From Siphonodentalium dalli (taxonomy: Eukaryota; Mollusca; Scaphopoda; Gadilida; Siphonodentaliidae), in assembly GCA_032622095.1 (NCBI GenBank), contig CP136064.1:174354310-174418309 (forward strand): a DNA stretch of 64,000 bases. The letters run 5' to 3'. Shown piece by piece: positions 1 through 64,000 of this stretch. The notes below the pieces were generated by a model. That model made no database searches. It was not told the DNA's origin and worked only from the letters and a program-made list of their open reading frames with translations. The position numbers and the translations under genes are program-made. Each line of letters starts with the position of its first letter. Positions within the stretch are counted from its first letter, which is position 1.

Positions 1-489
1 CAAGATAAGAATTTGTTACCACAATTTCATAAGTGTAATGAATATAGATTACTAACCAGAAATCTTGTAATGTTCTAAAAAAAAAACAATAACCACTTTT
101 CTGTCCTTCCTCTTTAATAATTAGAGAATCAAATTAATTATTAGCAACAAAAATAGCTCCTGATTCAAATATATTGATATTATTTCACGTTTCACCCATA
201 TCTGTACAGAAAGTTCAGGGAAGAGATAAAGCACCTTTAAATGGTATCAACGCTTGAGGATGGAAGCGATCCATCATGTGGTTCAGCCAGGCTCTGCTTC
301 ATATGTTAACTTAACACTTAAAAGTCTTGAATTCAACAAATGTTTTTTTCTTCATTTTAATACATCTGTTGTTCTCTGATATTTCAACTAAATTTCAATT
401 TATGGTATATGCACAAATTTAGACTGGCAATATATTAGAACTTTTGTAGCCTAACTACAGTACACGTTTTAGTAGCTATACGGTCTCAC
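1..489. other. No recognisable feature
   Basis: AT-rich sequence with stops in all frames. I see no splice-bounded exon, repeat unit or RNA gene here. Confidence 0.5.
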
Positions 490-570
490 TAATTCACAGT
501 GAACTCAGTATGATACTACATGCTATTAAATATGGAAGCATGTATCCAGTACTGAGTTCATTGTGAATTA
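490..570. repeat. Small foldback (inverted repeat)
   Basis: The left arm (490-524) and right arm (537-570) are nearly perfect reverse complements around a 12-base loop. The arms begin and end with TAATTCAC and GTGAATTA. It is probably a short MITE or a MITE remnant. No target duplication was identified. Confidence 0.6.
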
Positions 571-627
571 CTATATCAATTACCACCTATAATACAATTA
601 TATCAATAATTTACCACATTTAACAAT

Positions 628-888
628 GTGGCACTCATCCACCACAACAGCAGTAACTGCATCTTTAAAGATATCCTTTCCTATCAATTGGAACCAACGG
701 CTGAATTTAGTAATGCCTCAGGATGGGTTATCACAATGTCAAAATCCCCCTTTGCTACATCAGCCAGAGAAACAGATACACGCTTTGGACTGGTGTGGTC
801 CAGGGGTCGACTGAATGAGTATGGAACAATTTGTCATAAACCGTGTAACATGGCATCAACTAATCGATTTGGATGGATATCGAATTGA
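628..888 (+). CDS. Exon-like open segment, possibly SRCR-like (uncertain)
   Basis: An 86-codon open segment whose product I do not recognise with confidence. Near its C-terminal end it reads GRLNEYGTIC followed by CNMAS. This loosely recalls the 'GxWGTVC...DMxxA' core of scavenger-receptor cysteine-rich domains, but the tryptophan is replaced by tyrosine and the spacing is wrong. The segment is AT-poor compared with its surroundings. No convincing splice acceptor or donor bounds it, and no partner exon is visible nearby. It may be a decayed exon, a single-exon fragment of a secreted protein, or a chance open frame. The start codon is only the first methionine of the open stretch. Confidence 0.15.
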   Translation: MALIHHNSSNCIFKDILSYQLEPTAEFSNASGWVITMSKSPFATSARETDTRFGLVWSRGRLNEYGTICHKPCNMASTNRFGWISN

Positions 889-1733
889 GTAATCTATTGT
901 TTTTCACATAACTTTATAATTATCGAAGAAACATGCAAACCACATTACATTGTACACACACAAGACAGTCACATTAGTCCAATAGTAGTTGTACTTAGGT
1001 ATATAACTGTAATTGTCAGGACTATAAAATCAGCCATTACAATCTCTAAAATTAATGTAGTTGTCATTTTAGTACACATTTGTATAATTGTAATCAGTAT
1101 ACCGGGTAGTTATTTCTTTTAAATTTCAATTTAATGAAAATAAGTATGATACAAATCATGCATACGATGAGTTGAGTGCCATGTTAGATTGGTTGTAACA
1201 CATTCTTGCCCTATAGGTAGCTGCATATCTGTCCAATACCAGTACATTTAATTAGTGCATGTTCGCATTACTAGAAATACTATTATCGTGCATCGTTCCC
1301 AGTATATCCCACCAGAGACAGACAATGATGCATACAATTGGCAAACAATGTAAGTTTTAACATATATGGACTATTGCAATGCACTGAACTCAGTAACCTT
1401 ATAGTTTGTACTATACAGAGTAAAAATTTGAGAAAACAGAGAATTCATTAACATATAGCCTATTATAGGTGGACCGGACAGTTTTGGACCGGTCCAGGTA
1501 TATGTACCGGACCGGAATGGGCTGGACCGCATTGGCAGTGAACTGGACCACCCAAGGTGGTCTGGTCCAGTCCGCATCACTAGTCTACATCTACATCTAC
1601 AGTATACCCCATGCCCTCAATGAACTGATGATTATTAGGGGGAGAATGAATAAAAGATAATTACATGGGTAAAAGATTTTTTAAAATTTTTTTATTATTA
1701 TTAAAATCAAGAGCATTTGAATTCTATGTACCA
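889..1733. other. Gene-free stretch with a GGACCGG-rich patch
   Basis: AT-rich and mostly featureless. Bases 1469-1575 repeat GGACCGG/GGTCC motifs several times on both strands. This gives short overlapping open frames on each strand, which I read as composition effects rather than genes. Confidence 0.4.
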
Positions 1734-1982
1734 TTATTTTGGCGCTTGTGGTGGTTTTGTGGAGGTGCCCTGCTTGCTCTTACCGGGTTCATAGAAGTGA
1801 CTGTGGGGTGCATCCTTAAACAATGATGCGTCCTGAATATAGGCAGTGTCGGTTGGGATTTTGTTCCAGAGAGAAATTGTTCGAGGATGAAGGAAGTGCT
1901 GAGGTATTTCGGTCGATTGAAGGGGCGGGGAATTTTGTGGTCTCGTGTGGGTGTTAGTGGAGCAGAGTCACTGATGTTTACA
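1734..1982 (-). pseudogene. LINE reverse-transcriptase C-terminal tail, decayed
   Basis: On the minus strand two adjoining frames give the C-terminal end common to many non-LTR retrotransposon polyproteins. One frame reads a basic stretch (RDHKIPRPFNRPKYLSTSF). After a one-base shift the next reads HPRTISLWNKIPTD, then ASLFKDA, and ends at a stop at 1734-1736. The 'PRTIxLWNxLPxxxxxxxSLxxFK' pattern is the usual signature at the end of the CR1/Jockey-type reverse-transcriptase ORF. Only about 80 codons remain, with at least one frameshift and no upstream catalytic domain. This is a 5'-truncated dead copy, as is typical of LINE insertions. Confidence 0.7.
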
Positions 1983-2651
1983 TGATTATATCTGATTTTA
2001 TGGAACTCGGAGGATAACAGAGCAGAAAGTCCATTGGCACTGTCAGTTGTGGTTGGCGTTGGTGTCTAATAGGCATGCTTTAATATCTAAGTTCAAAGTT
2101 GAAATCTTCGTTATTTGATCTGGGTGGTCCATATTCAGTGGACTGACAATCAATACTGATGATTTCCGTGCATATTTTTTAAATTTTAATAAAATTTGAG
2201 CCATAAAATATGACACACTTCCCATACTCAACATGGCAGATTGACGATTACCTCATTTCCTTTAAAAATATACTCTTGTGCATCAAGTTGCCCCTTCTTT
2301 AAATCGTATTTAAAATTAATCTGCTCCTTGGCAAGAATGCATCATGTTTTAAAATCCATAATTAATAAATCGTGTTTTCAAACATGTGCCTTTGTTTACT
2401 TCCGGGGAAAGGTCAGCGCAGGATTTTTTCAGCGGACTATTTTGCGATACAATATTGAACAAATTCCGAATAATTTGATCTCACCCGGCAAATATCCAAT
2501 TGCAGATGAACATTATTTTTTGTCAGAATAGTGTATAATGAATTGTGACAAACACAAGTCTCAAACAAAAAAATGTGATGATTCCTCTCATAATTTACGT
2601 GGTGCCAGCGGTAAATCATAGCATGAGCGTAGATGGCGCTGTGTACAGCTT
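1983..2651. other. No recognisable feature
   Basis: Short open frames on both strands (for example near 2241-2531 and 2545-2817) show no motif. The last of them runs into the repeat that starts at 2652. Confidence 0.4.
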
Positions 2652-5600
2652 GGGGGCTCCCAATGGGTTATATATTATTTTCAGGCTATCAGATTATTTA
2701 TATTTTCAACAACATATTATTACACCGGTGACTTTAAGATTACAATTTCAGCCTGTCCTGACTATCGATACGATTGAGTCATATTTTCAAAAACATATTA
2801 TACACCGGTGGTGTTAACTTTACAATTTCAGCATCTATGTGATTCTATCGGTACGATTTGAGTAAGGTACAAAAAAAAACAATCTTCGCCCACTCGACCA
2901 CAGAATTAGAGACTACCGCTGAATATGAAAAACAGCAACACTAGAAACACCACATGGTGGCGTAATGAGATCTGTCCTGTCTATAATGTGGAATACCAAA
3001 TGAAAGAACAAAAATAATGAAATTTAAATCAGTGCAAAAACAAGATATACTGTCGTCCGGTGCATACATTGAACAGATGCCATTGAATGTCCTTATAGTG
3101 GTGAACATCCATACCAAATATCATTGAGAACCGAGCATTATTGTTCAAGTTATGTCCTGAAAAGACATCAGACAGACCAAAAAGCCAACATTTCCAGATA
3201 AACAAAGATGAATAACTCTAGAATGAATAATCTGAACAAAACGATGGAATATTCTACTGAGTATACTCATAGTAGGGAACATCAATACCAAATTTCATTC
3301 AGAACCGAGCACTATGGCATGAACAGACATTGGGCGGATGTACGTACGAACGTCCGGCAGACAGATGCAAAACAATATACCTTTTTTAAAAAGGGGCTAT
3401 AACAATAACCAGACATTTGATTCGCTGCGTTATCTTGGATGTGGCCATCTTCTGTATGCTTCCGAGTATCTGAAATATTGTACCCTCTCCAATCTGGAAG
3501 ACAAAACAGAATGACAAAAATAATGAGATCTGTCCTGCCTAATGTGGAATACAAAATGAAAGAACAAAAATAATGAAATTTAAATCAGTGCAAAAACAAG
3601 ATATACTGTCGTCCAGTGCATACATTGAACAGATGCCATTGAATGTCCTTATAGTGGTGAACAACCATACCAAATTTCATTGAGATCAGAGCACTACGGT
3701 TCAAGTTATAACATTGAACAGACATTGGGCGGATGTACGAACGCATGTCCAGACAGACACGTGCAAAACAATATACCCTTTTTTAATAAGGGGCTATAAT
3801 AATAACCAGACATTTGATTCGCTGCGTTATCTTGGATGTGGCCATCTTCTATATGCTTCCGAGTATCTGAAATCTTCTACCCTCTCCAATCTGGAAGACA
3901 AAACAGAATGACAAAAATAATGAGATCTGTCCTGTCTATAATGTGGAATACCAAATGAAAGAACAAAATAATGAAATTTAAATCAGTGCAAAAACAAGAT
4001 ATACTGTCGTCCGGTGCATACATTGAGCAGATGCCATTGAATGTCCTTATAGTGGTGAACATCCATACCAAATATCATTGAGAACCGAGCATTATTGTTC
4101 AAGTTATGTCCTGAAAAGACATCAGACAGACCAAAAAGCCAACATTTCCAGATAAACAAAGATGAATAACTCTAGAATGAATAATCTGAACAAAACGATG
4201 GAATATTCTACTGAGTATACTCATAGTAGGGAACATCCATACCAAATTTCATTCAGAACCGAGCACTATGGCATGAACAGACATTGGGCGGATGTATGTA
4301 CGAACGTCCGGACAGACAGATGCAAAACAATATACCTTTTTTAAAAAGGGGCTATAACAATAACCAGACATTTAATTCGCTGCGTTATCTTGGATGTGGC
4401 CATCTTCTGTATGCTTCCGAGTATCTGAAATATTGTACCCTCTCCAATCTGGAAGACAAAACAAAATGACAAAAATAATGAGATCTAGCTGTCCTGCCTA
4501 ATGTGGAATACAAAATGAAAGAACAAAAATAATGAAATTTAAATCAGTGAACAGACATTGTGCAGATGTACGCACGCATATCTGGATAGACAGTTGCAAA
4601 ACAGTATACCCTTTTTTATAAAAGGGGCTATAACGATACCCACTGACATTGCTTCGCTACATTATCTTGGATGTGACCGTCTTCTGTATCGTTCCGAATA
4701 TCTGACATCTTCTATCCTCTCTAATCTGGAACACAAAAGAGAATGACAAAAAAATGAGATATATCCTGTCTAATCTGCTATACAAAATGAAAGAACAAAA
4801 CTAATGAAATTTAAATCAGACCAAAAACAAGATATACTGTCGTCCGGTGCATATATTGAACATATGCCATTGAATGTCTTTATAGTGGTGAACATCCATA
4901 CCAAATTTTAATGAGATTCGAGCATTATTGTTCAAGTTATGTCCTGAACAGACATCAGACAGACCAAAAAGCCAACATTACCAGATAAACAAAGATGAAT
5001 AACACTAGAATGGAAAATCTGAACAAAACGATGGAATATTCTACTGAATATACTCATAGTAGGGAACATCCGTACCAAATGTCATTGAGATACGAGCACT
5101 ATGGCACGAACAGACATTAGGAGGATGTATGTACGAACGTCCGGACAGACAGATGCAAATCAATATACCTTTTTTTAAAAGGGGCTATAATATTAATCAC
5201 AGACATTTGATTCGCTGCGTTATCTTGGATGTGGTCATCTTCTGTATGCTTCCGAGTATCTGAAATCTTGTACTCTCTCCAATCTGGAAGACAAAACAGA
5301 ATGTTAAAAATGATGAGATCTGTCCTGTCTAATGTGGAATACAAAATGAAAGAACAAAAATAATGAAATTTAAATAAGTGCAAAAACAAGATATACTGTC
5401 GTCCGGTGCATACATTGAACATATGCCATTGAATGTCCTTATAGTGTTGAACATGCATACCAAATTTCATTGAGATCCGAGCACTACGGTTCAAGTTATG
5501 ACATGAACGAATATTGGGCGGATGTACGAATGCACGTCTGGACAGACAGGTGCAAAACAATATACCCTTTTTTGAAAAGGGGCTATAATAACCACAGACA

Positions 5601-6110
5601 TTTGGTTCGCTGCGTTATCTTGGATGTGGCCATCTTATGTATACTTCCGAGTATCTGAAATATTCTACCTTCTCCAATCTGGAAGACAAAACAGAATGAC
5701 AAAAATAATGAGATCTGTCCTGTCTAATGTGGAATACAAAATGAAGAACAAAAATAATGAAATTGAAATCAGTGCAAAAACAAGATATACTGTCGCCCGA
5801 TGCATACATCGAACAGATGCCATTGAATGTCCTTATAGTGGTGAACACCCATACCAAATTTCATTGAGATCAGAGCACTACGGTTCAAGTTATAACATTG
5901 AACAGACATTGTGCGGATGTACGAACGCATGTCCGGACAGACACGTGCAAAACAATATACCCTTTTTTAATAAGGGGCTATAATAATAACCAGACATTTG
6001 ATTCGCTGTGTTATCTTGGATGTGGCCATCTTCTATATGCTTCCGAGTATCTGAAATATTCTACCCTCTCCAATCTGGAATACAAAACAGAATGACAAAA
6101 ATAACAAGAA
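2652..6110. repeat. Hairpin-unit tandem array, copy 1 of a large duplication
   Basis: A leader of about 340 bp is followed by seven related units of about 395-580 bp. Each unit contains phrases such as CATACCAAATTTCATTGAGA, a short GTCCGGACAGACAG tract, and a C/T-A/G hairpin (CCCTTTTTT...AAAAGGGGC) followed by TATAA. Hairpins lie near 3377, 3778, 4335, 4610, 5168, 5566 and 5960. Longer units carry an extra segment of about 185 bp. The layout (tandem cores, GACAGACAG tract, terminal hairpin) matches mollusc pearl/Helitron-like elements. Open frames of about 60 codons recur once per unit and are by-products. Copy 2 lies at 9731-13996 in the same orientation. Confidence 0.85.
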
Positions 6111-6399
6111 AACCATAGTCAGAAATGGTAACGCCACCAAGATTATAGTATTACATATAAATAGAAATTATAAAAAAATACATAAAATATTTTAATAACA
6201 ATTGCGTTTAAACAAGTAATCCTTCAAATTATTACTAACAAAGCAAGTAAATGACTGTGGGGCCACTCAACAGATTATAAAGACTTGGACTTAGTATACT
6301 GTAAATACTGGGACTGTATATTTTTAAATTTTAATCTAAAATTTAAATGAAATAATTAAAAGGTAAAATTTAGCAAGTAGTAAAAATTAATTTTCTCAT
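6111..6399. other. No recognisable feature
   Basis: AT-rich unique-looking sequence between the array and the TTAA element. Confidence 0.4.
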
Positions 6400-6403
6400 T
6401 TAA

Positions 6404-6987
6404 AGGGGTACTGTACGCCAAATGTTGCTGTTGGTTTCTATAGTCTCCGAGTCGGAGAATAAGGTAACATTTTTTACATTATTTGAAAGTCTGTTGAGTA
6501 CGAAGTAGTGTTACGGATGACAAATTTACCGGAATGCAAAAATACAAATTGTCGTTGTCGAGTAATTTTTGTACAGTTTTCAACCAAATGAATCAAATAA
6601 AAGTTATATTATAGGCATACTAGTCCCATATAATCATTTTTAGTTATTGTATCATCGCTAGTAGGTGAGTAGCTTGAGTGTTCTCCCCGTATCATCATAA
6701 TATTTTAAGCAATCGTGTGTGCGATCGGTTTAACAGTCCAGTATCCCTCAATTACTTTGTTTGATTAGGGAAATTCGTAATTTAATTGACGCCATTTTAT
6801 GGCTCCAGTCATAAATTCAATTTATATCAAATTATTAACTTTTAAATTATTAAATTTTAAGATAGCCTATTAACCTGAGCGTTTAAAGAATACATCTTCG
6901 ACTCAAATTACTTATGTTTCTATATATTATCGATATTAGATCGTTGTTGTCACCGGAAATTTAATGAAAATGGCGTACAGTACCCCT
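6404..6987. mobile_element. TTAA-flanked MITE, copy 1 (584 bp)
   Basis: The element begins AGGGGTACTGTACGCCA and ends with its reverse complement. It is flanked on both sides by TTAA (6400-6403 and 6988-6991). It has no coding capacity. The relative at 14219-14810 shares the ends and most of the interior, including a phrase near 'ccgagtcggagaataagg'. TTAA target duplication is the habit of piggyBac and Kolobok transposases. The terminal AGGGG does not settle which family mobilised it. Confidence 0.8.
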
Positions 6988-7089
6988 TTAATTTTTTTTT
7001 GGGTTAAATAAAGCAATAATTTAAATGTAAAATTTGGTTTAAAAAAAATTATTGACTGTGGCTCTTCCAATAATTGCGCGACTGACCTG

Positions 7090-7335
7090 GTCAATTGTTC
7101 TTAAGAAGTTGTTTTGAGAATTACTATGGAGGGAAATAGTTATGGCTGTGGCTTCGCAAGTAATTGACTTGGTGACGTGATGTTAACAAATCTGAACTCC
7201 AGTAAACCAAGGACGCTCCATACCAATTATAAGGTAAATAAATAATTCTTTAGAAGGTGTTTTAAGATTTACTATGGATGGAAAGAATTGTGGTGCTGGC
7301 TTCGCAACTATTTGACCCCATTGTAACAAATATAG
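7090..7335 (+). repeat. Dispersed repeat related to 48.2-49.5 kb
   Basis: Two diverged copies of the phrase 'agaattactatggagggaaa' followed by 'ttatgg...ctggcttcgcaactatttgac' occur here. The same phrases recur several times at 48300-49340, where the element has its hairpin end. This copy lacks that end. Confidence 0.6.
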
Positions 7336-7685
7336 ATATTAGTCACTCTGGTCACTCAGGAAATAGATGTATCTATTCTGTATATTAAGTTATTGCCCGG
7401 GTCTTACGTGTCTTGAGATGTCTAAATACGTTTTGATGGACAGATCGCGCAAGCGCAAGGGACCCCCGCCAATCTTCTCTGTTGTGATTCCAATTGTTGG
7501 CTTATTAAATATGCACATATGTTTAGGAAACAGTCGCGCGCGAAGCGCGCTCCCGTATGTCGGTTTTTGGATCCCAGTTAATGAAAATATCATTGAAATA
7601 ATCGGTTTCCCCCCCAATAAACATCCATATATCCAATATACATGTTTTTGGAGCAGAATTAGGAAGACCATATTGGACGCCTTAA
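7336..7685 (+). other. Gene-free stretch
   Basis: A 159-codon open frame (7367-7846) crosses this stretch and runs into the hairpin element that follows. It shows no protein motif, so I do not call it a gene. A CGCGCGCGAAGCGCGC-like palindrome lies near 7534. Confidence 0.4.
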
Positions 7686-7910
7686 TTCTGCTGTGGTTAA
7701 GTGGTCAATTACTTTGGACATTACTGTATGTAGATGGAGTTATCATTAGACCTCACATCCTTATATGGGCTACAGTAATGCCTAAAGTAATTGACCAATT
7801 AACCACAGCAGAAGTATGGGTAATTTTTCAGGATTTAAAATCTTGAAAAATTACCCATAATTCTGCTGTGGTTAAGTGGTCAATTACTTTGGACATTATA
7901 CTGTATGTAG
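7686..7910. repeat. Double-hairpin MITE
   Basis: Arm 7686-7728 (starts TTCTGCTGTGGTTAAGTGG) is inverted at 7771-7813 and repeated directly at 7861-7904. Between the second and third arms lies another hairpin (about 7816-7858) built on GGGTAATTTTTC / GAAAAATTACCC. The same junction 'gaaaaattacccataattctgctgtggttaag' in shortened form recurs at 61862-61895, showing this is a dispersed family. Confidence 0.75.
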
Positions 7911-8106
7911 ATGGAGTTAAACCTCACATCAGTTGGACCTTGACTTGGGACCTTTGGTTTTTAACGCAACAAATGCGAGTACACCTTATACACAAATTTC
8001 TGATGTAGCCAGAGTTTTTCTTGGATAATATGAGTTTGAAGCCTGCTTACATTTCAAAATGTTGTCAGTTTTGTATTGTCTGCACCAGAACTCGGCGCGT
8101 TGAAGC
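7911..8106. other. No recognisable feature
   Basis: No motif or repeat seen. Confidence 0.3.
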
Positions 8107-8985
8107 AAAAGTTATAGGAGATAAAATGTGTATGTAACGAGACTATAATACAAATGAAAAAAATAAATTGAGGGAGGGGTGGGCATTACAGGGAACTAAG
8201 GGTTGAACCGATATAAATTTGTAGAGCGATAACGACCAATGTTGACATATTATGCATCTCCACTCTACTGTTGCAACAAGGTTAAAAAATAGGGGGGTGT
8301 CAGAATCTTAGTCATCTCTATATAGTGCCAGAATAGTCATTTATGGACTTCTATACTCTATAGTGGTACAATACAAATTAGAATCAAATGATAAAAATAT
8401 GTATGTAACACAACTATACCGATGAAAATAAAAAAAATAATTTAGGCCGGGATAAGATGTTGGGTTGGTTATATGGACTCGGAGAAAAAGGGGTTCGTAC
8501 CGATGAACTGACATAAATTAGTGGAGTGATGTTGCCATGTAATGCGTCGCGACTGTACTAAAGCAGCAATGATATAAAACTGGGGGGGGGGGGGAGGGGT
8601 CAGAAATTATCTCTATCTCTATAGATGGCACCAGAATTATATAGAAAGGAATAGCAATTGATATACGTATACGGTATACTATAGTAATACCATAGACATA
8701 TAAGTACAAGTATCACGCAATAAAATATTTCGTAACGTGACTATAGCGATGAAAAAAATAAATAAATTGGACCGGGATTAGAGGTTGGGTTGGTTATATG
8801 TAGATAATTGGATATGGAATTCATACCGATGAAATGATACAAATTAGTGGAGCGATAAAGACCAATGTTGACACTTAGTCAGGCTACGCGGGGGAAATAG
8901 GGGTTGATACGATAGACCGAAATAAATTTGTCGAGTGATAATGACCAATGTTGACGTATAAAGTAACGCGACTGTACTGTCGAAC
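8107..8985. repeat. Diverged tandem repeat, about 300-bp unit, 3 copies
   Basis: Each unit carries 'gtatgtaac...actata', a 'gatgaaaaaaataaa' tract, 'gggttggttatatg' and 'taaattagtggagtgat' in the same order. Starts lie near 8125, 8400 and 8720. Runs of G (near 8582) mark the unit ends. There is no coding sense. Confidence 0.6.
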
Positions 8986-9049
8986 AATTATCAGGTAGAA
9001 CCAGTCAAATATGGACTCTGGTGCCCAATATGGAACAGCTCAGAAAACA

Positions 9050-9425
9050 TTTGAAGGGCCCTAAAATTTATTTAACATGGGATCTGCCATACAAATCGAT
9101 TTATGTTGATAAATCTCTTATTTTTCAAAATTTTAAGCTGAGACTTGGTGTGTCTGCGTGGGATACTTATATATTCCTAAAATGATAGGGTACAGCACAT
9201 AATTATGTTTTAGGTGGAAGAAATCTTTTTTTTTTCGATGATAAAATTTAACATGGGATTTGCAATTAAAATCGATTTATGTCGATAAAACTGTCATTTT
9301 TCAAAATTTTGAGTTGAGAATTCGTGTGTCTGTGTGTAATACTTATATATTCTTAAAATGACAGAGTTCAGCGCGTAATTATGTTTTAGATGGAAGAAAT
9401 TGAATTTGTTTTCGATAACAAATTT
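9050..9425. repeat. Dispersed dimeric repeat, about 185-bp monomer
   Basis: Two tandem monomers each contain 'aatcgatttatgt(c/t)gataaa', 'tttttcaaaattttaag' and 'taattatgttttagatggaa'. The same dimer recurs at 40250-40612 in the same orientation. Confidence 0.75.
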
Positions 9426-9730
9426 ACAGCATGTACGGCCGTACTACGGGTTTATCGAGTACGCTATTTTATAAACAAACTTTTGTCAATAGCCGTTTTG
9501 GTCAAACTAAACCTTTTTCGACCGGGACAGCAGATCCGAATAGTAGCTAAGATGTATTTAGATAGAATTATCAAAAGAATTTGACCGATTAGGGTGCATT
9601 TTAAAAGAATCGAGTGGAGAAATATTGCTGACATTTTCATAAAACACGCCGATAATTCCAAAAGATAAAAGATGGCGGTTATCACAATAGAACAGGCATA
9701 ATATTACCCATAATTCACCTCACTATACCA
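9426..9730. other. No recognisable feature
   Basis: Short open frames on both strands without motifs. Bases 9703-9715 (ATTACCCATAATTC) resemble the arm of the 7.7-kb hairpin family. Confidence 0.35.
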
Positions 9731-12700
9731 GGGGGCTCCCAATGGGTTATATATTATTTTCAGGCTATCAGATTATTTATATTTTTAACAACATATTATT
9801 ACACCGGTGACTTTAAGATTACAATTTCAGCCTGTCCTGACTATCGATACGATTGAGTCATATTTTCAAAAACATATTATACACCGGTGGTGTTAACTTT
9901 ACAATTTCAGCATCTACGTGATTCTATCGGTACGATTTGAGTAAGGTACAAAAAAAAACAATCTTCGCCCACTCGACCACAGAATTAGAGACTACCACTG
10001 AATATGAAAAACAGCAACACTAGAAACACCACATGGTGGCGTAATGAGATCTGTCCTGTCTATAATGTGGAATACCAAATGAAAGAACAAAAATAATGAA
10101 ATTTAAATCAGTGCAAAAACAAGATATACTGTCGTCCGGTGCATACATTGAACAGATGCCATTGAATGTCCTTATAGTGGTGAACATCCATACCAAATAT
10201 CATTGAGAACCGAGCATTATTGTTCAAGTTATGTCCTGAAAAGACATCAGACAGACCAAAAAGCCAACATTTCCAGATAAACAAAGATGAATAACTCTAG
10301 AATGAATAATCTGAACAAAACGATGGAATATTCTACTGAGTATACTCATAGTAGGGAACATCCATACCAAATTTCATTCAGAACCGAGCACTATGGCATG
10401 AACAGACATTGGGCGGATGTACGTACGAACGTCCGGACAGACAGATGCAAAACAATATACCTTTTTTAAAAAGGGGCTATAACAATAACCACAGACATTT
10501 GATTCGCTGCGTTATCTTGGATGTGGCCATCTTCTGTATGCTTCCGATTATCTGAAATATTGTACCCTCTCCAATCTGGAAGACAAAACAGAATGACAAA
10601 AATAATGAGATCTGTCCTGCCTAATGTGGAATACAAAATGAAAGAACAAAAATAATGAAATTTAAATCAGTGCAAAAACAAGATATACTGTCGTCCAGTG
10701 CATACATTGAACAGATGCCATTGAATGTCCTTATAGTGGTGAACAACCATACCAAATTTCATTGAGATCAGAGCACTACGGTTCAAGTTATAACATTGAA
10801 CAGACATTGGGCGGATGTACGAACGCATGTCCAGACAGACACGTGCAAAACAATATACCCTTTTTTAATAAGGGGCTATAATAATAACCAGACATTTGAT
10901 TCGCTGCGTTATCTTGGATGTGGCCATCTTCTATATGCTTCCGAGTATCTGAAATCTTCTACCCTCTCCAATCTGGAAGACAAAACAGAATGACAAAAAT
11001 AATGAGATCTGTCCTGTCTATAATGTGGAATACCAAATGAAAGAACAAAATAATGAAATTTAAATCAGTGCAAAAACAAGATATACTGTCGTCCGGTGCA
11101 TACATTGAGCAGATGCCATTGAATGTCCTTATAGTGGTGAACATCCATACCAAATATCATTGAGAACCGAGCATTATTGTTCAAGTTATGTCCTGAAAAG
11201 ACATCAGACAGACCAAAAAGCCAACATTTCCAGATAAACGAAGATGAATAACTCTAGAATGAATAATCTGAACAAAACGATGGAATATTCTACTGAGTAT
11301 ACTCATAGTAGGGAACATCCATACCAAATTTCATTCAGAACCGAGCACTATGGCATGAACAGACATTGGGCGGATGTATGTACGAACGTCCGGACAGACA
11401 GATGCAAAACAATATACCTTTTTTAAAAAGGGGCTATAACAATAACCAGACATTTAATTCGCTGCGTTATCTTGGATGTGGCCATCTTCTGTATGCTTCC
11501 GAGTATCTGAAATATTGTACCCTCTCCAATCTGGAAGACAAAACAAAATGACAAAAATAATGAGATCTAGCTGTCCTGCCTAATGAGGAATACAAAATGA
11601 AAGAACAAAAATAATGAAATTTAAATCAGTGAACAGACATTGTGCAGATGTACGCACGCATATCTGGATAGACAGTTGCAAAACAGTATACCCTTTTTTA
11701 TAAAAGGGGCTATAACGATACCCACTGACATTGCTTCGCTACATTATCTTGGATGTGACCGTCTTCTGTATCGTTCCGAAAATCTGACATCTTCTATCCT
11801 CTCTAATCTGGAACACAAAAGAGAATGACAAAAAAATGAGATATATCCTGTCTAATCTGCTATACAAAATGAAAGAACAAAACTAATGAAATTTAAATCA
11901 GACCAAAAACAAGATATACTGTCGTCCGGTGGATATATTGAACATATGCCATTGAATGTCCTTATAGTGGTGAACATCCATACCAAATTTTAATGAGATT
12001 CGAGCATTATTGTTCAAGTTATGTCCTGAACAGACATCAGACAGACCAAAAAATCAACATTTCCAGATAAACAAAGATGAATAACTCTAGAACGGAAAAT
12101 CTGAACAAAACGATGGAATAGTCTACTGAATACACTCATAGATGGGAACATTCGTACCAAATTTCATTGAGATCCGAGCACTGTGACATGAACAGACATT
12201 GTGCGGATGTAAATACGAACGTCCGGACAGACATGTGCAAAACAATATACCTTTTTTAAAAAGGGGCTATAATAATAACCACAGACATTTGATTCGGTGC
12301 GTTATCTTGGATGTGGCCATCTTCTGTATGCTTCCGAGTATCTGAAATCTTCTACCCTCTCCAATCTGGAAGACAGAACAGAATGACAAAATGATGAGAT
12401 CTGTCCTGTCTAATGTGTAATACAAAATGAAAGAAGAAAATAATGAAATTTAAATCAGTGCAAGAACAAGATATACTGTCGTCCGGTACATACATTGAAC
12501 AGATGCCATTGAATGTCCTTATAGTGATGAACATCCATATCAAATATCATTGAGATTGGAGCACTACAGTTCAAGTTATGACATGAACAGACATTGTGCG
12601 GATGTACAAACGCACGGCCGGACAGACAGGTGCAAAACAATATACCCTTTTTAAAAAAGGGGCTATAATAATAACCACAGACATTTGATTCACTGCTTTA

Positions 12701-13996
12701 TCTTGGATGAAGCCATCTTCTGTATGCTTCCGAGTATCTGAAATCTTCTACCCTCTCCAATCTGGAAGACAAAACAGAATGACAAAAATAATGAGATCTG
12801 TCCTGTCTAATGTGGAATACAAAATGAAAGAACAAAAATAATGAAATTTAAATCAGTGCAAAAATAAGATATACTGTGGTCCGGTGCATACATTGAACAT
12901 ATGCCATTGAATTTCCTTATAGTGATGAACATCCATACCAAATTTTATTGAGAACCGAGCATTATTGTTCAAGTTATGTCCTGAACAGACATCAGACAGA
13001 CCAAAAAGCCAACATTTCCAGATAAACAAAGATGAATAACACTAGAATGGAAAATCTGAACAAAACGATGGAATATTCTACTGAATATACTCATAGTAGG
13101 GAACATCCATACCAAGTGTCATTGAGATCCGAGCACTATGGCATGAACAGACATTAGGAGGATGTACGTACGAACGTCCGGACAGACAGATGCAAATCAA
13201 TATACCTTTTTTTAAAAGGGGCTATAATATTAATCACAGACATTTGATTCGCTGCGTTATCTTGGATTGGTCATCTTCTGTATGCTTCCGAGTATCTGAA
13301 ATCTTGTACTCTCTCCAATCTGGAAGACAAAACAAAATGTTAAAAATGATGAGATCTGTCCTGTCTAATGTGGAATACAAAGTGAAAGAACAAAAATAAT
13401 GAAATTTAAATAAGTGCAAAAACAAGATATACTGTCGTCCGGTGCATACATTGAACATATGCCATTGAATGTCCTTATAGTGTTGAACATGCATACCAAA
13501 TTTCATTGAGATCCGAGCACTACGGTTCAAGTTATGACATGAACGAATATTGGGCGGATGTACGAATGCACGTCTGGACAGACAGGTGCAAAACAATATA
13601 CCCTTTTTTGAAAAGGGGCTATAATAACCACAGACATTTGGTTCGCTGCGTTATCTTGGATGTGGCCATCTTATGTATACTTCCGAGTATCTGAAATATT
13701 CTACCTTCTCCAATCTGGAAGACAAAACAGAATGACAAAAATAATGAGATCTGTCCTGTCTAATGTGGAATACAAAATGAAGAACAAAAATAATGAAATT
13801 GAAATCAGTGCAAAAACAAGATAACTGTCGTCCGATGCATACATTGAACAGATGCCATTGAATGTCCTTATAGTGGTGAACATCCATACTAAATTTCATT
13901 GAGATCCGAGCAGTACGGTTCAAGTTATGACATGAACAGACATTGGGCGTATGTACGCATGGATGTTCAGACAGACAGGTGCAATACAGTATACAG
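9731..13996. repeat. Hairpin-unit tandem array, copy 2 of a large duplication
   Basis: Starts at exactly the same base (GGGGGCTCCC) as copy 1 at 2652 and runs parallel to it at an offset of 7079-7082 until about 11.9 kb. It then contains about 954 bp more (two extra units near 12250 and 12645) and rejoins copy 1 at an offset of 8036. It has eight terminal hairpins (near 10462, 10858, 11418, 11692, 12250, 12645, 13206, 13602). The right ends of the two copies differ: copy 1 continues into a further unit while copy 2 stops near 13996. Only a few mismatches per kilobase are visible, so the duplication is recent. Confidence 0.85.
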
Positions 13997-14214
13997 CGTA
14001 CCCATTATTAAATATTTTGAAATATATATGTTCTTGAATGTTTCATATAGACACTGACTTTTGCACAAATTGCTCGGATTAGCCAAACATTGCAAAAATG
14101 ACCAACTTTAGGTAAAATTATGGTACTCTTTCTTAACAGAATCGGTTTGACCTACAAACATCATAGTAATCCAGCAGTACCCATCAGCATGATATAGCAC
14201 ATTAGCAGGACAAC
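13997..14214. other. No recognisable feature
   Basis: AT-rich spacer between the array and the second TTAA MITE. Confidence 0.3.
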
Positions 14215-14218
14215 TTAA

Positions 14219-14810
14219 AGGGGTACTGTACCCAAGATGTTGTTGTTGGTTTCTATAATCCCCGAGTCGGAGAATAAGGTAACAACTTTTCCATTTTTTG
14301 AAAGTCTGTTGAGTACGAAGTATTGTTACGGATGGCAAATTTACCGGAATGCAAAAATACAAATTGTCGTTGTCGAGTAATTTTTGTACAGTTTTCAACC
14401 AAATGAATCAAATAAACATTATATTATATGCTTAGTAGTCCCATATACTCATTTAAGTTAGTGTATGGTCACTAGTCAATGAGTGGCTTGGGTTTTCTCC
14501 CCGTATAAGCATAATGTTTCAAACGATCGTGTGTGCAATTGTTTTATTAATCCAGTATTCCTCAATTATAATTTGATTACGTTTTGTACACGGAAATTCC
14601 AATTTTAAGAGACGCCATTTTATGGCTGGAGCCATAAAATCAATTTATATTAAATTATTAACTTTTAAATTATTAAATTTTAAGATAGCCTATTAACCTG
14701 AGCGTTTACAGAATACATCTTCGACTCAAATTACTTATATTTCTATATAGTATCGATAATAGATCGTTGTTATCACCGGGAATTTATTGAAAATGGCGTA
14801 CAGTACCCCT
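14219..14810. mobile_element. TTAA-flanked MITE, copy 2 (592 bp)
   Basis: Begins AGGGGTACTGTACCC and ends GGCGTACAGTACCCCT between TTAA at 14215-14218 and 14811-14814. The interior aligns with the copy at 6404-6987 in the same orientation, with scattered substitutions and small indels. The left inner end has lost the perfect match to the right end. Confidence 0.8.
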
Positions 14811-14893
14811 TTAACCTGGGGTGGTATTAAAAATGAAAATGTCTTAAGAATAGTAAGTTATGAGGGTTATTAGCTATTATAACTGTTATTATG

Positions 14894-15029
14894 TTATTAA
14901 TTGGTTGTTTCTATATTGGCCGAGTTATGAGGCCGAGGTCTGTCGTATTGGCTGAGGCTGCAGGCCGAAGGCTAATACGGCAGACCGAGGCCTCATAACT
15001 CGGTCAATGTGGAAACAACCAATTAATAA
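14894..15029. repeat. Long GGCCGAG foldback
   Basis: Two 56-base arms (14894-14949 and 14974-15029) are near-perfect reverse complements, starting TTATTAATTGG and ending CCAATTAATAA, with a 24-base centre. The arms are rich in GGCCGAG, and the transcript would form a very stable hairpin. It may be an independent MITE or the outer end of the transposon candidate whose left inverted repeat is at 15478. Confidence 0.8.
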
Positions 15030-15368
15030 GTATTTTATTAATTAGAAACAATGGCAATAATTGTTTCAGAGGATCAATATATTAACATAGATATACCAAT
15101 GTGTGTTTTATTAAATTAACAATTATTCCAGCAATTTTTATTCTTGCGAACTTTGTGAAGAACTTGCAGCGATTTGACAGTGCTGTCAGTTTGCACTGGG
15201 AATGATATTGATACGGATACATGTAGTTCATCCACGTACATCTATATTTACTCCCAAAAACATTGACTGTCCGTAGTTCATCCGAAATCAACTGCAATCT
15301 ATCTTCCGTCGACCCAACATTCTTTGCCGATCGAGCTAATTACGCATGACGTCATTTACGCTACCTTG

Positions 15369-15452
15369 ACTTATTGGCCGCGTTTTCTACTTATTGGCCG
15401 ACTTTTTGTTACTTATTGGCCGCGTTTTCTACTTATTGGCCGACTTTTTGTT
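15369..15452. repeat. 42-bp tandem repeat, two exact copies
   Basis: The unit holds ACTTATTGGCCGCGTTTTCT followed by ACTTATTGGCCGACTTTTTG and TT, so it is itself a half-unit dimer. Copies are 15369-15410 and 15411-15452. The TTGGCCG motif also occurs just outside the right inverted repeat (near 20672), which suggests subterminal binding sites of a transposase (inference). Confidence 0.75.
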
Positions 15453-15507
15453 ACTTATGACGCGGGCAGCGTTCTACATATCGTCGGTGTAATTCAAACA
15501 CCTCGTA

Positions 15508-16010
15508 AAAATGATTTTTTCTCGTTTTGGCGCGAAAACCTTTTTTGCCGATTCGGAATCTACGGATGCGATTACATCGGATAAATTCTTATCAGGGCTG
15601 AACTCCAATCAGAAATAGAAGTTTTAGACATGTGATTAAACCTCGTAAAATTTATTGGTCCTTTTTGTAAATTCAGAAAAGTCGTAAAATTATGCGATGT
15701 TTCTGAATTGGTTAAAACGTGCGCGGTGTTTTGTTTCGTCATTTTATACGTCATTTGTGCAGGCGGGAAAATTACTCTCCAGTAAACAACTTTCCAAGAT
15801 TCGAATAACGACAGCTTTAATATTATTCTTCATTCCAACACTGTTTCAAGATACAGATATCAAGGTTAGTATTAATACATTTTCAGCCCCGATATACGCG
15901 ACGAATTATTCATAAATGATGATTATCTCACGTGTTATGCAGGTTGAAGTTTAGCAAGACATTGCATGCTGTTCGACGATTTAATCCACCTATAGTGCAT
16001 TTATCATTAT
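15508..16010 (+). other. Left interior of the transposon candidate
   Basis: Contains CCTCGTAAAA motifs and no long coding frame. A good splice-donor match (CAAG|GTTAGT near 15864) could end a 5' leader exon that joins the acceptor at 17804-17805. That would place the repeats and the SINE in an intron. This is inference only. Confidence 0.3.
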
Positions 16011-16790
16011 TAGCTCAACTTACTTTTGTAAGTTTGAGCTATTGCCATGGCTTGGCGTCCGTCGTCCGTGTGTGCGTGTGTCCGTCAACAATTTCCTTTG
16101 GCGCGGGCTACAGGTCGTACCTTTGGTCTGATCTTTATGAAATTTGTAAAGGCTGTAGATGGGAACAAGTCATTTTGGGGTAATTCGGCCATTTTAGAAT
16201 TTACTCTTTGCATCAATAAATCCTTTGTCACACCATAATCACCACATCCCTGATCCGAGTCATTTTGGGGTCATTCGGCCAAAAAACATGGCCACTGCTG
16301 GCCATCTTGGATTTCAAAATTCAATCCATTGGCGCGGGCTACATGTCGTACTGTTCGTTTGATCATCATGAAATTTGTCATGGATGTTAATATTGACATG
16401 TAGATGGGAACGAGTCATTTTGCGGTCGTTCAGCCGAAAAACATGGCCGCCAGCAGCCATCTTGGATTTTACTCTTTACATGACTAAATCCATTGGCACA
16501 GGCTACAGTTCATACCTTTGATCAGATCATTATGAGATTTGTAAAGGCTGTAGATGGGAACAAGTCATTTTGGGGTAATTCGGCCATTTTAGAATTTACT
16601 CTTTGCATCAATAAATCCTTTGTCACACCATAATCACCACATCCCTGATCCGATCATTATGAAACCTGTTATGAATGTTGATATTGACATGAACATCTAG
16701 TCTTACTTAGACATTTCAATTAGCACTTTTCCTATTCCTCCATTTACTGTCGACCATTAAATTATTCCCCTACCTAAGTTGAGCTACAGT
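16011..16790. repeat. Hairpin-ended dispersed repeat with internal duplication
   Basis: The left end is a hairpin (TAGCTCAACTTA...TAAGTTTGAGCTA, 16011-16041) followed by 'gcgtccgtcgtccgtg'. The interior repeats 'gatgggaacaagtcattttgggg' and 'aaaaacatggcc' segments; for example, 16158-16250 recurs almost exactly near 16551-16650. CCTAAGTTGAGCTA lies at the right (near 16774). This hairpin and GTCCGTC arrangement is shared with 49.5 kb and, inverted, 56.2 kb. Confidence 0.7.
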
Positions 16791-17054
16791 GTCATTGACA
16801 CTTTCATATTATGATACCATATGCCCCCTATTTTGTTCCAGGGGAGGGGTATATTATATTCTATTCCGTCAGTTGTCCGTCCGTTCTCAAGAGGGCATAC
16901 TTATATGAGGTAGTTGACATTTATATGGATGAGATGTATAGAGTGTCCGACAAATTATGAGGGTATCCCACGAGTGACGATATACATGTAGTACCCTTAC
17001 GTCGGTAATGTCGTCCGTCATGTTGTCTGTCTGTTCGTTGTTTCCGTGTCCGCT
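16791..17054. repeat. Second hairpin/GTCCGTCCGT-type repeat, split by the SINE
   Basis: Contains a GCCCCCT...AGGGGAGGGG hairpin near 16823-16852 followed by 'gtcagttgtccgtccgttc'. Its continuation after the SINE ('catcgcttcattgga' from about 17377) suggests that the SINE inserted into this element. Confidence 0.5.
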
Positions 17055-17063
17055 CCATAAAAG

Positions 17064-17367
17064 TGCGGGGCCTCGGTGGCTCAGTTGGCAAGGTGTCCGA
17101 CTCCAATGCCAACTTGCCCCCCAGCGCTGTCGGGCCGGGGTTCGATTCCCAGTTGGGAAATTGAATCTTTGTGTTCGTTATCTGGTGGAGTTTGGCAGTT
17201 ACTCGCCGAACGTCGGTGGTTTATAACCGTGGATCAGCGACTGTGACCTCGTGGGCAACATAAGGCCACTAGCTGTGAAGCGGGGAATTTCCACCACCAA
17301 TAAAACTGGCGTCGCGATATGACCTTAGCTGTTGAAAGCGACATTGAACACCAAATAACCAAACCAA
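17064..17367 (+). mobile_element. tRNA-derived SINE with 9-bp target duplication
   Basis: The head carries a pol III A box (TGGCTCAGTTGG, 17077-17088) and a perfect B box (GGTTCGATTCC, 17139-17149), 50 bases apart. The body continues to a 3' end 'gcgacattgaacaccaaata' plus an AACCAACC-type tail. This tail is the one common in mollusc and other metazoan SINEs. The 9-bp direct repeat CCATAAAAG flanks it (17055-17063 and 17368-17376), so the insertion is complete. It has no coding capacity and would depend on a LINE partner. The A-to-B distance is slightly enlarged compared with a true tRNA. Confidence 0.85.
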
Positions 17368-17376
17368 CCATAAAAG

Positions 17377-17760
17377 CATCGCTTCATTGGAATTTGTTTG
17401 AAACTTAACATAATTATGTGCTCATAATGAGGAGAAGATATATCGTGCACAATCGTTTTCAATTTGTAAAGGTCAAGGTTATTTTCTCGATTGAGTCAGT
17501 AGATACCACCCTCGTGTAAAGGATTTGTGTAAGAATGGCTTTAAGTGATAATAATGTTTGATATGTGATTTGTCATATGTCAAGATCACGTGGTGCTTTC
17601 AGACTCATACGTCGCATGCACCACTACTTGTCCGCTTCTTCTTGTGCATTTTATCTTCAGAGTGACGTATCATTGTTATATATTTATTCCGGCAGTCAGA
17701 TATTTAGAACGTCGGTCATAAGGGGCAGTCAATCTGGTAAATTGTGAATGACCTAACCAC
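17377..17760. other. Repeat remainder and unassigned sequence
   Basis: The first part continues the element interrupted by the SINE ('gaaacttaacataattatgtg'). The rest, to 17760, has no clear feature apart from short open frames. Confidence 0.35.
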
Positions 17761-17805
17761 CAATGCAACTTGATTGTCCTGATTTTGTCATTCTTATATT
17801 TTCAG

Positions 17806-18011
17806 GCTTGATGTCTTCTCAGTGGTGCGAGAGACCCAGTGACCCCAGTGCGCAATCCGCTCGTAATCTGATGCGAATTCTCCAGGCGAGAGAGACGGGG
17901 AAATTTGCAGGAAATAGCTTTAAGTACATCGAGACAGTGTACTATTCTTTGTATAGAAACTCTACCCCGAGGTACCAGGTGATCGAAGGTGACCCCATCC
18001 AAGATAAATGA
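17806..18011 (+). CDS. Possible small upstream exon or ORF, 66 codons
   Basis: A good acceptor (TTATATTTTCAG, ending 17805) precedes an ATG at 17811 that opens 66 codons to a TGA at 18009-18011. The product begins MSSQWCERPSDP and contains YYSLYRNSTPRYQVIEGD. I recognise no family. It overlaps the start region of the larger ORF in another frame, so both cannot be one reading frame without splicing. A CAG|GTGATC donor at 17978/17979 would end it in phase 0, but I could not find a matching acceptor in phase. It is either a leader peptide, an exon of the transposon gene, or chance. Confidence 0.25.
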
Positions 18012-18048
18012 AAATCGATTGAGTGGAAATTTCATCCAAACTGCGTCA

Positions 18049-19350
18049 ATGGATGCCAGAATGTTTTCAAGAGGGAGGAAACTCGTTAAAATGGCACTGT
18101 CTTCTTCGAATGTGATAACAACACCTCCACCGGAAGTAGTGATAGCAAAACCTTCTGCTGATGTGATAACAACACCTCCACTGGAAGGATTGATACCCAC
18201 ACCCCCAGTGGAAGTAGTGATAACACTTCCACCGGAAGTAGTGATAACACCTCCACCGGAAGTAGTGATAACAACACATCCACCGGAAGTAGTGATAACA
18301 ACACCTCCACCGGAGGTAGTGATAACAACACCTCCAGCGGATGTAGTGACAACAACATCCCCAGTTGAAGGATTCATAACAACACCAGCACCGGAAGTAG
18401 TGATAACAGAACATTCAACAGAAGGAATGGTTATAACACGTCACACAGCAGTAGTGGTAACAACACCTCCTACAGAGGTAAAACACTTTGGTAATCAATT
18501 TGGTGACGAATTCACAACGAGCGATGACAGGATGGATCACATACTGCAAAATCCGTCAGCAATGTCCATTTACCGAATCCAAAATGGGAATATTGAACAA
18601 TATGGTGCCCTTCCGCAATTTGAACATTTTTGCGAATTTGGAAGTGGTCTGCATACATGTAATAACTTTTGTGTGACTGAATTGACACGTGGTGACAGCA
18701 CTAAATTTTTGCAACAGACTGAAGACGAATATCTGGACGACTCTCGGAACTCACAGGATTCGCAGGACGATACGGATATGAACGATTACCCAGACGATTC
18801 GGACATGGACCCAGACTGGGAACCAGAACCCACACCGAAACGTTATGTTTTCGAAGTAGATATGAACGATACCAATGACACTCCGCCAAATACATCTATC
18901 GAAGAAACTGTGTCGAACATTGCACATGAACATATTCAGACAAATGCTGCTGTGCCAAACACCAAACAACGAAAGCGTCCTGCGCCTGAGAAGTGGGAAC
19001 GCGCCGTTAATAAAACAAAGCGAATGCGTGGTGAACAGTACATGTCCGTCAATAAGACAGTTGGTCAGAAGCAGTGTTATAACAAACAAAAAGGTGCACG
19101 TAAAATTAAGGATGCTAAATGTGTCAACTTATGTAAAAATAGGCGCAGTTGTCATGAGTTGACCACGGAAGATCGCTCGTCGATATTCAATCAATTCTGG
19201 ACAAACATGACGTGGATGGAGAAAAAAACGTACATTGTCAACCTTGTTACAAAATTACCTAGTAAACATTCTGAAGGCAATAGAAAGTTTTCCTATGTCT
19301 ATCACCTTAAAACCAAAGACAAAATATATACAGTATGCAAAAAAAATTAA
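18049..19350 (+). CDS. Transposase-family N-terminal protein with Pro/Val repeat, truncated
   Basis: From the first in-frame ATG the product is 433 residues. The order is a short leader, a low-complexity block of a nine-residue repeat (VVITTPPPE-like, about residues 20-145), and a Thr/Ser linker. An acidic stretch follows (DDSRNSQDSQDDTDMNDYPD), then a basic RKRPAPEKWERAVNKTKRMR segment with KCVNLCKNRRSCHEL and RSSIFNQFWTN, ending YHLKTKDKIYTVCKKN. The part from the basic segment onward follows the pattern 'RKR..PEKW..N..K..R..GE.Y...C...C......R..IF..FW' and 'VCKKFFL.TL'. That pattern occurs in many invertebrate transposase-like proteins upstream of the catalytic domain. The stop falls where 'FFL.TL' is expected, so the catalytic half is missing. 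It lies inside the inverted-repeat element and is probably a remnant or regulator. Confidence 0.55.
   Translation: MDARMFSRGRKLVKMALSSSNVITTPPPEVVIAKPSADVITTPPLEGLIPTPPVEVVITLPPEVVITPPPEVVITTHPPEVVITTPPPEVVITTPPADVVTTTSPVEGFITTPAPEVVITEHSTEGMVITRHTAVVVTTPPTEVKHFGNQFGDEFTTSDDRMDHILQNPSAMSIYRIQNGNIEQYGALPQFEHFCEFGSGLHTCNNFCVTELTRGDSTKFLQQTEDEYLDDSRNSQDSQDDTDMNDYPDDSDMDPDWEPEPTPKRYVFEVDMNDTNDTPPNTSIEETVSNIAHEHIQTNAAVPNTKQRKRPAPEKWERAVNKTKRMRGEQYMSVNKTVGQKQCYNKQKGARKIKDAKCVNLCKNRRSCHELTTEDRSSIFNQFWTNMTWMEKKTYIVNLVTKLPSKHSEGNRKFSYVYHLKTKDKIYTVCKKN
18110..18480. repeat. 27-bp coding minisatellite
   Basis: About a dozen copies of a 27-bp unit (consensus GTAGTGATAACAACACCTCC plus ACCGGAA) make the Pro/Val/Thr block of the overlapping gene. 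Because the unit length is a multiple of three and free of stops, the antisense strand is open as well in three frames. This explains the antisense ORFs at 17802-18414. Confidence 0.85.
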
Positions 19351-19469
19351 TTTTGTTTGGATGGACATGACGTTAGCATAACTCCGAGTTTGAAACTGGA
19401 CTTGATTATATTGTTTTAATTTTGTTTGGGTGGGCATGACGTTAGCTTAACGCATGCACACACTTGATT
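19351..19469 (+). repeat. Short direct repeat after the stop codon
   Basis: 'ttaattttgtttgg(a/g)tgg' followed by 'catgacgttagc' occurs at 19348 and again near 19418, about 70 bp apart. It may be the 3' untranslated part of the gene. Confidence 0.5.
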
Positions 19470-19735
19470 TTATACTCAAAAACGACTGTGTGCAAATTGT
19501 CCACACAACTGTGTGAAGGTTGAAAATGAACAAAAGTGTGTGCCAACTTGTGTGTAAAAATACACAGTGTGATTATACACAAACTTGTGATATAATAGCA
19601 CACACTTGTTGTAAATATTATACAACACGTTGGTGTATATAACCACACAATGTGTATATTGTACACACAATTGTTTTCACGATCAACCTTCACACAGTTA
19701 TGTGCACAATTTGCACACATTCGTATTTTGAGTGT
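19470..19735. repeat. GTGTG-rich palindromic element
   Basis: The left side (ATACTCAAAA, then 'ctgtgtgcaaattgtcc', then 'ctgtgtgaaggttga') is inverted at the right ('tcaaccttcacacag', then 'cacaatttgcacaca', ATTTTGAGTGTAT). The middle is a series of TGTG/CACA repeats that also pair. The antisense Cys-rich open frame (19442-19720) is a by-product of TGT/TGC codons. Confidence 0.75.
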
Positions 19736-20172
19736 ATTGTTCTATATATAATGATCCACAATGCTGACCATGAACACATTATGCATGATAAATAAAGTTG
19801 GATTTCACTCGTTAGTCCAATATCACCATTATAAGACATAACCCGTATAATTGAAGAGATGTATACTCACACTCACAACCTGATTAATTTATAATCATGT
19901 CACAATCATGTGTGCGGATGGGTTCGACGTCATGTCACGAGTGGCCACGGGTGGATTCGAACGAGAGGTCGGGGGCCTCGAGTTATCACCCTTTCGCGCT
20001 CGCAGCATTGTAATTACGACGTCCTATCCCTATGTGGCATTCTGTGTTTATAATACACCCACTCGTAAATCTTCAGAACATAAACGTGTGTCTTATTGCT
20101 ATCTATTTCCAAATTACTGCACACGTCAACGGTTAAATGCATTATGGAACATGTTCCATAACATTTAAAGGT
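19736..20172. other. Unassigned sequence
   Basis: No gene is seen. A tRNA B-box-like word lies on the minus strand near 19953-19963, without a matching A box. Confidence 0.35.
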
Positions 20173-20280
20173 TGTGGGACGGCTCTGGAGAGCCCGGTCT
20201 ACCTAATCAATACGACACAGACGCTCTGCTTTGAAACGTAGGAGTCGTATTCATTAGGTGGACTGTAGAGAGCCATGTTA
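20173..20280. repeat. Small foldback
   Basis: GGCTCTGGAGAGCCCGGTCT followed by ACCTAATCAATACGAC at the left pairs with GTCGTATTCATTAGGTGGAC followed by TGTAGAGAGCC at the right, with a centre of about 35 bases. It is probably a MITE remnant inside the larger transposon candidate. Confidence 0.65.
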
Positions 20281-20689
20281 TGTTTGTTTTTATTGAGAAC
20301 GAGTGTGTAATGGCGTGTTTATGGACTAGTTATCCGTTATTCAGAAATATCATATAATAAGAAAACGCACAAAATTGTAATTCGGTAACCTCGTAAAAGT
20401 CGAGAAACCTCGTATAATTTTACCGCATAATATAATTTGAACAAGAAAGCTCGCTATTCCATAATTGTGAATTTTCTCGCTAATCACAAGATAAATTTTG
20501 AAATGATCATATCACAATTATCAATGAAAGCGAAGCGGATACCATGGTATCAATCACTTTGCTGAACGACGTATGACATGGAAGTCATTCAGTTTTTTGT
20601 CTCTCCTGTAAAATGTGTTTTCGGCGGCAAGTTTTTTTCTACGAGGTGTTTGAATTACACCGACGATATTGCGGCCGATAACCTATAGC

Positions 20690-20923
20690 TAATTAATAAA
20701 AACTATTATAGCTATTATAATTGTTATAAACTATTTATTATTTATATAATCATTTATTAATTGTTATAACTATTTATTAATTGTTATATAATTATTAATA
20801 TAATTATTATAATTGTTATAAACTATTTATTAATTGTTATATAATTGTTATAAACTATTTATTAATTGTTATAAACTATTATAACTGTTATAAACTATTA
20901 TAGCTATTATAATTGTTATAAAC
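20690..20923. repeat. AT-rich minisatellite
   Basis: Irregular tandem copies of 'attgttataaactatttatta' and 'ctattatagctattata'. The same motif occurs at 14867-14892, on the other side of the transposon candidate. The array ends where the Penelope-like coding sequence begins. Confidence 0.8.
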
Positions 20924-21435
20924 CTTTCATCTCACCAGTTGGACTCCCATGAAAAAAGTGTTTTAGAAAAGGGACTTTCGTTTTGCTCAACTACCAATCT
21001 TGATCAAATTAATCTATGTGGCGAATTGGAAGAATATTTCCGCCGAATGAGACTGAAAGAATATTTTCACGAACGCAATGAGAAAGATGAAACTGATGAC
21101 AGTCAAACTTCTCTCGCCGATAATTGTTCTGACGCTAAAAAAATGGGATGTTTCTAAGAAGCAGTCTATACATGGACTCGATCCCCCATCTGGGCGCAGT
21201 GATTGTCTAGATACTTACATATCTACATTTAGAAATCGTGCTGTGAGCGAAATACTTACCAAACGTAACAAAACCCGATAATATATGTCATATCAGGAAC
21301 GCAAAGCTGTGAAATCTTTAAAGAACAATACGAATTTGGCCGATAAAGGAGGTGCCACAGTAGTTATGGAATCTGACAAATATGATGCTGAAGTCAAACG
21401 CCAACTCTCGAACGAGAATTATTACGCTCATGTAA

Positions 21436-21977
21436 CAGGGGGGGGGTGAAAAAATTTCTTCCGGCACGTATGCCGGGGTGGGTGGGTGGTCAAAGCCACC
21501 AACAAGCAATTTTTTCCGCAACTAAAAAAAAAAATTCCTGCTTGTTTTTAGTGTTTTGGCAATGAGTTGGGCTTCAAAACCACTTTGAATGAGAGAAATA
21601 ATGTAATTCTAACTGGTAAACTGACTGCAGGCAGTTATCGTGTTGTATTTTGTTGCAAATTTAGAAATCCAAGATGGCCGCTGGCAGCCATATTTTTTTG
21701 GCCGAATGACCTCAAAATTACTCATTCCTATTTACATGTCCATGTTAACATCCATGATAAATAGTATGCACAGAAATTCATATACAGCTGTTTACAGTGA
21801 ATTTCCCCCCGCAAATCTCTGTTTTAGTGTTAAAAGGGGGGGTGGGTGTAAAAAAATGGTCGGAAAAAACTGCCGAAAACGGAAAAAAATTTGGCGGTGG
21901 GGGTGGGTGGGTACAAAAAATGATCGAAAGGGAAAAAATGCCATACGTGCCTGAATTTTTTTTCCGACCCCCCCCTG
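21436..21977. mobile_element. hAT-like MITE inserted in the Penelope element (542 bp)
   Basis: The ends are inverted: CAGGGGGGG... at the left and ...CCCCCCCTG at the right, followed inward on both sides by a GGCACGTATG word. The 7-bp CATGTAA flanks it (21429-21435 and 21978-21984). Removing the insert restores the spacing of the reverse-transcriptase frame between NENYYAHV and the next block. CAGGG ends fit hAT elements, which normally make 8-bp duplications, so one flanking base may have been lost. Confidence 0.75.
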
Positions 21978-23692
21978 CATGTAATGGAAGATCCGACGCC
22001 GAAATACAATTAAACGTGAACTAAATAAATTGTTGAAATCATTTCCAGAAACAATTCGCGATAGCATACAGCATGATATTCCGACGCAACCTAAACCTGG
22101 ATATTTCTATATTCTTCCAAAAATACACAAGGAAAACAACCCAGGGCGCCCGATTGTATCTGGTCTGGGAACGTTAACTGAGAACATTTCACGCAGAATA
22201 GATAGGTAAGGGAACTTCAACCGATTGTTAAGTCTACTAGAAGCTATCTTAAAGACACAACAGACTTTCTCAACAAGTTGGCAAGTATCGATGCGGTTGA
22301 GAAAGGGACTATTCTTGTAACTATGGACGTAGCAGCATTATATTCAAATATTCCTACCAGGAACGGGTAAGCTGCTGTCAAAAGTGCGCTTGATAGGACA
22401 ACCATCGGCTCTTCAAGTCTCTCCCAATGGAAGTCATTCTAAAACTATCCGAACTACTACAGGTTCATAGATGATATTTTCTTCACTTGGGAGCATGGCG
22501 AAGATAGACTGAAGGAATTCCACGCGGCATTTAATGACCAACACCCTGATATGAACCTCAAAATGGAGCATTCTAAACAGTCTGTCAACTTCTTGGATGT
22601 TACTGTCAGCATTGTAGACGGCCACATCAACACGAAAGTCTATCGCAAACCTACGGACAAATTTACTTACCTGAACCCGAACAGGTTCCACCCCGAAACA
22701 CACTAAATCGTCCGTCATATACAGCGCCAAGCTCTACGTTATAATAGGATATGCAGTGACTCGAATACGCGGGACGTACAAATCGGGCATCTTCAGCAGA
22801 ACTTCGTCAACCTGGGATATAAGCAGAGAGTTGTAAACAGAGAGATAAAAAAAAGCAGTAGTCAAGGACAGGGTGGAACTACTTCAGTATAATTCAGACG
22901 ACAATCATCAGAATACTCCATCAAAAATACCACTGGTAGTCACATTTCATCCAAAATTACAAAAACTAAAAACTATTGCCAAGGACCTACAATGTGTGCT
23001 TCAAAACGATGACAAACTGCGTGATATTTTCCCTGAATTACCTTTAATGTCATATCGACAACCTCCGATCCCCAGAAAGAGTCTAGTTAGAGCACAGAAC
23101 TTGCATAACAACCAACAGAACGAAACATACCCGTGCGGAATATGGAATTGTGCAACATGCTCTTCTGTGACAAATGGAACTCTGACCAACAGTACCGGGA
23201 AATCTATCACACCGAGTGGGTTATTCTCGTGCAGCTTTGATGGTGTTGTTTATGCTCTGACGTGCATACATCACATGTCCCGGGCTTATCTACATCGGAG
23301 AGACGGGCCAAACCCTCAGAGGCCGCATGAATGGACACCGGCATGACATAACATCAGAAAATATATTCGTGCCCGTGCATGGGAGAACATTTTAACTCTT
23401 CTCGCCATTCAGAGGAAGACCTCGAGGTCAGAGTTCTCAGAGCAGGATTGAAACGACCGAGAGCGAGGAAAACAGAGTTGAAATTAATAACCTACATGCA
23501 TGGACACCATCCGGAAAGTGTTAAACAGGGACTATGGTTTTCTCTCACATTACGCTGTACTGCATAATTTCCGGGGAACTCGGCACTCGGGAGCAGCCGA
23601 GACGTAGATGCTTTCCGTCACTCTTGTTATGCACGTCATCGTGATGGACACTTCCAACGTCAACTACTTTTCACTATTTGTTCACTTCATAC

Positions 23693-23727
23693 TTGATAAA
23701 GGCTACTAGATAGCCGAAAGCTCGTGT
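23693..23727 (+). ncRNA. Hammerhead-ribozyme-like core, degenerate
   Basis: Downstream of the GIY-YIG region the sequence reads TTGATAA, then a GGCTA...TAGCC stem, then GAAA and GCTCGTG. This is the order of a hammerhead core (CUGAUGA, stem II, GAAA, stem III), with C3 and G8 of the first box apparently changed. Penelope-like elements are known to carry minimal hammerhead motifs in their terminal repeats. I infer a decayed copy, and cleavage is unlikely with these changes. Confidence 0.5.
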
Positions 23728-23760
23728 TTTTTTCAAACTCAAATGAGTCTTAAATGGTGT

Positions 23761-25102
23761 TACTTTATTTTATTCCCATTTAGCTATATTATAAAGAAAT
23801 ATGTTCGGGAACTTATAGACCGTCATCTTCTTCAACCTGCAAGTGCTGTAACTTGTATCAAAATTAATGTGGGACTGACAAAGGCTCATTCAGTCATTCT
23901 ACTATTGATTGAATAGTGATGATTCCATCATTTCCTAAATCTTTTTGTGAGATGAGTTGTCAGTCATTTTGGAAGAATTGATTACTTCTGAAATATATAC
24001 TGGTATATATGGTCATCTCTCATCTGATTACAACATGTTTTACTAAGCACATATGCAATACCAAATTTAAGATCGCAACATGTGGCTGCTGCATGAAGCA
24101 ACAGCTGGTCATTCCATTTAGTAAAAGTGTTTAGCATGTTCCAGAACTTGGTCACTTAAATCAGATCAGCTGTTAAAATGTTGAAATCATGTTTTTAAAA
24201 CCATGTTCAATCTGTACAGTTCTGCTGATTAGAGCATAATTGTACGCTGATTTTTTATAAAGCAGACCAATTTTCAAGGCATGTTCAAAGTCGGCAAACG
24301 CACATGCTGTGTGTTGGGGGTCAACACACGCTCAGCAGCGATTGCCAGCTAATCCCATTGTGTGCGGTCAATTGTGCTCTATAAGTCGGTCCGAGCATGC
24401 AAATAGTCTTTACCAGAATAAATCTCGTCTTCAACTCAATTGATTCTGGTAAAGAACTATGCTCTATAACCCTACTTATTAAAATAAATTTCAAACTAAA
24501 ATGCAATTCAACATTAGAATACCATAAAATACATACTGTTCTCCTGTTAGCTAGTTTAAATGAAATTCCACATTGCACTCATTTACAATGATATAAATGT
24601 GATATATGTCATCCAATCTATAGCCATTTTGGTAGCCATCTCATATCAAAGGCAGTGAAATCAATATTAATAGGATGAACTACTCATAAAAACATGTATT
24701 TATTCATATATCATTAGCTACCCTAGTTTGAAGCAGTTTTTGCACTACTAATCAATTACCCTAACATTGATGATTTTGTCAACATCTTGGTTGGGCCAAA
24801 GAAAAAGGATACTATGTTTCCGCACATTTTTTGTTAAATTTTTTTTTACCACAAATGCACATACATAATGATGTTCATTAGTGTGCAAAACACATGGTTT
24901 CTAACATATCGCTGTGTAAAGTGACAGCTGGACCTCAACAGTTAAAACTCCAGTATGGATTGATGGGCATGATTTTGCGATTTTAATTTCCTGAGAGTGG
25001 ATCTCAGGCCTGCTTTAAGCCTTGTTGGGGAACTATCAACATACCTGGTGGTGTGCATCTGTATATTTATAGAGGTTATCACCACACATGGTAGGGGTAT
25101 AT
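23761..25102. other. Gene-free stretch with a short hairpin
   Basis: No coding signal. An inverted pair CTTTACCAGAAT / ATTCTGGTAAAG at about 24408-24454 forms a small hairpin. The rest is AT-rich and unassigned. Confidence 0.4.
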
Positions 25103-25194
25103 CCACTGTGTAGGAACTGTTACATCGGAAGTCGTTCTATCGCCGATATTGTGATGGTTCTTGCCTGATTTGTTACGGTTCCTGATGATTGAAA

Positions 25195-27250
25195 ATAATC
25201 ATTTTTGTGACAAAATCACGCATAATTATAGATATCTTGAATATATTAAACTTTCCTGAATGAACAGAGGCTGCAGAAGTGCCGTGTTATCGAAACATGA
25301 ACTCTAGACCACAATTAACTCGGTATTAGCGAGTTAACGCGTAAATATCAACATGTTACCACTGAAAATCAAGCCACGTGGACGCAATTTCTTTGTTTTT
25401 CGTGGCGTATAAAATATGAAACGCATTCTGAACACAAACACTGACTATAAAGTGTACCCGTGTTATTCTTTTGTAAAATAGCTGAGAAAGTATCCCGATA
25501 GGGGTTGATATAATTGGGAGCTGTGACCTCGTAATCAACACGGGTGTGTGTTACGGTTCTATTTCAAACCGATCATGGCTGTGACGGTTCTGTCCATGAG
25601 ATTTATTCGAACGATTTCTGCACTTGGGTCCGAAAATCGTCTTGTGTATCTGACATTTTAAACCAGATAATGACTGTAGCTTATGTAATTTGCATAATAA
25701 AACAGGTATAAATTATTAAGAAATAACACAATAAATACCTAATACGGGAGATTAAGTGACATTAATAGGCAGAAATAAAATATTGAAAGTCCCGATGAGT
25801 ATAGTATCATAATCATGCCCGCCTATATAAATGACCAATGGTAATATAAATCTACTCTCAGGAGAATATGATATGTTATATTCATTTACTTAATTTGGGC
25901 ATTATTGAAAGATCCACGTGTGACAATATTTCAATGCCAGCGCCATCATATTTCCTCCTCTGAAGTCCGCCTGAGGGACATTTACACATGTTTGTCGCCC
26001 AGACATGAATATAACTTATGAAATCACGTTCAACTGAATCATTGATAGGTTATGACGTGATTGGGGTGGTGGGGGGACTTGGGGAGGGGGTGCTTAATTG
26101 GTGTCTATCCCCAACTTTGGTCAAAACGTTCAACAGTTACAAATTTCTTATCTTACAATAGATTGGTTTGAAATTTAACACCAACAATATGTTGAAAATG
26201 TTCTCTTAATTTGATTTGACAACAATTTAATAGTGGGGATTTTGTCGTTTTTAGACTAACATTTGCATACTTTCCTACACTTTAAACATGTAATCAACCA
26301 TATTTGACATATACAAATGGACACCTCTTCTTTAGAGTTGATCCAAAACTCATGATGGGTGGACATGAAGTAGGGAGCAGGTGTGATCTAGTTTTCTATA
26401 TCACATTTACCCCCCCCCCCCCCCCAAATTGGCAAGAAACTGGTTTACTGGACAAATAATCTAATTCCATTTAATTAGTATGCTTTGTATTAAATAATGT
26501 ATGCTCTTTTGCAAAATAAATCATCTCTCTCTCTCCATCTGTTGGGAACATTTCCAATCTTGTGGGGATGGGAGCGCCAGGTTGGAAACTTCCAACACTT
26601 GTGAATCTTGAAGCCAGTCTAGATGTTTTTTGCAATTTTCAGGTTCAGATATCCACATTTTCTCACTGGGCCCATATATCCTGAGTTTCTCCCCCGGTTT
26701 GCATGGTGGCCAATCAAAGGCTACTGATCAATTCACTTCAGAATGGTATACAATCTAGAGCTATAATGTGTCATGCAGTTGGGGAAAACCAAAGCCCAGG
26801 CCTTGTGCATGAGTTTGGTCTGTTTCAAGGGGATGGTGCCGTTGGAAATTCCAAGGTGGACGCCCCAACATTGGATACCCTCCAGCCCACGTCCCTGCTC
26901 ACTTGAGACGTTAATAGCGAGGAATAATAATGTGCCTTATAATAGCCAGGTTCAGACACCCATAACACTAATGTTTAATGATTCATTTGTATGAATGTTT
27001 AGCTAATAATTCAAACAATCTGTTACTGCATGTTGAAATTAATAGCTGAGCATTCATACAAATGAATCAATAGGATTCAAGTCGCTGCTCTTTATAGCAC
27101 ATTTAGTCACCAAAGAATTAACATCCATATAATAATATTTGTAACTGCATGATTCTTTTCTCTTTTTTATATGTTACTGCTTGTTGAACTTAATAGCTAA
27201 GAATTCCTACAAATTAATCAATAGGATTCAAGTCAATTCTCATTACAGCG
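25195..27250. other. Interior of the 4.1-kb element, no gene seen
   Basis: AT-rich with a run of about 15 C at 26410. Overlapping short frames at 26703-26994 have no motif. Two near-identical 'agctaagaattc...aaattaatcaataggattcaagtc'-type passages lie at about 27040-27090 and 27185-27240. Confidence 0.35.
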
Positions 27251-27260
27251 CATTAGTAAC

Positions 27261-27649
27261 GCTGAAGGGGTCACTCTCACCAAAAAAAGTGCTGAAGGGT
27301 ACACAGGGTTTGAAAATGTGCTGAAGGGTACACAGGATTTGTTATCGGCACGAAGACCATTACTTAAATTGTGTTTATGAAAGTCTGGGTACACAGGGTT
27401 TGAAAATGTGCTGAAGGGTACACAGGATTTGTGATCGGCACGAACACCATTACTTAAATTGTGTTTATGAAAGTCTGGCGCCCATTAGCAGTTTGTTTTC
27501 AGTACATTTTAATATTCATTGGAACGTAAACAACTATTCTCTAACAGAAATCATGGCAGATACGAAAACTGAATGTAGTACCTTCAGCACATTTTGAAAA
27601 TCCTGTGTACTCTTCAGCACTTTTTTTCGGTGAGAGTGACCCCTTCACC
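27261..27649. mobile_element. Mutator-like MITE with 9-bp target duplication (389 bp)
   Basis: The inverted ends of about 45 bp start GCTGAAGGGGTCACTCTCAC and end with its near reverse complement. ATTAGTAAC is duplicated on both sides (27252-27260 and 27650-27658), the 9-bp size typical of MULEs. The inner part of the left end is duplicated: a segment of about 90 bp ('tttgaaaatgtgctgaaggg' to 'atgaaagtctgg') occurs twice in tandem (27309-27388 and 27399-27477). Confidence 0.8.
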
Positions 27650-27964
27650 ATTAGTAACCAAAGGTTTAACATCCATATAATAATATTAGTAACTGTAGGA
27701 TTCTTTGCTTTTTTATATCTTCTATTAAAAAATCAGAGATCCCTATTCAATCTAAAATATGATTGAATGGAAGATTATCGTGCTTGTATATGCTTTAATA
27801 GCTGCATATTCTAGAATTCTAGAATTTAACCTAGATAATCAGCATCCAGCAAGCGGATGCCCGACATAAACTTCATAAACTGCGCAATCAGAGCATTGTA
27901 TGGGTGTCAACTCACTTCTTATTTTTGGCATTTTGTTGAGTAAAATACGTCTACGAAAATAGAC

Positions 27965-28535
27965 AACACAAGCCGATGTGCCCCCTCTTCGTCCGGGCTA
28001 TTTAGGGATTTTTTTGTGATCGTCTCCGCCTGGGCAAACTATTGTTCGATTGGTCCGGAAATATGCCTATATGAGCGAATATGGTCAAGGTCAAGGTCGC
28101 ACGTGAAATTGGACCCACCCATATTGTTCCCGGGATCAAAGTAGGCCTACATTATACAAAATTTGAGTCGGATCGGTCGAGGTCCAGAAACATGCCTATA
28201 TATGAGCGTATATGAGCGAGGTCGAGGTCAAGGTCAAGGACACGGTCGCAAGTGAAATTGGACCCGCCCATATTGTTCCCGTGATCAAATTAGAACCAGC
28301 TACCAAATTTTAGTCGGATCGGTCGAGGTCCAGAAACATGCCTATATGAACGTATTTGAGCGAGGTCAAGGACACGGACGCACGTGAAAATGGACCCGCC
28401 CATATTGTTCCCCGGATCAAAGTAGACCTACAGACCAAATTGAGTGGGATCGGTCGAGCAGTTTTTCGAGTCTATAACACAAATACATACATACAGACAG
28501 AAGTTCCAAACTATATAATAGATAAAATACAAGAC
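27965..28535. repeat. Tandem-core repeat with microsatellite end
   Basis: Starts 'gccgatgtgccccctcttcg', a relative of the start of the units at 35.1 kb. Three cores of about 145 bp follow ('ggacccgcccatattgttcc', 'tcggatcggtcgaggtccag', 'aacatgcctatat'). It closes with 'acatacatacagacagaag' and ATATAATAGAT. The layout is that of the Helitron-like family at 35-40 kb, but the cores are different. Confidence 0.75.
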
Positions 28536-29091
28536 AGATAACTCTATATATCCCGTCTACGCTCACGCTTTACGAAGTCCAGCGCAATGAAATTTCACTA
28601 TTGTTAACCGGCTGTTGACTCATGGAAATGTCGGGCCTGCAAAACGCGTTATTTTTCAAACTAGCTGGCGACTTTGTGAATTTTGATAGGCGTAACACAG
28701 CTTATTGGATAAGCATAGAAAGGCATTGTAATTCATCGAAATTAACGACAAGTGGTGCAAATTTCAACTTAATGCATAGTTTATTGTGTTTATCTTTGTA
28801 TACTTTCACAAAATTGGCAGTTTGAACCATGTACCATGGCAAATATTAGCCATAGTTTTACCCGCATAGAACGATTAAATGGGGAGAGAACCGGCTCGAT
28901 CAGGAGAGAACCCAAACAATTATAAAAATTCGCGGTTTTTGTCGTTGTTATGACTCGCACAATGAAAGTTTGGTTATTAACACACTCATTGGTGCCACAG
29001 ATTGTGATGGGATCGAAAATAACTAATCGAATTATCACATAGATGCCTCAAAATTGCGTTTTAACTGTCAAAAAGTCGTGAAAAAGTATAA
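28536..29091. other. No recognisable gene
   Basis: Unassigned sequence inside the right part of the 4.1-kb element. Short frames on both strands lack motifs. Confidence 0.35.
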
Positions 29092-29190
29092 TTTCGATCA
29101 GCAAGAACCGTCACAAATCAGTCAAGAACCATCACAAACCGGCGATAGAACAACTTCCGATGTAACAGTTCCTACACACTACACAGTGGG

Positions 29191-30270
29191 TATAGCTACT
29201 GTTTCCAAAAACCAGACATGCTACTAGTAGGTTGGATGAACATGTACTGGCTATCTCCAGACAATGGGATGTGCATGTAGTCATCACAGTACAAGTACAG
29301 GTGTAATGGTGGTATTAGGGGTAAAATTCTCATAAAACGTTAGTGACATCAATTTCATACCAAGTAATATAGCCAAAATTATGAAAATGCGGTATGTGAA
29401 TAACAAATCACACACGTAAGCATGAACCAAGTTTGATCCTTTATTCAATCTTAATGTATATTTCCACTGTGTTGTTCAAGTAATACTTTCCCCACAACAT
29501 TTGGCATTTTATGTCACTTCGGTCGAGGAAGTTCAATATTTCTGCAGCTGGATAACAAAAAATAAAATAAAAAAAAAAATAAAAAAATCCCTAACTACCT
29601 ACCCTAAGTTTTTCACACCGTTAGCGGAAACAAACTATCTTTTTTTGTTTGGCCTTATTGAGAAAATGTCAGTTTTTCATTCTACAACCAAAATATTCCA
29701 TCCCAAACCTTGTTGAGCACTCATGAGTGAAAGCACAATGGTGCTGATACTTTACAGACGAAAAAAATTCTATATGTTGCACTATTTTAATTATTCTTTA
29801 CTTTGCTAAATTTTGGCTAATTTTGCATGAAGTTGGCCATTTTGGATTTTCAGGGTCAAGAGCTGCTGAAAGGTCAATCCCGTCCTATAATTCTATAGAA
29901 AATATCAGAAATGATACCTGTATGTGGCATTAATGCATATAGGTCATTAATTCTAATTGGGGGCTCAGCTTTTTAAAAAAAAGGACTGAACCCCAAAATT
30001 GTGGTTCAGGCCCTTAAAATGGAATTTGGGCCCCCTTTTTAAATCAAAAATCGGTCGACACCACTGAATTCCTCGTCGAAAAGTACTCTGGAATCAATAT
30101 CAAACAAAAAGTGGTTAAATATTCTCTAAAGAGCCCAGTTGTGAGACTGACTAATATTGACAGTGATTAGATTTATTTGTTGCTATTAATCGATTCTGAC
30201 AACTAAACCTTATTTTGAAGAAATGTTGTTGTATCTTGGTGATATGGGGAACATCATATCGGATTAAGTA
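29191..30270. other. No recognisable feature
   Basis: AT-rich, with an A-rich low-complexity patch at about 29562-29590. Confidence 0.4.
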
Positions 30271-30289
30271 CGGTACCTTTAATATTAGT

Positions 30290-30725
30290 CTTTGACTGAC
30301 CATCGAGGAGGGAAGAGGGCCCACTTCTGGGCCGACCATGGTTCGGCCCAGGGGAAACAATTTTGAAATCTGAACCCCAAAACTGCAAAATCCTTGCATC
30401 TAGATGTCTAACTCCAGGCAAATTCAGACCTTGATTTTTTTAATTTATTAGCAGTTTTGACTGGACATCGGGGGTGTCCCAGGACCCCTCAAACCAGTGG
30501 GAGAATTTTTTTTAATCTGAACCTGAAAACTGCAAAATCCTAGCATCTAGATGTAACTCCAGGCAATTCAGGCATCGATTTAAAAAAACATTAATTAGTA
30601 GTTTCTGACTGGCCACGGAGGAGGCATCAGGACCCCTCATAACCAGTAGCCGAAAATTTTGAATTCTGACTGAAAACTTCAAAATTCTAGCATCTAGACT
30701 AGCTGGCACCAAGCTCTCCAAGTCT
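30290..30725. repeat. Diverged tandem repeat, about 140-150-bp unit, 3 copies
   Basis: Each unit carries 'aaaactgcaaaatcct(t/a)gcatctagatg', 'aactccaggcaaattcag' and 'caggacccctca'. Units start near 30370, 30525 and 30675. Weak antisense frames here arise from the repeat. Confidence 0.65.
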
Positions 30726-31583
30726 TGATACGCCCCTAAGGTTGGAAAATTTCCAAATGATGACCATTTCAGTCCAAAATTTTGACTGTTGGTATAAAAA
30801 CACAACACAAATTCCCCACTAATAATTCACACATGATAATTCATTGGAAAATCAAACTACAAGAACACTTTCAAGCTATTGTTGGTGTAAAATTTAAAAC
30901 TACTGTTGTGTCAGCTGGGAATGAAATTTCCAACTATTGAAAATTTTCACCAAAGTTTGGGGGGGGGGGGTGAAACACCCCTTCTAACACCCTGTCACCA
31001 CGTCCCTGTTTGATTGTGACTATTGGATGCCTAACATTTACAGAAGAGACCTTACCTATTGGAAAGAAAAATACCAGAGTATTTGTATTCAACATTAAAA
31101 AGTTCATTGGTATATAATATTGTTATTTTGGGTAAGATGGATTGTCTTTTATTGCAATTTAATAGATTTAATTGATTAAAGATAGGAGTGAATATCCGAT
31201 TTCTATGGAAGTAATTAGATAAAGGAATCTGTTTCAGAAATTAATGTAGTCCAGATTGGAGAGCAAATATATATCGTCTGTGAGGGTTAATATCTTATTT
31301 AGAAGTTTTGTTTAAGAAGAAACATTAAGCAAACTGTATGAAAAACACCACATCCCATCACATATATCGAAATTCACTAATCAACATAGTATATATATAA
31401 TATATGCATGAGACACACAACAATATAGAAAGTTTAGATACCTCCCCCAATCTGTCACTCTGCAAACTGAGGCTACAAAATCAATTATAAATTGGTTGTT
31501 CACGAACGTAGAGCAGGTGCACATATGAGCTCAGTGGCTGTGAGCAGTAATCAACGTGACCACGTGCTGGAAATCGACACAGA
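30726..31583. other. No recognisable feature
   Basis: Unassigned AT-rich sequence with a run of G at 30960. Confidence 0.35.
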
Positions 31584-33110
31584 TAGTGGAGCAGATTAAG
31601 TCAAATTTTCAAGGCAATTGTTCAAATTGTGACTAAAGCATGAAACTTTGCACACATGTATATATTCACATACTTATTTATATTAGATATGGAGCCACGC
31701 TGAAATTTCACTTTAACCCATCTTTTAAGGGATTTTCTTTATTTAAAGTGCGTTTCGTGATTATATAATTTATTAAATGTCGCAATTAAAGGTACTCAAC
31801 CCGTAAAGAGGGTCCCCATCTCAACAGATTCCAACAACAACAATCCGATCAGAGGGTCCTATATTACTATTTCTTTGGCTTTGGGGGTAAAAAATATTTG
31901 ATTCGAGTCGAGGAACCCATCAAACAAAGCTCAGAGTTATTAGATATTGATTTTTGAAAATTCTTATGTTCTCGAGATGAGTACTGATAACTGCCGTCAA
32001 TTTGGTAACCTGCTCGAGATTTTACGCCAAAATTCTATTCAAACAGACAAGGATGGATAACTCTATAATCAAGTGGGTAATAATAACGAATTTTTGATTG
32101 TCTTCTGGGCCAGAAAGAATTCCCGATAATGAAAAATAATAGATTTCTAAAATCGATATCTAACAAATCTGAGCTTTGATGGGTGACTTCCTCGACTCGA
32201 ATCAAATATTTTTGACCCCCGAAGCCATTGAAATAGTAATTGAGAGGAGTTTTATCGGGTTGAGTACCTTTAATCTTACCATGAAATATGCGATTTAAAA
32301 TTAGGCATATACAGAAAGTATGACTCTGACAGATATAATGCCACTTTTTTCGGGTAAAATTGGAACTCCCCGTCCAAGATGGCCATCAAAATGGCAGCTG
32401 AAAGAGGAAATTTGACATTTTTTCACTAATATATTCGTCTGAATGGAACTGGTTCGGAAATGTGACTTTATTTGGTATTGTGTGTATTAAGTTATCATTG
32501 GAGCAATGAAATATGCCATTCATGTGATCCCAGTCCCTTCCGATCCCCCAATAATTCGATAATACATATCACCGTTAGGATTCTAGTAATATTTTAACAA
32601 GAAATTGACAGAACTGTGCGAACCAAGCGAGGCATACAATTACTTTTGAATATTTGAACTCAATGGAACAAAAATTGTCATTTGTCTGAAAATGGCTGCC
32701 AAAATGGCAGCCAAAACCTGGAAAATGGTAAATATTGCCCCATCATGCCATGTAATCCCCTACACGTTGTGATTGGCGAATACAATTGGCTATGCTGTCT
32801 TATGTTAACATTTCTGATGCACATTGGTTAAGTGTTACTAATGTAACCACTGACATTACGAGAATTATTGGATTTTTTATCACAAGTTTGACATCAATAT
32901 CGGCAAAAAAATACTTTTCTGGTTTGGACATTTCTTCAAGTAAATGGAACTATCTTTGGTATAAAATATGTTTATTGTTTTTGATATGTCTTAATAAATG
33001 CGTTACACTAATGTTTTTTTATACAAAATTACTCAAGTTAGCTTCCAAAATGGCAACCACATTTGATAAAAAAAAAAAGTATCCAGAGCAGTATTTTCTG
33101 TTCCAAAGAG
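31584..33110. repeat. Dispersed repeat, copy A (inverted partner at 41.3-42.4 kb)
   Basis: Shared passages include 'atggagccacgctgaaatttcactttaaccc', 'gcgtttcgtgattatataattt', the 'ggaactccccgtcc' block with AAAATGGCAGC words, and 'aatggaactatctttggt'. All read in reverse complement in copy B. A TTAA MITE interrupts copy A at 31790. A 118-codon open frame at 32786-33142 lies in this repeat and has no counterpart frame in copy B, so I do not call it a gene. Confidence 0.75.
31790..32269. mobile_element. TTAA MITE 'GGTACTCAACCCG' family, complete copy (480 bp)
   Basis: Ends are AGGTACTCAACCCG and CGGGTTGAGTACCT, flanked by TTAA (31786-31789 and 32270-32273). Inner inverted blocks ('aaatatttgattcgagtcga' at about 31890, inverted at about 32190) lengthen the terminal repeats to well over 100 bp. 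Copy B of the host repeat has a single TTAA at the equivalent place (42194-42197), which is the unoccupied site. Confidence 0.85.
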
Positions 33111-33250
33111 TTAGCAAAAAAATTGTAACACTTGGTGATTAACCACGTTTCTTAATCTACTGACTACTACATGTTTCATTCTCGTTGTCCCTGTACCTTT
33201 CGAGGCATGACAAATTCATTTTAAATGATGCACTGTAATATGGAATATTG
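33111..33250. other. No recognisable feature
   Basis: Short unassigned spacer. Confidence 0.3.
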
Positions 33251-33385
33251 CTACTATTTAGGTATACAAGGGGTGACTGTATGGTCATGCGTGTGGTGAA
33301 TAGCTATACAATGATCATTTGTATGGTTATTTGAAGTGGTTTATGTGTATACTGATAGTAGCAGTATGTCCATCTGTGTGATGTT

Positions 33386-33445
<60 letters not shown>

Positions 33446-34570
33446 CTGCATGGTCATGTGTGGGACATACATGCGTACATGTGATATACACGAGTGACTA
33501 TTGTCAAGGAAGGGTGTATATTTATACATATGGTGGCTGTATGATCACGTGTGGGACTGAATGTGAATGAATAAATAGGCAGTGGTTGTATATATGCTTA
33601 TGTGCAATGTGTATAGGTGTACATGGAATGACAGTACGGTAATGATTGTTGAAGTGTATACGCATACCTGGAGTATAGCTGGATTGTCATTGGCGGTGTG
33701 TGGGTATACATGGAGTGTCCTTGTGGTCATGGTTGTATATGTGATGTATATTCATCTCTGCCGTGGCTGCATTATCATTGGTGGATGTATAGGAATACAG
33801 ATAATAGCTGTATGATCATGGATGGGGTGATTCAGTATACATCGAGTGGCTGAATTGTCATGGGCGATGTATATATGTGTAAATCTGGAGTGTACGAATG
33901 GTCATGCGGGGTATTGGTATATTCATTGGTGAGGTGTATATGTATACCTGGATTGACCTTATGGTCATGAGTGGGGTGTATATGTATATCTTGAGTGGGT
34001 ATATGGTCATGGTGCGAAGAAAATGTAGACAGGAGAGACTGTATGGCCAATGGTGAGGTACTGTGCGTGGTATTTCTATATCTAGAAGGTATGTATGGTC
34101 AATGGTGAGGTGTCGATGTATACCTGGAGTGATTCTATGATAGGCATTGGTGGGGTGTGTATGTACATTGTATATATTTATTGGCTATATGGATGTGGTC
34201 AATATGTACACAGGGTGTGATCGTATGGCCAATGGTGAGGTGAAGTTGTAAACAAGGAGTTATTGTATGACCACAAATGTTGTGTATGGGTATGCTACAA
34301 GGGCTAAATTGTCTTGAATTGGGAGTATATTCAAGCCTGTAGTGTGCGAATGGTTATGTGTGCGGGGCATTTGTATATATACAAGGGATGTATGACCATT
34401 GACGAGGTGTATATGCATACCGGGAGTTACTCTATGGTTATATTTGCAGTGTATATGTATATCTTGAGTGGATATATGGCCATACATGTGGCAAATATAT
34501 ATACAGGGAGTGATTGTATAGCCAATGATGAAGCTAATATGTATACAAGTGATTATATGATCACGATTGA
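33250..34570. repeat. Irregular GTATAC/GGTCATG minisatellite
   Basis: About twenty diverged units of roughly 60-75 bp have the pattern 'gtgtatatgtatacctggag', 'tgactgtatggtcatg', 'gtggggtg'. A TA dinucleotide tract lies at about 33391-33441. Open frames on both strands (for example 34260-34604 minus) are by-products of the stop-poor unit. Confidence 0.75.
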
Positions 34571-34599
34571 ACGACTCGACCCGTCCAATACACCCAGTG

Positions 34600-35114
34600 G
34601 ACAAAAGTAACCCTACGTATCAACTTTCGTGGAAATCCCATCAAAATTCGGGATTTGACCTTGAATTGACCCGATTTCAAGGTCAATGTCACGTCGCACG
34701 GGCAAATTAATAGGCCTATGCCACTTCCCGGCCGAAAATACCCCCACATACCAAGTTTCATCGAAATCCCGTGATATTCGGGCGTTTTACCTTGAATTGA
34801 CCAGATTTCAAGGTCAAGGTCACGTCGCACGGGCAAATTAATAGGTTTATGCCACTCCCCGGCCAAAGGTACCCCCACATACCAAGTTTCATTGAAATCC
34901 CGTGATATTCGGGCGTTTGACCTTGAAATGATCCGATTTCAAGGTCAAGGTCACGTCGCACGGGCAAATTAATAGGCCCATGTCACTCCCCGGCCGAAAA
35001 TACCCCCACATACAAAGTTTCATCGAAATCGGCTCGGCCGTTTTCGAGTCCATCGATTACAGACACACACACAGACACACACACACATACAGATCTTCCA
35101 AAATATATAATAGA
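34600..35114 (-). repeat. Tandem-core repeat, about 129-bp unit, 3 copies, with microsatellite end
   Basis: Cores carry 'ccaagtttcatcgaaatccc', GTGATATTCGGGCGTTT and 'tcaaggtcacgtcgcacggg'. The element closes with 'gagtccatcgattacagaca', a CACA tract and CTTCCAAAATATATAATAGA, immediately before the CTAG that starts the next unit. Read on the minus strand it therefore starts with TC like its neighbours. Confidence 0.75.
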
Positions 35115-35802
35115 CTAGCCGATGAGCCCGACGTTGTCCGGGCTATTCAAAAACCAAATTTCAAGTCGATAGCTCTACCCAGCCCGACGTTGTCCGGGCT
35201 ATTCAAAAACCAAATTTCAAGTCGATAGCTCTACCCGTTTCCGAGATCTGGTCTGCGCATGCGCGAAGCTTGCGTCGCACGGGCTCGGCGACCCGATAAA
35301 ATTCGTATCTGGGGCAAGATACATTCACATACCAAATTTCAAGTCGATAGCTCCACCCGTTTCCGAGATCTGGTCTGCGCATGCGCGAAGCTGGCGTCAC
35401 ACGGGCTCGGCGACCCGATAAATTTCGTATCCGGTGCAAGATACATTCACATAGCAAATTGCAAGTCGATAGCTCCACCCGTTTCCGAGATCTCGTCTGC
35501 GCATGCGCGAAGCTGGCGTCGCACGGGCTCGGCGACCCGATAAAATGCGTATCCGGGGCAAGATACATTCACATAGCAAATTTCAAGTCGATAGCTCCAC
35601 CCGTTTCCGAGATCTCGTCTGCGCATGCGCGAAGCGGGCGCCGCACGGGCTCGCCAATACGACAACGTCCACCGCCTGGTCAAACTACACACACGTACCA
35701 AGTTTCGTCCCGATCGGTCGAGAATCGTAGATTTGTATCAATGATAAACAAACATACATACAGACAGACAGACAAACAGAGGTCTTCAAAATATGTATGA
35801 GA
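35115..35802 (-). mobile_element. Helitron-like unit a (688 bp, 4 cores)
   Basis: On the minus strand it begins TCTCATACATATTTTGAAGA and a CTGTTTGTCTG microsatellite. It continues through four cores of about 121-126 bp and ends with a hairpin (AGCCCG...CGGGCT), a 6-base spacer and CTAG. TC...hairpin-CTRR is the canonical Helitron pattern. The cores contain CTGCGCATGCGCGAAGCTGG and 'gtcgcacgggctcggcgacc'. There are no rolling-circle replicase genes, so it is non-autonomous. Its layout (tandem cores next to a microsatellite) matches the bivalve pearl family. Confidence 0.75.
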
Positions 35803-36878
35803 CTAGCAGGTTAGCCCGCCACTGGCGTGCTTGGTCAGAAACATGACAATGTTTTATGTTTTGTTTGTGTTTTTCAATATTTTACCCGATTTGACCTTGA
35901 ATTGATCATTTTCAAGGTCAAGATCATGTCGGGGTCACAATATATCATTTGTGGGTACCCGTTTGAAGGTTAAGACTGACCCGATGAAAAATTCCCCCGT
36001 TCCTAGGAACGACAGACATAAGAATGTTTCACACAATGCGACGTCGACGATCCCCGTGTGTTTTTACACTTATATACGAAGTTTGAGCTCACCTAGGGCG
36101 GAAAAACTTACCCGATCCGCGTTCTTAGGAACACAACACGCTCCGCGTTATACGAAGTTTGAGCTCACCTAGGGCGGAAAAACTTACCAGACCCAGAAGA
36201 GGTATGGTTTTTTTTAACCTGCCCGTGGCCATTGAGCAGCCCCTGACAGAGGTTGTCCACCCTTACGTCCCCGCAAAGTTAATCCCGTCGTTAACCCCAT
36301 CCTCGCAAAGAGCGGACAGTCAATTAATCCCGTCGCGAACGCCATCACCAACGCGCCGTAATTTTGTTTGGTATCATGTGTTGCGTTCTAAAAATAGGAA
36401 AGCACTTGTTTGCGTAAATACGAAATTGTGAGTGTTGGTTTGTAACCGGGATTTCTGAGAAGCATTATGCCTATAACTACCCCCCTAAGCCCTGACCTAA
36501 GTGTTATACATACTATAACAATGATGTTGTAAGAGTACTATGGCATCCAATAAATCTCCCCGCATAGGAAACCACTCAATGTTACCGTATATCTCTCTGC
36601 AGATGCTAATAACGTTGAATGGTAAAGAGACGCTCTTTATAGCGATGCGTCAAAAACAAACGCTCATTAAATACTCACTTGATTAACCCACGCCGTGCCT
36701 TTGCGGTGATTTGGGAGTAGATAAAGGGTGCTCAGAGCTTCTCCAAAACGCGACAACTACGGTGTTCGTGTGTTTTTACCCTTAGATGGGAAGTTTGAAC
36801 TCAATCGAGCCAGCCGTTTTCGATTCTATAAAGTACATATATATATATATACGGAAGTCTCAAAATATATAGTATAGA
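35803..36878 (-). repeat. Different Helitron-like unit between a and b
   Basis: Begins CTAGCAGGTTAGCCCGCCAC with its own hairpin (CGCCACTGGCG) and ends 'ggaagtctcaaaatatatag' at the junction with unit b. It includes a duplicated 'tacgaagtttgagctcacct' plus AGGGCGGAAAAACTTAC segment (near 36075 and 36153). From about 36610 there is a dispersed block ('tttatagcgatgcgtca' to TATATATA) that recurs at 40612-40917. Confidence 0.6.
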
Positions 36879-37505
36879 CTATCCGATGAGCCCGACGTTG
36901 TCCGGGCTATTCAAAAACCAAATTTCAAGTCGATAGCTCTACCCGTTTCCGAGATCTGGTCTGCGCATGCGCGAAGCTGGCGTCGCACGGGCTCGGCGAT
37001 CCGATAAAATTCGTATCCGGGGCAAGATACATTCACATACCAAATTTCAAGTCGATAGCTGCACCCATTTCCGAGATCTGGTCTGCGCATGCGCGAAGCT
37101 GGCGTCGCACGGGCTCGGCGACCCGATAAAATTCGTATCCGGGGCAAGAAACATTCACATAGCAAATTTCAAGTCGATAGCTCCACCCGTTTCCGAGATC
37201 TCGTCTGCGCATGCGCTGCACGGGCGTCGCACGGGCTCGCCAATACGACAACGACGACGACCGCCTGGTCAAACTACACACACGTACCAAGTTTCGAGTC
37301 GATAGCTCCACCCGTTTCCGAGATCTCGTCTGCGCATGCGCTGCACGGGCATCGCACGGGCTCGCCAATACGACAACGACGACCGCCTGGTCAAACTACA
37401 CACACGTACCAAGTTTTGTCCCGATCGGTCGAGAATCGTAGATTTGTATAAATGACAGACAGACAAACAGACAAACAGACAGAGGTCTTCAAAATATATA
37501 TGAGA
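36879..37505 (-). mobile_element. Helitron-like unit b (627 bp, 4 cores)
   Basis: Same minus-strand structure as unit a. The end is CTAT instead of CTAG, the only unit with a changed terminus. The last two cores carry CTGCACGGGCGTCGC in place of GCGAAGCTGG, followed by ACGACAACGACGACCGCCTG. Confidence 0.75.
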
Positions 37506-38187
37506 CTAGCCGATGAGCCCGACGTTGTCCGGGCTATTCAAAAACCAAATTTCAAGTCGATAGCTCTACCCAGCCCGACGTTGTCCGGGCTATTCAAGAA
37601 AACCAAATTTCAAGTCGATAGCTCCACCCGTTTCCGAGATCTCGTCTGCGTATACGCGAAACTGGCGTCGCACGGGCTCGGCGACCCGATAAAATTCGTA
37701 TCCGGGGCAAGATACATTCACATACCAAATTTCAAGTCGATAGCTCCACCCGTTTCCGAGATCTCGTCTGCGCATGCGCGAAGTGGGCGCCGCATGGGCT
37801 CGGCGACCTGATAAAATTCGTATCCGGGGCAAGATACATTCACACACCAAATTTCAAGTCGATAGCTCCACCCGTTTCCGAGATCTCGTCTGCGCATGCG
37901 CGAAGTTGGCGTCGCATGGGCTCGGCGACCCGATACAATTCGTATCCGGGGCAAGATACATTCACATAGCAAATTTCAAGCCGATAGCTCCACCCGTTTC
38001 CGAGATCTCGTCTGCGCATGCGCTGCACGGGCGTCGCATGGGCTCGCCAATACGACAACGACCACCGCCTGGTCAAACTACACACACGTACCAAGTTTCG
38101 TTCCGATCGGTCGAGAATCGTAGATTTGTATTAATGACAAACAAACATACAAACATACATACAGAGGTCATCAAAATATATATTAGA
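37506..38187 (-). mobile_element. Helitron-like unit c (682 bp, 4 cores)
   Basis: Ends with intact CTAG. The terminal segment with the hairpin (AGCCCGACGTTGTCCGGGCT on the plus strand) is duplicated within the unit (near 37515 and 37572), so one core is replaced by a second terminal fragment. Confidence 0.75.
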
Positions 38188-38573
38188 CTAGCTGATGAGC
38201 CCGACGTTGTCCGTGCTATTCAAAAACCAAATTTCAAGGCTCTACCCGTTTCCTAGATCTGGTCTGCGCATGCGCGAAGCTGGCGTCGCACGGACTCGGC
38301 GACCCGATAAAATTCGTATCCGGGGCAAGATACATTCACATACCAAATTTCAAGTCGATAGCTCCACCCGTTTCCGAGATCTCGTCTGCGCATGCGCGAA
38401 GCGGGCGCCGCACGGGCTCGCCAATACGACAACGTCCACCGCCTGGTCAAACTACACACACGTACCAAGTTTGGTCCCGATCGGTCGAGAATCGTAGATT
38501 TGTATAAATGACAAACATACAGACAAACATACAGACAAACATACAGACAGAGGTCTTCAAAATATGTATGAGA
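38188..38573 (-). mobile_element. Helitron-like unit d (386 bp, 2 cores)
   Basis: The shortest unit: one complete and one terminal-type core between hairpin and microsatellite. The hairpin has one changed base (GTCCGTGCT). Confidence 0.75.
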
Positions 38574-39307
38574 CTAGCCGATGAGCCCGACGTTGTCCGG
38601 GCTATTCAAAAACCAAATTTCAAGTCGATAGCTCTACCCGTTTCCGAGATCTGGTCTGCGCATGCGCGAAGCTGGCGTCGCACGGGCTCGGCGACCCGAT
38701 AAAATTCGTATCCGGGGCAAGATACATTCACGTACCAAATTTCAAGTCGATAGCTCCACCCGTTTCCGAGATCTGGTCTGCGCATTCGCGAAGCTGGCGT
38801 CGCACGGGCTCGGCGACCCGATAAAATTCGTATCCGGGGCAAGATACATTCACATACCAAATTTCAAGCCGATAGCTCTACCCGTTTCCGAGATCTCGTC
38901 TGCGCATGCGCGAAGCTGGCGTCGCACGGGCTCGGCGACCCGATAAAATTCGTATTCGGGGCAAGATACATTCACATACCAAATTTCAAGTCGATAGCTC
39001 CACCGTTTCCGATATCTCGTCTACGCATGCGCGAAACTGGCGTCGCACGGGCTCGGCGACCCGATAAAATTCGTATTCGGGGCAAGATACATTCACATAC
39101 CAAATTTCAAGTCGATAGCTCCACCCGTTTCCGAGATCTCGTCTGCGCATGCGCTGCACGGCGTCGCCAATACGACAACGACCACCGCCTGGTCAAACTA
39201 CACACACGTACCAAGTTTCGTCCCGATCGGTCGAGAATCGTAGGTTTGTATTAATGACAGACAGACAGACAAACAGACAGACAGAGGTCATCAAAATATG
39301 TATGAGA
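38574..39307 (-). mobile_element. Helitron-like unit e (734 bp, 5 cores)
   Basis: The longest unit, with five cores in a row and small deletions in the fourth and fifth. The structure is otherwise as in unit a. Confidence 0.75.
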
Positions 39308-39813
39308 CTAGCCGATGAGCCCGACGTTGTCCGGGCTATTCAAAAACCAAATTTCAAGTCGATAGCTCCACCCGTTTCCGAGATCTGGTCTGCGCATGCG
39401 CGAAGCTGGCGTCGCACGGGCTCGCCGACCCGATAAAATTCGTATCCGGGGCAAGATACATTCACACAGCAAATTTCAAGTCGATAGATCCACCCGTTTC
39501 CGAGATCTCGTCTGCGCATGCGCGAAGCGGGCGCCGCACGGGCTCTGCGACCCGATAAAATTCGCATCCGGGGCAAGATACATTCACGTAGCAAATTTCA
39601 AGTCGATAGCTCCACCCGTTTCCGAGATCTCGTCTGCGCATGCGCGAAGCGGGCGCCGCATGGGCTCGCCAGTACGACAACGGCGACCGCCTGGTCAAAC
39701 TACACACACGTACCAAGTTTCGTCCCGATCGGTCGAGAATCGTAGATTTGTATTAATGACAGACAAACATACATACAGACAGACAAACAGAGGTCTTCAA
39801 AATATATATGAGA
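39308..39813 (-). mobile_element. Helitron-like unit f (506 bp, 3 cores)
   Basis: Three cores; intact CTAG at the low-coordinate end and TCTCATA at the high end. It is followed at 39814 by CTAGCAGGTTAGCCCGCCAC, the same heterologous unit start as at 35803. Confidence 0.75.
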
Positions 39814-40245
39814 CTAGCAGGTTAGCCCGCCACTGGCGGCATTCGTCCCATGGCTTTGTTCGAAAAAGCAATCGCAACAGGTTCCGAGACACTTGTGCTG
39901 CATTTGTACCAAATTTCGTCAAAATCAGCAAGTTTTACCCGATTTGACCTTGAATGGACAATTTTGTAGGTCAAGGTCAGGTCGTGGTCATGATTTGACC
40001 CGTCCAAAACACTCCCCGGACAAAAGTACAGAAATCCGCCAGTTTTACCCAATTTGACCTTGAATTGACCAGTTTGAAGGTCAATGTCACATCGGGGTCA
40101 CGATTTGACCCGTCCGTGACACTTTCGGGACAAATGTACCCATAGGTAGCAAGTTTGGGCTCAATCGGTTGACCCGTCCCGAGCTGACCTCGAAAATAAT
40201 AAGCCTGGGCCCAATATGAAGCAGCTTAAAAAACACAAAGAACAG
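39814..40245 (-). repeat. Heterologous Helitron-like end with GTCAAGGTCA cores
   Basis: Begins with the CTAG and CGCCACTGGCGG hairpin end seen at 35803. Two diverged cores of about 110 bp follow ('gatttgaccttgaattgacc', 'aaggtcaatgtcac', 'ggacaaaagtac'). Confidence 0.6.
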
Positions 40246-40249
40246 CTGA

Positions 40250-40612
40250 GCCCCAAAATTTATTAACACATGATTTCGCATTCAAATCGATTTATGTCGA
40301 TAAAACTCTTATTTTTCAAAATTTCAAGCTGAGACTTCATGTGACTGCGTGTAATACTTATATATTCTTAAAATGACACAGTCCAACACGTAATTATGTT
40401 TTAGATGGAAGAAATTAAGTTTTTTCGATGCTAAATTTTAACATAGGATTTCCCATTAAAATCGATTTATGTCGATAAAACTCTTATTTTTCAAAATTTT
40501 AAGCTGAGACTTGGTGTGTATGTGTATAATACTTACAATTCTTAAAATGACAGAGTCCAGCACGTAATTATGTTTTTGATAAAAGAAATTAAATTTTTTC
40601 GATGCTAAATTT
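40250..40612. repeat. Second copy of the 185-bp dimer repeat
   Basis: Matches 9050-9425 in order and orientation, including both monomers, with roughly one difference every ten bases. Confidence 0.75.
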
Positions 40613-40917
40613 CGAGCGATAACGTTGCGTTGAATTGTAAACACACGCTCTTTTATAGCGACGCGTCATATACAACGCTCATTAAATTATCACTTGATTA
40701 ACCACCGCAGTGCCGTTTTTATGACTGAGAGTGGAGAACGGGTGCTCTGAGCTTCTCCAAAACGCGACGCCGACGGTGTCCGTGGGATTTTACCCTTAGA
40801 TAGGAAGTTTGAGCTCAATCCACGCAGCCGTATTCGATTCTATAAAGTACCCACACACATATATATACACATACATATATATATATACGGAAGTCTCAAA
40901 AATATATAGTATAGATA
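40612..40917. repeat. Dispersed block with TATATA end, copy 2
   Basis: Corresponds to about 36610-36878: 'tttatagcgacgcgtca', 'cttctccaaaacgcgac', 'gtgtccgtg', 'tcgattctataaagtac', a TA/CA tract and CGGAAGTCTCAAAAATATAT. Confidence 0.7.
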
Positions 40918-41340
40918 GAAGATGATTGAATGGTCAGGGGAGAGTAGTGCAGTTGGACCTTTGGTGGCTCTCACTTTCCATAATAATAAGCATATGTTAA
41001 TCGATTGGGATGTAATTTCAGAGAGTTCTTCATCTTGGTGGCCTTTTATATGCACAATGGAGGAAACTGTTTTCCTGACATTAGTAAATCAAGTTTGATG
41101 CCAATGACCCAGAATTTGATGTTATTAAGCAGTTTTTTACTCATCTCTTTGTTTGACTTTCTAAATCGTCATCTGGTCCACCCGCCAGTGTTTTCAGTTG
41201 GCTATTTCTCTGTCATTCTAGAGTAATATGTGTTGAGACACCTACCCTGATAGACGTGTTACCTGGTCTGACATCCACTTACCTATAATGGTTGCACATG
41301 TTATTGGGCCAGAGTAGCCATATAATTATGCCAGTTCAGT
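40918..41340. other. No recognisable feature
   Basis: A 73-codon open frame (41005-41226) has no motif. No splice context was seen. Confidence 0.35.
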
Positions 41341-42388
41341 TTCAGAGTTCTGCTCATTTGAAAATATCAATTTTTCTACCAAATTTTGTGGACATTTTGA
41401 AAGCCAGCTTGAGTATATTTTTCTAAAAAAACACTTCAGATTACGCATTTAAGACGGATCAAAACAATAAACACAAAAGATAGTTCCATTTTACTTGACA
41501 AAATGGTGCAAACCTGAAAAGTTTTTGTTTTCCCGATTTCGAGAGAAAATTCCAATAATTTTGGTAATGCAACAGTAATACTTATCCAAGATGCATCATA
41601 AATGTTAGTATTCAATGTATATATGACAGAACAGCCAATTTTATTCATCATCCACAATTTCAACTTTCAAGCGATTGCGTGGCACGGCGGGACAATATTT
41701 ACCATTTTCCATATTTTAGCCGTCATTTGACAGTCATTGTCAGCCAAAGTGGCAATTTTGGTTCCATTGAGTTGAAATTTTCATAGTAATGGTAAGCCTC
41801 ACTTATTTTGCACAGTTCTGCTCATTTCTTGTTGAAATATGACTAGAATCCCTATGGTGATTTTTGGTGAAATTTCATACCGCGTTCTGTTAAATCAAAT
41901 TATTGAGGGATCGGAAGGGGCTGGGATCCCACGAATGTCATATTTCATTGCTCCAGTGACCAGTTAACATGAACAATACAAAATAAAGTCACATTTCCGA
42001 ACCAGTTCAATTCAGAAGAAACTGGTCTGGAAGATATCAGTGAAAAAACGTCAAATGTTCCACTTACGGCTGCCATTTTGACAGTCATCTTGAACGGGGA
42101 GTTCCAATTTCGCCCTAAAAATGTGACATTAGATCGTGCTCAGTCATTCTTGTTGTATATGCCTAATTTCAAAGCGCAGATTCCATGGTAAGATTAATTG
42201 TGACATTTATTAAATTATATAATCACGAAACGCTCTTTAAATTTGGAAAACCCCTTAAAAGAGGGGTTAAAGTGAAATTTCAGCGTGGCTCCATATTTAA
42301 TATCAATTGGTATGTGAACATGTATAAATGTGCAAAATTCATGCTTTAGTCACGAAGTGAACAATTCTTTTACTAATCTACTCCACTA
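41340..42388. repeat. Dispersed repeat, copy B (inverted relative to 31.6-33.1 kb)
   Basis: Reverse complement of copy A over about 1 kb, moderately diverged. It lacks the 480-bp MITE and shows a single TTAA at 42194-42197. Homology runs from about 41340 to the 'ctactccact' near 42388. Confidence 0.75.
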
Positions 42389-42537
42389 AGATAGCAGACA
42401 TGAATGACACCACTCTCTCGCCTTGATTGCTGAATGGAATATGCAATTCTGTTTATAGGGAGGATTTGAAATGACGCCACACATCGCAATAAACAGTAAA
42501 ATACACCGAAAGTAAAAAAATTATCTTATGCAGCCAT

Positions 42538-43603
42538 GGCACAAAAATGGGCGGAACCCACAGATGCACTCAGACTGCCCAACATATTAAATTCATGCCT
42601 TTTCTAGTCCCACAACATGATGTACCCCGAACAAGCTCAAAGCAAAATTATCCAAACATTACAAAACAATGTTAATGAGTACTACAAAACAAATATAACA
42701 ACAGGCCTTATGCAATTCCACGATATGGACATTAATGAACAAAGCAAGTAGACAGTGCAGTATTAACAAGAACTTGGAAAAATAACCACCAACAACCAAA
42801 ATTTTATAATGCCAGCACAAAGCAACTTTAACATAGCCCATATAAACGTGAACAGCATTAGGGCCGCGTAAACAAGAACTATAATAGAATTCGTAGAAGA
42901 AAACAAAATAAACATACTCACAGTAAACGAAACAGAATTAGGCAACGACATTAAATTTTCATTTATATCCTCCGCTGGGGGGGGGGGGGGTCGCCATACT
43001 AGTTAGACACCACATAAAATACACCATAAGATTATCAACACCTCCAAACTTAAAGACGAAATCATAGCAATAGAAACGACTATCAGCAATAGAAAAACAG
43101 CTTTAATTTTCCTATACATTCCACCGGGCAAAACTACTCCCCAACTTTCAACTTTCAAATACTTTACAGATAAATTTTAAAACTGCATCTTTCTAGGAGA
43201 CCTTAATGCAAAACATATAGTATGCAATTGCAGCAAAACTAATCCCTATATACGGGGACACACTATTCGACATAAGACCAAGAACTAATACCACTCAATA
43301 ACAAAGGCATCGCAACCCACCACAACATAAACCCAAATCATGGAAAATGTTAGACTACCCCCTGTAGCCACGCAATCAATTGCAAAAACAATACATACAT
43401 GCACGATATGATTCGATATTGGGAGTGCCCACTATCCAGTCGAACTCTACATAACAAACGCAAAACCACAACACAACAAACATATCCTCAAAAGAAACCT
43501 TAGGAATGCAGATTGCATGTGACAAGTTTAGGGAACACATAAACTTAAACATTGGCAATACAGAAATGAACACCCCGAATGACATCGAAATGGCAGCCAA
43601 ATC
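42538..43603 (+). pseudogene. LINE ORF2 apurinic endonuclease region, decayed
   Basis: The first part (42538-42750) may be the end of ORF1 (MAQKWAEPTDALRLPN...). From about 42815 the frame reads NIAHINVNSIR, then NILTVNETELG and, after a G-run frameshift, VAILVRHHIKYTI, LKDEIIAIET and FLGDLNAKHIVWNC. These are the conserved asparagine, glutamate and 'GDxNAxHxxW' motifs of the AP-like endonuclease of Jockey/CR1-type LINEs, which nicks the target DNA. One in-frame stop and several frameshifts break it. It ends with IEMAAKS exactly where the foldback element begins, so the foldback interrupts it. Confidence 0.8.
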
Positions 43604-44789
43604 ACGAACATGACAATTGGAACTTATTCCCTATTCCTTATTTTCAAAAATGTCGCTTTCGACCGATTTGACGGCCGGCCCCAAATACCACCTATTAACA
43701 CCCCGACCCCCCACCCATCACCCCCGGTGGGTGCCACCCCGAGGGTGTGAAAATGGGGTATGGACCATTTTTGAGAACGGTAAGGATTTCGACCGATTTG
43801 ACGGCATGGGCGGCCCGCCCCAAATACCACCTAGAAACACCCCGACCCCCACCCATCACCCCGGGGGGGGGGGGGGGGGGTGCCACCCCGAGGGTGTGAA
43901 AATTGGATATGGACCATTTTTTAGAACGGTAAGGATTTCGACCGATTTGACGGCATGGGTGGGTGGCCCGCCCCCAAATACCACCTAGAAACACCCGACC
44001 CCCCACCCATCACTCCCGGGGGTGCCACCAGAGGCGGTGAACATGGGGTATGGACCATTTTCGAGAACGGTAAGGATTTCGACCGATTTGATGGCATGGG
44101 TGGGTGGCCCGCCCCAAATACCACCTAGAAACACCCCGACCCCCACCCATCACCCCTGGGGGTGATACCCATAGGGGGTGAAATGGGGTATGGACCATTT
44201 TCGAGAACGGTAAGGATTTCGACCGATTTGACGGCATGGGTGGGTGGCCCGCCCCAAATACGACCTAGAAAGACCCCGACCCCCCACCCATCACCCCTGG
44301 GGGGTGCCATCCATAGGGGGTGAAATGGGGTATGGACCATTTTCGAGAATGATAAGGATTTCGACCGATTTGACGGCATGCGTGGGTGGCCCACCCCAAA
44401 TACCACCTAGAAACATCCCGATCCCACACCCATCACCCCCGGGCGGTGCCACATCGAGGGGGTGAAAATGGGGTATGGACCATTTTCGAGAACGGTAAGG
44501 ATTTCGACCGATTTGATGGCATGGGTGGGTGGCCCGCCCCAAATACCACCTAGAAACAACGATCCCCACCCATCACCCCCGGGGGGTGCCACCCCGAGGG
44601 GGTGAAAATGGGGTATGGACCATTTTCGAGAACGGTAAGGATTTCGACCCATTTGACGGCATGGGTGGGTGGCCCGCCCCAAATACCACATAGAAACACT
44701 CCGACCCCCCCCCCCGTTTAATTAGTCTGAAAAAACTGTCAGATCACATGATAATCCACTTCATGACAAAGTAGTTGCAAGTTTTTCTT

Positions 44790-45158
44790 GAATTGCTAAA
44801 TGTCATATATAGCACACTCGTATGGACGATGGCCGGTCTATGTCCTATTATGCTTTGCCAGACTCCGTATATGACTGAATTCTTTCTGATACACGCCACA
44901 CTTATATGGACAATCGCCGGTGTTCGTCCTCTCATGCTTTGCCAGACTCCATACATAACTGAATTCCTTCTGATACACGTCACTCTTGTATGGACGATCG
45001 CCGGTGTTCGTCATCTTATGCATTGCCAAACTCCATATATAACTGAATTCCTTCTCATACACGTCACTCTCGTATGGTCGATCGTCGGTGTTCGTCCTCT
45101 TATGCATTGCCAAACTCCATATATGACTGAATTCCTTATACACGTCACACTCGATGTG
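44790..45158 (-). pseudogene. Decayed C2H2 zinc-finger repeats
   Basis: On the minus strand four 28-residue repeats (84 bp each) read like KEFSYIWSLAMHK followed by RTNTGDRPYKSDVYQ. This is the classical 'C..C.K.F....L..H.R.HTG.RPY.C' finger and linker. The second cysteine is tyrosine in every repeat, the second histidine is asparagine in every repeat, and the first cysteine survives only in the outer repeats (ECDVY, KCGVY). The first histidine is kept. Such fingers cannot bind zinc normally. Because the changes are shared, the loss preceded or accompanied amplification. The fragment sits in the loop of the foldback element, with stops at its 3' side, so it is a captured gene piece rather than a working gene. 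Confidence 0.75.
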
Positions 45159-45191
45159 TTGGGGGTCAGGGTGTTTCTAGGTGGTATTTGG

Positions 45192-46181
45192 GGCGGACTG
45201 GCCGATCGGGAGACCGGGAAATTTCCCGATGGGCCGGAGGCCGGAAAAATTCTGATTCCACGTGATTTTCTATTAAGCGAGAATCCGAGGGTTTTACGGT
45301 TGGTGGGGGGGGGGGGGGTATATGTGGTTGGGCCGCCCAACCACAACTTGGGCCGCAAATGAAACCGACGTGGGCCGCCACATGTGTTGTTTAACCAGCC
45401 GTGTATCCAATAAGATGGTACTCTTCTCACATAAATTCATGAGGGCAGAGGCGGACTGCATGGCCGATCGGGAGACCGGGAAAATTCTGGACGTGGGCCG
45501 CCACATGTGTTGTTTAACCAGCCGAATTGGCTAATCGTAATTTTGATATTAAATGAACTTGTCGGCATCATATAACACCACGTAAAGACCCCATTAATCT
45601 CGAGATTTTAACGGTAACTCCCAGCTGTAAATCCCAAAAAAAATTCTTACGCACCCCTCCCCCAATTGAAATTTACAAGATAATAGGAACGCTTCAGCTG
45701 ATGCCAGTCTAGTTTATCGGATTCGAGATTTTCTTGTATAGTTTTCAAAATGTTCTCACCCCGGGCCGAACAACCATGAACAGCCCGGTGTGTCCTGGTC
45801 TCTTGTCCGTAGCCGTGTGCATTTGTCTGGAGTTAGACCGCTAGATGTTAGATTTTATGCAATTTTTCAGGTAAAAATATCTGAATGGTCTCATACCGGG
45901 AATATATAGAACCATGGTTTATGAATATATAGGATATTAGACCGGAGGTGCAAATGGAATTATGCAAAAACATGTATTTGGTCTGCATCTGATTCAAGGG
46001 GGGGGGGGGGCAAATGGAATTATGCAAAAATATGTATTTGGTCTGATTCTGATTCAAGGGGGGGGGGGGGGGTGCAGTTGGAATTTTCCAAGGTGAACTG
46101 TGGACGCCCCCCCCCCCCCAAACAGATGGGCCGGTATTATATTAATTTCCCGGGCCGGTTTCTTGGCCCAGTCCGCCTCTG
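45192..46181. mobile_element. Insertion in the right foldback arm, hAT-like ends
   Basis: At 45192 a foldback unit ('tttctaggtggtatttgggg') switches into CGGACTGGCCGATCGGGAGA, and at 46181 CCGCCTCTG gives way to the next unit (CACCCACCC). CAGAGGCGGACTG occurs at 45446-45458 and inverted at 46169-46181, as at ends of hAT-like elements. The interior repeats 'gtgggccgccacatgtgttg' twice (about 45370 and 45491) and a dimer of about 66 bp ('ggaattatgcaaaaa...ggtctg...gattcaagggg', 45955-46070). Confidence 0.55.
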
Positions 46182-46849
46182 CACCCACCCATGCCATCAA
46201 ATCGGTCGAAATCCTTACCGTTCTCGATAATGGTCCATACCCCATTTTCACCCCCTCGGGGGTGATGGGTCGGGTGTTTCTAGGTGGTATTTGGGGCGGG
46301 CCACCCACCCATGCCGTCAAATCGGTCGAAATCCTTTCCGTTCTCGAAAATGGTCCATACCCCATTTTCACCCCCTCGGGGTGGCACCCCCCGGGGGTGA
46401 TGGGTGGGGGTTGGGGTGTTTCTAGGTGGTATTTGGGGCAGGCCACCCACCCATGCCGTCAAATTTGTCAAAATCCTTACCGTTCTCGAAAATGGTCCAT
46501 ACCCCATTTTCACCCCCTTGGGGTGGCACCCCCCGGGGGTGATGTGTGGGGGGTCGGGGTGTTTCTAGGTGGTATTTGGGGTGGGCCACCCACCCATGCC
46601 ATCAAATCGGTCGAAATCCTTACCATTCTCGAATATGGTCCATACCCCATTTTCACCCCCTCGGGTGGCACCCCCCGGGGGTGATTGGTGGGGGGGGGGG
46701 GTCGGGGTGTTTCTAGGCGGTGTTTGGGGCGGGCCACCCACCCATGACGTCAAATCGGTCGAAAGCGACATTTTGGAAAATAAGGAATAAGGAATATGGA
46801 ATAAGTTCCAATTGTCATGTTCGTATAGAGTTTTGATTTGACGAACTAG

Positions 46850-47045
46850 TTTCATTGCTTTTCTTTGTATTTCTCTAACACAATGCTTTGATATTTTTGA
46901 TGTGGGCTCCCTGCAGAGTAACAGTATTCGAATTTAGAAGCTTCTGGTGTGGTGAATGAGAAACCTGCAGTAATAAGCCGTAGTTTTTTGTAATAATTTG
47001 AAGGATTAGTTGTTTTAACGGAATTCTGAGGTGGTGCATTCATGT
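46850..47045 (-). pseudogene. LINE reverse-transcriptase C-terminal fragment
   Basis: The minus strand reads NYYKKLRLITAGFSFTTPEA, then HQKYQSIVLEKYKEKQ. This resembles the Jockey-type 'xKLRLITGxxxxTPxxAxxxxxxxxPxxxRxxxLxxKY' segment after the reverse-transcriptase domain. It abuts the right end of the foldback element. The LINE part on the left side of the foldback is on the opposite strand and from a different region of the protein, so this is not simply the other half of one insertion. Confidence 0.55.
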
Positions 47046-47394
47046 AACCAATATATTTTAGATTATAATTTATATTTATGGCTAATAATATGATCTTGAG
47101 GGCGTTACCATTTCTGATTATGGTTATTATGGGGGCGTCTTCTCTGTGTCCGTCTTAGTGTGGGGCAGACTTCGTATGGGGCCGGCTTTGCGTGGGGCCG
47201 ACTAATTCTCCTGCATTCCTTCTAAAAAGGACGTGTGCTATTTGATCGGTGGCCCGGGGGCGCTGATGACTGTCCCTGGGCTGGTAGATACACTGGTCGT
47301 TGCGTTGTATAAGCCGTCGAATAATTATCTCTCTCAAAACTACTAACAATTTTAACTGGCTATACAAATTTGCTATGGAGGACCAAAATGGTCA
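47046..47394. other. Unassigned GC-richer patch
   Basis: Contains a tandem 'gtggggc(a/c)gact' series near 47158-47205 and an antisense open frame (47155-47367) without a recognisable domain. Confidence 0.3.
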
Positions 47395-47720
47395 TAATTC
47401 TAACTTACTATTTTAACTCTACCATAATATTTTAATTCTAATATTTTAATTCTAACTTAATATTTTAAAATTTAATTCTAATATTGTAATGCTAACTTGA
47501 TATTTTAACTCTAACTTAATATTTTAACTGTAACTTAACATTTCAATTTCAACTCAATATTTTAATTCTTATATTTCAATTTTAATTAAACATTTTAACT
47601 CTGACTTAATATTTAAATTCGAACCTATTGCAACTCCAACTTAATATTTTTATTTCAATATTTTAATTGTAACTTCAAAGTAAAAAGCTAAATACAAATC
47701 TACTACTAAAAGTTATAATG
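47395..47720. repeat. AT-rich minisatellite
   Basis: About fifteen irregular copies of a 20-bp unit close to TAACTTAATATTTTAATTCT. Confidence 0.8.
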
Positions 47721-48200
47721 TTGGAGTTAAAATGTTAGAATTAACAAGACAGTCAATGACTGGGGTCGCTGACCAGTCTGCAAAGACTGATAAGACTGGG
47801 ACTCTGGAGACCACAACAGTCAGAACTTTTCATAATCACTTTAAAAGAAGTAGATCTAAACAGGATATGTGGCTAGAGAGGCTTCATGTACGTAGATCGG
47901 TAATTATCCACCTTGAAATTACCAACTGTACACTACTGATCACCCCCTCCTCCAGCTCAACAAGTCCCCTCCCAACCGGGCTCCAGACTCCCAAGTCTTA
48001 GGTTGGAATTTCACAACCGACATCTCAAACTTTCTCAATTGTTGGGAATTTCCAATCTCACAAGTGCCTTTTTATAAAACCATTTAGACATGTCTGAAGC
48101 CCAATTATCCATGGACCCAAAACACAATACATGTATGTCAGATTAATCAGTCAGGTAGTTCCAAGGTAGATGTTTAAATGAATTTGGTGTTTCAATGATT
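47721..48200. other. No recognisable gene
   Basis: An open frame at 47732-48001 has no motif. The 'ttggaatttcacaac' and 'gttgggaatttccaatctcac' words resemble 26545-26610, so this is likely a dispersed repeat. Confidence 0.3.
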
Positions 48201-48229
48201 TTATTAGACACAAAAGTGTTAAGTCCCCA

Positions 48230-49552
48230 TAATCCCGTCATTTCTTAACAGGTTGACCTCATGTTAACAAATCTGAATCTCAGTCACTAAAGGATCCTCC
48301 ATACTATATGTAAGCTGAATAGTCCAACCTCTCTTGAGAAGACATTTTAAGAATTACTATAGAGATATACAGTTATGTACCCTGGTCCCACCATATTTAA
48401 CCTGTGACCCCATCTGAATAAATTTGAATCCCAGACACCAAAGAACCCTTCATACTAAATATCAGTAAAATAGACCTGATGGTCCTTGTGAAGGAAGCAT
48501 ATTAAAAGGGAAACTGTCCTTACCCCATTAAAAAAAATCTGAATTGCAGTCAAACAAGAACTAAATAAGCCAACTAGTTCTTGGCTCTTGCAAACATATT
48601 TTAAGAATTACTATGTGGTGAAATAGTTATGTCTCTGGGTCTGCCCTTATTCGACTTTTAGATCCCATTTTCACAAATTTCATACCAAATATAAGCAAAA
48701 TAGGCCATTTGATTCTTGCATAGAAGACATATCATGAATTACTATGGAGAGAAAGAGTAATGTAGCTGGCCTTGCACCTACTTGACCTGGTGACGCTGAT
48801 TAAACAAATCAGAATCACAATCACCAAAAGAGCCTCAATATTAAATATGAGCTAAATAGAGCTGGTGGTTCTTTCAAAGAACACTTTTCAAGTTTGCCAA
48901 ATATGTTCTAGTGAAGTGGTGGATGTGGAAGTGTTAAATGTCCCGTTGAAAGATGTGAACAATACATATGATAGATTGTTGTTGTAATTGGGAATTAATG
49001 ACCTCTAGCAGATCTCCAGGGAATGTTTATAAAAATGTCGGATTTCATTTGACATGTGTAGGCATAGTCCGCATACAGTTAGAGCCAAAGTAAATGCTTC
49101 TTATTAATGATTATCTGTCAAGAATTTGAGTAAATATTATTTTTGGAACCAGGGTGGCAGAAGCAGTGAAGTTGAGTAAAGGGCCAGGGGGTACAATATA
49201 TATATATATATATATATATATCCCAGTCACCCAAGGTTCCTTCATACCAAATATGAACCCATTTGGCCTGATGGTATTTGAGAAGATGTTTAAAAGAATT
49301 ACTATGGAGGGAAAGAGTTATGGCCCTGGCTTCGCAACTATTTGACCCAGTGACCTCATTTGAACAAATCTGAATGTGAGTCACCTAGGGAACGTCCACA
49401 CCAAATATGAACCCATTCGGTCTTATGGTTCCAGAGGAGAAGAAGTTTAAAGAATTGTTGACGGACGGATGGATGGACAGACGTGTGGACGGACGACGGA
49501 CGAGGAGTGATGACTATAGCTCCACCAGAGACTTCGTCTCAGGCGAGCTAAA
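48230..49552 (+). repeat. Hairpin-terminated tandem-core repeat (about 190-bp cores)
   Basis: Six or so diverged cores carry 'aacaaatctgaat', 'caccaaatatga', 'agaattactatggaggga' and 'ttatggccctggcttcgcaa'. The 3' end is 'gttgacggacggatggatgg', 'gacggacgacggacgaggag' and a hairpin (TAGCTCCACC...GGCGAGCTA). This ending is the commonest mollusc tandem-core repeat signature. A TA tract interrupts it at 49196-49221. Confidence 0.75.
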
Positions 49553-50590
49553 AAGTTAAAATTGGAATGAACGTAAAACGGATCTCAGAATTGAAGAGTT
49601 AAAATTAAAACAAACATAAACAGATATTGGAATTGTGACCCGATTGGTCCGCGCGCATTCTATAACAATTCTATCGAAAGACGCCGCTGCGATCAGACCG
49701 CGAAAATTGCTGATCTCGCAAGCTTTATGGCCGTCGCTATATTTGTCGTTACGCGATGCGGCGTTTCTGTTGAATCTCATTTGTCCCTTTGAGAATAATG
49801 GTCCCTGTTGACAATAATTTGATGGTTATTTTTAAATGACCATCAATAATATAAGGGGGATTTGAGACAGGAACATAATAATAATAATTCTAATATAATA
49901 AATAATTATGTTCAGATGCCTTTGTATTTCAAGCCAATATATATGGTAGTAAAATGTTCGATTATCTGTTTCCAAAGCATATGCTGAATATATTTCGCTT
50001 ATATAATACCGAAATGGGTCGACAAGTATTAGATCATGTCATGAACTTCTACTTTATGCACGTACAGATTATATTACACCCGTTTAAAATATATGGGAAC
50101 GTTTTGATGTTCTGACGGGGAACTTTATAGCATTCAACATACAATGCATGCAGTAAATATATTTTGTTGTTAGTACTTGTTCCTTAATAATCTATCTAAC
50201 AGTAGGGGCCATGGCACCAACTCCATTTTGCATGATTGTTTGCCACGTTTGTGAGTCGATATCGCAATAATCATTGAATTGATTACGCGTAAGAAATTCC
50301 ACGATTGTAAGGGATGCAAATCAGACTTGTCTCAACAAACTGACCTATTCAATTTCATGCATGCAATCTCGAGCTGGAACCTACACTTACTATATGAATA
50401 CCGGTACATAATTATTAATAAAAGGTCGGCCGACCACAGTGTCCCCCGACAACGTGGCAAGTCGATGCCGCTTTGTTAAAGAAATTAGAAAAAATATTGA
50501 AATGTTCTAAGTCGAAAGGGTTAATAATTCCGTAAAAAAAGAATTTTTCCGTCATCTATATACATGTTGCACATCTCAAATCTGTGGGTA
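49553..50590. other. No recognisable feature
   Basis: Unique-looking AT-rich sequence with stops in all frames. Confidence 0.4.
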
Positions 50591-50599
50591 ACAATACTC

Positions 50600-51413
50600 T
50601 GAAGTTTCAAATATCTACGATCAAAACTGAAGGAGGAGTTGATTACACCATGAAGGTACCCTCATACAGAAAATTAAAAAAAAAAAATTCAAAGTCGAAA
50701 GGCCCATAACTCTGGGAAAAATCATTGGATCAAACTCAAATTCGAACTTGACCTGTATTTTGATATGAACGACCCACAAAAAAAGAATTTCCAATTAAAC
50801 AATCCAAACTTGAGTTATCATCCAGAAACCAAAGAAAAAACAAGAAAAATTGAATTTTGTAAGTCGAAAAGCCCATAACCCTGAGAAAAATCATTGGATC
50901 AAACTCAAATTCGAACTTGACCTGTATTTTGATATCAATGACTCACAAAAAAATGGAATTTTCAATTGACCAATCCAAACTTGAGTTATCATCCAGAAAC
51001 CAAAGAAAAAAGAAGAAAATTGAATTTTCTAAGTCGAAAAAAGTCCATAACTCAAGGAAAAATCATCGGATCAAATTCAAATTCGAACTCAACCTGTATC
51101 TTGATGTGGCTGGTCCACATTAAAAAGGTATTTGCAATTAAAGGATCCAAACTTGAGATATCATCCGGAAACCGAAAAAATGAGAAATTTTCTAAGTGAA
51201 AAAAAGGGAAATAACTCCATAAAAGAACACCGGATCAAACCCAGAATTGCAGAGCACATGTGTTCTTGGTTGAGACACCTACATACCAAGTTTCAATCAA
51301 ATCGGATGATCATTACTGGAGTTATAACTCCGGACGGATGGACGGACGCACAGACGGAAGGACGGAGCTGATTACAATAGTCCCCCAAAAATAAATTTTA
51401 CGGGGGACAACTA
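50600..51413 (+). repeat. Hairpin-terminated tandem-core repeat (about 155-bp cores)
   Basis: Four cores carry 'cataactc...gaaaaatcattggatcaaactc', 'aaattcgaacttgacctgta' and GAGTTATCATCCAGAAACC. It closes with 'gttataactccggacggatg', GACGGACGCACAGACGG and a hairpin (TCCCCC...GGGGGA). Confidence 0.8.
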
Positions 51414-51744
51414 AGGAACAGGTATTATACCTAAGAAATAATTATTATATTATAGCTGCAATGTTTTTGTCAATGTTATGAACTTCCTTGTCAGAACATG
51501 AACACATTCCCATGATCTCTACGGGCATAGCCAGAGTCGAGATTCATGACATGATCTAGCCAAATATATAACCTCCCTGGTGTCCAATATTGTTTTACAC
51601 AATTTATGCACATCCCTTCATTGCACGTTTAGATGTTGAAATCAATTGGAAACAAGGCATACAGACGATGAGAGTGTAACATTTTTTGGTTAATTATCGA
51701 TACTCCTATAATCTCCACGAAGTCTATACATCCTAACTCTCTGG
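51414..51744. other. No recognisable feature
   Basis: Unassigned. Confidence 0.3.
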
Positions 51745-51748
51745 TTAA

Positions 51749-52111
51749 AGGTACTCAACCCGATTCGATAATCCCCATATAATCAGATTCCAACAACAAC
51801 AACAACAACATTTTAGAAATGCCGCTTCAGTTATCAGTCGATTAATTGCCCAAAAATAATGCTAACCACTGTCAACTATAGTATAAAATTGCCCGGAATG
51901 TGTTATTTATCAACATGTTGTTCGACGAAATTTGGCCTTATTATCAACACAAAGCCTCTTGATTTTAGAGTTATCCGTCTTCATCCGCAATTTGGTCCGA
52001 GACGGTCGGCTCGAAAGTCTCGATGGTGAACAATAATAGATTTCAAAAATCGATATCTAATAACTCTGAGCTTTGATAGGTGGGTTCCTCGACTCGAATC
52101 AAATATTTTTT
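51749..52111. mobile_element. TTAA MITE 'GGTACTCAACCCG' family, 3'-truncated copy
   Basis: Begins AGGTACTCAACCCGATTCG after TTAA (51745-51748) and follows the copy at 31790 in order. It stops at 'gaatcaaatattttt', so the last 50 or so bases and the right TTAA are missing. Unlike the complete copy it has an expanded CAACAA tract. Confidence 0.75.
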
Positions 52112-52339
52112 GTCAGACTGAAACAGTGGTTGATTGGTTTAAACAATATTTATTTTCTCCAAAAATAGATCTAATTGTGAAACATGACACTATAGTATGT
52201 GTATGAACCTGAAGAGAAGAAGTTGATTTGCCAACAAGCCTTATATGCTTATATAGAGCAATCTCCTCATGGTAGATTGGGCTTTATTAATGCGTTTATA
52301 AAATAAATTGGTAGTATCATAATATTTATGTCTAGCCCA
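52112..52339. other. No recognisable feature
   Basis: Unassigned short stretch. Confidence 0.3.
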
Positions 52340-52712
52340 GTTAACCCCAGTGAGCAGTGAGATGGGGAGCTGCACCGAAAAAAATTCGGACAAACCTGGT
52401 TTTCGAACTCGTCCGAGATATTGTTGCAAGAGACTCATATACCAAATATTGTTGAAATCGGTTAATATTTGTGTGAGTTATCGCGCTAACGGTGAAAAAC
52501 AAAAAAAAAAGTCATCAAAGATGGATAACTCTTGTCAAAAAGTTCGGACGTGACCCATTTTCTACAGGCAGTAAATAGTCATTGGGAGCAACTCACATAC
52601 CAAAATATTTTTTTATTCCGTTAACAAATGTCGAAGTTATAAGGCATTCTTTAGGTCCGCTCGCCTGCCAACCGTCCCTCGTCAAACCATAAGTCGAGTT
52701 TTTGAAAAACTC
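52340..52712 (+). repeat. Tandem-core repeat ending in an AGTCGAG hairpin, first copy
   Basis: Cores 'ttcggacaaacctggttttc', 'gagatattgttgcaagagac' and 'gagttatcgcgctaacggtg' are followed by 'tccgctcgcctgccaaccgt' and a perfect hairpin AGTCGAGTTTTTGAAAAACT (continuing CGACT). The same terminal part recurs at 54216-54606. Confidence 0.75.
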
Positions 52713-54606
52713 GACTAAAAACACAGAATATGATAATAAACAAGGGGTACGCATCTAAGATGCTTTTGTCGAGTTTTTTGGCAGTCAAACCAAACTTCTG
52801 CCAATAAGGTGCACAACTCCGGGAAAAAAAGTCGGACGGTGGTATATTATTGCAATAGACATATATACCAAATATCAATTGAATCTGTTAATATTTCATT
52901 GAGTTATCGCACTAACGGTGATAAAATTGTTATTAAAATAGACAAACTAAGACCCATAACTCCGGAAAAATATTCGGACAAACCGGGTTTTCGAACTCGT
53001 CCGAGATATTGTTGCAAGAGACTCATATACCAAATATTGTTTAAATCGGTTAATATTTCATTGAGTTATCGCGCTAACGGTGATAACATTGCTAAAAATA
53101 GACAAACTAAGACCCATAACTCTGTGAAAAAAATTCGGACAAATCTGGTTTTCATACTCATCCGACATATTGTTGCAGGAGACTCATATACCAAATATTG
53201 TTGAAATTGGTTAATATTTCATCGAGTTATCGCGCTAACGGTGATAACATTGCTAACAAGAGCTACGCTGGGCGTGCAATATACGCCCTCTCTTGGGTCG
53301 GCGGAAACTGGTAAAAAAGGGACATAACTCTGGTAAAAATTGGCGGACGGAACTCAAATTTGAACTTGACCTGTGTTTTGGTGGGAGAAAGTAATATACC
53401 AAATTATCATTGAATCCGATAAGCTCTAGTAAAGTTATCATGCGGACAACAAATTTCAGGGATTTTCTAAGTCAAATTACGTCAAATAAGGGGCATAACT
53501 CCGGTGAAAATTGGCGGACGGAACCCAAATTCGAACTTGAGCTGTCTCCTAATAAACCCACATACCAAATTTGATTGAAATCGGTTCACTCTAACTAAAG
53601 TGATCATCCGGACAACAAATTTCATGGATTTTCTAAGTCAAATTACGTCAAAAAAGGGGCCATAACTCTCGCAAAAATTATCGGATTAAAACGAAATTCG
53701 GACTTGAGCTGTATTTCGATATATGTAATCCACAAAAATACGGGTTTTGCGTATAAACATTCCAAAATCGAGTTATCATCCGGAAACCAAAAAACATAAG
53801 AAAAACTGAATTTTCTGAGTCGAAAAAGGGGCATAACTCTGCCAAAAATGGTCGGACAGAACCCAAGTTCGAACTTGACCTGTGTTTTGGTGGGAGAAAG
53901 TAATATAACAAATTTGGATTCATTCCGATAAACTATACTAAAGTTATCATCCGGACAACAAATTTCAAGGATTTTCTAAGTCAAAAAACGTTAAATAAGG
54001 GGCATAACTCCGGTGAAAATTGGCGGGCGGAACCCAAATTCGAACTTGAACTTACTTTTCGGCTAATAAACCCACATACCAAATTTTACTAATTTTGGTT
54101 CACTCTAACTAAAGTTATCATCCGGACAACAGGTTAACGGACGGACGGACGGACGCCCGGACGGACAGACCAATACTATAATACGGCCTTTTTTTCAAAA
54201 GGGCGTATAAAAATAGACAAACTAAGACTCATAACTTCGCGAAAAAAATCCTGGTTTTCGAACTCGTCTGGGATATTGTTGCAAGAGTCTCATATACCAT
54301 ATATTGTTGAAATTGGTTAATATTTGCGTGAGTTATCGCGCTAACGGTGAAAAACTAAAAAAAAGGTCATCAAAGATGGATAACTCTTGTCAAAAAGTTC
54401 GGACGTGACCCATTTTCTACAGGCAGTAAATAGTTATTGTGAGCAACTCACATACCAAAATTTTTTTTAATCCGTTCACAAATGTCAAAGTTATAAGGCA
54501 TTCTTTAGGTCAGACCGCCCGCCCGCCCGAATGCCCGCCAGTATGCCCACCCGCCAACCGTCCCTCGTCAAACCATAAGTCGAGTTTTTGAAAAACTCGA
54601 CTAAAA
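52713..54606 (+). repeat. Same tandem-core repeat, second copy, interrupted by an insertion
   Basis: Cores of about 150 bp are separated by 'attgctaaaaatagacaaac'. The third such junction is occupied by a 952-bp element (53256-54207). The copy ends with the same AGTCGAG hairpin at about 54580-54605, preceded by GCCCGCCCGAATGCCCGCC. Confidence 0.75.
53256..54207 (+). mobile_element. Hairpin-ended tandem-core element inserted in a sister repeat (952 bp)
   Basis: It starts with a hairpin region (CAAGAGCTACGCTGGGCGTG, CAATATACGCCC) and has cores of about 190 bp ('cataactc...gaaaattggcggacgg', 'aaattcgaacttgacctgtg', 'gttatcatccggacaacaaa'). It ends 'taacggacggacggacgg' and CCTTTTTTTCAAAAGGGCGT. 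The flanks match the unoccupied junction at 53091-53101 exactly, with at most a TA or TAA duplication. TATACGCCC occurs inverted near both ends, the asymmetric subterminal repeat seen in Helentron-type elements. Confidence 0.7.
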
Positions 54607-55337
54607 AGCAACAAATTCGCAGTAGAGATAACAAAAGTACATTTGACCCGGAAGTGATTACAACGAATAGTATTTACAAAAATAAGGATTCAGTACTGGA
54701 AATGACTGCGGTTTCTGTATATATTTTATTGTTGAATCTTTCATCAGTTTATCGCTGATTTTCAGCATTTTAATTAGGTCGTCGGCCGTGTTTGCTTGCG
54801 TCATCAAATATTGCATTACAATGTCACAGCCATGCATTGCATCATCTTGCGTTCGTTTGCCGCCGGTCGTGGCAAAAAGATGTTCTTCGATGCTTTTAAC
54901 ATTCATATTTTCTTTCAGTCGTCAGATGGATGGCGCATTTATGATTTTTTATTTCGTCTAACACTGCTAATCCTCACACAGTGGAAATTGACCCACGAAC
55001 CTCATTAATACGTTAAATAAACAATGTATTAGGAAAAACAAAGATTTTAGAAAACTTTCCAGCTTTTTATGCAAATGAATGGAAGCACACTTAGTTATAA
55101 TCACATGGCGATGCGTCGCCGACAGCACTTCGACTTAACCATGGTTATTAGTGTTATAAGCTGGCTGGTGGGACCAAATTTTGTTTCGGCTTAAGCAGGA
55201 ATTTCGACTTATCCACCTTCGACTTAACCGTGATTATTCTATTGGCTTTGCACACAAGCTCAGCCGGGACCAGGCAATGGCTTCGACTTAAGTGGGGTAT
55301 TCAAGTTACTGACATTCGACTTAACAACGTTTGACTG
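54607..55337 (-). mobile_element. Tigger/pogo-like element, internally deleted and 3'-truncated
   Basis: Read on the minus strand it begins at 55337 with CAGTCAAACGTTGTTAAGTC next to TA (55338-55339), the usual pogo/Tigger end and target. The motif TTCGACTTA recurs about six times within the first 225 bases (as subterminal repeats). A transposase-C-terminus-like frame follows at 54658-54915. The middle of the transposase and the far end are missing. The junction at 54606 abuts the hairpin of the neighbouring repeat. Confidence 0.6.
54658..54915 (-). pseudogene. Possible Tigger-type transposase C-terminal fragment
   Basis: From residue MNVKSIEEH the minus-strand frame gives 82 residues; a few more residues upstream (RLKE) follow a stop. 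The DDAMHGCDIVMQYLMTQANT and DDLIKMLKISDKLMKDS segments resemble the helical C-terminus of Tigger/pogo transposases ('A...L...RxYxxQ...D.LL..L..ie'). The assignment is by pattern and by its position behind a Tigger-like end, not by catalytic residues, which are absent. It could alternatively be a fragment of a host exon. Confidence 0.4.
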
Positions 55338-55339
55338 TA

Positions 55340-57590
55340 TTGTGCATCCAAAACAATCATGCCGACTCTGTGTTACATTAAAGAGCATTTAGTTTTAATT
55401 TATCGTAACGCGGTAACAGATAAGTTTTGTTTATTTTTGTGTTTTGTATGGATGTCAGATGATGCATTTCATAAATTATATCCCGCATAATTGGTATATA
55501 TTCATATTATATGAAGCATGTATATGATAGCAATATATACATTTATATATATTTTTGGAATATTGCTCCCCCAAAACAATCTTGCCGACTGACACTGATG
55601 ACAATTCGGTGCATGGTTAGTGGCCTAAAAAATTAGCACTCCAGCAGCATGGTCTATTCAATATCCCACTCATAAAACGTCCACGACGACAATGCATTTA
55701 TTAATTTTTTTTTTTTAAAAGCTTCAATAACTAATAACTTTATTCACAACTGTAATGCATAAATTATCATATATAAACCTTAGCCCAGCCCAAATTACAC
55801 CACATACAAGACTTAATTTCAATTGTTGACATGCTGCCATATTACATGTGCACTCTTTGCCAATTCTATGCTTTTAACGTCGCCACCCACGATTACATTA
55901 TATTGATGAGGTAGACACCATTAACTCCGACTCCAATTTCGCATTTTAGGTTTGTCAACTCATATGACATCATATGATGTTTAGTGATGGAGATAGCCGG
56001 GCAACCAGTGGAGGTAATTATTTTTTTGGCTTATTTATTATGCGATAGTTATGGGACTTAGGTCATTGTGTTAATAATAGGGTTGCTTTCCGACAGTGTT
56101 TTGTTGTATTCATCAGGATAGCAATCCTTTAATGAAATTCATAAAAATTCTATAGCTCCTATTTAGAGGGTCACGTGATGAGGGATGTGGCCTGTATGGC
56201 GAGTGATGGCAATAGCTCAAACTTGCAAGTTGAGCTAATACCCAGTAGTGATTGAAAGTGAATTTTTGTGTAACCCAAATTTGGAAGCCTCTTATATCAG
56301 ATCAACAATATTGAACTGTTTCATATAAATTTATAATCTCCAATTAACCATGTGAACCCATAACACCGTTACTTTGGTGCAAACGAACGGTGTCTATATC
56401 CCGTAACAACAATATTTTGATGCAGCCGATAGCAAATTTATATATAGTATAACCAGCATCAGACCCACTGATTTATATTTAAATGGCACCCGCATATGTC
56501 AGCATTGCCCATGGTGTGTATGAATGGTTGAACGCTAGTATATATGCATAGCATTTAGTCCAGTTTACTTGCGCATGCAGTGCAATGAGAAATAAATGGT
56601 TTATATTGTACTTATACATGACATACACACTATGGTGTGAATATGGAATGGTTGCCTGCTAGTATCGGGTAAGAATATCTGCATATAGCATGGGCTATAA
56701 TTAAAAAAAACATGCATTTTTAGGGTAAAAATTTCACTGAATGGTTAGTGCAATGGTGTCGTTCGATCATTTGTGGTATTTTCTTAGCAACCGTTGCTAT
56801 CCATAAATAGGGCATTTGGTTTACTCTTCTGGTCAGGTATATCTCAAATTTCACATTAGGGTATTACCTGCAACGAAAACGACGCTGTAAGCTACAATTG
56901 AATTTTCCAGTCAATTACGGGTAGTTGCCCAGCAACAGTTACCAAGGAGTTGCCGTGTGGCAAAGTCACCCGATTTTATAATGATCAGTGATCCATGGGG
57001 GACAAACCTTTAAAGTTTCAGACCTGTGTCCAATTTAAACATAACCAACATCATACGACAAGACGCTATCTAATTTAAGGGAAAACACAAATGGGGAGCC
57101 CCGGGTCAGGGTGTCCATCACTGTGGGACGTCATGGTTCAAAGGGTTAATAATTCAAAACTAACTGGTCAGAATTCCCTGTCATATGATATCCATAACGC
57201 GGTGAAAGGACACAAAGCTATAATGATTTTTCAAATAACTTATATTTTCATAAATACATGTAAAAATCAAATGAAAAACACAACAAGGTATATTAAACTC
57301 ACAACAAATGGTCAATGAAATTTATTCAGATTCTGCATAAATTGGGATGAATAGACTTTCCATTTAGCCAGACCAAAATGTGGGGGGACCGATTACATTT
57401 TTGAAACATCAGTACATTCTATAAATGCCAGATGTATAAATATATATTAGTACAATAGTTATTCAAATCTGATGTTTCCATAATATGTTTGTTATCAAAT
57501 AATATTTGATCATCGACATATTACACTTCTTCATTCCCAGACGCTTGACAAAAATTAAAATTCATACAATGTTATGAAAGTATCGAAAGT
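55340..57590. other. Gene-free AT-rich stretch
   Basis: No coding signal. At 56194-56236 there is an isolated repeat end ('gagtgatggcaatagctcaa', ACTTGCAAGTTGAGCTA), the inverted counterpart of the hairpin at 16011, with no cores attached. A 75-codon frame (57091-57318) has no motif. Confidence 0.45.
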
Positions 57591-57594
57591 ACTG

Positions 57595-57850
57595 TACTGA
57601 ATAGGTTGTTTGTTACATGCGTGTTCCTAGAACTACAGTGTTCTTGCTGTGTTGTAGTTACAAATCTGTATGCCCCAAGTGTATCATACAGATCCCGTTG
57701 ACATCACACAACTTAAATGATGTTCGCCTCAACCATAAAACCGGGAAAATAAAATAAAAGCATCATCACACATGACAAAACAAACAAGCCCTGTATGTGC
57801 CTGAATAAACCATCTAAGTCTGTTTTTTTAATTCACGGATTCCAAGACGG
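57595..57850. repeat. Direct repeat, distal copy (partner at 60385-60560)
   Basis: Shares 'tgttacatgcgtgttcc', 'gcctcaaccataaaaccgg', 'aaataaaagcatcatcacacatga' and 'tgtgcctgaataaacca' with the partner. The two copies flank the nested hAT elements at a distance of about 2.8 kb. Confidence 0.65.
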
Positions 57851-58370
57851 GTGTCGTGTAATAAACACAGAAAACAGACAATAAAGACATACTATGGACT
57901 TGTACGAGTGCGATAAATTTATAAGTTAGTTCTCAGGCTCTATGCCAACCTGGGGAATGTAGCATTCTACTAACAACACCGAAAATTTCAAAGAAATCGA
58001 CCATACCACTCCATAGAAAACATCGTCTGAACCAGTGTTCGCGCTGTCAGTAGCCAAATTAGCCAATGGCTAATCTTTTTCGAATTTGGCTAATAAAAAT
58101 TTCATTTGGCTAAAATTTTGGCTAAACATTTTTTGACCCCAAATAGAGACTGGAAGCATGAATTTTTGGCAAGTGGGTTTTTAATTCTGTGATGTGAACG
58201 ATCTAGTCCGAAAACATCGTATATGTAAGTGGGAATATATCGCCGACTGTACCAAGGGAAACCCGATCGCGGACAGTACAAAGGGAAACCCGTCACTCTG
58301 CACGAAAAAAGCAAAAGGTCATATCATTATTTTACATTTAATCCGCTAATCCCCCATTGTCTGTCTGGTC

Positions 58371-59403
58371 CAGACTTGTTTACCCTCCCGATTTTCGCGG
58401 GAGACTCCCGATTTTAATCGTCTTTTCCCGTGCTCCCGATCCGGAAACAGAATCTCCCGATTTCAAATGTCTATACCAGATTAACCAGAATAAAAAAATA
58501 ATTTACAGTGATTAATAGGCTGTCCCTGTGGCGACTAAAACAGGCGCAAAAATCAATTAGCTAGCGGCTGACCACACGCAATGAAGCCATGCGGGTGCAA
58601 TAAATCAACTTAGACTAATCCTACCAGCGACACTGGTATTCATGTCGGCTTTGATTCTTTTGTGAAAGTGACGATAGAGTAAGTGGAAACTGAGCTGTAT
58701 TTGTCAATATCATAAACGGCGGATTTCCTTACAAGCTTATGTGTGACTATATAACGAAACACATTTTTCTTTCGTCATAACAAATCACTTATTTACTACC
58801 ATTTATGTCTAAATCTCTCTGTTCACAATGTCTGAAACTCCGACCAAAAAGCGCAAGTTAGATTCGTCCGATACGCCAAGTAAAAAACGAAAATATGATT
58901 CAAAGTTCCGTGACGTCTGGAAAGTTGAAATGACCGCGGAGACCAGAAAGTAACTAAGTACATTTATATACCCGTCATTTTGACGGGCAATCCCCTAGTT
59001 TGTTTTAGTTCCGTTTCCGTCTTTGTGGTATTCCGTGTTTTATATACGCAATAACAGTACGCGAAACGAACAGACCTCAAACAATTCTGTCAATGCGTAC
59101 TTTCTTTAAATTCACCGATGTTATCTGATGTTACTGAATATATTTGGCGACACAATTATCCGAGAGCACCATTTTATAGCGTGCAAATATAGTTTTAATT
59201 GTTGTATTGCCTTGTTCGAAATAAAACGTGATCCATAACCGGAAAATCGTAATTTTATTCCCAATGATTCAGTGATTTTAGAAAGTAGAGACACTCGGTA
59301 GTCGGTGTCAAGGATATGAAGTTTTTCTCCCGATTTTTCACTAAATCTCCCTATTTCTGAGGACAAATCTCCCTATTTCAAATTTTGAAAGTAAACAGGT
59401 CTG
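58371..59403. mobile_element. hAT element, inner (1033 bp), 8-bp target duplication
   Basis: The ends CAGACTTGTTTAC and GTAAACAGGTCTG are inverted with one mismatch, flanked by GTCTGGTC at 58363-58370 and 59404-59411. CTCCCGATTT / AAATCTCCC words are repeated near both ends. It carries a 41-codon coding remnant at 58828. It lies entirely within the outer hAT element, so it inserted later. Confidence 0.9.
58828..58953 (+). pseudogene. N-terminal remnant of a hAT-type ORF (41 codons)
   Basis: Starts MSETPTKKRKLDSSDTPSKK and continues RKYDSKFRDVWKVEMTAETR to a stop at 58951-58953. Two basic clusters (TKKRK, SKKRK) look like nuclear-localisation signals, and 'KYDSKFRDVW' resembles the region that precedes the DNA-binding finger in hAT and related proteins. 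No finger or catalytic domain follows. The coding-like composition differs from the AT-rich surroundings. I read it as the start of the transposase left after internal deletion. Confidence 0.5.
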
Positions 59404-60254
59404 GTCTGGTCACTCACGGGGCTCCTGCACAATGCATGTTTATGATGACATTGTATTTATGACGGCCAAGGTTTATGAGCACCAAGTCTAAGACAATAGC
59501 TTAATCAGCCAAATGTGAATCACGACAGATATTTTGTGGCTATTTTTCGTCAATACCGATACATTCAAAATAATATACATGCGTTTATGACAGATTGTAA
59601 TTTGATAATGGCGTAACAATATTAAGTTATTTGTTTCCAAAGGTCACTTAGATATTTTCGCAAGGATAATTAATATTTAATGATTTAAAAGAAGAAAGTG
59701 GGGAAATGTCCATATACCCACTCATCCCGGGTTACCCCCCCCCCCCCCCCCCCCCCCCCCAAAATCACTCTTTCACATAAAGATTAATAAATTTTTAATA
59801 AATGACATATATAAAAATATATCTAGTTCATCAAAATTAGTTTAATTAATTGTGTATTTTACCTGTGCCTGTTAGATTTGACATTTTAGTCATTAATTGT
59901 GAACCAACCATAAAACGATGATTTAATTTGGCCATAGTTTTTTTTAATTTGGCCAAAACAAATTGGGCTAAAAAAAATTTCATTTGGCTAATAAAATTTT
60001 CATTTGGCTAAATTTGTTTTCGGTCCAGCGCGAACACTGGTCTGAACTAAGCTCAATTGTAAATATTTACATCTCAATTCGGGACGCAACAATCGGCGAT
60101 AAACTAAGGCAAATTTAGTTAATGTATAAGAATGACAGTGTGTGTTGTCAATTTGGATTAATATTCGTAAAAAAAATAACTACTTTGAGCAAGATTATTC
60201 TCCATTTCTATTTGCTCACCCTGCCGGAGTGGTTCACATCACTTTAATGGATTT

Positions 60255-60660
60255 GTCGATAAGGTACGTGTGCCATGCCCATCACGAAAGGATAGAAATC
60301 GATGCTATGGCTCTCGTTCTATCCTTCCACGCTGGCACGCTGGCACTTGTATCAACAAACCAATTAACACACTTGTATCGTTCTGTGTATTTATTACATG
60401 CTTGTTCCCAGAATTTCATCCTGTCGACGTAAACAACGTTTGCCTCAACCATGAAACCGGAACTATAAAATAAAAGTATCATCACACATGATACACAATA
60501 CACTGCATGTGCCTGAATAAACCTTGTAAATCTGTGTCTTTTTTAATTCAAAGATTCTAGGGTGAATGGGTTTGTCGATACAGCACTTGTGCCATCATGG
60601 AAGGATAGAACTCGAATGCCTCTCATTCTCTCCTTCCATGCTGGCAGTCATGCCGTATCC
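60255..60660. repeat. Local tandem duplication, with the proximal copy of the 57.6-kb repeat
   Basis: The segment 'gtgccatgcccatcacgaaaggatagaa...ctatccttccacgctggc' (60268-60335) recurs in altered form at 60590-60645. Between them lies the copy of the 57.6-kb direct repeat (60385-60560). A minus-strand AATAAA lies at 60390-60395, about 350 bases beyond the stop of the gene at 60745. Confidence 0.55.
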
Positions 60661-60744
60661 TCAATCCAATTAACACACTTGTGATGTTCTGTGTATATAT
60701 GTCCTCTGGCTCTAAAAACATGGAAATATCATCAAATTCTGAAC

Positions 60745-63552
60745 TCAAAATAGCTTGAGAGCAGATGATGTGTTGTCATCACCACAACCTCCAAAGCTGA
60801 AGGAAAACCCTCCAGATGTATCGGATGTCTTATCTTGATTGCTGTTGTCTCCACCACCTCCAAACAGAGACATCAATGTCGAGTTTTCATCTGATTTGTC
60901 TTGTCCACCAAAGCTGAAACTGAAATCTCCAGATTCTGAAAAAGGGAGAAATGAAAAAAAACAACATTAAACATAAAATAATGTTTTTTTGGATGGAGGT
61001 GGGGGAGGTGCCAGGTCTTGGCTATACTAATAATCAGAATTAATGTTTAGTAAATCTATAAATTATTAATATTGACGCTCAGTTCAGAGAGTGGTCAATA
61101 CCAAATATTGGAATTGCTGGAAATTGTTTTTTTGTTGTAAATTTGTAAGATTCGTTACTCTGAGAAATCATTGGATAAAACCCATTGTATCCTTTCCCTC
61201 ATCTTGACCTATCACTATTCTTTTTTTTTTATTCATTTGCTTACATTGCTTGATCTTCGGATGTCTTAACACTTTCATGAGGGAGCCTCGCATATATCAG
61301 ATAATTCACCGGCTTACAAGGTCAAGGTAAATATTGTTAGCCAATGCATTGCCTTATATATGTGAGGCATCCTATGGGCGACTATAAGAGAATGCATTGG
61401 CACAGGCATTTTGCAAAAATTCAAATGAAAAATGTCCCACTAGATTATCGCATTATATAAGAAAATATTGATTCATTGAACCGTTTCCAGACTTCGACTC
61501 ATATCTATTATTTTATACCCCGGAAACTATAAAAAACATGTTTAGGAAGAGATAGACCAATGGACGAAACCTGTATTTAGTCGGTATCCTTCAAACAAAC
61601 AAGGGCCGCAACTCTGATAAAAATGAATGGACGAAACCCGTAGTATGTGGATATCATTTCCCCAAGCTGTGCTATCACAATACAAAAATACAACACCCCA
61701 GATTTCTATTTAATAACCCTCCTATAGTCATGCCCAAACCATTGCCATTCATTGGAAAGCTCTCTGTTTTAGTCGGAAATATGGCTTGTTGCCATTCATC
61801 AGAAAGCTCTCAGTAAGAGCTTTCCGATGAATGGCAACAAGCCATATTTCCAACTAAATCATGAAAAATTACCCATAATTCTGCTGTGGTTAAGGAGTAA
61901 ATTATTTAGGGCATTACTGTACTAATGAATGTACGTACTTACGGAAAGCCAGACAGAGCCCTCAAATATTATACTGCGAACCACATTCGGGGGTCAGAGG
62001 CATAATAAGAGAAAAGTAATAACTATTGACATGAAATACATACTTTTTCTAGTACTGGAGTGTTTTTAGAGAAATATTCTATACCTGGACTGGATGGAGA
62101 AGCAAATATTGATTTTGTTGAGTTTTCATTCCCTGCATCTCCTCCAAGGAAGTTGAACATGTTGGATGATCCATATGAGTCTGATGGTGTCGGGTCCTGA
62201 ATGAGAACAGAAATGTAGCTATTATGTATAAATTTTAGACATTATTATAGTATTCAACAAGTGTAGGCCAGTCGGTTTCAATCTTAGTTAAACTTTCAAA
62301 CAATTACATTCTTTCAATTTTCTTGTTTGAATATAATATATCTCATTGATATAATGTGCACATTACATTCCTTCAATTTTCTTGTTTGAATATAATATAT
62401 TTGATATAATAGGCACCAGATTTTACCACCATAAAACACATGACCCTCAGCTATCATAATTCTATGGCGTAATAGAAGGCATATTTAATCATTAACTGTG
62501 TGTAAACATAATATTATTACCTGCCGAAAGAAGCTGGATATGAATGGACTATCATTTGTATCACTGTCCTGAAAGTAAATTTAAGCAACATAAATATCTA
62601 ATTAGAATTACTACCATATTAAAATTATAGAAGAATGTATTTCTCAGTTATAATCTCATGCAATTTTTTTTTATTTTAATCTGTTTATAGATATGAAAGT
62701 TTAATATCATCTGGAAATGAAGTAGACAGACAAAAGATGGATGAACTATTTGCAAAATATGTCTTGTTCAAACAGATATATAGAAAGCAGACAAGGTTGT
62801 TTCTGTTAGGGATGTGACCTGAAAAATTAAGTTGACCAATATGCTGTAAAAAGAGTTAATCTATATAAACAGTTAAATTAAAAAAATATCCACATTCAAT
62901 TTATTTTTAGTTAGACTGTTAAACTTGGACTACAAGAGACGGAAAAGATAGAAAAGCTGTAAAAACCAGCCTTAAACATTCTTCACTACATTATTTTGTT
63001 TTACTATTCTCTGTCCTTTCTTTATTTGTCAGCAGTCAGAGGAAAATTACTCTAGTTTTTTAATTCAGAGAGCGCCGAGCCGAGATAGGTGACAAAATAT
63101 AACTTTTCACAATGTTTCATAGGGCACCCTACCTAAAACATAACATAGTTTCAGAGGTTAACAGGCATTAGCCAACTGGTTAACAGGGCATAAAAATCGG
63201 AAAGATTGTAAACATATTTGCAAATTGTGGAACGAATGTAGACACTTAATAAGATTCAACTTCGTTTTCCTGCTTTCGTTCTGATTTGGTGACTTCATGG
63301 TAAAGAATGTAACGAGGCGCATCAAAAATGCATGGCGATTCAGACAAAGAGTCATGTGTCAACTCTGTACAAACATAATATATCTGCCAAATACTTCCAA
63401 GTTATATACTTTTGGAAATGGTAGTGTATTCCCTATATAAAGTTGTTCCCACTCCCCCCAATTTCACAAATAACCACAAAGATGCGTCCATGCAGTTTGT
63501 GTCCACCAAATAAATTTTACCTTGTCATATAGTGTAGAATCGTACGGGGACA
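60745..63552 (-). CDS. 3' end of an unrecognised host gene, four exons
   Basis: Minus-strand exons are 63521-63552, 62521-62568, 62085-62196 and 60745-60935 (stop at 60745-60747). Each is bounded by AG and GT, and the phases fit throughout (2+30, 48, 112 and 191 nt). The first acceptor has a weak pyrimidine tract, so that exon is least sure. The joined product runs from SPYDSTLYDKDSDTNDSPFI through FNFLGGDAGNENST to ESGDFSFSFGGQDKSDENST, LMSLFGGGGDNSN, GGFSFSFGGCGDD and a final SSALKLF. It is acidic and Ser/Gly/Asn/Phe-rich, with two FSFSFGG repeats and no globular domain, so it is probably a disordered tail. I cannot name the protein. FG-type repeats recall nucleoporins but are too few to conclude. 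The remaining exons lie beyond the window. Intron 3 holds a MITE hairpin. Confidence 0.6.
61768..61921. repeat. Hairpin MITE in an intron
   Basis: Arms 61768-61810 and 61816-61858 pair over 43 bases with two mismatches around the loop CAGTA. The sequence continues into GAAAAATTACCCATAATTCT and GCTGTGGTTAAG, the same block as in the 7.7-kb hairpin element. A partial third arm lies just upstream (61741-61767). Confidence 0.8.
62303..62415. repeat. Short tandem duplication in an intron
   Basis: 'cttcaattttcttgtttgaa' followed by 'tataatatat' occurs twice, about 60 bp apart, inside the intron between the 112-nt and 48-nt exons. Confidence 0.6.
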
Positions 63553-64000
63553 CTGATAATGTAAAACATTGTTCAAATCCTAGATTAGGAAGGTAATCAA
63601 ATCCAAGATGGCGTCCAAGTTGGCCGCCAATTTTTATATTGACACTCTATACACCAGATGTATGCTAACCGAACTAGATCATGGCGAGTGCTTTATATAA
63701 TATGGCATTTTCTTGGATGGAGTCTGTATCTTAATACGTATAAGGCAACTGGCTACGTAAAACCGATGATGGAGATCAAAATGGCCACCAACATAAACAG
63801 AACTGTTCCGATAAAACGACCAACTTCTGAGTTGCAAGAAAATCGCATGGTATGACTGTTGTAGCTTATTTGTTCGTACATATATGTCATTGTGGCCAAC
63901 GTGATCCGTATCTGAAGAAACTAGGGGCATTAAGATAGTAACTGTTCATTAATTTCTCCAAATAACGACATCATATATTAATGTTAAATTGCCTAAATAG
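63553..64000. other. Presumed intron of the minus-strand gene
   Basis: Contains AAATGGCC and AAGATGGCG words of dispersed repeats near 63600 and 63780. Open frames on both strands show no motif, and no further exon could be placed. Confidence 0.3.

Follow-up and report, generated by a model that had tools for sequence, protein, structure and literature searches.

A worn foldback-like element with tandem-array arms and a decayed C2H2 zinc-finger loop in Siphonodentalium dalli

The window analysed is a stretch of 64,000 nucleotides from contig CP136064.1 of Siphonodentalium dalli. At 43604–46824, two arrays of tandem repeats face each other across a loop, and each is closed on the outside by a unique end zone (Table 1). 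Long inverted arms of tandem repeats behind a unique end are a feature of the foldback class. The coordinates and anatomy given for this element by an initial annotation of the window were correct. That annotation described a foldback form with shared inverted ends, the outermost 20 bases being perfectly inverted. We confirmed the opposed arrays, and the ends turned out to be longer: positions 43604–43630 and 46798–46824 are perfect inverted copies (27/27). Aligned further inward, the end zones matched in 88.3% of 77 columns, with small indels; past them, the arrays begin at the same point of the unit on both sides.

As a random control, 3,000 pairs of 100-base stretches with starts outside 43000–47500 were compared. 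None contained an exact inverted match of at least 20 bases (maximum 19). The length of 27 bases is not unique in the window, since four other exact inverted pairs of 28–33 bases connect distant places (a TA run was excluded). These four pairs are dispersed repeats. What sets the 27-base pair apart is its position at the outer edge of both arrays.

Table 1. Features of the element and its left flank (window positions)
Feature	Position	Strand	Description
Left flank	42827–43275	+	Decayed non-LTR retrotransposon endonuclease segment (Pfam, stitched translation)
Left outer end	43604–43657	+	Unique inverted end zone, first 27 bases perfect; inverted match to 46764–46824
Left arm	43658–44716	+	7 full units (130–149 bases), followed inward by a partial unit of 74 bases (unit splitting/alignment, TRF)
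Loop	44716–45152	-	Decayed C2H2 zinc-finger fragment, 437 bases; 84-base tandem units at 44813–45153
Inner remnant of the right arm's partial unit	45153–45198	-	blastn of the unit
Foreign insertion in the right arm	~45199–46181	.	983 bases; right end is CAGAGGCGGACTG at 46181
Right arm	46182–46763	-	4 full units (120–148 bases) and the outer part of a partial unit (unit splitting/alignment)
Right outer end	46764–46824	-	Inverted counterpart of the left end, exceeding it by 7 bases

The arm unit measures about 141 bases, and the left and right arrays run in opposite orientation around the loop. The initial count of "about 8 and 5" units agrees with our splitting, which gave seven full units and one partial unit on the left, and four full units and one partial unit on the right. 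A blastn search placed a 44-base piece of the unit at 45153–45196, in right-arm orientation and adjoining the loop. This inner remnant, whose edge at 45198 scored best among those tried and is uncertain by a few bases, together with the outer half of the broken unit covers unit positions 1–75 with no internal gap. On their inner sides, both arrays break off partway through a unit and at almost the same point, with 74 bases of it on the left and, once the insertion is removed, positions 1–75 on the right.

Identities were computed between full units, with gaps excluded. The means were 91.2% within the left arm (21 pairs), 91.8% within the right arm (6 pairs), and 91.9% between the arms (28 pairs), the last corresponding to a difference of about 8%. 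The within-minus-between value was –0.6 points; of 330 labellings, 93% gave a value at least as high, and 7.3% gave one as low or lower. The units thus show no grouping by arm. Mirror pairs, whether numbered from the outer or the inner end, were 89.8–93.2% alike against the between-arm mean of 91.9%, and were not consistently closer than other pairs. The longest exact tract spanned 72 bases between the arms and 91 bases within the left arm. These relations fit exchange within and between the arms, or descent from one pool. They argue against a recent simple inverted duplication, as well as against a false inverted copy made by the assembly. A single arm unit folded no better than its shuffles (z = 0.55), and we therefore do not propose a special hairpin inside it.

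About 983 bases of foreign sequence interrupt the right arm; the initial annotation had missed this insertion, which makes the arms look about 1.47 kb apart. The outer end of this insertion is intact, and its inner edge lacks the first bases of the motif. A second exact copy of the 13-mer CAGAGGCGGACTG lies at 45446 in the opposite orientation, and the segment 45446–46181 inside the insertion is bounded by the two inverted copies. The ends of hAT elements start with CAG; by the end motif only, we take the insertion to be hAT-like. No site duplication of 5–10 bases abutted the left edges tried (about 45186–45202 and 45440–45450), and with only one end intact, the case for a simple hAT insertion is unproven.

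The size of the loop, with the right-arm insertion discounted, is in line with the earlier estimate of about 450 bp. Its minus strand carries four 84-base repeats, the first of them short by one codon, and then the beginning of a fifth. The 101-aa minus-strand open reading frame (ORF) matched ZNF568 in a phmmer search of the PDB, with E = 5.7e-32 summed over the repeats and 1.1e-10 for the best single stretch. In Pfam, it matched zf-H2C2_2 with E = 2.1e-8 and 34.5 bits, under the curated cut-off of 40, followed by zf-C2H2 (E = 0.086) and a weak EF-hand match below the cut-off (E = 0.0034). The PDB and Pfam searches support the C2H2 fragment that had been proposed for the loop, though the fragment is decayed. 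In the translation, the second zinc cysteine is changed to tyrosine in all five copies, which were located by a pattern requiring this tyrosine; the full loop translation contains no further copy without it. The first cysteine is kept in three of the five, and the second histidine is changed to asparagine in three of four copies and to a stop in the fourth. By its sequence, the zinc-finger fragment is clear but dead. The four repeats have 21 variable columns: 11 at codon position 1, 4 at position 2 and 6 at position 3. Although the numbers are small, this distribution has no third-position excess, and the loop repeats thus do not show a coding pattern of change. Together with the cysteine loss common to all copies, this suggests that the unit was probably multiplied after the fragment had died; conversion among the copies would look alike.

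The window contains 30 ORFs of at least 100 aa, and 14 of these were scanned against Pfam, including all seven inside the element. None of the seven matched a transposase, in agreement with the initial description of a loop without one; a heavily broken transposase could escape such a scan. The zinc finger was the sole meaningful Pfam match inside the element, and another ORF gave a chance-level match (E = 0.06). No second copy of the element was found within the 64-kb window. Exact patterns of the end and the arm unit were absent from viral contigs and prokaryote genomes, collections that are unlikely to hold animal repeats, and this result is therefore uninformative on copy number. Rfam yielded no match at gathering scores, and ARAGORN (bacterial code) no tRNA. 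Six element strings of 19–20 bases had no match in the full text of the literature. Among the literature matches listed, as judged by titles and abstract openings, none was a foldback element with a zinc-finger loop.

The endonuclease segment in the left flank was recognized from a translation stitched across frameshifts, which matched Exo_endo_phos_2 (E = 9.2e-7) and Exo_endo_phos (E = 4e-6) in Pfam; two unstitched, single-frame pieces gave no Pfam match. By reading, the retrotransposon runs on to about 43600 and is interrupted there by the element. Its resumption on the right was not found in a Pfam scan of 10 of the 16 plus-strand stop-to-stop ORFs of at least 35 aa starting at 46825–49500, a scan that is weak for decayed pieces. 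It returned no reverse transcriptase and two chance-level matches (E = 0.15 and 0.1). This counts against a clean insertion, which would predict resumption.

A target-site duplication (TSD) was sought between 40-base flanks, and no match was obtained under any of seven length and mismatch settings. Random flank pairs gave at least one match with a frequency of 9–69% across the settings; one short flank match would therefore have carried little weight. For symmetric end placements, the repeated words were only palindromic and 2–6 bases long (CATG, CAATTG and shorter), because inverted ends generate such words by themselves. The scan of all placements returned four 6-base matches, three of which (TCGAAA, CAAATC and TTGGAA) need asymmetric ends, deep in the right end zone. 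We found no duplication of the 7 bases seen in Galileo and the P superfamily (8 in a few copies), the 8–10 bases of Mutator foldbacks such as Tm1 and Tetris, or the 7–10 bases of foldbacks generally. The missing TSD and the retrotransposon that was not found to resume speak against simple transposition. A chimeric or rearranged element would explain both.

Foldback-form elements are a polyphyletic structural class. The present element is foldback-like in form and is assigned to no named family; the TSD, one usual feature, was looked for and not found between the 40-base flanks. Among the published anatomies compared, each taken from excerpts of its source, the nearest is that of Galileo copy 112 from Drosophila willistoni. 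The excerpt describes this P-superfamily copy, the longest in that species, as arms only with no transposase segment. Its tandem repeats of about 140 bases occur in unequal number, 2 to 9 per region; its arms carry fragments of two other transposons, and identical TSDs flank it (PMC4168063). The S. dalli element likewise has two long inverted arms, no transposase segment, direct repeats of about 140 bases in unequal number, and sequence of another transposable element in an arm. Galileo copy 112 differs in its identical TSDs, its arms of more than 4 kb and its membership in a family with transposase-coding copies, and the part of the description compared mentions no zinc-finger loop (PMC4168063).

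The remaining comparisons draw on similar excerpts. Tetris of Drosophila virilis has a unique outer domain and tandem arm units of about 220 bases, which also form longer satellite-like arrays (PMC4079207). It resembles our element in the external unique domain followed by tandem arm units and in having no protein-coding capacity. Its middle varies, and in the one S. dalli copy the middle is the C2H2 fragment. Tetris differs in its 8–10-base TSDs, its inner TIR domain and its several known copies. According to the Tetris authors, separate TE lineages may come to a foldback structure independently of one another (PMC4079207), and form therefore does not give the superfamily. Tm1, a Mutator/Foldback element of root-knot nematodes, has composite inverted repeats with internal repeats; one copy contains a gene, one a nested 936-base element, and one, the Cg-1 copy of M. 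javanica, is without TSDs (PMC3169594). Its internal motif is about 14 bases long, however, 45 of its 53 complete copies have TSDs of 8–10 bases, and transposase-encoding members are known (PMC3169594). Oyster Helentron and HINE elements with central satellite-like repeats are also mobile elements bearing short tandem arrays, but they hold one array between two modules, in HINEs with subterminal inverted repeats, whereas two inverted arrays are found here (PMC7492417, PMC11136912).

With these results in hand, we consider it fairly probable that the locus is a worn, non-autonomous foldback-type transposable element, rearranged or chimeric, and close in form to Galileo copy 112, Tetris and Tm1. 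This explanation is favored because the 27-base perfect inverted ends abut both arrays at the same unit phase, because the inner ends of both arrays fall within a unit at almost the same point, and because the units of both arms come from one pool. It is also favored because Galileo copy 112, with identical TSDs, has the same anatomy in the description compared (PMC4168063). The missing TSD is compatible with it, since rearranged Galileo and Tm1 copies can lack TSDs, according to the parts of the sources compared (PMC3573991, PMC3169594); in D. mojavensis, the 7-base sequences on the two sides of 12 chimeric Galileo copies, whose TIRs are divergent, do not match (PMC3573991). Against it stand the single visible copy, the absence of a TSD and of a transposase, and the left retrotransposon, which was not found to resume on the right.

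Such an element would have short ends of unique sequence, arms formed by inverted tandem arrays, and between them a loop with a captured, dead C2H2 fragment. In single strands, the arms would pair into a hairpin, and the arrays could grow, shrink and exchange sequence within and between the arms. Transposition would require a transposase made elsewhere that recognizes the ends. Another element later inserted into the right arm of the present copy. The site duplication may have been lost or never present, the simplest cause being a rearranged or chimeric copy.

The absence of a site duplication and of a second copy in the window, in a neighborhood rich in arrays, would also suit a locus that was never mobile. 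Here, a satellite-like array around a zinc-finger pseudogene would have been duplicated in inverted orientation through template switch or break repair, and the "ends" would be co-duplicated flank. We regard this as unlikely. A single event copies a continuous stretch, yet the arms lack a mirror order of units, although later exchange could erase it; moreover, the inverted match ends in unique DNA just outside both arrays, like a defined end. The unequal unit numbers (7 vs. 4 full units) and the left and right flanks, which look unrelated by reading, would be accounted for if one array-bearing element (end zone plus array) had inserted twice, tail to tail on either side of the zinc-finger fragment. 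Since this requires insertions about 440 bases apart, in opposite orientation and with inward ends at nearly the same phase, it is more improbable still.

The initial annotation had named a misassembled inverted duplication as an outcome that would overturn it. The window has 13 G or C runs of at least nine bases; seven lie within 43604–46824, four of these seven in the insertion, and such runs are hard to read. Nevertheless, the end zones are only 88.3% identical and contain indels, between-arm units are about 92% identical with a longest exact inverted tract of 72 bases, unit numbers are unequal, and the foreign insertion is present in one arm only. Given the differences of about 8% between the arms and the lack of clustering by arm, a fresh assembly artefact is very unlikely. 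There is also a weak possibility that the 27-base end is coding sequence of the flanking retrotransposons and not a fixed transposon end. The minus strand of the right flank, as we take it, resembles the C-terminal part of a reverse transcriptase that runs into the element end, and the left-flank endonuclease presumably also runs into the 27-base end. Pfam matches for the right flank did not rise above chance level, and the same bases cannot naturally belong to both reverse transcriptase and endonuclease regions.

As for the foldback-type element that we favor, a single decayed element of this form is of a known kind, with an unusual loop. It is conceivable, though on balance doubtful, that it represents a foldback family not yet described, in which the loop took up a host C2H2 fragment, and that the 84-base unit of the dead piece was then multiplied, producing a minisatellite inside a transposon with satellite-like arms. 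Should further copies with these ends be present elsewhere in the genome, they would add a foldback family with satellite-like arms, and mobile sequence could be followed along two paths towards satellite-like DNA, one through the arm units and one through a captured coding repeat. For a single decayed copy, the value lies mainly in annotation.

The surrounding window showed several other repeats. A 142-base repeat at 46984–47125, 160 bases to the right of the element, has an inverted counterpart at 6111–6241 (75% identical). About 460 bases to the left of the bordering retrotransposon fragment, 41371–42366 forms an inverted dispersed repeat with 31616–33074, in pieces that are 73–87% identical. 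Tandem units of about 277 and 395 bases lie within a 3.26-kb direct duplication (2652–5909 and 9731–12992, 96.8% identity). At 34602–39670 there are arrays with unit lengths of 131 and 122 bases, and pairs of 56–58-base units (AGCCCGACGTTGTCCGGGCT...) were found at 35125–35236 and 37516–37629. Palindromic blast matches marked five short self-complementary, MITE-like stretches (7680–7905, 14894–15029, 19471–19736, 26976–27072 and 61765–61861). The 453-aa ORF at 17989–19350 contains a 27-base minisatellite encoding proline/valine/threonine-rich repeats and had no Pfam match up to E = 1. Among homopolymer runs of at least nine bases, the interval 43604–46824 holds none of the window's 14 A or T runs, compared with 7 of its 13 G or C runs.
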